Assembly (NCBI RefSeq): GCF_026210795.1
Contig: NC_089453.1
Location: forward strand, 1,862,501 to 1,926,500
Length of the DNA stretch: 64,000 bases
Direction: 5' to 3'
Origin: Rhizophagus irregularis
Lineage: Eukaryota > Glomeromycota > Glomeromycetes > Glomerales > Glomeraceae
In this document: piece after piece, positions 1 through 64,000 of the stretch
How positions within the stretch are numbered: the stretch's first letter is position 1
Layout of the letters: each line of letters opens with the position of its first letter
Program-made: the position numbers and the translations under genes
Notes under the pieces: generated by a model
The model's database searches: none
The model's input: only the letters and a program-made list of their open reading frames with translations
What the model was told of the DNA's origin: nothing

Positions 1-636
1 TTTAAAATTTTGGTTTATTGGCGTCGGTTCCGCAATATTCATTTTTCCTTCTTGTCAAAATTTTAATTTTAATTAGAGAAAAATTGTTGGATGTCTCATT
101 GTCTCATGGTAAATAAACAAGCCATTGTAGTTTATATGTATGTATTTGCATGCAAGTTGCAAAAAGAGAGATTTTAATTTTTTTTTTGTTGATTTTTAAT
201 CTTTTTTTTTTGTACATTAGTTATTATTATCTCTGTTTTTTTTTTAAAAAAAATAAAATTACAGAAATCCACCAATTTTTACTCGTTATAACGAGGAATT
301 TCTTTAGATTTTTTTTTTTCCATATTCTATATCATAATAATTTAAAAATTTAAAAAAGAAAATATCTTCCTTTTTCTATATCATATTAATTTTAAAAATT
401 TAAAGAAAATATCCTCCTTTTTTTTTTAACTAGTTTTAGTCATAAATTATTATAATTAAATTATTTAGCAGCTGTGCCTGCGCAGCAAAAAAAAGTAAAA
501 AAATTATTTTAAAATTTTTCTTCTCTTATTTTGTTTTTAAATTTTTTTTTTTTTCAAGTTTCACCATATTATTATTATTATCTTTTTATCTTCCGTAAAA
601 TGAAATAAATAAATAAATTATTATTAAATAATTAAA
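1..636. other. AT-rich intergenic sequence, no gene
   Basis: Long T and A homopolymers dominate. The only open frame (150-353, plus) is a low-complexity F/L/I/Y string from poly-T DNA. I see no coding, RNA or repeat feature here. Confidence 0.6.
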
Positions 637-1848
637 TTAATTATCAAAATTTGGTGGAGACGGTGATACATTGTTTCTTAACATTAATTCGATCTGACAT
701 GCTCGACATGTTGGATATGAATCATCCTCATTTCTAATTTCAAGTTGAATTGATTCATGATCATCCGATGTTGATGACCCGTCTTCTTCCATGTGAATCG
801 AACCATCACATTCTGGAGGACTTCTAAATGGTTTACCAGGAGGAACATAATAACAAAATGGAAGAAACAATGCAGCTTGTTTCTTTGCTCCAAAAACTAA
901 AAATAATAAAGTACCTCTAAAAAAATATATATATATTCTTTTGTATTAATAACTTTTTTTTTTAATAAGAACGATGAACAATATTAATATTAAATATACA
1001 TACGGTAATATGCCCATAAAAGAGCTTATAAGAAAAGCGCTATTAGATTTGGAATCGTCACTAGGATAACTTATGATCCTTGGAATGAGGGTTAATGTAA
1101 GAAATATTATATAAATGAAACAAAATGTGTTTAATCTAACAGCACGTCCTAAAACAACTGCTGTTGCAATGTTCTTACGGGCATTATGATATTTCCATTG
1201 TTTATATAAAATAAATGACGAATGACCTACAAAATAAAATTAATATTATTAAATATAATAATTCTTATAAAAGAAAATTCATTCAATGATATAAAGATGT
1301 AATTTCCTACAAGCCATTATAAACGCGACTAAAGCTAGTATTGACGTGGGTATTGTGTAAGCGTAAAACGAACTTCTTTGAGATCTCTTACAGTGTAGTA
1401 CCGTCACTACGACTCCCCAATTCTTTTCGTTCATTGACATTATCGTATCAATAATATTAAATATTAAAGAAAATGCCCAAACAAAAGTGGACACCCATAA
1501 AAAACATTTTTGTTCAATGTCAGCCTTTCCTTTGTTTAAGGCGTACCATAAATAAAAGGCAATAAACAATGGAAAGAACTGCATTGGGTAAAAAGTGAAT
1601 GAAGTAATTTTGTTTGAAATTAAACAAATTGGCGTTTCGAATGCACGTTCCATTAATTCATCCCCATATATGATTATAGGAGGTAATGCTGAAAATCCGT
1701 TACCGATTGCGGCAACGAATAATTGAAAGATTGTCCATTTCATAAAATGTGGTTCAGACTTTAATAATGAATAAATTAAAATGATTAGCAATATAATACT
1801 AACTAATTGAAGTAAAATATAAAATATTGCTATGAGCGAATATTTCAT
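637..1848 (-). CDS. Seven-transmembrane receptor-like protein, three exons
   Basis: Predicted exons are 1848-1311, 1226-1004 and 916-637. Both introns are GT-AG and the phases close exactly (538+223+280 nt, 346 aa). The protein opens with hydrophobic helices (ILLQLVSIILLIILIYSLL, then one around FVAAIGNGFSALPPIIIY). Further helices follow near PMQFFPLFIAFYLWYAL, CFLWVSTFVWAFSLIFNI and PTSILALVAFIMAC, then one after a basic loop (YKQWKYHNARKNIATAV), and a last one with LLFLVFG. The tail is acidic and Ser-rich (HMEEDGSSTSDDHES), as expected for a cytoplasmic C terminus. The fold and the G/LVFG-like last helix resemble fungal cAMP-receptor/Git3-like GPCRs. I do not see Ste3 landmarks, and the ligand is unknown. 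It is probably a plasma-membrane sensor. The ATG at 1848 is the first in the open frame. Confidence 0.72.
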
Positions 1849-4800
1849 GTTAAAACTTTTTGTTTAATTTCAAAAAAAAAAAAAAAAAAAAAAAAGGGGC
1901 AGAAAAAAAAAATATTTTTTTTTCACTTCATAATGAGGTTGACGGGATAGATAAAAATAAGGCATTTATATAACTTTTTTTTTTTTTGTTTTTTTTTCTT
2001 ATATAACTTTTTTTAATTGTAAAAATATTGTATGAGACATTTGTGTAACAAAGTTACCAGAATTTTGTTTTATTTGTAGATCGGAAATTTATTTATTCGC
2101 AAACGAGGGCTCAAAAGTCAAAACATTATAGGAACCTCAATGTATATGTATATAAATAAATATATAATATATGCAATGAAAGAATTTTCTATAAACAGAA
2201 ATGAATTAGTAAGATAATCGGTTATTGAAAGAATATTCTTTCTAGAATATAATGAATTTGTTTAAAACTTTAAAAAAAAAAAAATTTCCTAAAATAAAAT
2301 AAAGTCAAATAAATAAGAAATAAAAAATTTTTGTTACTGTCGGGATTAATCGTATCTATAACCTTATATTCATATATATTCAAGTAGATAATTATCATAT
2401 TTTTTTATAGGGAAAATGATACAAAATCGGTTATTTACTTTAATGGCAGATCTGCAGAGACCGTGTCACATTGAGGTGTACCAGGTGTACCATCAATTAA
2501 TTAATATGTAAAGTATTCATATATTCATGTAAAAGAATGACGATCATAATAACTTATAGTAAATTAGTAATACCACTGTAATACCTGTTAAAATTCACAC
2601 GTATTGTTTTCATTTAAGAACGCTTCAAATATCTAAAAAAGTAAATGATTCAAGCCTTTTTAGCTCTTTTAGATACTCTCAATAGGAAAAAAATGTTTTC
2701 TTTAGTATTTTCAAAAAATGCGAGGTATTACGTTTGTCTAATCTTTCATGATTGCACAAATGCATGGTTTATTTTTAGAATTTCGGAAATTTTAATGGAC
2801 TTTCCGAGATGTAATTTATTAATATCAGAAAATAAAGTTAAAAAATCCGAATGAATCTAAAATACCTGGTATTCAATTCATAACCGACATAAATTCTCTA
2901 ATAATAAACTTTATATGATAAGATTTGATTTAATTAGTTTGATGGTACACCTACATTTACAATAACGTAAACACGTGTATGTACCTTTGTGTAATACCTA
3001 ATAAGGCTCATAGGCATTTGTACTTTGACTCACCAATAACTTAAAAAGTCCAATACTATATAATTAAATACCATTTTTATGTAAAAGGTCATAATTTATT
3101 GATTTATTTTTAATTTCTATTTTGTCCTATGTCCAATAAGTTTATTATTTTTTTATTGGATAAAAATTATTGAATTTTTAATTCACATTATCAAATTTAT
3201 AAATAAAAAAGATAAATGAACCTATCAAATTTCGTTGTTTGCCAAATATAAATATTTATAATCTCGATTATTTCTTGGCAGATCACTATACGGTATCACT
3301 TTGCAGATTATTACCAAATTATTTAGATTGATAAATCATACGTGATAATGATCTGGAGTTCTGGGCTCCTTTTTTTTCTAGTAATTCCTTAGATTAGAAT
3401 GTTTATAAAAATATTTATTTTTAAGATAAATAAAATAAATTTAAAACATCCAATTTGTTTACTGCATTTACGCCTGGATTTATCATCCAAAAATAACGCC
3501 ATAGATACTTTACTGGATATGTTGGGACATGTGTTAATGTTATGGGACAATAACTTAAAAATAATTTTATTCCGATTTTTATTGATTTAGGTAATAACTG
3601 TACAACTGTAATTTACTATAAATAAATGTGACAAAATAAATTATTTTATGCCTTTTAATATTTTTATCGTAATTAAATTTATTAAATATTTTTACGGTAT
3701 GGTATATTATTATTATATAATATTCATCATTTTTTTTTTTGTTTATTTACAAAATGTCAAAAACCCATAATTTTGTTTCTTTAATGACCTTGTTCTAGAC
3801 TCAAGTACCACGCTCCTTTTTTTTTAAAAAAAAAAGAAACCAATCAAAACTGTCAAATGGATATTTGAGCCAATCAAAATTGATTTTAAATGCAATGAAT
3901 TCCGCAATGTGACTGGTTTTTGTAGATCATAGTATTTTCGAATTTTTTACGCACACAAAAAAGAAAATGTGATAAATGTTGTGAAATACGTCAATGAATT
4001 AAAGTTATTTGTTTGATATTACATTTCGATTGTTATATATTGATAGGTTATTGTAGTACATGACTTATCGGACTCATTGATAATATCATTTAAGTTGACG
4101 ATCCATATACCATCGTAATATTAAAGATATTATTGGGTCAATTTACTATTTATTCATAGTTTTTAATACTTCTAACCTTCTTTTGTGAAATTTCTTTAAT
4201 AAACTCATTTATAAGTTAATCCTTAACAGGTTAATTAATCGATTAATATCAGAATTTTTTTATCAAATAATATAATAAAATGAATATCAATTGTAAAGCA
4301 TTCGAAAGTTCTAATGGAATTATAATGACATTATTTCTTAATTTTATAATTTAATTGGTTTATTTTTGCTCATTGAGTATATCTCACATTGCACAACGGG
4401 GTAGAATACTAGTTTTATTTTGTAAAGTTAACTTACCAGTTCTTTTAATAACGTGTATTGTTCTCTTTGAGGATAATTTTTTTATTTTAAAAAAAAAATA
4501 ATTGGTTTATTTTTCCTGTTAAAAAAAAATACTACGTAAAAAAAAAATAAAATAATTTCGTTATTTTTCTAATCTGTTATTGTTGTAATTTAGAAATTGG
4601 AACACGCTTTTTAAATCATACTAATAACCAATTACTAGGATGCTTAACAAAAATATCTTGGTTAATTCCAATCTCTAATTTTACATTTTTATTATAATGT
4701 TTACTAAAGATATATATTTCTATGTATCTTGGGTGTCGAGTAGACATGTCGGTGGTAAAATGTCTATTTTGGAATGTCTTTTCGGGCAATCATTGTCGGG

Positions 4801-6050
4801 AAATTATGATATGACGATCATTGGTGAAAGCACTTGTAATGAAATTTATTTCGCACTGAATTTGAGAATGTGGTTTAGTAGTAAATCAAATTTATTCCTT
4901 AGACATTGTGTGTTAGTTTTCAAAATTTTGCAAAAATATGATTTTTGACTAATAGTTTTCAATAATTCAGGATTATTATTCGTAAGATGTTTAACTATTG
5001 CATGAGCTGCAATCCCATTTACATAATCCATGTAATATAGGTGGTTCAAATCCTTATTTTGGCGCGACCTTTAGATCTAATAAAGTATCTCATTTCATGT
5101 GTTGTTATTTTCATGATTAATGCTTCCCTTTTCAAAACATGAGAAAAATAAAAGTGGTAATATTTTACAATACGACCTTATATGAATTTAAAAACATGTT
5201 ATTTCTTTTGAGATAAAATAAGTCTAAAGAGGAAAGAGAGGCTGAATTTCCAAGCGTGGGAAGTTTAGGACAATTAAAATTGAATGTTTAGTTCCGGCAG
5301 ATACAGCAAACGTAATTATTACCAATGACTACTCCGAATTCTACTAATTTACTAATTTATAATAGACTTATTTCCACTCTAACCGTCTGATACTTGAATA
5401 ATTTTTGAATTTAATCAATTTATTAACTACTCCTAATTTATAGCACTGACTAAAAGACCCCCTTTTTTGCGTACCCACCCAATATGATACGTTAAAAATT
5501 TTCAAGAAATATGTAGTTTTTACAATAACTAATTTAAATAACCTAATTTAAATATAGTAGCCCTATAAAAAATTTTATCCGTAATTTCTATAAAAACTCT
5601 GTGAATACTATGATAAATTTACATGAAATAAAAAAAAACACGGAATAATTTTCATAGAAACTAGTACGTTTAAGTTCTTTTTCTTGAAACAGCTTAACCT
5701 TAAGCTTAAATTGAAATTGAAGTTCCTACTTTTATGCTATATAAAAAGAATTTTGATGCATTACAATAAAAATTTTTATTAATTATTGAGAGTTATATAT
5801 TTTATTATATATCATGCAAATACATAATAAATTTTATGGAATTAACAAGAGGTTATTGTAAAAAATTAAAAACAAATTTTTTAATATAGAACGTTTGCAC
5901 AATATCTTGTTATACTTTCATGAGGTCATTTAAAACATTTGTTTACTCTCTAGTCTTAGTGTTTAAATAATCCAAGATAAAAAAATAAATACTGAAATAG
6001 TAAATAAATGATAATAATTTAAAATATAAAAAAAAACATTGTTAAATGAT
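1849..6050. other. Long intergenic region without a supportable gene
   Basis: About 4.2 kb of AT-rich DNA. Open frames at 2645-2854, 3399-3590, 4697-4948 and 4846-5049 are short, lack recognisable motifs and have no adjoining exons that I can chain. A candidate small inverted-repeat element lies at 2483-2952. The sequence near 5563 (CCCTATAAAAAATTTTATCC) resembles the end of the small MITE at 13160. Nothing else is evident. Confidence 0.5.
2483..2952. mobile_element. Candidate small MITE
   Basis: A 14-bp perfect inverted repeat (AGGTGTACCATCAA at 2483-2496 and its complement at 2939-2952) encloses 470 bp of non-coding DNA. The size and termini suit a non-autonomous DNA transposon. I found no clear target duplication, so this rests on the inverted repeat alone. 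Confidence 0.35.
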
Positions 6051-8296
6051 TTAAAATCCATCTAAAGATAAAAAATAAAAATTATTAATTAATTATTTGC
6101 TTTAAAAAGAAATTTAATTTATTTAAGAACTTACCATCAGGAATTTCCAGTTCATCTTGTTCTTCTGAATGAAGATTTGGATTATTATATACTTCGTCAT
6201 CATCTATAAGAAAATAAACATACTTAAAATAGTATAAAAATTGTTTGTTATTACGTAAAATTTTCACTTACCATCGACATGTTGAATTATTTCCTTTTCA
6301 TCATCTAAATTTTAATAAAAGTCGCATTTAATAAATAAATTTTATTTTATTTTGTTACTACTAATAGTGTTTCATAGTAAATTGTATGATTTTAACATTC
6401 CTAACAATAGTAAGTTATTAACATTACAGCGTTGAATTATTACATAATGATGTTTAATAATTGATATTTATTTTAGTTGATGATTTTAATAAATCAAATA
6501 AGCGAAATAGCAAATCATCGAAAGTAATTTCTATTTTTAGAGGTAATGTATTTTAATTATTGTCAAATCGAGATTGATTTAAATATTAAATCTAATATCT
6601 TAATTTTTAGATAGTAATAAAAAATTATCTAAATTATTTAAAAAGTTGCAAATAAAATCAAATAGTAAGTAAATTACTAAAATTAAAGTATTAAGTATTT
6701 TAAAAACTGGATTATTATAAAAAATTGTAGAAATTATTATTTACCTTCTTGTTCTTCTATTATAATATAAATTCAAAAAAAGACAAATTAATAATATATT
6801 TTAAAATAAATAAATTCATTAATAAAATATTATACACTAATACCTTCTGTTGCATTTCTTGGTTCAGGTAGATTTCCAAAGTTGTGAATTTTACTTGTAA
6901 ATAATCTGCTACTCGTATAATTTTCTTCTACTTTATTCATTTCTAAATTATCTATTTCTGATTTGAATAATTCATCTGACATATTTTGATAATCTAAATT
7001 AAATCTTTTCATTCTTTCCCAAAGTGTATAAGCGTCAGGTCTTTTTAATGGATCAGCATCCCAACATTCTTTCATTAAATTTTTATATTCTAATGGAGTT
7101 CCTGGCACAATTTTTGGTCTTATACCGTTAATAATATTCATTACAATATCATTTTCATGTTCATAATTTATAAATGGTGCTTGTCCAGATGAAATTTCCC
7201 ACATAAGAATTGCAATACTATAAATATCAGATGCAAAAGTATATTCTCTTCCAACAATAACTTCGGGTGCTATGTAAGGAAGATTTCCATATATACTTGT
7301 TGAAGATTTATCAGCAGGTCCACAAAATCCAAGATCACTAATATACCAATGATCATTATATTGTGAATATAATATATTTCCAGAATGTAAATCTCTATGA
7401 ATTGCTTTCTCTTTATGAATAAAATAAAGTGCATGAATTATTTCATAAGTAATATTAATTCTCTTTTTCCATGTAAGTTGATTATGATTTTGTTGTAAAT
7501 ATTTTCTTAAATCTATATCCATTTTCATCATTACAAGAAAATAATTTCCATTTGATGGATTTTGTGTTAAACCATAACATCGAAAAACAACTGGCCATTT
7601 ATTACTTATAGTTAAATGTGATTTAGCCTAAAAGACAATAATTTGTAAAAATACTAGTGCTAATACAAAAAATTACAACAATTTTATGAAATATAGAATA
7701 CAAACCTCTTTAAACCAACTTTGATTTGCACTTTCAACATTTTCTAATTTTTTTAATATTACTTTGAAATTTCCAAATCTTTTTAATTGTTTTTTTTCAG
7801 AATCCCATTCTTTATACCTTCCATTAATCCAATCTGCTGTATAAATTTCTGAGAATCCACCTTTTGTTAAATATTTAATATTTTCTAAATTACTATATGG
7901 GATCCATTCAACTATTTTACTCGGCATGAGTGATTCCATTTGACATTTCTGTATTAAATTATCAATATCATCATTCCCGGATGTCCAATTTGGAAAATTT
8001 TCTTTTAAATAATTTCGAACACAATATTCACAATATAATGTGGCTAAACATTCTTGGTTACAATTTTCACAAATTCTTTTTGTACCATCATTTTTTATAA
8101 CTTTATCTCGATCATAATCTATAGTTAACTCTCTTATTGCTTCAGTTTTTTCATAATTTGTAAGAATTTTATCAGCAAGGACTGTTTGTTTTTTAAATTC
8201 AAATTGTTTGTGTATATCATTGTAAATATTAGTATCTATTAATGTATTTGCTTTATTATTTGTTGCATAAATTAACTCATATCGAAGAGTGGACAT
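6051..8296 (-). CDS. Tyrosine-kinase-like protein kinase with micro-exon tail
   Basis: Predicted exons are 8296-7706, 7627-6844, 6756-6745 (12 nt), 6304-6272, 6203-6135 and 6061-6051. All introns are GT-AG and phases close to 1500 nt, 499 aa. A cysteine cluster (CENCNQEC...CEYC, residues 76-92) precedes the kinase domain. Visible kinase motifs: glycine loop GGFSEIY (about 146-152), the VILKK lysine (182/183), catalytic HRDLHSGN (Asp276), DLG at 295-297 in place of DFG, then APE and a C-lobe ending CWDADPLKRP. The HRDLHSGN/DLG combination is typical of the expanded kinase family of Rhizophagus-type fungi. The Gly-for-Phe-type change in DFG is usual there and does not by itself argue for a dead enzyme. 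It is probably a cytoplasmic Ser/Thr or dual-specificity kinase. The acidic tail is encoded by four small exons, all joined in phase 1, so they could be skipped without shifting frame. Confidence 0.85.
6478..6667 (+). other. Exon-like blocks on the strand opposite the kinase intron
   Basis: Inside the kinase's 440-nt intron (6305-6744) the plus strand shows TTTTAG acceptors followed by Lys/Asn/Ser-rich open blocks (DDFNKSNKRNSKSSK and SNKKLSKLFKKLQIKSN) and GTAAT/GTAAGT donors. The phases do not chain cleanly, and no upstream coding exon is visible. It may be a relic or chance in AT-rich DNA. Confidence 0.2.
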
Positions 8297-10425
8297 AATG
8301 AGAAAGAAAGAAATAATTATTTTTAAGTTCGTTACTCCGAGATAAATTAGTAAAATGCAAATTGTTGATCAAACTCATGTTGTGCCCTTGTGACCTTGAG
8401 GCGTAGTATTTTACACCTCATAACCAAAAAAAAAGAAAATATTACTACCATTTATTATTGTACTTTCTATACTTAATATTATAATTTAAAATTAATAATT
8501 TACTTTTATTTATTTATTTATTTTTTTTCAGCGAATACAATTTGTGTTTTAACAAATTCGATTGTCATACTTAATGAATAGATAGTATCCTTGATTAATA
8601 TTCAAAGAATTTTTAAAATAAACAAAATTATTAATTTGTTATTATTTTTAAATCTTATTTAAAAAATCAATATAGACATGATTGATGAAAATCTATTTAG
8701 TTATTTTCAATTGAATTTATTTTTAATAAACAACGTGGCGAATAATGAACATGAAAGGATTATAAGAAACCATTCAATTTATTATTTCTACTAAAAAAGT
8801 CATATCTAAGAGAAGAATTTTTGTAGAATTATAATTATTTTTTTTTTTTAAGATGTAATGATGTAGATTTAAATAAAAATATAAGGTTTTAATAAAAAAA
8901 TGTTTTAACGAAAGAAATGATTACGTAACGATTTAGTGTAATAATAAATAAGGAATAGATCAGCGCAAGTATGTCACGGGGTTTTCATATTATGGCACGG
9001 GTTTCATGTTACACAATTCAAATTATTTATATGGAGACTATTCGTCTATTCTAAACGGAACGGCAGACTAGGTATATAGATTACGCTTACAATGTCAGAG
9101 TTAATAATTAATATCTAGTTCCATTATTTGGAATAACACAGGATCTAGATACATTAAGTTATTATGCAGCTAAATAGGATCATGTCGGTTTTAACATACT
9201 GATATTTTTTAGATAAAATAATTATTGCTTAAGTATCATTTAGATTAAATATCACATACTGTATATTAAATTTTATAAGTAAAACGCTATATGTTAACTA
9301 AATAGCTTCATTATCGCGTTTATTTTTATGAAGCATGATCTTTGGTCGCCTGCATAATAACACAATTATTGGGAATGGTATTGAATATCTTAGCAGTTCG
9401 ATGATATTTCAACCTCTTACTCAATAATTATTATTTATATGATTATAATGATGGAAATGAATTATGAAAGTTTATTAATTTATTGGCAAAAAAATATAAT
9501 CCGAATAATAAATTTATTAATTCATTGATTTTCACGATGGAATATTATTGATTAGTGATCTTGGATAATATGTAGTGAGTTCTTCAAAAACTAACTTCAT
9601 GAAGTGTATAAATTATTTTCTTCCAATATTGTTTACATTTAATTAAACATATATCAATACTATCTGGATATATTGAAACATCTCAAGAATATTGAAGTGC
9701 ATTTTGTCTATTTAAAAAGAGAGTATCTACCATAGACTTAAATTTGTGATTATAATTTACAAAAGAATAGAAATAAGACATTTTTAATATAATTGTAATA
9801 AACTATATGTTAGAATAAAAAAAAAAGTAACATTGATCAAGAATGAAACAATATAATTTCTGTAGAGTAAATTAACATGTAATAAATGTACAGGAGAATT
9901 TTGTTTGTACATATAATGCAAGTTATCTGGGACTCTCCATACTTTACCCGTGATTCGTACCGCAGCAACTTTCTCCTTCAAATATTATATTTTTTCCACA
10001 AAATTTAATTCTCCTATTATAAATAATTTTTCTAATATGCATATATTTTTCTTTAAGAAGTCATGCATTACGGCTTCCCTCTAAATTTCTCTGGGTTGTG
10101 ACAAATGGAGTTTGTGTCAAATAAACTGCGGACCACTCAAAAAACCAAGTCGCTGAGCATAAACAGATCCTCCAATCACGTGATTATGTAAGTTAAACAT
10201 CACAACCAGGCGGACATGTGATTTATATAGACACATTTGTATTGTGGGAAAAATTAAAAAAACAAAACCGCATCCTTCTGTATAGTAGACAAATATGTTT
10301 ATCAATCTCATTTCATAAAGAAAAATATGCTGTTGATCTTTTTTTTGAAAGTTTTTGTTTCAAATGTCACAAAGTTTTAAAAACAAAGATATCGTTCATC
10401 CACTTTATTTGAATTTTATAATTAT
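8297..10425. other. Intergenic region, no gene recognised
   Basis: AT-rich DNA with a few unrelated short open frames (9784-9981, 10117-10311 minus; 10218-10412 plus). None shows a motif or splice partner that I can support. Confidence 0.5.
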
Positions 10426-10469
10426 TGGCTCTAATCCTAACCAACCCTAATATAACACTAATCCCATAC
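10426..10469. repeat. Degenerate telomere-like repeat, left of hAT element
   Basis: Imperfect CCCTAA-type units (CTAATCCTAACCAACCCTAA) resume directly after the hAT element at 11621. The last 8 bp, TCCCATAC (10462-10469), are the left target duplication. Confidence 0.6.
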
Positions 10470-11620
10470 TAGAGGTCTGCAAACGGGACCCGCAACCCGG
10501 AAACCCGGACCCGGCCCAGACCCGGATCCGGGTTTGGGCCAGCAAATTTTCCTTCAAAATTCACCTGGGCTGGGTCCGGGCCGGCATTTGATTTTCATAA
10601 ATTTTCCGGGCCAGGTCCGGGTTTAGATTCTCAACCCGGAATTTTATTAATTCTGGCCAAAATTTTGTTAATTCTGGCCGAAATTTAAATTTAAGTTTTT
10701 TAATATTAAATATAATAATTTTTATTTTATTTTTACACATTTTTTGATTTAATTTTATATAATTTATTTCCTTTTTAGTGTATTATAGTATATTATAGTT
10801 AATAAATTTTTCTAATATAACTTTTCGCTTGTATTGTTTTTTAAAAAAAATTTAAATGTTATGCTACAATTTCATTATTTTTTTTTAAATAAATAGAATA
10901 AATAAATAAATAAATAAAATTTTATTTTGTTTTTTATTATTATTGAATTATAATTGTGAAATTGGTTTGTTTCTTTTAAATTCTTATTGTTTATTTTAAT
11001 TTTAATAAAAAAAAAATAAAAACGCGCATCATAATATGAATTACAATCAACTGTTAAAAATAGTTGATTTGCTAAAAAAAATAAATAAATTTTTATTTAT
11101 TAAATTATTTATAATAAAATTATTTTTTTTAAAAAGAAATAGTAAATTACTATACAAAATTTTTATTTATAAATAAATACATTATCTGTTATTTCAAATC
11201 ACTAAGTTTTCGCGTTGTTTAAAATTATCAAATTGCTGTACACAAAATTTATAATTGTGATCTACATTATATTTTCACGTTATACTTCAAAATTTTTATT
11301 ACATATTATTAATATTCACAATTTTTATTATATTAAATATCAACATTTTCAAATAATTAGTGAATTTTGTTTCAACTGTTTATATAAATGAATATTATTA
11401 TTGAATTTCTTGATTTGCCAAAATCACTATACTAAAATGATTTACATTTATATACTAAATAATTATAAGAATTCCGGGTTGGGCCGGGTTTTGATATTAT
11501 GAATCTGGGCCGGGCTGGGTTGGCATAAAATATATATTTAAGGCCCGGGCTGGCATATATATTCATATATTATTTTCGGGCCGGGCCGGGTTTTAAAATA
11601 TGGGCAAATGCAGACCTCTA
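10470..11620. mobile_element. Non-autonomous hAT-type transposon (MITE)
   Basis: The element begins TAGAGGTCTGCA and ends TGCAGACCTCTA, and is flanked by the perfect 8-bp duplication TCCCATAC (10462-10469 and 11621-11628). An 8-bp duplication and TAGAG-type ends are diagnostic of hAT. Both ends carry G+C-rich subterminal repeats (CCCGGACCCGG, GGGCCGGGCC) around an AT-rich centre with no transposase, so it needs an enzyme in trans. Similar GACCCG-rich subterminal repeats occur in the hAT at 45053-50562. Confidence 0.9.
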
Positions 11621-11658
11621 TCCCATACCCTAATCCTAACCCTAATCTAACCCTAACT
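11621..11658. repeat. Degenerate telomere-like repeat, right of hAT element
   Basis: After the right duplication the sequence runs as CCCTAATCCTAACCCTAAT and then CTAACCCTAACTAG, matching the TTAGGG telomere unit of most fungi. With the left block it forms a short interstitial telomere-like tract split by the hAT insertion. Confidence 0.65.
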
Positions 11659-11728
11659 AGCCGCGTTTCAATCTCTGAGTCTTTTTCATTTCTGAAATTA
11701 AAACTCGAACTATTAACAAGGTTTTCTA

Positions 11729-12988
11729 TGGTGTACCATTTGGACCAAAAGTGACAAAATTATGAAAATCGAAATTTTGAAATTTGAAATTTCGGATGTT
11801 TGAAATTTCCTTTTTTGAAATTTCCTTTTATGTGAAATTCCCTTAAATGGTATGGATTGACATAAATTCGTGTCACGAAATTTCCTGTTTTGGATGTATG
11901 TGCAACGTCGATCATTACCATTTAAGGGAATTTCACATAAAAGGAAATTTCGAAAATCAAAAATTTCAAATTTCAAATTTCAAAATTCAAAATTTGATTT
12001 TCACAATTTCAATTTTTTGAAATTTGAAATTTCCAAAAAAGGAAATTTCATCAATCAAAGTCATGATCTAACTTTCTCAGGTTGGATCACAGTTTGACTG
12101 ACCTTTTAATAACTCAATAAAAATTTTTTTTTTTAACCATTTAATAAAAAAAACATGTAAATGTTTTTATAATAATTTGGTAGAAAACCAATTTTTTTTT
12201 CATAAAAAAAATGTTATAAATCTTTTAATAAAAAGAGTTTCTAAATATTTAGTTAAATAAAAAATATGTTTTTGCAACATCTTTAATATAATTAATAAAA
12301 AAAAATTGTAAGTATAATTATTTTTAATAATTTTAATAAAATATTTAAAATATTGCAAAAATGCTTTTGTAATGCTTGTTAATAGTTTTAATAAATAACA
12401 TTGCGAAAATGGTTTAAATAATATAAAATACTTTTCACAACACTTTTTAATGATTTTAATGAAAAATATTGTGAAAGTGTTTTTCAATAATATATTTAAT
12501 AAAAAAAACATTAATGTCATGAAAACATATTTTCTATTAAATTATTTGCCAAGAAATATTTTCATAATAAACTGTCAAATATAAATGTTTTGCAACATTC
12601 TTATTAAAATTTAAAAACATTTACTTTAATAATGTTGGTCAATAACCCAACCTAAGGCTGGTCATGAATTTGATGATTTTTAATGAAATTTCCTTTTTTG
12701 GAAATTTCAAATTTCAAAAAATTGATTGAATTTTTGAAAATTGAAAATTGAAATTTTTAATTTTCGAAATTTCCTTTTATGTAAAATTCCCTTAAATGGT
12801 AATAATCAATGTTACACATACATCAAAAACAGGAAATTTCATGACACGAATTTATGTCGATCCATACCATTTAAGGGAATTTCACATAAAAGGAAATTTC
12901 AAAAAAGGAAATTTCAAAAATCTGAAATTTCAAATTTCAAAATTTCGATTTTCATAATTTTGTCACTTTTGGTCCAAACGGTACACCG
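11729..12988. mobile_element. Foldback MITE with ~370-bp inverted arms
   Basis: Ends are TGGTGTACC and GGTACACCG, each next to a TA dinucleotide (11727-11728 and 12989-12990), as in Tc1/mariner-type elements. The arms (about 11729-12100 and 12650-12988) are imperfect inverted copies full of AAATTTC/GAAATTT words. The centre (12120-12640) is AT-rich. Open frames in the arms mirror one another and are by-products of the repeat. No transposase is present. Confidence 0.75.
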
Positions 12989-13159
12989 TAGTTTTCAACA
13001 TAAAATCAAATTTTTTTTTTTAGTAATTAGTGTAATGGAGCAGATCGTTTACAAGTGTAAAACTTGCATTCTCCTTAAAACAGAGATAGATTAGCATATT
13101 TTAATAATTATATGTGCATTTTATCAAACAAGAGAAGGATTCTTTAGTGATATCTCATA

Positions 13160-13256
13160 CCCTATAAAAAATTTTTCAGAAAAATGATCACGTCTGAGTT
13201 TCTTCAGAATAAAAACCAGAAAAATGATCATGTTTTCCAGAATTTTTTTTATAGGG
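13160..13256. mobile_element. 97-bp MITE-like inverted repeat
   Basis: CCCTATAAAAAATTTTTCAG at one end is mirrored by CCAGAATTTTTTTTATAGGG at the other. AAAATGATCA occurs near both ends in inverted sense. It is probably a very short non-autonomous DNA element. The target duplication is unclear. Confidence 0.5.
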
Positions 13257-13507
13257 ATATATATACAAAATGCACAATTTAATGAATTTAAAACGTAAAA
13301 AGAAAAATAATAGTAATAAATCATCCAAACGGATGAAAATTCAACCGAGCTAAATTTTGGTTAATTTTTTACATAGAATTAACAAAATTATGCCGTTGTT
13401 ACTCCTAGTCACGTGTAGAATTACAATTTATTATGCTAGAAGATCATGTGGAAAATTAGGATCTACTGTGCCCAACTGTGCCAAGCCAACCTAGCCGCAG
13501 CCTACTT

Positions 13508-13690
13508 AGCCTATTATTTTTATTATTTTTATTATATTTATTATATTAATTATATTTAATATAATCGATATAATTATTTTATTTATTATATTTATTATAT
13601 TAGTTATATTTATTATATTAGTTATATTTATTATATTAGTTATATTTCTTATATTTATTATATCTATTATATTTATTATATCTTTATATG
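13508..13690. repeat. TATTATATTTAT low-complexity tandem repeat
   Basis: Repeated TTATATTTATTATATTAG-like units of 9-18 bp. The rest of 13257-14400 is AT-rich with no gene that I recognise. Confidence 0.7.
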
Positions 13691-14404
13691 TAGTAACTTT
13701 TATATAAATAATGTTAGTATTTTCCTTCGTTATAAGTTTAGTTCGAATTAGTTCACCTTAGTTCCTATTAGTTCTTATTCTTGTAATTATAAAGTTCTAT
13801 AATAAAGTATAACCTTTTACACTATAAACGAACTTCCTATTTTAAGCGTATCTTGTTTGATTGGATTTCAGTCATAGTTAAACGTACTTAATCTCCCTGA
13901 CTGCAAATCATAGTTAATCTATTCAACGTACTGAATCAGTTAACACCATCCTTACTCTTAATTGATAATCGTCAAAAATGTCAATCATCTACTTTTAAAG
14001 CTTTTAAAGCAAGAAATGAAACTATTATTAGCGTACAAATAATATGAATTTTTCTTTCAATTTAAAATAATTATACTACATTATAAATGAACTGAAAATT
14101 TTATTCATATATTTCAAACATTATGTATTTGCATTTAAACGTATTTCTATTTTAGAAAATACTGTAATTTCAGGTATTAATTAAAAGTATACAAATAGTC
14201 TGTACTTCATAACCTTTATTGATCGTACACATCACACATGGTAATTTTGACAAATAACAGTGTATTATTTATTATAAATATAAAAATTATTAGAAAAAAC
14301 AAATAGAATTTATAGAAATGTAACTTATATTCGTTTTAAAAACTACAGGTTTAGGTCTGTGAGCCTTAGCTGTTATGAATTAATTTTACAAATTTTTTAA
14401 TTAA

Positions 14405-15123
14405 ATTATAAACTTACATCTTTGTATGAATTTTAAAAATCTTGGACCAATTGTTCCTGCAAAGAATCAAATCCCTGAATCTTTATAATAAAGAAATAAA
14501 AATATTAATTTGTAGACATAAAACTTGCAGTAAAAATATTATACTTACTTCTATGTATCCACCTGGTTTCGCTACCCTTATTAATTCACTCATAATAAAA
14601 GCCCATTGATCTTTAGTATGACGTGGTTCAACTATGTTTAAATGAACAAAATCAAAATGATTTTGTTGAAAAGGTAAACCTTCCAATATATTAGCATGGA
14701 TAAAATTTAAATTACTAGGTTTAATTAATGAGGGAAATAATTTTGTCTTATCAATTCCAGTAAATTCTAAAAGTGGATATTTATTTGATAATTCTAAGAG
14801 AATATTCCAGTTCCACATCGTACATCTAAAACTTTAGTCCCATCCTTTAAAGTTTAAAGTATCTTCAATTGGAGAAGAAAAATTTGTGGACCAAAATTGA
14901 TTTAATGAGGAAATGATGTTGATGTAAATAATTTATATGTTCATTCACACTTGAAATTTTGGAATTGATGATACCGGTTCTTGTTTCGATGAATTTTGCA
15001 CTGTAATGTTTTCATTGCTTGATTGTTTTTTTCTTCTAAATGAATGATATCATTTAGGAAATTTTGATTGTCCCGCTCCCATTTTATCCATTTTATTATA
15101 AAGAAAGAATAGAAATTAATCAT
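14405..15123 (-). pseudogene. SAM-dependent methyltransferase relic
   Basis: The largest intact piece (14818-14483) reads ELSNKYPLLEFTGID...ANILEGLPFQQNHFDFVH...ELIRVAKPGGYIEV, the core of a class-I methyltransferase of the type common in Rhizophagus. Upstream, the SAM-binding motif is still readable as KVLDVRCGTG but in another frame. Its usual second Gly is Arg. The unit ACTTTAA is tandemly duplicated just before it (7 nt, frame-breaking), and a further indel lies after GTG. A GTAAGT donor follows GGYIE, and a downstream exon remnant (AGTIGPRFLKFIQR) continues to about 14405. The upstream frame at 15123-14941 may be the N-terminal part. Several independent frameshifts make this non-functional. 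Confidence 0.75.
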
Positions 15124-15413
15124 TTAAGGAACATGCCTTGAATTGTTCAAAAAAAAAAACAAAAAATAATCTTAAAAAAGTTACATTTTATGATTGGTTC
15201 ATAATTGCTAAAGATAAACTGATATAAACTGGTTACATATATTTATTATTATTGTGTTTCGTTTCTTTATTCATATTAATGATTACTATTAAACGTCCAA
15301 TTTCTATTTCTGGAAAATCAAGAACAATTCATTGAAATCATACATACTACATAACTGCATGTGCATCCTGTATGTCCCACAATCCCAGGGTTTTTGAATT
15401 GCTTTATGACATA

Positions 15414-15775
15414 CTTTACTAAAAATGGCCAATTTTTTGAAATATTTTTATAGACCTAAATACAATGGCTTTCAAAACAATTATGCAATTATTTTGTAAA
15501 ATTTTTAAAATATATCAAGATATATTTGAGGTATTTTTGAGATTAAAATATTAAAATAATATCAAAATTAATTATATTATAATAATAAAATAATAACAAA
15601 AATATTAAAAAATTATTGTGATATTATTTTGAGTTATTTTTATAGACCTAGATACAATATAATTACAAAATAATAACAAAAATATAATAAAAACATTTTG
15701 ATGTATTAATTGTATTTTTGTGGTATTTTAAATTATTACAAAATCATTTCAAAAAATTGGCCATTTTTAGTAAAG
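15414..15775. mobile_element. 362-bp MITE, copy 1 of a family
   Basis: Terminal inverted repeats CTTTACTAAAAATGG(C)CAATTTTTTGAAAT. TA dinucleotides flank both ends. The internal sequence is nearly the same as the reverse complement of 26576-26938. There is no coding capacity. Because the second copy has TT on both sides, the target duplication looks like 2 bp without a fixed TA, which fits a CACTA/Plavaka origin better than Tc1/mariner. Confidence 0.8.
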
Positions 15776-17770
15776 TAATTTAATAATTAACGTATAAAAT
15801 TACTGTATTTTTTGATTTTTTTTTATCTAAAGATGAGGTAAGAATTTGAATGCTTTTAATGATTTTCACATTACAGTTACTCTACTCTTTTTGTTTTTTA
15901 TTTTTATTTTCTTCTTCATTTAAAGAAAAAAAAAATTTTATTTATTTAATATGCAATCATCAAAAAAGAACCTGATTGGAGTATACAATAATTTAGCTTT
16001 GAAAATAATAATTGGAGTAAACAATTCTTATCATTAATTATATGAATTAAAGTTTTGCATACCATACACAAATAATAAGTAAATTGAAAATCGTATCTAA
16101 TATATTTCAAACATTATTTTATTTTTTTAAAAAAAAAGTAAATAAAATGATTTAAAGTTTTGCAGTATTTTTTTTTTCAGCATCATAATAAAAAATAACC
16201 AATTATAAACATCAGAAAGATTCTTATTTTTAGTATATAGTCTTTAAATCAACACCTTTCGATCGATTCAAAGACTTCATTATGTTTTACTGCATTCAGA
16301 AATATTGGTAACTCTGACAAAAACAAATTCTACCATTAAAAGTTAGTGTAAAATTTATTTGAAATGTATTATGACATTTCACATCAACTGTTTTTATTGT
16401 TTTTATTAAAAAAGTCTTTATTAATTTATTTAAATGTTAATACTTTTTTTTGTACAATTACTTATTTTAATCGTAAAATGATTTTGTTTCTTTGTTATTA
16501 TTTTAATATATATATATATATTATTTATTTCGTTATTTATTATACTGCATTATTGAAAAATTATTTCTATTCTATTTTGGTCATTCAAATAGCAATTAAT
16601 TTTATACTGCATAATAACTAATGCTTCTAGAATTTTTATTCAAACATTCGATATAGGATAATATATAAATAATTACTATGTAAATTCAACAGATTTTCAG
16701 AATACATATTATCAGCGTAATGTAATGTTATGATGAATTTGTTTGAAGGAGTGTTTATAAATACAGTATAATATTATTATATATTAGCACATACAGTACG
16801 ATACAATACGGTACATAATGTGGTGCAACCTAAAAAAAAAGAGGAGATTTTTCAAAAATCTCTTTCTTTTGGAATGTTCTCTTTTTTTTGTATGTAATCA
16901 GAAAAATATGAGTCGAAATAAAATACTGTATATAATACATTCCATGATTCTAGACCTTTTTTTTTAATGGAAATTGTTATTGAGACTTGAGAGTATAAAA
17001 ATATAAACTCCCGCTGATTTTTTAAATAACAACACAGAATCATATGAAGTTCTTTAAGTAATCTCTAAAAATAAATAAATAAATAAATAAAAATAACAAT
17101 ATTAAAAAAAAGTTTAAAATAATATTTACACAGAATTGAAACAAATATACAAAAAAAAAATAAAATTTTTTACATCAAAAAAAAAGTACGAAGTACTGTA
17201 AGATTATTTTATTGACTATTTTAAAATTAATAATTTTATTAAATGAAACGTTTTTTTATGATAAGATTTTTTAAACCAATAAACAAATTCTTTGACTTTT
17301 AAAACATCAAAGACTGAACATCGGGACATTTCATGTTACCTTTGTGTAGAAATATATAATACATATCGGCGAATTTGATTCATCATCCAAATACGTTGAA
17401 TTTTATAGCAACAAAGATGCAGCAAAAATAGAATATGTAATACAATAATCCGATAAGTATATTCGACTTTTAAAAAATACAGTTTAGTGCGATTTAAAAT
17501 TTGGCCAGAATTAGCGTAATTTTGGCTAAAATTAACATTATATTAAAATACGAAGATTCTAAATAAAAAACAAATTTCTAGCAGCTACTTTACTAGAATC
17601 GTTGCAATGTAATAGCTACTTTAACCATATATATGACTAGTTTAACTTTACATACGCTTTTAATAAATAATGCATTCATGACGTAAATTATTATTAGATA
17701 AAAGATAATAATTAAAAGTGTTGACATGTGGCTAATTATGAGGTACTTTGTTAAACTAAATTTTTTTTAC
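15776..17770. other. AT-rich intergenic region, no gene recognised
   Basis: Homopolymer runs and short open frames (16364-16621, 16852-17043) of low-complexity composition. No motifs, RNA genes or clear repeats are seen. Confidence 0.5.
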
Positions 17771-19747
17771 TCAAAATGTTTTCACGCTAATAGTAAACTT
17801 GCTACAATAAGAAAGCAGTGAAATATATCCTTCACCCTGAGGTACGATCTGGATGAATCTGATCAATCCATTAGCTAGATAATCCCAGACTAAAAAATTC
17901 CCTTCTCCTTTAAATGCCTTCAAAAGCTGTTCCATTAATACTGAAGTGGTTCCTTTCTATAAAAAAATAAATAAATAAAGAGGTGTTAGTAACTTTTACT
18001 AAAATCCCTAATTAAAAAAAAAATCTGCCATCTTTATCTTTAAAATACCTTTCAAGGGAGGTTCTGACAGATAATCCAGTTAATCTTGATGATTTGGATC
18101 ACATCTTTATGATGACCCATTACAACATCCCAAGATCTCTAAATTCGTCATTGACAAATTTCAACTGAAATTCCACACTTTAGAACCATCTAAAAAAAAG
18201 AATGAATGAAACGTTAGTGAGAGTTTCATTAAAAAAAAGTCATTCAAAGAAAAGAAGTGCGGAGTCTACAAATAAAAAAAATACTTTAATATATTATTTT
18301 CTTTGAAGATGCTTTCAAAAGCTTCTCGAAAAACTTACCTAGGGTTCCGATGTGATACCATTCCTACAAATATAAAAAAAGTTAAAAAAATCATTTTTAA
18401 ATAGTCCAAAAAAGCGAAATGTAGTAATCATTTGTTCCTCTCACCAAATTTCCTGTGTGTCCAAGAGCCTGAAAAATTACCTAAAAAAGGAAAAAACTGT
18501 TAGTTAATAGTTCATAAATAAACAAGTTAAAGAAAAATACCACACACCATTACGCACGACTAAGAAATCTGCCTAAAAAAGGAAAAAAAAAGAAATCGTT
18601 AGTTAAAGTTTTGTTAAATTATAAAGAAAAAAGTACTGGAACTTACAGATTCTAAGAACAAGCTGTCTGAAACCTATAGAAAAGAAATAAATGAACAAAA
18701 TGAACATTAGTAAAAGAAAACGAAACAAAGAAAAAATAATGAAAAAATTTGGGCATTAACCTTTATTTCCAAAGAGAACCGTCAAGCCTAAAAAAGAAAA
18801 ATCGCTGGCACCTAAAAAAAGAAGAGCCAGCCAAAGAAAGAATAAATTAGTAAAGAAAATGACGGAAAAATAAAATTAAAGTAAAAGAATACCAATCTCT
18901 ATTCCGTAAAGAAAGCTGCAGAAACCTAAGAAAAAGTATTAGAACCTAAAAAAATGAAAAAGCAAGGTGAAAATTAGTAATGAAATGAAAAGAAAAAAAA
19001 ATAACCTGAAGAGAACAAGCAAACCTAGAGAAATCTGAAAAAAAGAAGCCGCCAAAATCTAAAAGAAAAAAAAGACAAAATCTACAAAAAAGAAAAATAA
19101 AAGTTAATAAAAAGGCAAAAGAAAACAAGACAGAAGAAAACAAAAAAGAAGGACACCACCTCTATTTTCAGAGAGAATTGGCAAAATCTAAAAGAAATGA
19201 AAAAATTGGAAAAAATGAACTGTTAGTAAAGTTCACTAAAATAAAATACAAAAAAAATAGAAATTAACCTTACTAGAATCCAATATCCAAAGAGAACTGC
19301 CTAGATAAAGGAAAGAACAAACTGTTAGAAATTGTTTGTTAAAATAAAAACAATTAAGAAAAAAATAAAAATAAAAAAAACTTACCAAAATTTTGCGTCT
19401 AAGGAAACTGGAAGAACCACCTAAAAAAATATACAATCGAAATGCTAGAAAACCCTCTTGTCTAACTAACCCAATATGGTGAGCACATCACCGTATAAAT
19501 AATACACTAGGAGCTCATAATTAATAGCTTTTGGAATTTCAATATTTTTAAATTTGCTAAACTTTTCTTGAACTGGTTCGGCAAACTCTGACGTGTAATT
19601 TATTAAAGAGATGCCAAATACAAGGTCTCCAAGTCTATTTCCTATAAAGAAAAAGAAATACTATTAATAAAAATACATTAATATTAAACCTTTCCCTAAA
19701 AACTTACTGAGGCATATATATAATATACACTTTTCAGGTTATCTGTT
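17771..19747 (-). CDS. Split gene made of many micro-exons (array 1)
   Basis: Not a known family to me. Best-supported exons, 5' to 3': 19747-19708 (reads TDNLKSVYYIYAS), 19641-19471 (171 nt, NRLGDLVFGISLINYTSEF... to YYLYGDVLTILG), 19420-19386 (GGSSSFLRRKIL), 19300-19269 (AVLFGYWILV), then several 20-55 nt exons (FCQFSLKIE, ILAASFFQISLGLLVLF, FLQLSLRNRD), and a last exon 17956-17771 encoding TTSVLMEQLLKAFKGEGNF... to SVKTF and a stop. The join 19641-19471 to 19420-19386 to 19300-19269 is phase-consistent, with a 50-nt first intron. Some later joins do not close in frame. Introns are short, with TTTACTAAC- or GTTACTAAC-like branch sites that often sit in a small hairpin, and T-rich 3' ends. 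Some exons are related (AVLFGYW, TVLFGNK), so units were probably duplicated. No ATG is identified. It could be a real gene with alternative splicing or a decaying one. Confidence 0.45.
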
Positions 19748-20129
19748 CTAAAAAAATAGTTTTAAAAAAAATCTCGCAAAAAAAATTCATGTACAGTACA
19801 TGTTGTGCCTCAGATCGATTCTTGTCTGTCAGATTACAATTGTCAGGTATATAAATAGATTAAATAAGTAAGGTCAAGTTTTCAATTTGGGAAATGATCA
19901 TCAGGCTTATAACTAAATTTGGATTGAATACAGGTTTTAATCTTGATTTAAAAGCATAACAAATTTTGATCTGATAGTCATTTTTTGACGCATCTTTTTT
20001 TTAAATATTTTTTTTTTCATTATTATGATATTAAATTTTTTCAAATAATTTTTTTTATTACTTATCACATTTTTAATATATTCGTTTTTTATTTTTATAA
20101 ATCTAGTATAATTACGTAAAACATAAATT
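19748..20129. other. Short intergenic region
   Basis: Separates the minus-strand micro-exon gene from the plus-strand transposase gene, so it may hold divergent promoters. It contains the palindrome ATGTACAGTACAT. I recognise no other element. Confidence 0.4.
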
Positions 20130-23092
20130 ATGAAAGAAGAAGGCACTTATCCTAAAAGTTCATTTATAAAACTTTTTGATAATAAAAGAACCTATTTTTA
20201 CGAGATAATAAAAGAGGGAACATATCCTCTTACAGAACAACTTCATTATACCAGGAATCCGAAACATCCAATTCCTCATAATTATGTTGTCAAGACCCAA
20301 TATGGAAAAGCAATGTATACAGTTGAATGTTCAATTGAATATGTGGAAAAAAAACCCTTATACAAAATTTGCTTTGGAGTTAACTTTTCAAGAGAAGTAC
20401 ATTCCTGGGAGACATCTACAGATGCTGCCTGCAAGTATTATCAGGTACATTTATTTTTTAAAAATATTTTTTATTGTTGAAATAAATATTAACTAATTAT
20501 TCTATTAGGAGTTTAATGGAATGAAAGAAATGGAGAAAAATCAAAATAGGGACCAGTCAAACAAAGAAAATAAAGGAAAAATATCTGGTTCTTTACTTTT
20601 TGGTCTCAAGTTACTTAGTGTTGAACGAGTGCGTAGAACAATGTCTCTAGATCTTAAAATTCGGCCATTTATTGATCTTGGTAATTCTCAAAAATGTCGC
20701 AGAATACTTGGATTATCACAGAGTATTTTAGATATTGTTGAAAGAGAAAAAGACAATACATTTCATCCAGATGATCAAATAAAACTTAAACAAATAAAAT
20801 TTGAGATAGATGATGATGTATATGATATTAATTTTGGAAAGGTGAATAAAATAGAGGAAATAAAAAAAATTGAAGCAGTAGTTAAATCTTTGGATAAAGG
20901 TCATATATCAAGAGAAGCTTATCGATCTCTAGCACGAATTGAAGATCTTCCACGTGAAAAGGCAGTATGTGATATATGGCAAAAAATTAATGCAGAAATG
21001 AAGAAACAGGTCCCACTAACTCTTGTTGATTTATTGCAACCGACTAAATTTGAACCAATTAGAGAAGAATCAAATATTACTGATAGTGAAATTATTACAA
21101 ATATGTTAGAATCAATTGGAAAAGGAGGATAACAGATATTTTAAACTATATAATACCATTATATATTGAAAAAGGAATTTTAATTCCTAGACAATTAACA
21201 TCACATATTCGAATTTCAGGAGATGGGCGTAATGTTGGACGCAAAGTGAAACATGTAATGGTCACAATGACATTATTGAATGATTTAAATGGATTACAAA
21301 AACCAGATAACCACTATACTTTGGTTTTATATCCAGGAGCTGAAACATATGAGTCTCTTAAGAATGTATTAACTCCTTTAATTTCTGATTTATGTATATT
21401 AAAAGAGAAAGGTTTTAATCAAATAGGTGGCAACCAATGGCCCGTAGAACTATATTTCAGTTCCGATTGGAAATTTTTAGCAATTTGTTTAGGAATGAAT
21501 GCTGCTAATGCACAGTATTTCTGTCCATGGTGTGATTGTAATAAAAATGGCATTAATACTACTTCAAAAAAAATCAACAAATCAATGGATAATATTAAAG
21601 TCAATTATAAACAAATAAATGGCCATATTAAAGAACCTTTATTTCATATGATACACTCCCCAGTAAAAAGTATCCGACCACCCTAAAAATTAAAAAATCT
21701 TAAAAAATTCAGTGGGCCCAACAATAAATTTATATTTATTTTAAAAGTTTGAGACATGAGACACTTTTTAAAAGTGTTTTTTTAGCTTAATTATTAGTAA
21801 AAATTGGCGGACATTTTTAATTCTAAAAATGGCAAAATTCTTAACTTTTTAACTAGAGCAGTTACGGCCAAATGAATTCCAGAAATCAATTCTTTGACTA
21901 AAAAATAGCTTATGTTTAAAAAATCAGAAAGATTGGACTGGTAGTTGCCGAAAAATCCACCACTGAAGATCATAATTTTTATACTAAAATTTGGCAAAAA
22001 TGGTGATTTTACCGTTTTTACATATAAAAATTATGATCTTCAGTGGTGGATTTTTCGGCAACTACCAGTCCAATCTTTCTGATTTTTTAAACATAAGCTA
22101 TTTTTTAGTCAAAGAATTGATTTCTGGAATTCATTTGGCCGTAACTGCTCTAGTTAAAAAGTTAAGAATTTTGCCATTTTTAGAATTAAAAATGTCCGCC
22201 AATTTTTACTAATAATTAAGCTAAAAAAACACTTTTAAAAAGTGTCTCATGTCTCAAACTTTTAAAATAAATATAAATTTATTGTTGGGCCCACTGAATT
22301 TTTTAAGATTTTTTAATTTTTAGGGTGGTCGGATACTTTTTACCGGGGAGTGTACCATTACAAAATTGGGTGGTTGACGAGTTGCATATTTTTTTGCGAA
22401 TAACAGATAGACTGTGGGAACTAATGATTTCTGATCTCCGCCGTGAGACTGCAAATGAAGAAATTTGGAAAGGAAAAATTTTATCAGAAATGCAAAGACT
22501 TAATATTTCGTTTCAATTTTGGCACGAAAAAAATACAAATAATCTGTCTTATACTTCGTTAATGGGTCCAGACAAATTAAAAGTTCTAAAAGAATTTGAC
22601 CTTTTTGCTGTATTTCAATCAATAACACGAGCCATACAAATCCGTGCCTTATGGGATCAATTTAATGAACTATATCATCTAATACAAAATAAAAAAACAA
22701 CTGGTGAATTTTTTCGTTATAAGGCCAAATCTTGGTTAGATGAATTTACAGCTCCTTCTACAGGACATCCAAATAGAGATAATTTTGTTAGAGGCATGTA
22801 TCGTATTCAGGATATAACACCATATATTCATGTGTTATGCAATCATGTTGCGGAGTTTCTTGAAATTCATCATAAGTTTGGATTGGCAGCATTTTCATGT
22901 TCTCCAGTTGAAAAAAAAAATCATATGCAGGTATGCCTTTATTTTCAAAACACATTGAAAGATGGAGGGAATAGAAATTCGCGAAAATCAGCAATTTTGG
23001 AAATGTTAGAGCATGAAAATCGGCAATTGTACTTTGCATCAAATAGAGTTCCTAATTTTTTTAAAAAATCCAAAAAATACAGACTCGAATAA
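20130..23092 (+). pseudogene. DDE-type transposase gene, frameshifted and split by a MITE
   Basis: Exon 1 is 20130-20444, a GT-AG intron follows, and exon 2 starts at 20509 in phase. The protein carries ISGDGRNVGRK, then SSDWKFLAICLGMNAANAQYFCPWC, then VDELHIFLRITDRLW, and near the end SPVEKKNH and ENRQLYFASNRVPNF. The Asp of SGDG, the Asp of SDWKF and the Glu of VEKKNH are my candidates for the DDE triad, with a CPWC knuckle after the second. I know this pattern from uncharacterised transposon proteins of many invertebrates and AM fungi but cannot name the superfamily. Two lesions: a frameshift at about 21120-21132 (the upstream frame stops, the homologous sequence resumes one frame over at RITDILNY), and a 699-bp palindromic MITE inserted between HMI and PLQNW. 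Removing the MITE and one TA restores the frame exactly. Termini of the parent transposon were not found. Confidence 0.7.
21654..22352. mobile_element. Near-perfect palindromic Tc1/mariner-like MITE
   Basis: Begins CACTCCCC(A)GTAAAAAGT and ends with its complement, with TA on both sides (21652-21653 and 22353-22354). The two ~345-bp arms meet near 22003 and are almost identical. Open frames at 21794-21997 (minus) and 22009-22212 (plus) encode the same 67 residues, which is a by-product of the palindrome. The empty site reads directly through the host transposase gene, confirming TA as the target duplication. The high arm identity suggests a recent insertion. Confidence 0.9.
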
Positions 23093-23202
23093 CAGGATTT
23101 TATTTGTTATCAAATAAAAAAAAATGAAAAAACGTATTCAATTGAACTAATTTATCTATATAATTTTTTTTATTATTTGCTATTTACATTATAAGATTTT
23201 CT

Positions 23203-23817
23203 TTAAATTTGACATTGATCTAAAAAAAAACGAAATTGAGCTGAACCTGCTTCAAATTTATGGTTCTCTTTATCTTTACCCCCTGTCACCTTCCATTGAA
23301 CAGTCATTTCTCCATTAACTAATGATTTTGTTTTAGATTTTTTTGCACTTTGTTCATAATTACTATTTTCAACCTCAGGCATATGCAAACGGACAAAGCT
23401 TAATTGCCCTCCTCCATAATTACGTTCTCCCCAATTTTCATCATCCAAGATTTTTCCAACTTCTTCAAAGGCTTTTTCCCCCTTAAAACTACAAAAATAA
23501 GAAGACCCACATGGAGAATAACGAGTTATATGATTTTTAAAAATACTAACAAAAGCATCTTCACTGCAATGTATTGAAAATACTTGTTTCCCAACAGCAG
23601 TGTGATGATTTTTAAGACGTTTTTGCAACTCTTTGATTATAGCTTTTTTTAAATGTGAAAGTTCGGAGTTTGGAACTGACCGAACGTATGACGGAAGTGT
23701 ATTGTAGGACACATGTTTTAGTGTTTCATGTCGTTGAAGTCCTGAGCGATTTTTAAACCCTTTTGCACGCCTTTTGCAAATAGAGCAATATAACTTAGTT
23801 GAATCTTGAGTAGACAT
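23203..23817 (-). CDS. C2H2 zinc-finger protein, possible transposon partner
   Basis: 204 aa, single exon. An N-terminal finger CSICKRRAKGFKNRSGLQRHETLKH has C-x2-C-x12-H-x4-H spacing. The rest is basic and hydrophilic with a KSKTKS stretch and no other domain that I know. It converges on the transposase gene, with stops 110 bp apart. Both may belong to one element, with this ORF acting as a DNA-binding accessory protein, but no shared termini are visible. The frame is intact. A direct repeat GTCGGATGGGTTG (23942 and 23961) lies upstream of its start. Confidence 0.55.
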   Translation of the reverse strand: MSTQDSTKLYCSICKRRAKGFKNRSGLQRHETLKHVSYNTLPSYVRSVPNSELSHLKKAIIKELQKRLKNHHTAVGKQVFSIHCSEDAFVSIFKNHITRYSPCGSSYFCSFKGEKAFEEVGKILDDENWGERNYGGGQLSFVRLHMPEVENSNYEQSAKKSKTKSLVNGEMTVQWKVTGGKDKENHKFEAGSAQFRFFLDQCQI

Positions 23818-26575
23818 GACTAAAAAAGAGAAATCTGTAAGTAAACAATAGCTAAAAAAAAAAATAGAGAAAACTAATAAAACAAATTCATAAATTTAAA
23901 GAAAAATCAGCAGGTTTAGCCTGAAATATATACCAAGGTTAGTCGGATGGGTTGTGTAGTGGTCGGATGGGTTGAACACGTTTTTTTCGTTAAGTTATTT
24001 TTGTTTAACGATTAGTTAGATGGAAAATTTTATTTAATAAAATCTGTATATTCACATGACATAATATCACATGAATATCGAACACATTGGTATTATGTAA
24101 TGGGACAGATAAGGCAATTATATCAATTAAATTTAAATGAACTAAACTCGCCCATATGATAATCTTTCATTACACTTCAGACTATTACTAATATATATAT
24201 AAATAGGATGGGAGAAATACTGAGCATTAATCTGAAGTCCTCTCAGATTAGCAATGCTTGATCTTTGCTGATAAACAATTGGAAGATGGCCGTACTTTAT
24301 CAGACTGTAATATCAACTTTCTTAGCACCTTCCATAATAACTACATTTTATTATATAACGCCCATTATACTATTCTGAAGAAAGAAAAAAATGAAAATGT
24401 CAAATTGGCCGATATGCAACGTTAAGGATCATTTGCTTTACAAAAGCATAAATACTGTATGTTGGTATGACCGATCGTATAATTATATAAATTGATTTCA
24501 AAAATTACGTGTTTGCTTGAAAAAAGATTTACGTAAAAGATTTACACGTACAGTACATATACCAAAATCACTCGCCATTATTAAATTTATTAACAAATGC
24601 TTTTGATTATAAAATTGAGTGACCAGACAAGAAAAAGTTAATAACGATCTTATTTTCGTGCCTTCTTCGATAAATCTAAAGGATTTTATCTATACTTTTA
24701 ATATAACTCAAATTTTAACGACATTTATTAATTATATTAAAAATTCTCTTAAAAAAAGTTGTTAATTTAAATTAAATCCTTTTGAAAACCCTTTTTGAAA
24801 ATTTGAACAACTTTCCCTATAAGGACTAATATCGTTTATGTATATTTGTTGATATTTCAGATTATAAAATACGCTGAATTATCCTCAAAATATATTGTAT
24901 AATATATGTAAAATGTCCTTGAAATCAATCATGTTTTGGGATATTATGAGTAAATTTATGATATTCTAATAATATTTTCAGTGGAATTTTCCAAAATTCT
25001 TTTTTATGAGTTATAATACTTAAATTAGATTGCACAAAATTGAAAAAAAATTTTGGCTACTCGTGATCTATATTAAATAGTTATTGGATGGAAAAAAGAA
25101 AGACCGATATCCCCATCCAATAACTGTCAGTCATTAGGAATGCTGCGATGACACTGGTCAGAATATTCCATTTCGTCCAAATTTTAAATTGACGAATATT
25201 GGACGAAAGTTAGTCTAAATTTGGCCGATCGCCAAAAAAATTGTCAAAATTATTATGGACGATTTGCACAGTTCGCCTGCCACTTGTCAACAAATCGATC
25301 AGTAGAAATTGGCAACAAATCGGTAAAATCAAATTGACGATTGTTAATAAACCTAATAATTTATTACCGATTTTTGTACATTTAACTGATTACTGATTTT
25401 AATTTTATAATAATTTATTAATTAAATTTTATTAATTCGTTTTATTAAAAATTACATATTAATATATAGCTATCTATCATCTATATACACCATATATTCA
25501 TGAAAATTAATATTCAAGTAGAATCAACCCACCTGAACAACTTTCAATTAATAAATGAAGTTGATTTCATTTGTCCAAAGTGGAGATATTACGCTCTAAA
25601 TTAAAAAAACAGAAAAGAGAGTTAATATCATCAAGAAAAATGCAATCTTCTCTAAGCACTATATCTACATTCATGAAAATTAATATTCAAGTGCTTTTAA
25701 TCTGCCTGAACAACATTCAATTAATAAATAAAGTTGATTTCATTGTCCAAAGTGGAGATTATAGTGTTTTGGAAAAAGAAGTTTAATTTAAAAAAATTTT
25801 ATATAAAAAAAAATGTAATATAAAAATTAAGAACTGAGTTAACAAAAATTTGAAATAACATGAATTTTAAATTAATTCTTTCATTAATTATAAATTCAAG
25901 TAGTTTAAAAATAAAAATAGTAAAAAAAAATATTTTTTATGAAATATCACAGTATTTTTTAAAAGAAATACACTTATAATTTTAATTTGTAATTATGTAA
26001 TATCCAAATATTTAATCTTACAAATAGAAAAAAATGTAAAAAAAATTTTATGATGTTTTTATAAAAAAAGAAAAAATTTTAAATTTTTGAAAAAAAATTT
26101 CGTCTAACACTTTTTTAATTGATTATCACAAGATCTGCATGATCATCTATACGTTTTTAATTTTTTTAACTTTATTTATTTCTTAATAACGATCAAAAAA
26201 TTAAATACAACTAGAATTTGGGGACTTTGTCCCCCAAGCATATCATTTGTTCATATATGCCAATTTTTGGAATTAGCACTTTTTGATTCTAAAAAACAAA
26301 CTTTACCAAATTACTGGTTGCACAAAATAATAATCTATAAATAAAATTGTTAATCATATTTTTTTTAATACACCATTCAGTTATTAAAATTTAAATAATC
26401 AGAATAAAATTATTGGAACAAAATTGCAAATAACTTGATGTCTATGTAAGATAAATGGATGAATTTATATTCATCCAAAAGAGAAAATTAAGACCTATCT
26501 AATGAATCTAAAACAAATGAATTGATTCACTGGTTGCTGAGCAAATGCATTCAATATATTTTTTTTTTAATTTTT
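23818..26575. other. AT-rich intergenic region with small repeats
   Basis: No supportable gene. It contains the direct GTCGGATGGGTTG pair (23942-23973), an inverted TTATTGGATGG/CCATCCAATAA pair near 25081-25125, and the direct repeat at 25497-25760. The open frame 25571-25786 overlaps that repeat and lacks known motifs. Confidence 0.5.
25497..25760. repeat. Direct repeat, ~92-bp copies 172 bp apart
   Basis: Copies at about 25497-25588 and 25669-25760 share TTCATGAAAATTAATATTCAAG at their start and GTCCAAAGTGGAGAT at their end. The second copy lies inside a 71-aa plus-strand open frame. Possibly a duplicated exon of a decayed gene. Confidence 0.6.
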
Positions 26576-26938
26576 CTTTACTAAAAATGGACAATTTTTT
26601 GAAATGATTTTATAATAATTTTAAAATACTACAAAAATACATTTAATACATCAAAATGCTTTTATTATATTTATGTTATTATTTTGTAACTATATTATAT
26701 CTAGGTCTATAAAAATAACTCAAAATAATATCACAATAATTTTTTAATGTTTTTGTTATTATTTTATTATTATAATATAATTAACTTTGATATTATTTTA
26801 ATATTTTAATCTCAACAATACTTCAAATATATCTTGATATATTTTAAAAATTTTACAAAATAATTGCACAATTGTTTTGAAAGCCATTGTATCTAGGTCT
26901 ATAAAAATATTTCAAAAAATTGGCCATTTTTAGTAAAG
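26576..26938. mobile_element. 363-bp MITE, copy 2, inverted relative to 15414-15775
   Basis: Starts CTTTACTAAAAATGGACAAT and ends CCATTTTTAGTAAAG. TT flanks both ends. Internal blocks (for example ATATCTAGGTCTATAAAAATA) match copy 1 in reverse. No coding capacity. Confidence 0.8.
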
Positions 26939-27089
26939 TTATCTTTGATTGTTGATATCACTATGCCTAGTAATGCTAAAATAAAGTATATTCTTACCTT
27001 TCAAATGAGTTTAAAATTATTTGATTAGCATATGTGAATGCCAAGATATTAATGAACTTGTTAATTGCATAAACTGACATAAAGTTATC

Positions 27090-27407
27090 CTTTACTAAAA
27101 ATTATAGTTTTTTTGATATGTATTTGAAATCATTTTGCTATAATTTTGATATTTATTTTATATTTATTACATTATAATTTTGAAACTATCACAAATGATG
27201 TTATCTATAATTGTAATTTCATATCAAATCATTTTATAATACTTTTAAAATTGTTTTGTAATTGTATTCAATTAAATATGCAATTAATTTATAATTGATG
27301 TTAAATATATGTTGTAACTATTTTATAATATATTTATAATCATTTACAAATACATCAAAGATATTATGAATGCTTTATAAAAATATATTTAAAATGTATT
27401 TTAATTC
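27090..27407. mobile_element. Fragment of a CACTA-like MITE, split by the LINE
   Basis: Begins CTTTACTAAAAATTATAG, similar to the ends of the two MITEs above, and is rich in AAATCATTTTATAAT-type words. It continues after the LINE at 35995 for about 100 bp. I could not find its other terminus. The last 16 bp (27392-27407) are the LINE's left target duplication. Confidence 0.4.
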
Positions 27408-27656
27408 TTTTTTTTTTTTTTTTCCGCAGCGCATTTGCAGTTTTATTAAAGTAAAAAAATAAAGAAAATATATACAAAGTAAAATTCCCTAATAACTACT
27501 CTAATATAATTAAACTACAAACCACTCGTCATACCAGTAGTACCCCACGTGTGCACTGTCGAGTGATCGTTTGACTCCGTAGGTAGACTTCATTTAGTAA
27601 CGGGTCATCTTAGCCATAAAGGCCCTATCTTCAATGTCTGGTGATCACGGGATCCA

Positions 27657-27678
27657 CTACGCTGCAACTTTATCATAA

Positions 27679-27710
<32 letters not shown>

Positions 27711-30593
27711 TTTATGTTGAACGGTAATTTTCCTAGACTTCCAGGGAGGCAATAAACCAGTTGTTACCAAACGATATAGATGATCTTTGCATCGACGCAA
27801 GCCTTCATTATATTTTGATGCCTTTTGTTCACGAAATGCAGTTAGAGTATGTCGATAGTGATCACGTTGAGTTTCTGCGTCCTCCTTATGTGTCCTTGAG
27901 GTCTTACACTTGTCCTGATATGTAATATGCAACGATTCTTCTAGTTCGTTCATCATTTTACATCGCGGTTTCCAAACATGTTTTCTAAAAGCTTCATGAA
28001 AGTATTTAATGATCTTTAAAGACAGGAGTGAAGCAATTCTTTTTGATGTGAGTTTTCTAAGCTTCTTTATGATTGTGTGTGAAATCAAACCACGTAGTAA
28101 TTCCTGTCTGTTTCTTTGTTTCAGTTCAGGGAAAGCAGGGTCTCTATATTCAAATATGCTGATGTAGAGTTCATTGATCGTGACAGATTTTTTGCATTTG
28201 AAACGTTTGAGATATTTCCGAATCTTATCTATCGTTTCTTTTTCAGCAGTGAGGAAAGCTTGTTCCAATCCAGTACATATTACTAAATGGTTCAAAGTCT
28301 CTTCATGGTCACGGCAAGCTGGACACGGTACATCATCATAAATGTCATTACGTTTTCTGAGATTGTCAACTGTAGGTAATAAGTTATTTGAAGACTTTAT
28401 GAAATTAATTAGAGTATTATTAGTATCAAAATTATCACAACGGCTCTTGTTAATGTTATTAAGATAGTGCCAGTGTGCGGTCCAATTCCATTCTGTTGAT
28501 ATATCGTGTGTTTGGTTATCGAAATAATCCTTCCAATTACTATTCAAAGACCACGTAACCTCTTCCAATGATTCCGAAACTATTCTACAAAATTGTCGAA
28601 CACGTCTATCTATCTCTATACTATGCCAAACTGGCAGAAATAATAAAGGAAAACTATAACTACATATAAATTGTAAGTCAACTAATCTATTAAAATTGAC
28701 AACCGCCGTTTCTCTACCTATTTTTGCTATCGCGTCAGCCTTATCGTTCCAATGGCAACCTGAATGACCTTTGACCTTATGTATTTCAATGTCCAATCTC
28801 TTAGACGTGATAATATCATAAATGGCAAAAAGAATGATATAATTATTAAGTTTAAGAAATTTGCGGCCATGTCTCGATACCATATTGTTAATTGTGTTTA
28901 TACCATCGATCGCTGCCTGACTATCCGTATGAATGTGTACCCATGATTCACTGGGGGCGACTAGTAAAGCTGTCAGTATGGCAAGCAATTCAGGTCTGGT
29001 TGATGAGGGGTGGAATCTTATTCCGCATGAGAAGCTAATATCTGTATTTTTTAAAATCCAGCCTGCTCCCATTACAACGACGTCTTCATTGTTTATACAA
29101 TTCAAATCCATTGAACCATCGGTAAAAAAGTGAAACTCTTGATTGTTAAATTGTTCGAGGCATCTGAGGATATCTGAGAGCTCCGTGATTAGTAATGTTG
29201 ATGAGATGGTTCTTTTAATAATGTCTAGGTCATAACTCGGGATATCAAGTGATACGAAAGGGGATTCATTCTCATACAACGAAGGTTTCGTAATTATTCT
29301 CGTCTTGATCAAATCAACAGGTGTCAAAATCTCAAAAGTGGAAGTGTTCTGGTAATTATTAGTTGGTCGTTTTACGTCAATAATTGTTGATTTGTGATAT
29401 TTTTCCTTCTTTATGCACACAGGATTATCCTCTATATGAGTCGAGTTGGTTGAGCATCCGGCGCATTGGGTAATTAAATTATTGTTATCTTGTCTGATCC
29501 AATGTTGATATGAGAACCGTGTGAGATTTTTCTTTAAAATTTTTCCGAATTGGTACTCATCTCCATCACGTGTAACAATCCATTCTTTACGCCTTCCGTC
29601 TCTTGAAGGAGGAGAAGGTGTAAGTGAAATAGTCTTATTAGTCGGGATAATCGTAGCTTGGTACCGTTCTATTAATGTACGTTGTCCGTTCGAATTCTGA
29701 TCGATAGCTATTTCTTCCAAGTATTTAAAAAAATTTGGGATTGGCCCTTTGGGATTTTTACCAAAAATCTTTTTGATCTGAGTCCAGAATAACATATCTA
29801 CACTATTGTTGTGTGTAATGTGATCTAGAAAGTTAATATCGAGTAATTCTGCAGGTCGTTTGATAAAAGATTCAATGGCCTTTATCCTTGATTGTTCTAG
29901 TTTCCTGAAATTCGTATGCCCCACATCAACAGATGTATGCAAGATTGAAATAATAGTGTGTTGATGTTGCGTGGTTAAATTCCATGTGGTAAGATCTGTT
30001 GGCCTGAAGCTAAACATTTGATCCTTAAATGATTTCAATAAATTAAAATTAAAGTTATTTTGTAAATTAATTTTTAGAATCAGCTCTGTGTGGTCAACCA
30101 ATATGCATCCTTGTAAACCTATGCGAAGCTGTGCATTTCTGAGCATGATTCTCGTACTTATTCCATCCCAGTCTCGTGAATTAATTCTAATAATAAATTC
30201 TGAATATTGTGCTGTACGTAAATGCTGAGATAATGGCACTAATCCAACCATATTTTGGTGCATGAAAATATTATTATTCGCGAACCTTATGATTCTCATT
30301 TTTGTCTTGAGTAGAGTAATCATACGATTATGAAGTGTTTGGCATTGATTTTCACTGACCAAAGTAGTTTTCAGTCTGTATTCGAGCCTTGCCATTAAAA
30401 CTACATTATTGACATATGCTATTTGGCTTGCTGTAACCTTCTTGTGTCTAAGTGCGTTAGTTATTGAAGTAATTTCTTGTTGCGCTCTTTTAATTACATG
30501 ACTCTGGCCTGCTCTACTTCTTATATAAATGCCCAGATATCTAGCGTCTTTTAAGGGAGGGTTGGCTTTTATCAATGTCAAGTCAGTTCCCAT
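27657..30593 (-). CDS. LINE pol, 3' part: RT thumb, RNase H, zinc knuckle (frameshifted from 5' part)
   Basis: The functional frame actually begins near 30790, where it reads [14 protein letters not shown], the YxDD catalytic box of reverse transcriptase. The first ATG-type start lies further in, so this is not a separate protein. RNase H follows: FTDGS (about residue 486 of this frame), RPELLAIL, IHTDSQAAI and GHSGCHWNDKADAIAK give the D-E-D-H/D set. Near residue 757, CPACRDHEETLNHLVIC forms a CCHC-like knuckle. A poly-Asn run from an ATT microsatellite (27681-27710) precedes the stop. It is separated from the 5' half by one -1-type frameshift between about 30775 and 30800. Confidence 0.88.
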
Positions 30594-30757
30594 ATTAATT
30601 TCATTTGTAGTGCCTTTGGGTGTGTTCCAAACCAGGAGTTCAGACTTTTCTCCGTTGATCGTAATATCATTAAGTTCGAAGAACGAGTTTGATATGCTGA
30701 TGATCTTCGTTATCTCATCTTTATTAGAAGCAATCCATGCAGTATCGTCTGTGTATG

Positions 30758-35004
<4,247 letters not shown>

Positions 35005-35799
35005 CTATAATTCTCTCCATATAGTATCCGATTCGTGACTCGTATTCTTTGTTGTGGATGGTTGTATTGGCAACGATGTGTTATCGTTCCTATCCGGTGA
35101 GAAATCTACCAATATTTCAGATTGTTGCGGATTACTATCGAGGGCTGGAAGGAGAAGAACATCCTCCATTGGTGTGTTGTTATCGATATGTTCAAAATTC
35201 TTTATTGACTCAGTCTCCGTTTCAATCTGGTTTTCCCTGCAAAAGTCATTTTGTACAATATCCTTATGCAGTTGTTGAACTTTATTCACGTCTGACGTAG
35301 CAGAAAAATGTGAACCTTTAGTCTTAGTTTTTCTCTTCTTATTGTTCGTTGGTATTGCGTAATTGCTATTTTCACGTGACTGAGGCGGCTTAGCAAGTGA
35401 TGTAGTACAACTTTGTGTATCTATGGAGCCATCAGATGTACACGTCGTGGCTGCCTTATCACTGGCTAGATTGTGTGTACGATCAGGGGGTAAATTTATG
35501 TTAAGATTATCATTGTATAATATAGAATCCTGATTCCTAATTAGTAAGTCTTGTTGTTTTGATAATAAACACGTGTATAAGGCTTCCTGGTCATCGTTTG
35601 TCAAAGACGTTTGTATTCTTCTTATCCAAAAGGCCAACGCGACTTTGATATTTCCAAGCCGTTGTGCAAGCAAATATTCATCATGTAAAATGAGTGGGCC
35701 TGCAAGTTCCGCTAAAGCTTTATATTTGTCTTCATCTGAGAAGATTTTATCAATAATGCTAGAACCTTTAAAAATAAATGAAAATTTACTATGGTTCAT
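35005..35799 (-). CDS. LINE ORF1, upstream part ending at an in-frame TAG
   Basis: 264 aa from ATG 35799: MNHSKFSFIFKGSSIIDKIF..., an alpha-helical start, then a hydrophilic Ser/Asn/Lys-rich region with a basic patch NKKRKTKTKG that looks like a nuclear localisation signal. It ends WREL-stop, and the next codon continues the frame of the main ORF1 without a shift. So it is either one ORF1 of about 767 codons with a premature (or read-through) TAG, or two adjacent ORFs. The domain is not one I recognise. Confidence 0.65.
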   Translation of the reverse strand: MNHSKFSFIFKGSSIIDKIFSDEDKYKALAELAGPLILHDEYLLAQRLGNIKVALAFWIRRIQTSLTNDDQEALYTCLLSKQQDLLIRNQDSILYNDNLNINLPPDRTHNLASDKAATTCTSDGSIDTQSCTTSLAKPPQSRENSNYAIPTNNKKRKTKTKGSHFSATSDVNKVQQLHKDIVQNDFCRENQIETETESIKNFEHIDNNTPMEDVLLLPALDSNPQQSEILVDFSPDRNDNTSLPIQPSTTKNTSHESDTIWREL

Positions 35800-35978
35800 G
35801 TTGTTAGTAATGTTAAATGCTGATGTATAAACAGTTAGTAGTTAGTAGTAGCAATAACAGTAATAAAATTAAAATAAAATAAAATAAAATATTTTCTATC
35901 TCTTTGTAATATACCCTATGGTATTTTTCTGCCGAGAAATATTGTACACAATAATTCCGGAAAGAGTTTTTTTTTTTT

Positions 35979-35994
35979 AAATGTATTTTAATTC
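35979..35994. repeat. Right target-site duplication of the LINE
   Basis: AAATGTATTTTAATTC, identical to 27392-27407. Beyond it, about 36010-36110 resumes the AT-rich MITE sequence interrupted at 27407. Confidence 0.95.
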
Positions 35995-36540
35995 AGTATA
36001 TAATTACTTTATAATTAGTTATTAATATATTTGTAGCTTATTTATTAAACATTTGTAATTGCTTTTTTATATAATATATATGTAACAACAATTAATCTTA
36101 AATATATATATAACTTATTCTCTATTCACGATCAGTCAAGTTGACCACTTCAATCATAAAATTAGTATCGTCACGTTCATCTTATTTGTCTTTCCTGTAG
36201 CCAATGAAATTTATCAACAATCATGGGCTGTGTGACGTAAGAGAATACGATCCATTCAATAATCTTGAAGATTCCAACCTTTCATGGGATCAGCTAACGC
36301 CAGTATTTCAATTTCTTGTTACATTGAAGATCATATCCATTGTTCTTATGGTTATCCCAAGATTAGCGTCCAAATAACTCACAAGTCTTCATTTTTCATC
36401 TTCAACACTCAATTTCTTCTCTTATCATTAAATATTCCTAGAATTGTTAAATAAAATGAAAAGTTGGCGCTTAATTTTAGTATTTTGTGCTTTAAATCAC
36501 ATGATATGCAGATTCTGATCTGTTTAACCGAAAAAGTCAA
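35995..36540. other. Intergenic sequence
   Basis: First about 115 bp is the remainder of the split MITE. Then comes ordinary intergenic DNA with no gene that I can support. Confidence 0.5.
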
Positions 36541-38761
36541 AGGTTGGTTTCTATAAAAAAATGGAGCATTAGTAATATTTACTACTGTTCCTAATTTTAA
36601 AAAAGACCCCGATCCTTTTTTAATTACCTTTCAAGGCATTTCATTGGTTCTGAAGCGTCTTGAAAATTCCTACAATAAGAAAAAATAAATGGAATATTAG
36701 TAATGTTTACTAATGTTCCTAATTTAAAAAAAGTAACTTTAAGTACCTTCCATCAGTTCCAAAGTGTCCGAAAGGTTTCTGCAATTTAAGAGAAGTTCCT
36801 GGCGGTTGAACCTTTCTTCAAAATTTAATTTTATACTAGCATCTTTTCAAAACTTTGTTATCAGAAAAAAAAAAAATTTTTTTTACATAAAATTACGTGA
36901 CTTCGATTAATCTTCATTCCTATCCCTATCTATCTCCTATTTTCTTCTTTTCTTCTTTTCTTCACCTTCACCTTCGCTTTCTCAGATTCACTTCTTGATG
37001 GTGACTCTACCAATACTTGTTTTTCTCCTACTTCTACTTTATCGGTCCTCCAATTTTCTTCTTTCAACCTTTTTTTGAAATCATCGTTAAGGGTAGTTAT
37101 ATTTCTGGAATATTTTATTTTGTTTCGCCATACTGATGACTTTTGGCTCAAAAAAAAGAAATTATTTTCTTTAAGCACCCAATCTTTTAAGGACCTGACT
37201 ATATCATACTCCGCTCATATTACACTCACCACTTCCATGTTAATTTTTTCCATTCCATCATGTTGGAGTTCTGATCAAAAATCCCTTTTATTTCTTCCAT
37301 TTAACCTTTATTTCCTTAACATTGGCAGGCGCATTTGTTGACGATGCTTGATATGAAATATACTTTATCTTTTCGTTTGTTTAATAATTTTTTATAATCT
37401 CAACAACTTTGTTCAGCGCTACATTATCTCATTTTAAAGGTTTGCTAGCTAACTCTTCCAAATTACCTATTCCTATATCATCATCATCGTCTCCATCACT
37501 GTCACTATCTACGTTCTCCTTTTCTTGTAATCACCTAGACCTTGATTCATTTCTGCAATAATCATTTCTGTGGGTAATAAATTTTGTTTATTCCTTGTCA
37601 CCATATTTGATAGTCCCATGTAAATCCTTTCTGGAGGCGTTTGTGGCATAAGAATATCATTTACCTTACTGTGCAAAGAGTTTGCAGCTCTCTTGTCCTC
37701 TATTCTCTTCTTATCCTTATTACGTTTTCCATCTCTATATACTGTCTTGAAATTCCTTACCATCCATACTTTCTCCAAATCATTTTTCTTCATGAAAGCC
37801 TACACCGTATTTTCCATTGTTTTTGAATCACTAAAGTATCCGATCACTTTTCAATTTTGCGTGATCCTGATGAATTTAATGAAAGCTGCAGTATATTCTG
37901 TCTGGGTTTTTTTCAAAAATTCATATTCACTTGTTCTCTTTAATTCCAAGAGATTCTGCTTCAACCCCTCCGGCCAAGGTAGAAGTACTGGAATTTCTTC
38001 TTAGAAAATGGATTATTTGGAAATTCTTTATTAAGGTCTTTACCTAAATACGTTATAAGCTAGAACAAGCAGAAGAACAACAAGGCCATACAGATAAAAT
38101 TAAACAAAGGGCCAAGGAATAATGATTAGAGAACAAACCCTTTATAGAAGACTCCAATACACTCCATCTTTTCGTTAGTTAGGTCCCTGACCAATTGCCA
38201 TTTATCTCATTCTTGTCATGCTTTCAATCCCGTTCTGGCATCAAACCATCTAATAAAATTTTTAAAAATTTTTGCTAAATACAAATTCCGAAGGTGCCAT
38301 TGCTTAGAAAGCGAGCCATTTTCTAAAAAAAATTTAAAGAAGAACGTTAGTCAACGTTCTTAACGAAATAAAACAACAAAATAAAACTAAAAAATATAAA
38401 GAATGTTAGTAAACATTTTTTAACAAAATAAATAATAAAAATTTTTTTCTGGCTTTACCTTACGTCCATTTTATCTTAAAAGATCCAAGGATCCATTTTC
38501 TAAAAAAATAAAAATGTAAAGAACGTAAATAAACATTTTTAATGAAATAAATAAAAAAATTTTTTTTCAGTTTTACCTTGCGTCCATTAGTTCTGAAAAG
38601 CCATTTTCTAAAAAATAAAATATAAAGAAAAGAACGTTAGTAAACGTTCTTAACAAAATAAATAAAAAAAAAAATATTTCTTTTCTAGCTTTACCTTGTA
38701 ATCCATTTCGCAAACAAACTTTTACAAATTTATTAGTGTTGAAGTTTTTAGTATATTTCAA
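36540..38761 (-). pseudogene. Decayed gene with micro-exon array 2
   Basis: At the 5' end the frame KYTKNFNTNKFVKVCLRNGLQ (38761 region; only a TTG, no ATG) meets a GTAAAG donor. Three successive acceptors are followed by related exon starts, all AAAATGG-: 31 nt (ENGFSELMDA), 41 nt, and a third that reads ENGSLSKQWHLRNLYLAKIF...FDARTGLKA if joined directly to the first exon. Introns carry the hairpin AAGAACGTT-TACT-AACGTTCTT, with TACTAAC at its loop. The long 3' part has many stops, at least two probably replacing Trp, and a readable piece at 37793-37509 (KTVYRDGKRNKDKKRIEDKR...). Two more structured introns follow at 36.55-36.75 kb, around EFSRRFRTNEMP-like sequence. The family is unknown to me and looks like a repetitive gene family relic. 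Confidence 0.5.
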
Positions 38762-39527
38762 GTGAAAACAGTTTAAAAATCACTACAAGGCAAAGAAATT
38801 CTTAAACAAGAGTGGAAGTTTTTTTTTTTCATAAAACATAAATCACCAAAATTTGTGCAATAAATAATAAATATTTAGAAGAATTTATAAGAAAGTTTAA
38901 TAATAAAAATAATAAAGAGATATAGATCTGGAAGAAAGAAAAATTCATTCGATGTTTACTTCAAGATCAAATATTTATGCTTATGTAGCTTCTGTGCCTA
39001 TTATGCCGATCACATGTTAGTAGGTAATTTATAGTATCGATTAGACTTTTAAGGTTAGTTGATCATATACAGTATACTATTATATCATAATACATATATT
39101 CTTATCTTAATTAAAATATAATTATAATATATCTAAAATTATTATATACGCAGCAGAATTGGTTGTCTATTCTTTGCATTTAATATATCTTGCAGTTTTT
39201 CAAATAAAAACTTTTTTGTTAAAATTATTGAAAGAAACTGCTAATTCCCAAATCTATATAAGTAAATATACACATGACAACTATCGTTAATGATTTTCTC
39301 AAAAGACATACCTAAAGAACAAATTTAAACTAGAGTATAGTAAATGCCAAAACTTTTTGTCTTTGAATTTTGGCAGTCTAAATCAAGTTATTATATTAAA
39401 TTTATAATGAAATTAAAAATAATAAAACTTTTTTATTTAAAATGACAAATAATTGTAATAAAATAAAAGAAAGTTTAAAAATTATAATGCAACTTAAATT
39501 TAATTGCTGATCAAATATTTAAATATA
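38762..39527. other. AT-rich intergenic region
   Basis: No gene recognised. It probably contains the left end of the Plavaka element, which I could not place. Confidence 0.4.
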
Positions 39528-42500
39528 TTATATAGCAGTATAATAAAAGATATTATGCAAATAATATACATTGGTTTTATCATGATTTCCATTTTCACAA
39601 CCTGTTTTTCGACACTGATGTATAAAATGGTTATTAGGTTGGTGATCTATCCATTTAATTGCATAAATTCGACGCCAAGTTTGATCTGATAATTGCTGAA
39701 GTCTATATCGGGGACAACCTAATTTTGAATCATTAATACCCAGTGAAATAAACCAGTTTAACAATAAAAAAGGAATTTGTAACTGATCTTTTGTGTGGAG
39801 AAAAATTGCCCGAATTTGTGCATAAGAAGTTATTGTTTTAAGTTCAGTTTCTCTATCATCTGATATATCTTCTAAAACATTTATGACATCACCAACACGA
39901 AGCCTTATATTGGATTGATTATTACCATCAACTATAGTATAACTAATACTTTTATAATATTTTACTTTTCGTGATGTAAGATGTTCAGTACAATCAAGCT
40001 CTTCATTATATGAACGACCAAATTCAGCAAACAAGTTGTTATCAAGATTTTTCTCAAGGTTATTAGTTTGCAAATCGTGTTTAGTATATAGTCCTTGAAC
40101 TTTTATATTAATGTAATTTTCGTCCATACATGTTATTTGCAAAGATGTATTATCATCATCTTGTTCTAAATCAAACTTAGATGGCAAAATGTACCATGAA
40201 CTAAGAAGTGCACGTACACATTGGTCTTTTGATAACATGTTGAAATTTAATTGTCTTTCTGTATCATATCTTTTATCAACACCACCATCCAACAAAAATC
40301 TTAGAGTTTGTAGACAATTATCACATTGTACAAAATCCATCTCTATATTTTTCTTATTAGAATGAGGAATCATTGCCTTGAATAGTCTATGCATCATTTC
40401 TTTTGTAGGAACTGCAACATTTACCAGAGTTGCAAAATTTCGTGCATGCATAGTAAAATGACATAATATATGGAAGTTTGGTAATTGAGTAATTCTAGGA
40501 AAAAACTGTGAATTTATTTATAAAAAATAATAAGTAATTGACAAATTTTTACAAATTCTCTTATAAATCAATTAGATACAGACCTTTCCAACTTTTTCAG
40601 ACCAATGTATTATATTTTGTTGTAAATCATTGTAATTATCTTCAGAAAACTCTTTGCAAAATATTAATGATGCCATTTTAGAAAAAGATGCCCATAAACT
40701 AAGAAATTGATCTATTATTTGACGTTTTGTAAATTTGCTTTCTTCAATTAAAAATTCAACAATTGTTCTATTTAGCATTGAAGTGGATATTAATGATCTA
40801 TTAATAAGAAATGGCATGATCATACTTAAACGAAGATAATCAGAAAAAAAATATGAGTTTAAATGAGAAATAGGATTTTGTTGACGAGACCAAACTGATG
40901 GATATTCAAAATTACGCCATACATTTAAAAATTCATTCTCTCCTATTGAATTTAATATTCCAAATGTTGATTGCAACATTTCTTTTGCAAGTCCACCTAT
41001 ACAATGAAATGCATCATGTGGACATTGAATATGTTTATCACGTGAAATACTATCAAAACTAGAAGGTTTCTCACGAATTCCATATTGAGTAGAAAGTATT
41101 TCACGTTCAGCTTGAGTTTTAGCATTACTTATATCTTCAAAATGAGATGTAGTTATGTGATGGTAACGTGCATATTTAACAATATCAAAAGTAATATTAT
41201 GCAAATTATTATGATGGATCATACAATTTCGGCATCCATAATGTGCATTATGATTCTTGATTCCTGATTGTTCATTACCTTCAGGTAAATCACTTGTTAT
41301 GACACCCAATCCACCAGTAACCCAAACAGTTTGGTTACTAATTTCCAATTCATAACCATGTTCAAGATCTTGGATATCATTAATTAGTGGCTGTAATACC
41401 TCATCACATGAAGCTGAAAAAGGAATAAAGCCAATAAGAAAATGATTTTTTAGTTTTTGACGTAAAATCTGTGGCATATTTCCGATCTGCAAATAAATAC
41501 CACCAATACCATGGTATGCATTACGAAATGGACCAAACTTATCAATGTAGATATCTAAAAAAAATTTGTAAATTGGTAAATTAGATGGAGTATTTTGTGT
41601 AGTTATATATTCAACTGGATGATGATGTCGTAAATCAATTGGTCTTGTGCTCCACTGCCCATTGATACAATATACAATTTCATTTATAAAATATTGAAAA
41701 TTGCTGAGTTCACCAATATCTGTTAACCAAATATCTACTTTTGACACAATATTTATAGGATTAATAATTATTGTATAATCAGTCATCCATAGACATCCAT
41801 CATAAGAAGCATTTCTTCTTTGCTGTGATTTGAATTGAAAAGGCAATGAATTATATTCAACAATATTTTCAATTCTAATACAAATATCATGAGAATCATT
41901 AATATGTAAGATTGATATAATTCGACCATAACATAATTGATTGATTGTATGTATATTGTAGTATTTGATGAAATCACCAAGATTATAAATTGTTTCATTT
42001 AATTTAATGTGTTCAGTACCAAACAATGGAGATTTGTGTCAGAGAACTCCATGCCATATTTCCTGTTTGTTTTCACAATATATACCTGGACCAAAGTACA
42101 TATGTTCATGCAGCTGTGGATTTGATAATATACGGCAAAGAATATTTTTTAAGGGAAAAATAAAAGCTTGAGTAGTAGGTTTAGAGGTAGATGGTGTATT
42201 ATGATTGTTAAGAGAAATAGTATATCCTTTAAATGGAAGGAGAGGTAACCCATTTCGATACTTTTTAACAGTTGCGAGTGAAAATGGAACATCATTTGCA
42301 TTAAATTTGGGATGTTTAACAATATTTGCAAAATCCTTATATGCTTCAAACCCTAATTTTAAAAATATATATGATTAGTATAAAAATATAAAAAGTAGTA
42401 CTGTAATATTATAGATAAAAACATATACCTATTTGATGTTTTATAACCCATAAAAATAATAAAAATATAGTAAAATTTGGAAAATATGGTCCTGCATCTC

Positions 42501-42870
42501 CAGAATAACAATTTTGTTTTTTATTATTATTATATTCTCGTCCATTAAATTCCCCATTTGTATCACAATTTTCTGTAAAATCATCATCAATAAGATCTTC
42601 ATTAAAGTCATTAAAATTGTGATAAGAATCTTTATTATTTTTGCTAGTATCATGATTATTATTAATACTTTCATTAATTTTATAATAAAAATTATTCATA
42701 TTTGATTGTGATGAAGTATTATTTTCACAAATATTTTGTTGTTTATCTAAAATGATAGTATGATTAGATATAGATGAATTATTATTTGAATGAGTATCTC
42801 TAGATTTACGCAAACGAAAGTTGGATTTTTTATGTTGTTTTTTATCAGCTCTAATTTTTTTTAAAAACAT
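39528..42870 (-). pseudogene. Plavaka (CACTA superfamily) transposase, broken
   Basis: Exon 1 is 42870-42429 (MFLKKIRADKKQHKK..., ending YFPNFTIFLLFLWVIKHQIG), phase 1. Exon 2 is 42352-40584 and exon 3 starts at 40494. Exon 2 holds IYIDKFGPFRNAYHGIGGIYLQIGNMP, FLIGFIPFSASCDEVLQPL, VWVTGGLGVITSDLPEGNEQSG and HYGCRNC. Exon 3 holds ITQLPNFHILCHF, ARNFATLVNVAVPTKEMMHRLFK and TLRFLLDGG. These are characteristic of Plavaka transposases of fungi (established family knowledge). Lesions: a TGA inside exon 2 at about 42036 (GVL-stop-HKSPLFG), and the exon 2/exon 3 join leaves the conserved frame off by one. The start at 42870 is the first ATG of a basic N terminus. A divergent gene starts 185 bp away. 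Confidence 0.82.
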
Positions 42871-43055
42871 TATTCTATAACTAAATTTTAACGTTAATCT
42901 TGAATTTTGATAAAAAAAAGATGAGAATTTTATAGATCTAATGATTAAATACACTATAAAATTCTATATTAGTGTAACAATTGATTTATTAACTTCATCA
43001 AATTAAACTAATAATTGACTTTTTCTTAAAAAAAATTCTTTTTTTAAAACCAAAT
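42871..43055. promoter_or_regulatory. Divergent promoter region of the Plavaka element
   Basis: 185 bp between the start codons of the transposase (minus) and the partner gene (plus). The sharing of one short region implies co-expression of the two element genes. No specific box can be assigned with confidence. Confidence 0.35.
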
Positions 43056-44892
43056 ATGCCTCGTGGTAAAGGAATTAAAAAAGGTTTTACTGGAAGACGA
43101 CCTATAACTAGAAATACTAAAAATGCTGACAATGCTTCTTTAACTTCCAATATGCCTATTAAAAAACGTCAAACAAAAAATTCTTCTATTACTAATACTA
43201 ATAGTAATATATCTAGCGAATCTATAACTCCTGATGATAATATACTTACTACGAGTTGTCAAATAAATAAAAATACCACAAATACTCCTCCACTTGCACC
43301 AGTAATGAAAAATTCTTTTACTGAAAGTAGTGTACTTAATATACATCCTACAAGAGAGCTTACACCACTTACACAACTTGATTATGATGATCATGATGAT
43401 CACGAAAATAAATTTGAAAATGATGGCCATGAAGATACTGATAATGAATTGAATGCAACGGATACAAATTTTCGCCAAGATATGATACCTGACAGACCTG
43501 AAATTTTTATATCAAGTGTAACAAAGAGAACAGGTATGTTAAGTATAAATATATTATATGTAAATAATGTAATGGTAAAACTAATATGGTAAGTAACTAA
43601 TGAAAATTTTGATTTACAGAAAAGAAAACTCTAGATGAATTAATAAATAATGTAAATATTTTAAGTAATGGTCCTTTTTATTTATCAAATAAACGTATGA
43701 AATTAGATGAAAAAAGTAAGTTAAAAAATTAAAGAAATTTTAAGATAAAAAAAGTTAAACAATTACTTATTATAAAATTCCTATAACAGCATCTTCAACT
43801 GTATCATCAGCCACATCAATGACAGCTGTACCATCATTTACATCGGCAATACCATCACCTGCTAAAAAATCTTTATTAACAAGTCATAACCAAACAAATA
43901 TTCATGAAATTGAAGCTAATAATGAAATGGATACTACTACAACCGTCCAACCAGCAATCTCTCTTAGTAATCAAGATTCAACAAATAATTTAATGCCAAT
44001 ATTTAATGCTTTTTTGCAAGCATTATCTTCAAGTATATGTTCAACTACAGGATCTACTGTATTACAATCTTCTCTAAATAATAATACTTTACATGATCAA
44101 ACGAATATAAATTTAAATAATAATAATGTAAGTGATTTTAAATTATTAATGAGAAAACTTCAATTAATAATAATCAAAATTTTTTTTTTATAGGCCCAAC
44201 TTACACAACTTGCGACTCTATTTATTAATGAGTCAAAAGTTCTCTTTTTTCGTATACGAAAACCAACACCAGAATTAATTTTAGCACTAGCCAGAGAATG
44301 TGCTAAACATCTTGGTATTACTAAAATAGATGCTGGCGATGTTAAAAAAAAAGGTTGCGGATGGTTTGCCACTTGGAGAGTAAAATTGTATGACGAATGT
44401 ACTGAAATAGCATTTGATTTTCTGGACCATTACACGTAAGATATTTAACTGTTTTGTGATCAATGTTTATTATAATTAGTAATAGAAATTAATTGTAATT
44501 TATTATTTATATTATATAGTGTGACCCAGAATAACCTTCCGAACTCCTCTCATCTTCAAAACTTTATAAGTAAAGATGATATTATCAAAGTCTTTGAACC
44601 ACAATTAAAACAAGTCAAAAGAGATCATTTGTTTGAAAATCAAACATCATGGATTGCATTAAAAAACTACTTATCAGAAGTAGTTTTAATTATAGTCTGT
44701 TACTTTGTACAAAAAGATATTGATCGTACTATTTATTTCAGTGCCAGAAGAAATAAACGAACTGGATGGCGAAGTGCAATATTAACAGATTTGCATAATC
44801 TTGATCGTATCACTGCAAGTATACAAATTATTTCCGAAGATGGGACAACACTAGCAAGTGATTTAAATATTAATAGTTATATGAATTGGTAA
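43056..44892 (+). CDS. Intact five-exon partner gene of the Plavaka element
   Basis: Exons 43056-43533, 43620-43715, 43790-44127, 44194-44435 and 44520-44892. All introns are GT-AG and phases 1,1,0,2 close to 1527 nt, 508 aa. The N terminus is basic (MPRGKGIKKGFTGRRPITR), like an AT-hook or nuclear targeting tail. A long Ser/Thr/Asn-rich middle with an acidic DDHDDHENKFENDGHEDTD block follows. The last two exons form a compact domain (AQLTQLATLFINESKVLFFRI... to LNINSYMNW) that I do not recognise. CACTA elements usually encode a second DNA-binding protein (TnpA in plants). Position and basic N terminus suggest a similar role, but this is inference. It is notable that this gene is intact while the transposase is not. 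Confidence 0.7.
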
Positions 44893-45044
44893 ATTCCGAA
44901 AAAAAATAGTTATTCTATTGATTTATTCATATAATTTGTAATGAATTTAATGCAAATATAATAATAATTATATAATTATTGTAAATATAATTTCAAAATG
45001 CTTTTTATATAAAATAATTTGTAATATTTTTATAATTCTTTTAA

Positions 45045-45052
45045 TATATAAT
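45045..45052. repeat. Left 8-bp target duplication of the 45-kb hAT
   Basis: TATATAAT, repeated exactly at 50563-50570 after the element's right end. Confidence 0.9.
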
Positions 45053-45229
45053 TAGAGCTCCGCACGGGTAAGGGTCAATTCGGGTGACCCGTCGGGTTGA
45101 CCCGAAATATTCAGGTCAGGTTGTCAAATTCGTGACCCGGTATCAGGTCAGGTTACAGGTTTGACCCGACCCGATTGACCTGTCAACCCGAATACTTTAG
45201 CTCAAAAAAAATGTTTATACTCTGAAACG

Positions 45230-45631
45230 GCATTTTTTCATGTTACCTTATGAAAAAAACGCTGTTTCGGCATTGTTTTTTATAAACAAATACGCCGAAA
45301 TGGCGTTTTTCATTTTATTTTATGGAAAAATGCCGTTTCGGCATTTTTTTCACTTCTTTTATGAAAAAAATCGCCAAAATGGCGTTTTTTCATATTATTT
45401 TATGGAAAAATGCCGTTTTGGCATTTTTTCACTTCTTTTATGAAAAAAATCGCCAAAGCGGCTTTTTTCATATTATTTTATGGAAAAATGCCGTTTTGGC
45501 ATTTTTTCACTTCTTTTATGAAAAAAATCGCCAAAACAGCGTTTTTTCATATTATTTAATGGAAAAATGCCAAAACGGCATTTTTTTCCACTTCTTTATG
45601 AAAAAAATCGCCAAAGCGGCATTTTTCCATA
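45230..45631. repeat. Tandem palindromic ~72-bp units, left half
   Basis: About five units of the form TATGGAAAAATGCCGTTTTGGCATTTTTTCACTTC... each contain GCCGTTTTGGC or GCCAAAACGGC palindromes and ATGAAAAAAATCGCC spacers. Open frames here (45240-45711) are by-products. The series continues at 50096-50430 after the nested insertion. Confidence 0.8.
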
Positions 45632-45634
45632 TTA

Positions 45635-48600
45635 GGCCGTTCCAAATTAATTGTTTGTTTAACGTCCATATTTTCTTAAAAAATCCAGGGGGGAGGGGGG
45701 GGTCAAAATAAACAACATCAAAAAATAAACATATAAAATTTTATTTATATAATCAAAATTTATTGAGTGATTTATTAAGTAAAATTGATTTTATCTATTA
45801 CCAACTTTAATTTTTCCTCTTGTTGGCCAATTATGTCCCTTATTTTTACAAGTTTGACAAAATGGGTATATAGTTGTAAACTTTTTCTTTAGATTATCAT
45901 CTGGTTCTAATAATCCATCTTTTTCCCCACAATAAAAACAAATAATTTCTGTTTTTAAACGACGGCATGAATAATATACTGCTTCAATTTGACTATTACA
46001 ATGAATCTTTTGTCTAATGTATACTTTTTCATAAAGATTATGTGCTTCGGGAGTTATAGGGGACCCACAAATATAAATTACATTATCTAATAAAATTTCT
46101 AAGCTAGTTTTTTCATTATCACTTAACATATTTTTGCTAAAAATACATCTTGGCTTACTGCAAATAGTACAATTAACAAATTTACGTATATGATTATTAT
46201 TAATTATGCCAGCAGGAATAATTTCTTTAGTAGAATCAGATGCACTAGGAAGAAATTCTTTTGTTTCAGTACCATAGAGTCCATCAAAATCTCTATAATG
46301 ATTAGAGTCTTATAAAATAAAATATTATTAATTTATAATGTAAAATTAAAATCAACTATTAAAATGTAACTGAAAAAAATGACAAAAAATGTACCAGTAG
46401 ACAATATTGGATCAGGAATAAAATTTAAATTGTTAAATACATCTTCTGGTAATCGAATTGGTAAACAAAATTTACAATTATCCTTTCCACATTTTTTTAT
46501 CTATAATAAAGTGTAATGTAAATTAAAATTATATTTATTATTAATAAATCTACTAAATTTTAGTTAAAAATACCTGAAAAGAATATGTTCTGATTTGACA
46601 GTGGGATTTTATAAAATTTTGGAGTTCATGATGCTTATTTAATGAATTCAGGGATGTTTCCTCTTGTTGTAAAGTGCTATCAATATAATGGATCACCTAA
46701 ATAACAAATTTTGAATTTTTAATATATTTTATTTTATGAAAAAATGTATTTGTAACAGCCTGTTACATATCTTATTTGTAACATCCTTTTTTTATTTTTT
46801 TTTAATAATAAATTTAATATGTGTTTCATAAATAAATTTTTATATGCAAAATTTAATTTGGAAAACTTTTACTTAATGTACTTAAGACAGTTTCATAGAC
46901 AAAATTTTAAGTTATAAGCAGTTTCTTGAAATTTTTTAAAAAATTCTTTTGTCTTAGTTACACAACTGATCTTTTGTTTTTGTTTACATTACGCCTGATC
47001 TTAAATTTTAATTGGATAAAATTGGGGGTTGTTACAAATAAGACGCGTAACAGGCTGTTACAATTAGATTTATCCTTATTTTATAATAAATTTATATAAC
47101 TAAATATATACCTCAAAAATTTTGTCAATACTTATTAAACTAGCAGGAGAATATATCCGAAAGTTTTTTTCATTTAGTGTTAATCGTTTAGTTCGTTCAG
47201 ATAGTAATTCCTGAACTGGTTTAATAGAATTTCTCAGTTCTAAACCTAATTTCTTATTTTCTTGTACTGCATTTCTAATTTCTTCTAATGTATTCTTTCC
47301 TTTAAATATATCTTCAAGAATATCATCCATAGAATCTCTTTGCAAAGACACTCCTTGTAAAGCTAAATTTAAAATAGACATTACCGTTCAGCTGGATTCA
47401 TCCAAGAATGATATGGTGCTGTTCTTACACTTGCTAAAAAATCAAAATCCCCTTGTAAAAAAAGACATATTAACGAAATTTGTACTGATCCAAATGTATT
47501 TCTGTGGTCAGGTCCACCATCTGTATAAATTAAAAGAATTTCTGGCAGATTTTGTCCATTATATTGTTGCAAGAGAGTTTTATAAAATTCAGTAGAATGA
47601 CGAAGAGCTGAACTAGGTTGAAATGCTGTATTCTTATAAGAGACATAAACTTGTCCACTATAAAATGATTCAGATATGCATGTAGGAATGTCACAAATAA
47701 ATATTACAGAAGGAGTTAATGAAAGTTTTGTAAAATCGTGATCAGATGATGACAATTCCATATTTGCTGGTGTTAACGAAGACTTGTTTCTAACACCACT
47801 AGATGTTGCAATTCCTTCACCTATTGGGACTTTATGTTTGTCATCAGCACAAATTAAAGAACAATAATTACGATATTTAACAGCAAATAGTCGCATATAT
47901 CTAAACAATGCAGCACAGTAATGAGCATCAACATGAAACTTAGATAATTGTCGTGATTGCACTTTATACTTAATTTCAAATCTTCCAGTATATTTAGAAG
48001 CTGCATTTGTTGTAGTATTTGCTGGCCAAAATTGTAATCGAATATATTCATCAGAAGGTATAAAAATTTCAGAACTAAGTGGTGTTCCATATTTTTTTTC
48101 TAATCTTTCAATAATAATTTTTTTGAGATCAGCAATTGACATTGCTACTGGTAAATATAATACTGATGTAGAGCGACGATCATGTACAGCTGGAACGATC
48201 TAAATAAAAATTATATGATGCCAAATTTTAATAAAAAATACCAGGTGTTGTAGCAATTGTTTATGATAATAATTAAATAATAGATGATAATATACCTCAT
48301 TAAAGTATTCATTTAATTCATTCCAAAACATATCAAATTTAGTACCATGAAATCCATTATTGATTCTTAAATCCATTATAATATCTGCGTCTTGTAAATC
48401 CAAAATCATTCTAATTCTTTCTTGCATTTCTTTTGATAATTCATGAGGTGGCGTTGAGTTATCTCCTGCTAAATCATTATACAGGAGTTTCCATACACTT
48501 GGCGCCATTTTAGCAACTAAAGAATACTAAATAAATTTGTTATTGTTAGATTTATAATGTTAAAAGTATGAATTTTAAATATCATGTATTTGACAATACC

Positions 48601-50092
48601 TTTTCAGTAACATTCTTTCTCATTTGTCGTGTAAAATAAGATGGTATCATTTCATTTGCTAATGTTAACATTTTTGCTTCTTGACTTTTATCTTGTTCAG
48701 ATATTGAATCAGGAGTTTTCCATATAAAATTTAAAGTTCCTAAATAATTCCCATGATAATAACGATAAAGTGTAAATGTGCAATCCACGTTTAATTCATT
48801 TATGAAATTATATCAAGTTCTTTTTTCTTGAGGTAAATAATTATCTAATAAGTGTAGTTCATAAAAATTGGAATCTTTAAGAAAATCAGAAATATTTTTA
48901 AACTTTGGATTAAAATTTCTTTGTTTATTTCTAATTTCCAAGGTTATATTATCTAATAAATTTCGGGTTGGTTCATTTCTTGAATGATTTAAAATCATTT
49001 CATTGTTAACTGACTCCAAATAGGTTATATATTTTCGAATATTATGACATAGTTCAAATACATTAGAAATAAAAGGTTTCCAGTTCTCTTGACCCGCCCA
49101 AGGTTGAGTAATAAAATGTTCAATTGCTTTCAAATGATCTTTTAAATTTTCTCGCATAAGTTGCTCTTTCTTATGTTTCCCAGTATAATAAAAAAGATTA
49201 TATAATGATTTAATCTTGTATTGCGAAAGTGATAAGAAGATTTCTGGAATAATACAACTTCGCAAATTTAATTTTTCATGATGTGGATCAATGTACCATA
49301 GGAGATCAGTTAAAGCTTTAATAAATCCACTTCCAATACTTTCATAACTTCCCCCATACCACCCTAATAATTCATCTTTTAATAATTTAATCAGATCATT
49401 ATAAAGTAAATCATGACGTGTTACAAAATTTCTTTCTTTAGGAAGTTTAGGAATTCTGTTGGTTTCCATTATCTTACTTAACCCATTAATACCATTTTGT
49501 CTGTTTCTTTTCTCTAAACTTTCTTGCTCTTTCAATGTAAATTTGACTTGACATGGTTGAAACTTTTCACATAAATTCAAATTTGCGCTTAAACCATATT
49601 TAATATTGGTCCAATTTTTTGTTAATTCATTGTAAAATTGAATGACTATTGGTTGATCAAATATATCATAGCCTAAAACTTCAAATAACAAATCACTAAA
49701 AGTTTCTGTAGACTCCATTTCCACTGCATCTTCATTTAATAATTTCGTTTCTTTGTAAACAGCTACTATGAACCACATTTTAAAATAATAATTGAAAAAG
49801 GAATCAAAGATTTGAAAAAGAGATCGATAAAAAAATTATATTCTAATTTGGGAAACAATACAATTATTAGATCGGCAATATCTTAATTCGATAATTACCG
49901 TAAATACTATTAGTAATTAAATCACATGATATGTAAAATCGAAAAAAAACGCCGAAACTGATAGTTCCGGCGTGAATTACCAGGCCATGTATAATAAGAT
50001 CACGTGACATATATCCCGTTTGTTTATTTTTAAAAATTTTTCAAAAATGAGGGGGCGGGGGACGTTAAACAAACTATTAATTTGGAACAGCC
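45635..50092 (-). mobile_element. 4.46-kb DNA transposon with TTA target duplication, unassigned superfamily
   Basis: Ends GGCCGTTCCAAATTAAT and ATTAATTTGGAACAGCC form an inverted repeat of about 33 bp, followed inside by G-runs on both sides. TTA flanks both ends (45632-45634 and 50093-50095). The empty site can be read from neighbouring tandem units (CCATATTATTTAATGG), proving that one TTA is duplicated. A second, internally deleted copy at 62647-63340 has the same ends and the same TTA. It encodes one long multi-exon transposase (minus). Confidence 0.88.
45791..49778 (-). pseudogene. Large zinc-finger DDE transposase of the TTA element
   Basis: Exons 49778-48600, 48526-48296, 48199-47112, 46698-46574, 46500-46395 and 46308-45791, all GT-AG. 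Total about 1080 aa. The catalytic region reads SLICADDKHKVPIGE, then EILLIYTDGGPDHRNTFGSVQ, then RTAPYHSWMNPAER. The Asp of CADDK, the Asp of TDGG and the Glu of NPAE are the likely triad. The C terminus has several cysteine knuckles: CGKDNCKFC, CTICSKPRC and CFYCGEKDG...CQTC. I have seen this architecture in uncharacterised proteins of sponges and other invertebrates but know no family name. Two lesions: an in-frame TGA at 48813-48815 (KRT-stop-YNF) and a 1-nt loss after NPAER at about 47383, where the next frame continues MSILNLALQGVSL. The copy is therefore dead but nearly complete. Confidence 0.8.
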
Positions 50093-50095
50093 TTA

Positions 50096-50430
50096 TTTAA
50101 TGGAAAAATGCTGAAACGGCATTTTTTTCACTTCTTTTATGAAAACATCGCCAAAGCGGCATTTTTTCATTTATCTTATGGAAAAATGCCGTTTTGGCAT
50201 TTTTTTTCACTTCTTTTATGAAAAAAATTGCCAAAACGGCGGTTTTTCATATTATTTTATGTAAAAATGCCAAAACGGCATTTTTTTTCACTTCTTTTAT
50301 GAAAAAAATTGCCAAAGCGGCGTTTTTTCATATTATTTAATGGAAAAATGCTGAAACGGCATTTTTTTCCACTTCTTTTATGAAAAAAATTGCCAAAACG
50401 GCGTTTTTTCATATTATTTTATAGAAAAAT
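50096..50430. repeat. Tandem palindromic units, right half
   Basis: About four to five further units of the 45230-45631 repeat (GCCAAAACGGC, GCTGAAACGGC palindromes), interrupted by the TTA transposon. Confidence 0.8.
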
Positions 50431-50570
50431 GACCTGAATACTTTCAGGTCAGACAGGTCAGGTCGGGTCAGAGCAGGTTATCTGACCTGACCCGACCTGA
50501 TAAAAATTTTTCGGTTTGGGTCAGACAAATTACCCGACCTGACCCGACCGTGCGGAGCTCTATATATAAT

Positions 50571-51314
50571 AAAATACGTTACAAAATGCATTGTAAAATC
50601 ATTAAATAATTTTTAAATTGTAATATTTTTATAATTCATTTTAGATCATTATGAAATATATTACAAAATACATTGCAAATTCATTTTATCTTAATGGTTT
50701 TAAAATATTTTTCCTAATCCTTTATAATATAGATTACAAAATGATTAAAAATACTGATATTCATTACAAAATAATATTACAATTATATAAGTATTATAAA
50801 AATATTGAAAAATCATTACAATAGCATTTCAGAAAAATATTCATTTTTAGCTAAATCATTTCTTATCAAAAAAAAAATTTTAGAATCTTATTAACTTAAA
50901 AAAAATCAAAAATCTTATATTATAGTTTATATTTTTAATATTTTATATAAAAAAAAGTAGGGAACTGAAGTTAAAACAAATAAAAAATAATTTTTTCTTA
51001 TGAAAAATAATTTTTTTTTTACTTACTGTTTAAAATAACCACGTTATATATTTATTAATTTTTTTTAACAAAAAAGTGATTGAAAAGTGATTGGAAAAAG
51101 AATTGGTTATTATCTTTGTTTTTGAATATAATAAAAAGAATTTTTTTATTTTCTGATAAATTTGGATTATCTGAATATATAACACATATTTAATTTAGGT
51201 TTATAAAAGTTAAATAGATAAAATTTTATGAAAAATTTAAACTTTACTAACTGAAAGTTTCTTGAAGTTAAATCAGATGACCTTTGATTAAATATGTATT
51301 AAATTTTTTGTGAA
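50571..51314. other. Plavaka subterminal repeats, then AT-rich DNA
   Basis: Up to about 50850 short ATTACAAAAT/TTGTAATAT words repeat, as in CACTA subterminal zones. The remainder is AT-rich with no feature. Confidence 0.5.
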
Positions 51315-51842
51315 CATCAGCAAGTTTTAAACAGGCGTATAAAGTGTTGAAAAATGCCATGTGTTGCTCAACACCAAAAAACGTAGGGAAACGAACCCTT
51401 TGTCAATCAATGCCACTTAAAAATGTTGAAAAATGTGTAAATCAATACTCATTTAAGTGTAAAACTACACATAGTAAAATAACGATAGTTTAAAAACGTG
51501 TATACATTGTATAAAAACACGTATATCGATATTAAAAACGCGTATAGCAACATATAAATTTTATTAATCGTAAAATATTGTAAATTTATTTATATATATA
51601 GTAGTAATAGTACAATAAAAATACATTCATTATCTATCTAACTACACTACAAATTGATATTTCTCAGTAATGTAAATTGTCAAATGTTTAAAACTCTTGT
51701 TATAATTGGATTGCCACAGATTTTTAAGCGATCAATATACTAAATTTCTGTTGACATAGCACCCCTGGTGACACAACCATAACAAGGTGGGGTTTCGATT
51801 AAAAAAAAATACAATATTAAAAGTTTCGTTAACGAAACTTAC

Positions 51843-54658
51843 ACGATCTGATTCATATTTCAAAAAGCCTACAAAAAAGAAAAAAGGAATCATTAACAAA
51901 CATTTCCTAAAAAAGTTAACTATAAATTAAGTTTTGCAAAAATTGCGAAACTTACCATTTTGTCTACCAGAAAATCCGTAGACCTACAAAAATAAGAAAA
52001 GAAACATTAGTCAACGTTTCTTAAAAAAAAAATTATAAAATAAAGTTTCGCAACGTTTTGTTGCAAAATTTACCTATTACCATCCGCAATTCAAAATCTG
52101 AAGCCTAATAAAAAAAAGAAAATGGAAATGTCAGTAAACATTTCCTAATTAAAAAAATAAAAAAAATGGGTTTTGTAACGAAAAAATGTTACGAAACCTA
52201 CATTATCTGAATTTCCATATTTCCAGAAACTGAACCTATAAAAAAAGGAGAAATGTTCAGTTAGAACGTTTCTTACTAAAGAATAAAACAAAAAAAATGG
52301 AAGTTTCGTAACGAAATGTACGAAACTTACCATTTTCCAAAATTTCAAGTCCCAGAGGTTGGCCGAACCTACAAAAAATAAGAGAAACGTTCAGTTAGAA
52401 CGTATCTTAAAGAAAAAAACAAAAAAAAATGGAAGTTTCTTATGAAACTTACCGTTTAAAGACCCTTTTCTAACATTAAGTTTTTTGAAACCTAAAAAAA
52501 GAATAAAGGAAACATTAGTAAGAGTTTCCTAATAAAAAAAAATTAAGTTTCATAATAAAATATTACGAAACTTACCCAATCATTCTTCCGTTCTAAACTT
52601 GCTGATCCTACAAAAAGGATAAAGGAAACATTTAGTAAACGTTTCCTAATAAAAAATTAAAAAAATTAAAATTTCGAGGGAAACCCTTCGAAACTTACAA
52701 TATCCAAGATCCGAAGTTTGAATACGCTGAAGGTCCTACACAAAAAAAATATAGGAAACGTTAGAAACGTTCCTTATAAAAGAAATTAAAAAAAAAAATT
52801 TTTTTAAAAAGTTTTGAAGCAAAATGCTTCGAAACTTACCCTTTCCTCTGTTTTCCAAAAAAAATCCACAAAAAAAATAAAGGAAATGTTAGTATAAAAA
52901 ACTAAAAAAAAAATTTTTTTTTAAAAGTTTCAAAGCGTAAAATTACGCTTCAAAACTTACCCTTTTTCCTGCTTTTCAAAAAAAAGACCTACAAAAAGAA
53001 TTTAAAGAAACGTTAGTAAACATTTCTAAAAAAAAAATTAAAAAATAAATGAAGTTTCACAACATTTTATTGCGAAACATACCATAACATTAAAGTTCTT
53101 CAAAATCCCGTTTAGAAAAGAAATCCGCAGACCTAAAAAAGAAAGAAAAATGAAACGTTACTAGTCACATTTCATTAAAATAAATTAAAAAAAAAATAAT
53201 TTTACCTGTCCGTGAATCATCCAGGAAGCGGTCCTAAAAAAATAAAAAAACGAAACATTAGATACGTTTCGTTAAAAACAAAAAATTAAAAATTTTGAAG
53301 GTTTACCTTCAAAATTCCCGTCTGTGAGCCATCTGAAAGTTGCGGTCCTAAAAAAAACAAAAAATCAAAACGTTAGACACGTTTCGTTAAAGACAAACAA
53401 TTAAAAAAAATTTTGAAGGTTTACCTTCAAAATTCCCGTCCGTGAGCCATCCAGAAAGCCGCAGTCCTAAAAAAAATAAAAAATCGAAACGTTAGGTACG
53501 TTTCGTTAAAAAACAAAAAATTAAAAAAAAAATTTCAAAACGTTTTTTAACGTTTCGTTAAAAAATGAAAAAATTGGAACGTTAGCCAACGTTCTGATTA
53601 AAAAATTAACAAAAATTATTTTGAAACGTTAAAAAATATTTCGATTAAAAAATTAAAAAAAAATATTATGAAACGTTAAAAAATGTTTCGTTAAAAGAAG
53701 AAAAAATAAAAAAATCAAAACATTAGCTAACGTTCTGATTAAAAGAAATGAAAAAAAAAGTTATTAATGAAATGTTAAAAATGTTTCATCAAAACAAGAA
53801 AAAAAAAATGTAAATTGGAACGTTAGCTAACGTTCCAATTAAAAAATAAAAAAAAGTTATTAACGAAAGCGTTAAAAACATTTTGTTAAAAAAAGAATAA
53901 AAAATAAAAAATCAGAACGTTAGCTAACATTCCGATTAAAGAAAAAGAAAAAAAAAGTTATTTACGAAACATTTTTCAACGTTTCGTTAAAAAATGTAAT
54001 AAAAAAAATAATCAGAACGTTAGCTAACGTTCTGATTAAAGAAATTAAAAAAAAAGATTAAATGAAACGTTTTTCAACGTTTCGTTAAAAAAAGGAAATA
54101 AAAAAATAATCAGAACATTAGTCAACGTTCTGATTAAATAAAATGAAAAAAAAGTTATTTACGAAACATTTTTCAATGTTTCGTTAAAAAAATGTAATAA
54201 AAAAAATAATCAGAACGTTAGCCAACGTTCTGATTAAAGAATTAAAAAAAAATATTATTTTGGAACGTTTTTCAATGTTCCAAATAAAAAATGAAATAAA
54301 AAAATTAATCAGAATGTTAGCCAACGTTCCGATTAAAGAATTTAAAAAAAAATTATTTCAGAATGTTTTTCAACGTTTCGAATAAAAAATGAAAATAAAA
54401 AAATTAATTGGAACGTTAGCCAACATTCCGATTAAAGAAATTAAAAAAAATTAATAAATCAGAATGTTAGCCAACGTTCCGATTTAAAAAATTAATAAAA
54501 AATAATAAATCGGAACGTTAGCCAATGTTCTGATTAAAAAAAAAAAGAATAATATTTTCGAAACGTTAAAAAACATTTCGTTAAAGAATGAAAAAGTAGT
54601 TTCACAGTTTCGTTGCGAAACTTACCAAAAGTTCAACATTTTTCCATATAAGACTCAT
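51843..54658 (-). CDS. Micro-exon array 3: about 14 tiny exons with hairpin introns
   Basis: Unknown family. The first exon starts at ATG 54658 (MSLIWKNVELL, 33 nt, ends 54626). After a 1159-nt intron come exons 53466-53425 (42 nt, DCGFLDGSRTGILK), then 41, 28, 50, 28, 37, 32, 39, 38, 34, 31, 28 and 26 nt; the last are 52104-52074, 51983-51956 and 51868-51843. Introns are mostly about 85-110 nt (87, 90 and 97 nt for the last three). Almost every one begins GTAAGTTT-, forms a hairpin over or just after the donor (for example TTTTGAAGGT-AA-ACCTTCAAAA), then carries a second hairpin GGAAACGTTTACTAAATGTTTCC-like with the branch site in its loop, then a T-rich tract and AG. Exons are open in at least one frame and resemble one another, but lengths are not all multiples of three. 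Full-length chaining meets stops, so exon skipping, a non-coding RNA, or decay are all possible. Confidence 0.45.
53540..54600 (-). repeat. About 21 alternating hairpins inside the 1.16-kb intron
   Basis: Two hairpin types alternate every ~50 bp (period ~98 bp). Type A reads GGAACGTTGGCTAACGTTCC on the minus strand, with CTAAC at the loop. Type B reads CGAAACGTTGAAAAACGTTTCG. They are separated by A/T linkers. Type A equals the branch-site hairpin of the neighbouring short introns, so the intron looks like a tandem expansion of that module. Confidence 0.85.
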
Positions 54659-54699
54659 ATTTCAGGAATTAATGACCTTATATTACGGAGTTTACATAG

Positions 54700-54928
54700 T
54701 TTTTGGATAAAACTTTTTATAGGGATGAAGGGGAGAACGAAAGGGTTATGGGAAAATGAAAGGGAAGGGGAGAACGAAGGGGAGAACGAAAGTGTAATGG
54801 AAAGAAAGAAGGTTATGGAAAAACGAATGGAAAGGGGATAACGAAAGGGTAATGGAAAAATGAAAGAGAAGGGAGAACGAAGCAAAAAAAAATTAAGCTT
54901 TGCCAAAAAAAGCTTAATTTTTTTTTGC
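54700..54928. repeat. Purine-rich minisatellite and adjoining perfect palindrome
   Basis: GGGAGAACGAAAGGG / AATGGAAAAATGAAAGGG units repeat to 54880. Then 54882-54928 is an inverted repeat, GCAAAAAAAAATTAAGCTT and its complement around a short loop. The minus-strand frame 54906-54655 across this strand-biased DNA is not a credible protein. Confidence 0.7.
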
Positions 54929-55375
54929 TATATTGCAGCTACAGCGGTAATTATTACTCTAGTATCACGTGATAGATATAAAGTACATTACGCAATTGCC
55001 AAAATAATTTTTTTTTTAAATATTAAGTTTAATATATATAAATATATACTTGAATTAAATAGTGCAGTAGTTAAGATCGTCAGATAAATAATAGTGTAAG
55101 TTGAGGTGTTTGGTTCGGTTCCTAAGGTAAGTAAAAATAAATATAATTTTGATTTAATTTAAAATATATATAATATATATTAATATACGGCATTGAACAA
55201 CAATGCATAATGTGTTGAACTACACATTAGAGTTGAATGACGTGTATATTAACATTAAGCGTTGATATACTCCAGTATACGGGTGTTGATTAATATTGTA
55301 AAATGCATTAACAACTAGCTGGTGTTGATCAACGCGTATACTGGTGTGAATCAACACTTTTCAAACTTGCTGATG

Positions 55376-56207
55376 AAGTTTAAAAATTGATAAGTATTGA
55401 ATAAAAAGTAAAATAATTCTACAAAAAATAATATAGCATTGAACAATACAATGAGCAATTCTTGAGTGAATAATGTTCAGTAAATGTCAATAATCAGTAC
55501 ATAATATTATTTTGCGTATTGTTTAAAGCTTCCAGCCAAATGGTTCCAATTTTTATTTTTTTTGATAATGTGTCAAAATAACTCGCCATCTATTGATGCT
55601 AAAATGATGATTTTGGCATCATTTGAAAGCTCTCGATAAGAGGATTCTAATGAGCTCTTAATCGTCTTTCTACGATCACTGGATGGTGAGTTATTATGTG
55701 AAAATGATTCTGACCAATTAAAAAAGAATTGAAAATTGTAACTGTTCAGAGCTTTTTTATTATTCAATGTTTTGATCATTGAAATGATCAATGCACTAGT
55801 ATTATTGGTTTAATTTTTTAATATAAAAATTATATTGTAATGGATAAAATAATTAAAACAATATATTATTTTTATTTAATAAATTTTAGTAAAAACTTCA
55901 TTATTTAATTAAATATTAATTAAATTTAATTGTTTTTTCATTTCTTAATTTTTTTTAAATTTTTTTTTTATTTATCTCTTTGACGATGATTAAAGAAAAA
56001 AGATGATCAAACAAAATTTTTTTTTCACAAAAGTTTATTATTTGATAATTAAACTTAACAAGCAATAAGAGTATCACAGAAGTGCCCAATTTATGATTTT
56101 ATTCTAATGATGTCAAAAGAAGCAATATTTGTATATAGCAATATTTTTTGAAATATTAGCATTAAACAATGTATTACTATTGAAATTGTGAATATGCAAT
56201 ATGCATA
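55376..56207. other. AT-rich intergenic region
   Basis: One 72-aa minus-strand frame (55791-55573, with [33 protein letters not shown]) has a somewhat gene-like composition but no motif or splice partner. Otherwise featureless. Confidence 0.4.
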
Positions 56208-56556
56208 TTTTTTTTTTTTTTTTTTTTTAAACGAAGTCAACTTTATTTAGAAATAAGAAAAATTAAAAAAAGGAAAAGATCTACATTATATAACATTTAG
56301 TAAAGAACACGATCGAACTAATACTATAATATTATTAGGGACTTAAGATTTTATGTTCAAAAGAACTATCTACCATCCTGCTCACCAAAATAGGTTTACT
56401 AAACTATCCGCATAACTACTACTATTCGTATAGACTTCGGTAATGTTATATAAAAACTCACCACAACTCCTTTAATTACTACTACAACATCAAAGATAAT
56501 AAAAATAATACTACAAAACACTACCGTAATCAACAATATTATAGTAATCTATTGTA

Positions 56557-59500
56557 TTACCCAAAATAAATATGACTTTGAAGACTTTGTAGATTAAAGT
56601 ATTTCTTATTTTTCAATTTACGCGTTTTGTCAATAAACTGCTCTTTACCAAAATATTGTTTTTTAACATTTTTATCAATTCCCAAACCTCTATCAATTTT
56701 ATTAAGTTTATTACACCTCACTTTCCAAAAAATCATAGATTTATCCAAAATTTCATTCCTAAAATTATATGACAAAATTTCAACTTTTGATTTCGTAGAT
56801 AATAATTGTTTAAAAAAATTAATTAACGAACAAGGAAAGAAACTTTTAATTAAATCTATGAAAGTTATGTGATCCTCTGATACTTCAAGTTTCCAAATAT
56901 CATTGAGATTTTTAATATGTTCAAGAGTAATATGATTAATAGGATCTAAAATTTTATTAATTTCTAAAAGAAGCCAATTTTGTACTCCTGAAATTAAATC
57001 ATCCATATTCTCTCGTCTTTCTTCACAAAACCAGATATGATTGAAATCTTCTTCATCCTCTTCACACATAGGACAAAACCTTTCTTTATATAATGAAAAT
57101 AAAGTTCTTTTAATTTGTTCAATGCAAGGAAGTTCTTCAATCATCAACTGAATTTTGTGTCTTCTAATTTTTGATTCTTTGAAATCAGTGTATAATTTTT
57201 GTTTTTCTCCCAAAAAATTATTAAAAAAAATTGACCAATCTATTTCACATTTTCTATACTTATCATTTCTATTTAAATTTAAAAACCTTTCCAAATTTTT
57301 CGTATTGGTTGTTAATGTAATTAACTTTCTTAAAGATTTTTCTATAACTATGCCATTCCATTTGGGAATCTAAGGAAGATCATAAAAATTATTATAATTT
57401 AAATTAATTCCTAAATTTTGATCATTATGTGCCAAAGAAACAATATTGTTGACATAATTATTTAAAGAATCATCTGTATGAGCATTAACTTTAAATATAT
57501 GAACAGATAAATTATTTTCTTTAATAATATTCATAATTATTTTCCAAAGAATGTTGTTATTACTAATTTTAAAAATTTGTCTAGTAATTAAAGTAAAATT
57601 ATAAAATTTAAATTTTTCAAAATTACTAATAACGCTAGCACTATCTGTATAAACTGTTAAATTACTATTAGAAGGTGCTATTAGCAAAGTAATTAATAAA
57701 GCAAAAATTTCTGCACGTGTTGATGAAATCCAATTATTATAAGATGATATTAATTCCAAAATTTTTTGCAAGGACAAATTATAAAAAGTTGTTCCAAAAG
57801 TAGCTGATACATATTCTTTGGTAATATCTTTAATTGAACCATTTGTATAGCAAACAAAATCTTTAACATTTGAATCATATAAAATTTTTCTTGAATCAAA
57901 TAATTTCTGTTTATCTAATGATAAATCTATATATTTTTCAATAATATCTAAACTATTTTCATCAAAACATAATTGATAATTATCATATGAAGAGTAATAT
58001 AAAGAGTTTCATTTAAAAAATTGCTTGATCATATCTTATAATATTTTCCATATAATTATGTTGTGCTTCCTTTAGAAGATATGCCTTATATCCCTTCCAT
58101 TTAATAAGTCTTTTATATCTCACTTCATATATTTTAGTTTTCATTGATTCTATTATACATTTACCCTCTATTTGACCAATATTATATTCACAACCATTAC
58201 ATACTTTAATAAACAAATTAATTTCACTTGTGTCTGATATTCTTTTAAAATGTTTAAAAATATATGTAAAGGGCTTTTCTTCAATTATTTTTCCATAAAT
58301 ATTTTCAAAATGAAACATATTAAAAGATGTTATAATATTATTAATATGAATATTAATTGGTAAAAATTCATAACCACCCAAATTTGTGACTACATTATTA
58401 TCTATATATTCCTCTTTAACATGATAATTTTTTCCATTAGTTGTAACTAAAGACTGAATTTTTTTATATATATTTGGCGTATTAACTACATTACTATTTC
58501 TATTATTACTAAGAGCAAATATCTTATTTTTTATATTCCACCATGTCAGAAGAGTTTTGTTATCAGGAAATAAAAATTGGTCCAAAAATATAAATTATTC
58601 ATATGTAAAATTTTTATATTTTTCAAAAAACTTTCAGTTCCAACAATTTCCATAATATGACGACCCCTTCCTAATACAGTACTATTTTTCCCAATATTGT
58701 GTTTATTAAATTCTATACTAAAATTATAACTTTTCATTAATAATAAATTATTAATAATAAAATTATTTTGCAAATGTTGACCCATAAAGATTAAATCTTT
58801 ATTAGAAAAAGGAAAATTAATTAAAGGATTGAAAGGTAAAAGTAGTTTATTTTGAATATCTACTAAACGAATCTCCATTATTTTTCCTAGAATTCCTTGA
58901 TCATTAATTTGAATTATAAAATTATTAACCTTAGCTTGCAATTGATTATCAAAAATTGAATGAATATTATATAATAAATTCAATTCCATAATTATATTTG
59001 GTGCAGTTGAAGCTAACTTTAATTTATTTTTAAATTTTTTTCTATAAGGAACCATGATTTTTTCACAATCTTTTTCTGATAGTATTATCATTTGTGTCCT
59101 ATATTCGATACATGGTAATATTACAGCATTAAAAATATAGGAACTAATTTTGTCTGTTATGCATTTGTTCTTCAGCAGGTTATTACTTAAATTTTTGACT
59201 TCATCAAAGGCTTGTTGTTTAATAAAATTGTTATCATTATATATATTGAACCAAACACCCAAGATTCTAAGACTTTCTGTTTTTCCTTTAGGTTTGATTT
59301 TGATTTTCTGATTGCCAAATTCTAACTCTATTTTTTCATTAAAATTAAAATTCTTTTTCTTAAGTAACAATTCAGATTTTTCTTTATTTATTTAAATATC
59401 ATTAAGAGTATAGAAGTCATCAGCTGTTTTTAATATTTTTTCTAATTCTTCTTTATTGCCAGCTAACATATTAGTATCATCCATATATGCCATGCTGGTA

Positions 59501-62500
59501 ATGTTTTGTTTTACTTCTACCTCTATATTTTCATATAAATTGATTTTCTTTTTTGCCTTTACACGATATCCAAAGTGTTCTTGCTGTATGGCAGTAAGAA
59601 GTGGATTATAATATATATACCACAAAAGTGGTGAGATTATTTCCCCTTGATCGATTCCAACCATTACATCATATGGATTACTTAATCCTCCTGCTGTAAA
59701 TACACTATTTTTCCGTCCCAAAAATAACTCTTTTGTTAAATTAATAAAAGAACTTGGTATTTTAAAATGTTGCATAGCTTTTTCTAACATAAAAATATTA
59801 ACACGATCATACGCTTTTGACATGTCTAATGATAAAATCCACAGTTCCTTATTATTCTCATTAGCATCTTGAATTATTTCATTAATAATCCTTAATGGTT
59901 CAAAAGTTGAACTGAAAGGCAATCCAGCAAATTGTAAACCTTTAAGAATTTTGTTTTTCTGAAGAATTGTTGATAATCTTGCATTCATTATTAATACCAT
60001 TAATTTCCTAGCCGTTTCCAACAAAGTTATTGGGTGTTGTAACCAAAGATATGGAATAGATTACACAGAAATTAATGTCAGATAGTGATAATTAGTTAAC
60101 TGAAAATATAATATGGATAAATAATTAGCCGATGGGTAAATAATTAACTGATAAATAATATTTATAGTTTAATTTAGTCACGAGAAAGTCATATGATAAT
60201 ACATCTTTTATTTCTTATTATTTTCTTAAAAATTTTTAGTAGAAAAAGAATAGTAGATAGTAGAAATAATTTTCTTAACATGTATAAATACAAGTGGGAT
60301 TCATTAGGAATTCTGCAGTCAATTTTTGGCTCAATAAAATAATATTAAAATATTAATTATTGAAAGTTATTCAAATATGAATATGCTCATTGTACGCTTG
60401 AGAATTAATTAATATTATATTATAAGTTCAGAGAAGTAAAGTAAGGGAAATTATCCCAGTTTAATTATTATATAAATTGAAATAAGAAGTTAAGAGAACT
60501 CTTGCAGTTTATAAGAGAAATTATGAGAATGTAAGAGATATAAATGAAAGAGAGCGAGAAGTTAAGAGATTATAAAATCTAAACCAAGCATAATATTGAA
60601 TTGAGATTGAGTTTAGTCTACTGATATGTGGCAGGTATCGGTGACAACGTGTATTAACTAGTTGACAACCCCATGGCTTTGGTTTCGGTATAGGATAAAC
60701 ATTAGCATATTTCCATTCTAATGGTATCTCTTGATTATTAAAAATTAAAATAATTAATTTTCTAATAATTTCTTTAAATTCTGGAGATGTGTGTTTCAAC
60801 ATTTCATTACTAATACCGTAGGTCCAGAAGCTTTATTATTTGATAATTTATTTAAAGCTTCACTCAATTCATCATTTGTAGGCTCTACCATCAAATCTTT
60901 ATAAATTTTATCATTAATTTCATCTTGCGAAAAATAAAATTTTGCCATTATTCTGATAAAATCTTAGGTTGGTTTGTTGATTCTGCAATATTTTGAAAAT
61001 GATCATTTACAATATCTTTTATTTTTTCTTCATCAGTGATTAATTTATCTTCATTATTTTCTTTAATTAGAACTCTGTCTAATACAATGGATTTAATTTC
61101 ACATTCCATTACACTATTAATCATACGTTTTTGATTTTCTAATAAATCTTCATAGCGTTGGTCAATTGCCAGTTTAATTTTTTCTTCTTTGAATTGTAAA
61201 AGATTGTAATTATATAGGATTAAATAAATTTGATATAAATTTTTTATTTCTTCAAAAATTTCCTTGACACTTTTGTCATCCTTAGGAATTTTATTCCAAC
61301 AATAATCACTTTTTTCTCTTCCAATTTCCAATAATTTTTTTCTATATGTAATCTAATTTCTGATCACATGATTTCTTTTTCTTGAATCTTTAATTGAACG
61401 TCTGAAATTTATTAAAAATTTCATTACTTTATATGCATTAGATATTTTCATTGGGTTGACTCAACTTTTAGTTAATTTGATTTTTTCTATTGGAATACAA
61501 TTTTTACTAGCTTGAACAAGACCTTTTTTGATCTTATCCCATATATGATTAATATTATTTTTATCGTTAAAATTAAATTTTAAAATTTCTGAATTTGAAA
61601 TGTATTTATTAAGATCATTCTGAAATAATTCCCACTGCTCTCCATCCATTTTATCATACTTATAAACTTCTTTACCAATCAAATCTTCTGACCATATTGA
61701 ATACACTAACATTCTATGATCAGTATTAATTGTTGTTGTATTAACAATTTTGCATTCTTGTGTTTCTGAAAATAAATTTTCTGTTACCCAAATGTAATCT
61801 ATTCTAGAAGGATTTTGATTTGTATTAAAAGAATAGAAAGTATTTAAGGAATGTTGTGATAAATTATCAAACATGATATAGAAAGGATCATAAAAATTTT
61901 GTTCATCTTCAATCATTCAAAAAGTTTATGTTCTTTTTTTATTTTACGATTATTATTTTTATCATCCAGATATTTTTCATAATGAAGATTAAAATCACCA
62001 AGAAGAATAATTTCTGCATTTTGTGCTTTACTTTCTCTAACCAATTCTTTGATTTTATCAAAATAAATTTTAACTTCTTGATTAAAATTGTCTAAAGTAA
62101 CTCGTCCAGATTTTCCATAATAATTAATAATTAATGATTCTCATTTTTTTATTTCCACTAAAAATAAAATCAACATATATAATTCTTCCTTTGAAGCTAT
62201 TATAATTGACTATATGCCGTGCATAATTTTTCTTAATAATAAGACCTATGCCATTTCCCCTATAATTAATTTCCTCATTTGCAAAATAAGTAACATAATT
62301 ATTTCTATAAAAATTAAAAGAATGTTTTGCCATTTTGTTCAATATATTAGTTTCTGATAGACCCAAAATAGTTATATTATATTCACCTAATATATCAATT
62401 AAGAATTGTTTTTTAACATCAGTTATACCTTTAATATTCAATGAAGCTATTTTAATTATATCTGATAAATTGAGTCGTTGACGTGTTTTCAGACGATAAA

Positions 62501-62600
62501 TTTGTTGATTATTTAAATTTGAACGTGATTTTTGATTAACAGGAAAAGGATTATTATAATGTTTTTTCTTAAAAGAATGTGTTTTTTTATTGTTCATCAT
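56557..62600 (-). pseudogene. Pol of the second LINE, many lesions
   Basis: Readable blocks in order: 62600-62124 (endonuclease start, ASLNIKGI, GLSETNI), 61916-61461 (SRIDYIWVTE, NTDHRMLV), 61331-60948, 60802-60650 (FPEF-type RT start, IPKPKPWG), 60024-59392 (LDMSKAYDRV, GIDQGEIISPLLW, MAYMDDTNML), 59370-58546, 58585-58013, 57777-57370 (RNase H: RAEIFALL, VYTDSASVI) and 57294-56557 (CPMCEEDEEDFNHIWFC). Breaks include an in-frame TAA at 59392 after TLNDI and frameshifts between most blocks. The first RNase H Asp is also changed: the homologous motif reads YTNGS instead of YTDGS near 57840. The solo LTR splits the RT domain between NTR and PIT. Confidence 0.85.
60038..60646. mobile_element. 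Solo LTR inserted in the LINE's RT domain
   Basis: About 609 bp beginning TGTAACC and ending GGTGACA (TG...CA ends, inverted TGTNACC). It is flanked by GGTGT on the left and CGTGT on the right, an imperfect 5-bp duplication. No internal retroelement genes are present. Removing it rejoins the LINE frame (NTR to PIT). The internal part has a T-poor strand with TAAGAGA/GAGAATT words. The superfamily (Ty3 or Ty1 type) cannot be told from the LTR alone. Confidence 0.6.
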
Positions 62601-62646
62601 TAAAGATAATATTTAAAGGGGTATTTAATCCTCATGGGATTCATTA

Positions 62647-63340
62647 GGCCGCTCCAATTTAATAGTTTGTTTAACATCCTAACTTTATATAAAAATTGAG
62701 GAGGGAGGGGATCAAATTAAGTAAACATTTAAAAATAAACATATAAATTAATAACCTTTACTTTTACAAGTTTGGCAAAATGAATATATAGTAGTAAATT
62801 TTTCTTCAAGCTATCATCTGACTCTAATAACTCATTTTTTCCCTACAATAAAAACAAATAATTTAATGATGATATGAATAATATACAGCTTCAATTGGAC
62901 TACTACAATAGATTTTTTGTCTAACATAAACTTTTTGTAATGATTATGTATTTCAGGAGTTATAGGAGATCCACAAATATAAATCACATTATTTAATAAA
63001 ATTTCTAAATTAGTTTTTTCTTTATCACTCTGCAATTTTACTAAAAATATATCTTGGTTTATTACAGATAGTGCAATTGATAAGTTTACATATACTACTA
63101 TTATTAATTGTACCACTAGAAATATAGATTCAGATGCAAAGAAATTTTTTTATTTATTTTTATTTATTTTTATTATGAAAACATAGATTCGGGAGATTCA
63201 AAGAAATTCCTTTAAATATTGTACAGATCGGCAATATTGTTATAAATCATGTGATATAACATAATGTTTGTTTATCTTTAAAAATTTTTCAAAAACGAGG
63301 GGGTGGAGTACGTTAAACAAACTATTGAATTGGAGTGGCC
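62647..63340. mobile_element. Internally deleted copy of the TTA transposon
   Basis: 694 bp with ends GGCCGCTCCAATTTAATAG and CTATTGAATTGGAGTGGCC, and TTA on both sides (62644-62646 and 63341-63343). Inside, a decayed piece of the transposase C terminus remains (NLEILLNNVIYICGSPITPE, about 63020-62940), matching the full copy at 45791-46129. It lies inside the second LINE, so it transposed after that LINE inserted. Confidence 0.88.
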
Positions 63341-63483
63341 TTATTGTCAATAATTTTATCCCTTGAAAATTATTAACGTCATTATTATTGTCAGAAGTAA
63401 AATTTTTGAAATATTTTTACTCATAGTTGATAAAGCATCACCGAATCTATTAATTTCGTTATTTTGTTTGTTTAAACTATTTT

Positions 63484-63990
63484 CTATATCTGAAGATCCT
63501 GAGGCTTCAAGTTGTTCATTATCAACTCTTGATCTTTTGTTATTCTCATTTTGTAAGGCGATTGTACTTCTATCTTGATTGACTTTAATATTTTTTCCTG
63601 AACTTGTTGTAGACTTGTTTTCTTTATATTTATAAAATTCAGATTTAATACGATAGTTTTATTGTTGGATTTTTTTGAAATCATTAGCTAATTTATTCAA
63701 ATTCTCATTAAGTTGTTTAATTTGCGTGAAAATTCCCTGACTTTTCATTAACGTTATTATTTCTATCATGTGAAATATTTTTATTCCAATATCTATTAAT
63801 ATTTCCATTATTATATTTAGAATAATTATTTGAATTATTACTTTGCTGACATTTTTCAAATGAATTTTATTTTGTTAAATTTGCATAACTGCCTTTTTTA
63901 AACTTCTTGTTATTTTCTTGATGAAACTCCTTAAGCTTTTGCTTTCTATTCATTACACGTGGTTTAGCAGATGGTTCAATATCACACTTA
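63484..63990 (-). pseudogene. ORF1 remnant of the second LINE
   Basis: A first block near 63990-63870 reads KPRVMNRKQKLKEFHQENNKKFKKGSYANLTK then stop. Other blocks (63859-63659, QLNENLNKLANDFKKIQQ; 63684-63484, TSLQQVQEKILKSIKIEVQ) look coiled-coil-like. Basic, hydrophilic and broken, it fits a LINE ORF1. Its 5' part lies beyond the window. Confidence 0.5.
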
Positions 63991-64000
63991 CTAATTAAAT

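Follow-up and report, generated by a model that had tools for sequence, protein, structure and literature searches.

The minus strand of the window (the 64-kb stretch of Rhizophagus irregularis DNA that was analysed) carries, from 53466 to 51843, 14 exon-like blocks of 26-50 nt each, with 13 introns of 73-104 nt each between them. Upstream of the blocks lie a palindromic segment, which is probably an additional first intron, and a candidate promoter:

54713-55051, minus strand: putative promoter, pyrimidine-rich repeats ending in TATAAAAAG (54721-54713), from sequence
54626-54658, minus strand: putative first exon, its 5' limit nominal and its 3' end at a hairpin donor (aligned donor and model match)
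53467-54625, minus strand: putative first intron of 1.16 kb, a tandem array of near-perfect palindromes with a 99/198-bp period
53425-53466, minus strand: micro-exon 1, 42 nt
53307-53347, minus strand: micro-exon 2, 41 nt
53206-53233, minus strand: micro-exon 3, 28 nt
53083-53132, minus strand: micro-exon 4, 50 nt
52961-52988, minus strand: micro-exon 5, 28 nt
52840-52866, minus strand: micro-exon 6, 27 nt (acceptor TG, not AG, in the window copy)
52699-52735, minus strand: micro-exon 7, 37 nt
52576-52607, minus strand: micro-exon 8, 32 nt
52453-52491, minus strand: micro-exon 9, 39 nt
52331-52368, minus strand: micro-exon 10, 38 nt
52202-52235, minus strand: micro-exon 11, 34 nt
52074-52104, minus strand: micro-exon 12, 31 nt
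51956-51983, minus strand: micro-exon 13, 28 nt
51843-51868, minus strand: micro-exon 14, 26 nt, with a further hairpin donor after it
51869-53424, minus strand: stretch that contains the 13 homologous introns separating the micro-exons (folding and intron model R1)

The array is confirmed as real. All 13 introns begin with GT and 12 end with AG; the exception is the acceptor at 52867, before block 6, which is TG in the window copy and AG in six of seven other aligned copies (L017 is deleted there). A preliminary description of this DNA, made from its letters, had placed about 14 small exons of this size on the minus strand, as found, and had assigned the whole interval 51843-54658 to the array. 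The assignment stands for 51843-53466 but not for the 1.16 kb of 53467-54625, which contain palindromes without micro-exons. Likewise, the proposed resemblance of the exons to each other is clear for some only: five of the 91 pairs are alike at p<0.01, and four of these five are among exons 1-4. Tandem multiplication of an exon-intron unit, also proposed there, is borne out by exons 1-4 and by two related arrays elsewhere in the genome, L052, whose 38-nt exons are near-identical to each other, and L056, whose 31-nt exons are alike.

The palindromes in 53470-54600 are 28-30 bp long, with 83-97% complementarity between copies. The reason for regarding the segment 53467-54625 as a probable first intron is the hairpin donor at its upstream edge (54625), which aligns, together with its flanks, in 11 element copies (chosen for having the donor); the intron model described below matches there at 44.4 bits (54542-54625). 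The putative first donor is absent in five of 16 elements of the same family (L010, L011, L014b, L028 and L029). The pyrimidine-rich stretch further upstream, which is of low complexity, has a 69.7% match over 346 bp to a place upstream of an array (L022) in a second element family, and its TATA stretch keeps its place in seven of the 11 copies aligned and is displaced in L012-L014.

The preliminary description overlooked the container: the array is cargo inside a terminal inverted repeat (TIR) transposon, the parts of which are as follows.

51315-55375, minus strand: whole non-autonomous PlavakaB-type TIR transposon, 4061 bp (homology limits, termini, target duplications)
55363-55375, minus strand: left terminal inverted repeat CATCAGCAAGTTT, 13 bp (termini read in copies)
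51315-51327, minus strand: right terminal inverted repeat AAACTTGCTGATG, 13 bp (termini read in copies)
55376-55377, no strand: left copy of the 2-bp target site duplication (TT on the minus strand)
51313-51314, no strand: right copy of the 2-bp target site duplication (TT on the minus strand)
55000-55375, minus strand: left end in common with L024, L025, L026 and L030 (86-88% identity)
51315-51791, minus strand: right end in common with the same four elements (75-90% identity, in two pieces for L026)

The limits of the element come from its dispersed copies, in which homology repeatedly ends at 51315 and 55375 or a few bases away from them. A DNA search of the assembly (146.7 Mb in 32 contigs, as for all genome-wide searches) yielded at least 111 matches, the best 40 of 596 candidates having been scored; among these best 40, many matches are confined to a part of the array. 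Matching 2-bp flanks of varying sequence bracket 10 of the 11 copies that have both ends (L010 differs; L011 and L016, with one end each, are outside this count) and all seven of seven further elements. The exact left-end pattern occurs at 54 places genome-wide and a right-end 21-mer at 48, the reversed-pattern control giving 0 for each. Pairing of these ends by eye delineates array elements of ~3.5-5 kb and a class of ~8 kb. Four members of the latter class (L024, L025, L026 and L030, 7.8-8.1 kb) match the window element at their first ~380 and last ~480 bases only and have, on reading, near-identical transposase frames on the opposite strand; a 300-residue piece from L030 is a match to the Plavaka transposase (PF18759, E 6.5e-29, 101.6 bits against a cut-off of 26.3). 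A transposase of its own was not found in the window element, which matches the transposase-bearing elements at its two ends only. Passages of PMC12730594 define PlavakaB by termini CATCA..TGATG and duplications of 2 or 3 bp. The window element has the termini 5'-CATCA..TGATG-3' and duplications of the stated length, and its same-ended relatives encode the Plavaka transposase; by its ends, its duplications and these relatives it is therefore a non-autonomous PlavakaB-type transposon, with the array in the transposase's place.

The same kind of array is present in a second family with different ends. In L052, L053 and L054 (loci that include L022, L023 and L020), the region between the ends CACAGGTCGAA and TTCGACCTGTG contains an array that is homologous to the one in the window, with 64-70% identity in stretches of up to 1.3 kb; the ends are flanked by 3-bp duplications. 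Left ends of this family are found at 43 places and right ends at 65 (controls 0). Its ends, CACAG..CTGTG, and a 3-bp duplication in four of five elements (L052, L053, L054 and L056; L055 differs) resemble those of EnSpm/CACTA transposons, which have CAC..GTG termini and 3-bp duplications. The difference from that superfamily is in content: no EnSpm transposase was found in array-bearing members among the frames looked at. L055, ~8 kb long and devoid of array donors, codes for a protein that weakly matches EnSpm-type domains (PF02992, E 1.7e-4; DUF4218, E 2.7e-3), both under the curated cut-offs, and L056 has hAT-type domains beside its array. A third family, sought from L021, was abandoned: most hits of the DNA search began at query position 561 or later and belonged to a different abundant repeat.

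Whether the blocks encode protein bears on what the cargo might be. Flatworm micro-exon genes consist of long runs of tiny exons with lengths that are multiples of three and with secreted products. The runs of tiny exons are alike in the two cases, but the exon lengths here do not fit multiples of three: most are off, they differ between copies and no reading frame is kept. The window's exons nevertheless contain a longest stop-free frame of 92 codons compared with 49 in shuffled sequence (p 0.01), and L012 (89 codons, p 0.01), L014 (81, p 0.02) and L013 (73, p 0.05) are similar; across the window and seven copies the range is 58-92 codons compared with ~50 shuffled (p 0.01-0.26), the exons of the copies being delimited by the exon boundaries of the window element, which misfit L011-L014 at the array edges. 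The open stretches are in different frames in different copies. Among five further arrays (the analysis omits a 107-nt block and also two of the 53 model hits, which lacked a GT or AG nearby), L028 has an open frame of 74 codons compared with 43 shuffled (p 0.03) and L054 one of 79 compared with 56 (p 0.09), while L052, L053 and L056 are at the shuffled length. The repeated exons of L052 and L056 shift frame at every copy, and the 38-nt repeats meet stops in one frame. A micro-exon protein gene that mixes short variable peptides through exon skipping, one of three options in the preliminary description, would account for the longer open frames of the window, L012, L013, L014, L028 and L054 (p 0.01-0.09); the copy-variable lengths, the shifting frames and exons that diverge faster than introns (below) speak against it, and we regard it as very unlikely. 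On this evidence we conclude, with some residual doubt, that the array is for the most part non-coding.

The introns are the more distinctive component. Folding predicts a hairpin at the donor (5' splice site) in 12 of the 13 window introns, that of introns 1 and 2 spanning the exon end and GTAA, and a second hairpin at the branch site, also in 12 of 13; the folding z score is -2.5 or lower in 11. The two hairpins of the preliminary description, including the palindrome across the exon end and GTAA in the first two introns, are thus recovered. The donor hairpin pairs from intron position +3; since U1 reads the donor site, the hairpin covers part of what U1 reads.

Two samples of introns bear on the donor stem. 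A strict parser found 113 introns, including just two of the window's 13, and so gives a selective set; a redundancy and length filter reduced it to 51, L036 was held out, and 49 entered the alignment and the model, L020:1414-1499 (wrong acceptor) and L029:890-985 having been dropped by hand before alignment. Among these 49, which were chosen for their stems, 97.3% of donor-stem cells are paired compared with 89.1% after shuffling, pairing falls to 27-55% when the partner is slid, and 57 cells are changed on both sides compared with 23.5 shuffled. Two of the five donor-stem measures fail to beat shuffles: pairs with two-sided change number 6 compared with 5.2 (142 of 500 shuffles reach 6), and further pair types 17 compared with 16.1 (139 of 500 reach 17). 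Because the 49 introns were chosen for stems, a fairer test takes all GT[AG][AG]GTTT sites in 15 related loci, pairing being ignored in the choice. There are 184 such sites on the sense strand and just 4 on the other; a stem score of at least 8 is reached at 117 of the 184 compared with 7.7% in shuffled sequence, at 5 of 10 in the window element (9.0% shuffled), and at 1 of 9 in the rest of the window outside the element. For the 3' half, 55 introns chosen for donor stem and branch motif, and not for a second stem, have a best stem of at least 9 in 39 cases compared with 21% of shuffles, and this best stem encloses a branch-like motif in 45. The covariance model that the preliminary description called for, R1, was built from the 49 introns (two of the window's 13 being in the training set) and recognises 12 of the window's introns with scores of 43.7-73.5 bits; the third intron (53133-53220) scores just 20.5 bits (E 0.62).

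One further structural idea was rejected. A toggle, in which the exon tail would pair with the donor, has stems of at least 5 in 29 of 63 contexts compared with 24% shuffled, but 44% with swapped introns, and under this swapped-intron control no co-variation between exon tails and their own introns was seen in the 63 contexts.

The notion that the hairpins matter for something other than splicing takes two forms. The first is that spliced introns or palindromes are cut into small RNAs in the manner of mirtrons. In its favour, each intron folds, and the best Rfam matches over 51000-55700 are weak miRNA models; yet all seven Rfam matches in that interval are far under their gathering scores (the best is 28.6 against 80), and the stems, of ~8-16 bp, are short for dicing, so that a small-RNA source seems to us a long shot. 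Host genes of snoRNAs, in which introns are kept and exons are free to change, share the intron-kept, exon-free pattern with the array; the difference is that a search of 51000-55700 gave no Rfam family at its gathering score. The second form is a function at the level of DNA, with palindromes that bind transposase or a host factor, or that stay perfect through template switching, and with incidental splice signals. CMC-type transposons have repeated subterminal binding motifs, and the 28-30 bp palindromes of the 1.16-kb segment would suit such a role. It is nonetheless improbable: the hairpins are held in a fixed register with donor and branch site on one strand, and the array-free, transposase-bearing elements manage without them.

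Comparison of copies gives two different pictures. In eight recent copies the changed sites amount to 11/164 for AG, 3/162 for GT, 162/2934 for exon and 248/6034 for other intron, and the splice dinucleotides are not kept better than other sites; 81 of the 162 exon changes lie in CpG-like contexts. Against nine diverged arrays, in contrast, substitution is lowest at GT (4.3%) and AG (8.5%), followed by the branch site (13.4%), other intron (16.2%, a class that includes T tracts, which align trivially) and exon (26.6%, a value that would be inflated where the alignment of tandem units pairs non-counterparts). GT and AG together are changed at 25/374 positions compared with 1173/7243 for other intron (p=8e-8, which overstates the case because the nine arrays are related). 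The expectation that splice sites are kept across alignments is therefore upheld by the diverged arrays but not by the recent copies. We read the pair of results as the likely mark of a transposon family with a constrained active lineage and drifting copies; an appearance of selection could also arise from the homogenisation of tandem units or from mutational repair of the palindromes.

These data also bear on the chief competing account, in which the array is a neutral by-product: a captured intron-rich fragment whose palindromic unit expanded like a minisatellite, its splice signals inherited and not used. The decay of recent copies without sparing of splice sites is what this account predicts, the exon-free 1.16-kb array indicates that palindromes expand on their own, and many matches (of the best 40 of 596 candidates scored) span the array only in part. 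It does not readily accommodate the better retention of GT and AG in diverged arrays, the confinement of donors to one strand (184 vs 4), stems that survive two-sided changes, or a unit common to two element families with different ends. Neutral expansion is, on balance, rather unlikely, though it deserves to be taken seriously.

The explanation that we favour, and hold to be somewhat more probable than its negation, is that the array is a spliced, essentially non-coding unit, duplicated in tandem, spread by transposition and carried as transposon cargo. Among the three options of the preliminary description it corresponds to the structured non-coding RNA locus, which fits best. We infer transcription and splicing from the anatomy and from conservation between arrays. 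The unit would be a spliced RNA gene, transcribed from its own promoter, from whose transcript the spliceosome would remove the short introns; the hairpins would hold donor and branch site in stems, and their folding would gate the rate and order of intron removal. What is kept would be the introns with their splice signals, the exons serving as short spacers. Units would multiply by tandem duplication, and whole elements would spread with transposase supplied in trans. The benefit to the element is the most speculative part: its RNA might resemble processed host mRNA, and so escape silencing and be tolerated inside genes, or it might supply spliced leaders to neighbouring genes. A bolder version, which we offer tentatively and think less likely to be right than wrong, is that the spliceosomal introns of this spliced RNA gene are themselves the selected product, which would make it transposon cargo of a new type, with tandem hairpin-locked introns in at least two families and at ~1,800 places acting as a splicing-dependent shield, signal or leader.

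The container is known; the cargo appears to be undescribed. The window element shares with PlavakaB, as characterised in passages of PMC12730594, the CATCA..TGATG termini, the 2-bp duplications and longer sister elements with PF18759; it differs in having a micro-exon array and no transposase of its own. Passages of the same paper report that some PlavakaB families carry a TET/JBP dioxygenase gene as cargo. According to passages of PMC11075540, R. irregularis genomes are about half repeats, two-thirds of their transposable elements are unclassified, Plavaka is prevalent in R. irregularis strains, and Plavaka and CMC-EnSpm belong to the superfamilies of which more families are expressed in colonised tissue. 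As we read the methods passages of that paper, elements of the present sort, with TIRs, longer than 1 kb and without transposase, would be dropped both from the class II set and from the MITE set; the word 'intron' is absent from its main text. The SP7 effector genes were considered as a precedent and set aside, the passages on them describing one conserved intron before repeats and not arrays. No micro-exon arrays of this kind were found in the literature searched, which consisted of listings and passages, with most subscription papers outside it. If spliced, the arrays would offer a natural setting in which to study the control of splicing by structure at the donor and branch site; they would also connect DNA transposons with the multiplication of introns, and would give rise to false gene models in the R. 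irregularis genome. Some transposons may carry elaborate spliced RNAs.

The link to intron multiplication brings up introners, described in passages of PMC9860276 and PMC4457414 as many related introns per genome, tied to non-autonomous DNA transposons ('rhizophagus' is absent from the main texts of both). The difference is that the introns here are arrayed in tandem inside larger elements. A strict donor-hairpin pattern occurs at 688 places genome-wide (control 0) and a relaxed one at 1,844 (control 9), counts in which self-complementary hairpins register on both strands and a match need not be a donor. Were a single double-hairpin intron mobile, with repeated insertions into one transcribed sequence and into host genes, introns would be more alike than exons, as they are, and some would be found in ordinary genes; one array-type intron (51.3 bits) does adjoin a mitochondrial-carrier exon (PF00153, E 3e-12). 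Against this, the exon units are themselves duplicated, the carrier locus has an array upstream too, and most of 20 regions around isolated-looking donors (on contigs C1-C3, among the matches listed) lie, by eye, in further arrays. An introner-like expansion of single introns in unrelated genes, the remaining option of the preliminary description, is not established by these regions, and we consider it quite doubtful. In three of the 20 regions (L035, L036 and L049) donor matches lie beside frames that look protein-coding. None was accepted as a lone host-gene intron: at L035 and L049 the branch hairpin is absent and the donor match may be due to chance, and at L036/L051 a clean frame across the junction was not found on reading. 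Two smaller arrays of similar style are present elsewhere in the same 64-kb window.

The window holds further repeats and arrays of micro-exons besides the main array, the following having been recognised in the sequence:

18160-19480, minus strand: second micro-exon array, with predicted branch-site hairpins
27657-33235, minus strand: piece of a non-LTR retrotransposon, with domains for RNase H, an endonuclease and a reverse transcriptase
38270-38700, minus strand: third array, short
50092-50431: an 81/40-bp unit repeated in tandem, with short inverted repeats (AATGCCGAAACGGCATT), close to the PlavakaB-type element
59392-60024, minus strand: piece of a non-LTR retrotransposon, with a reverse transcriptase domain

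The array at 18160-19480 has four copies in the genome, counting itself, at 86-100% identity; the 49 further, weaker genome matches to it are candidate arrays at most. Immediately upstream of this array sits an exon with the potential to code for a stretch that includes GNRLGDLVFGISLINYTSEFAEPVQ. In the short array at 38270-38700 the exon-like blocks start with AAAATGG, and the introns have branch hairpins with ACTAACGTTCT.

Elsewhere in the genome, an array lies next to a protein-coding domain at L051 (1600-3475, plus strand), where it stands immediately upstream of a mitochondrial-carrier exon (PF00153), its final array-type intron abutting that exon. Reading through the junction between the L051 array and the carrier exon yielded no clean frame. 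At another locus, L046, a donor-hairpin match adjoins a reading frame, which we take to be Argonaute-like.

Some of the elements are nested or composite. At L014 one element of the first family (the relatives of the PlavakaB-type element) is inserted in another of the same family, each with its separate 2-bp duplication. The array-bearing L056, of the second family with its EnSpm-like ends, also contains hAT-type transposase domains, which perhaps represent a nested insertion. The transposase-bearing Plavaka elements carry additional short open frames on the opposite strand; one of these, in the L024 element (positions 5425-6980), has KAASGG repeats.
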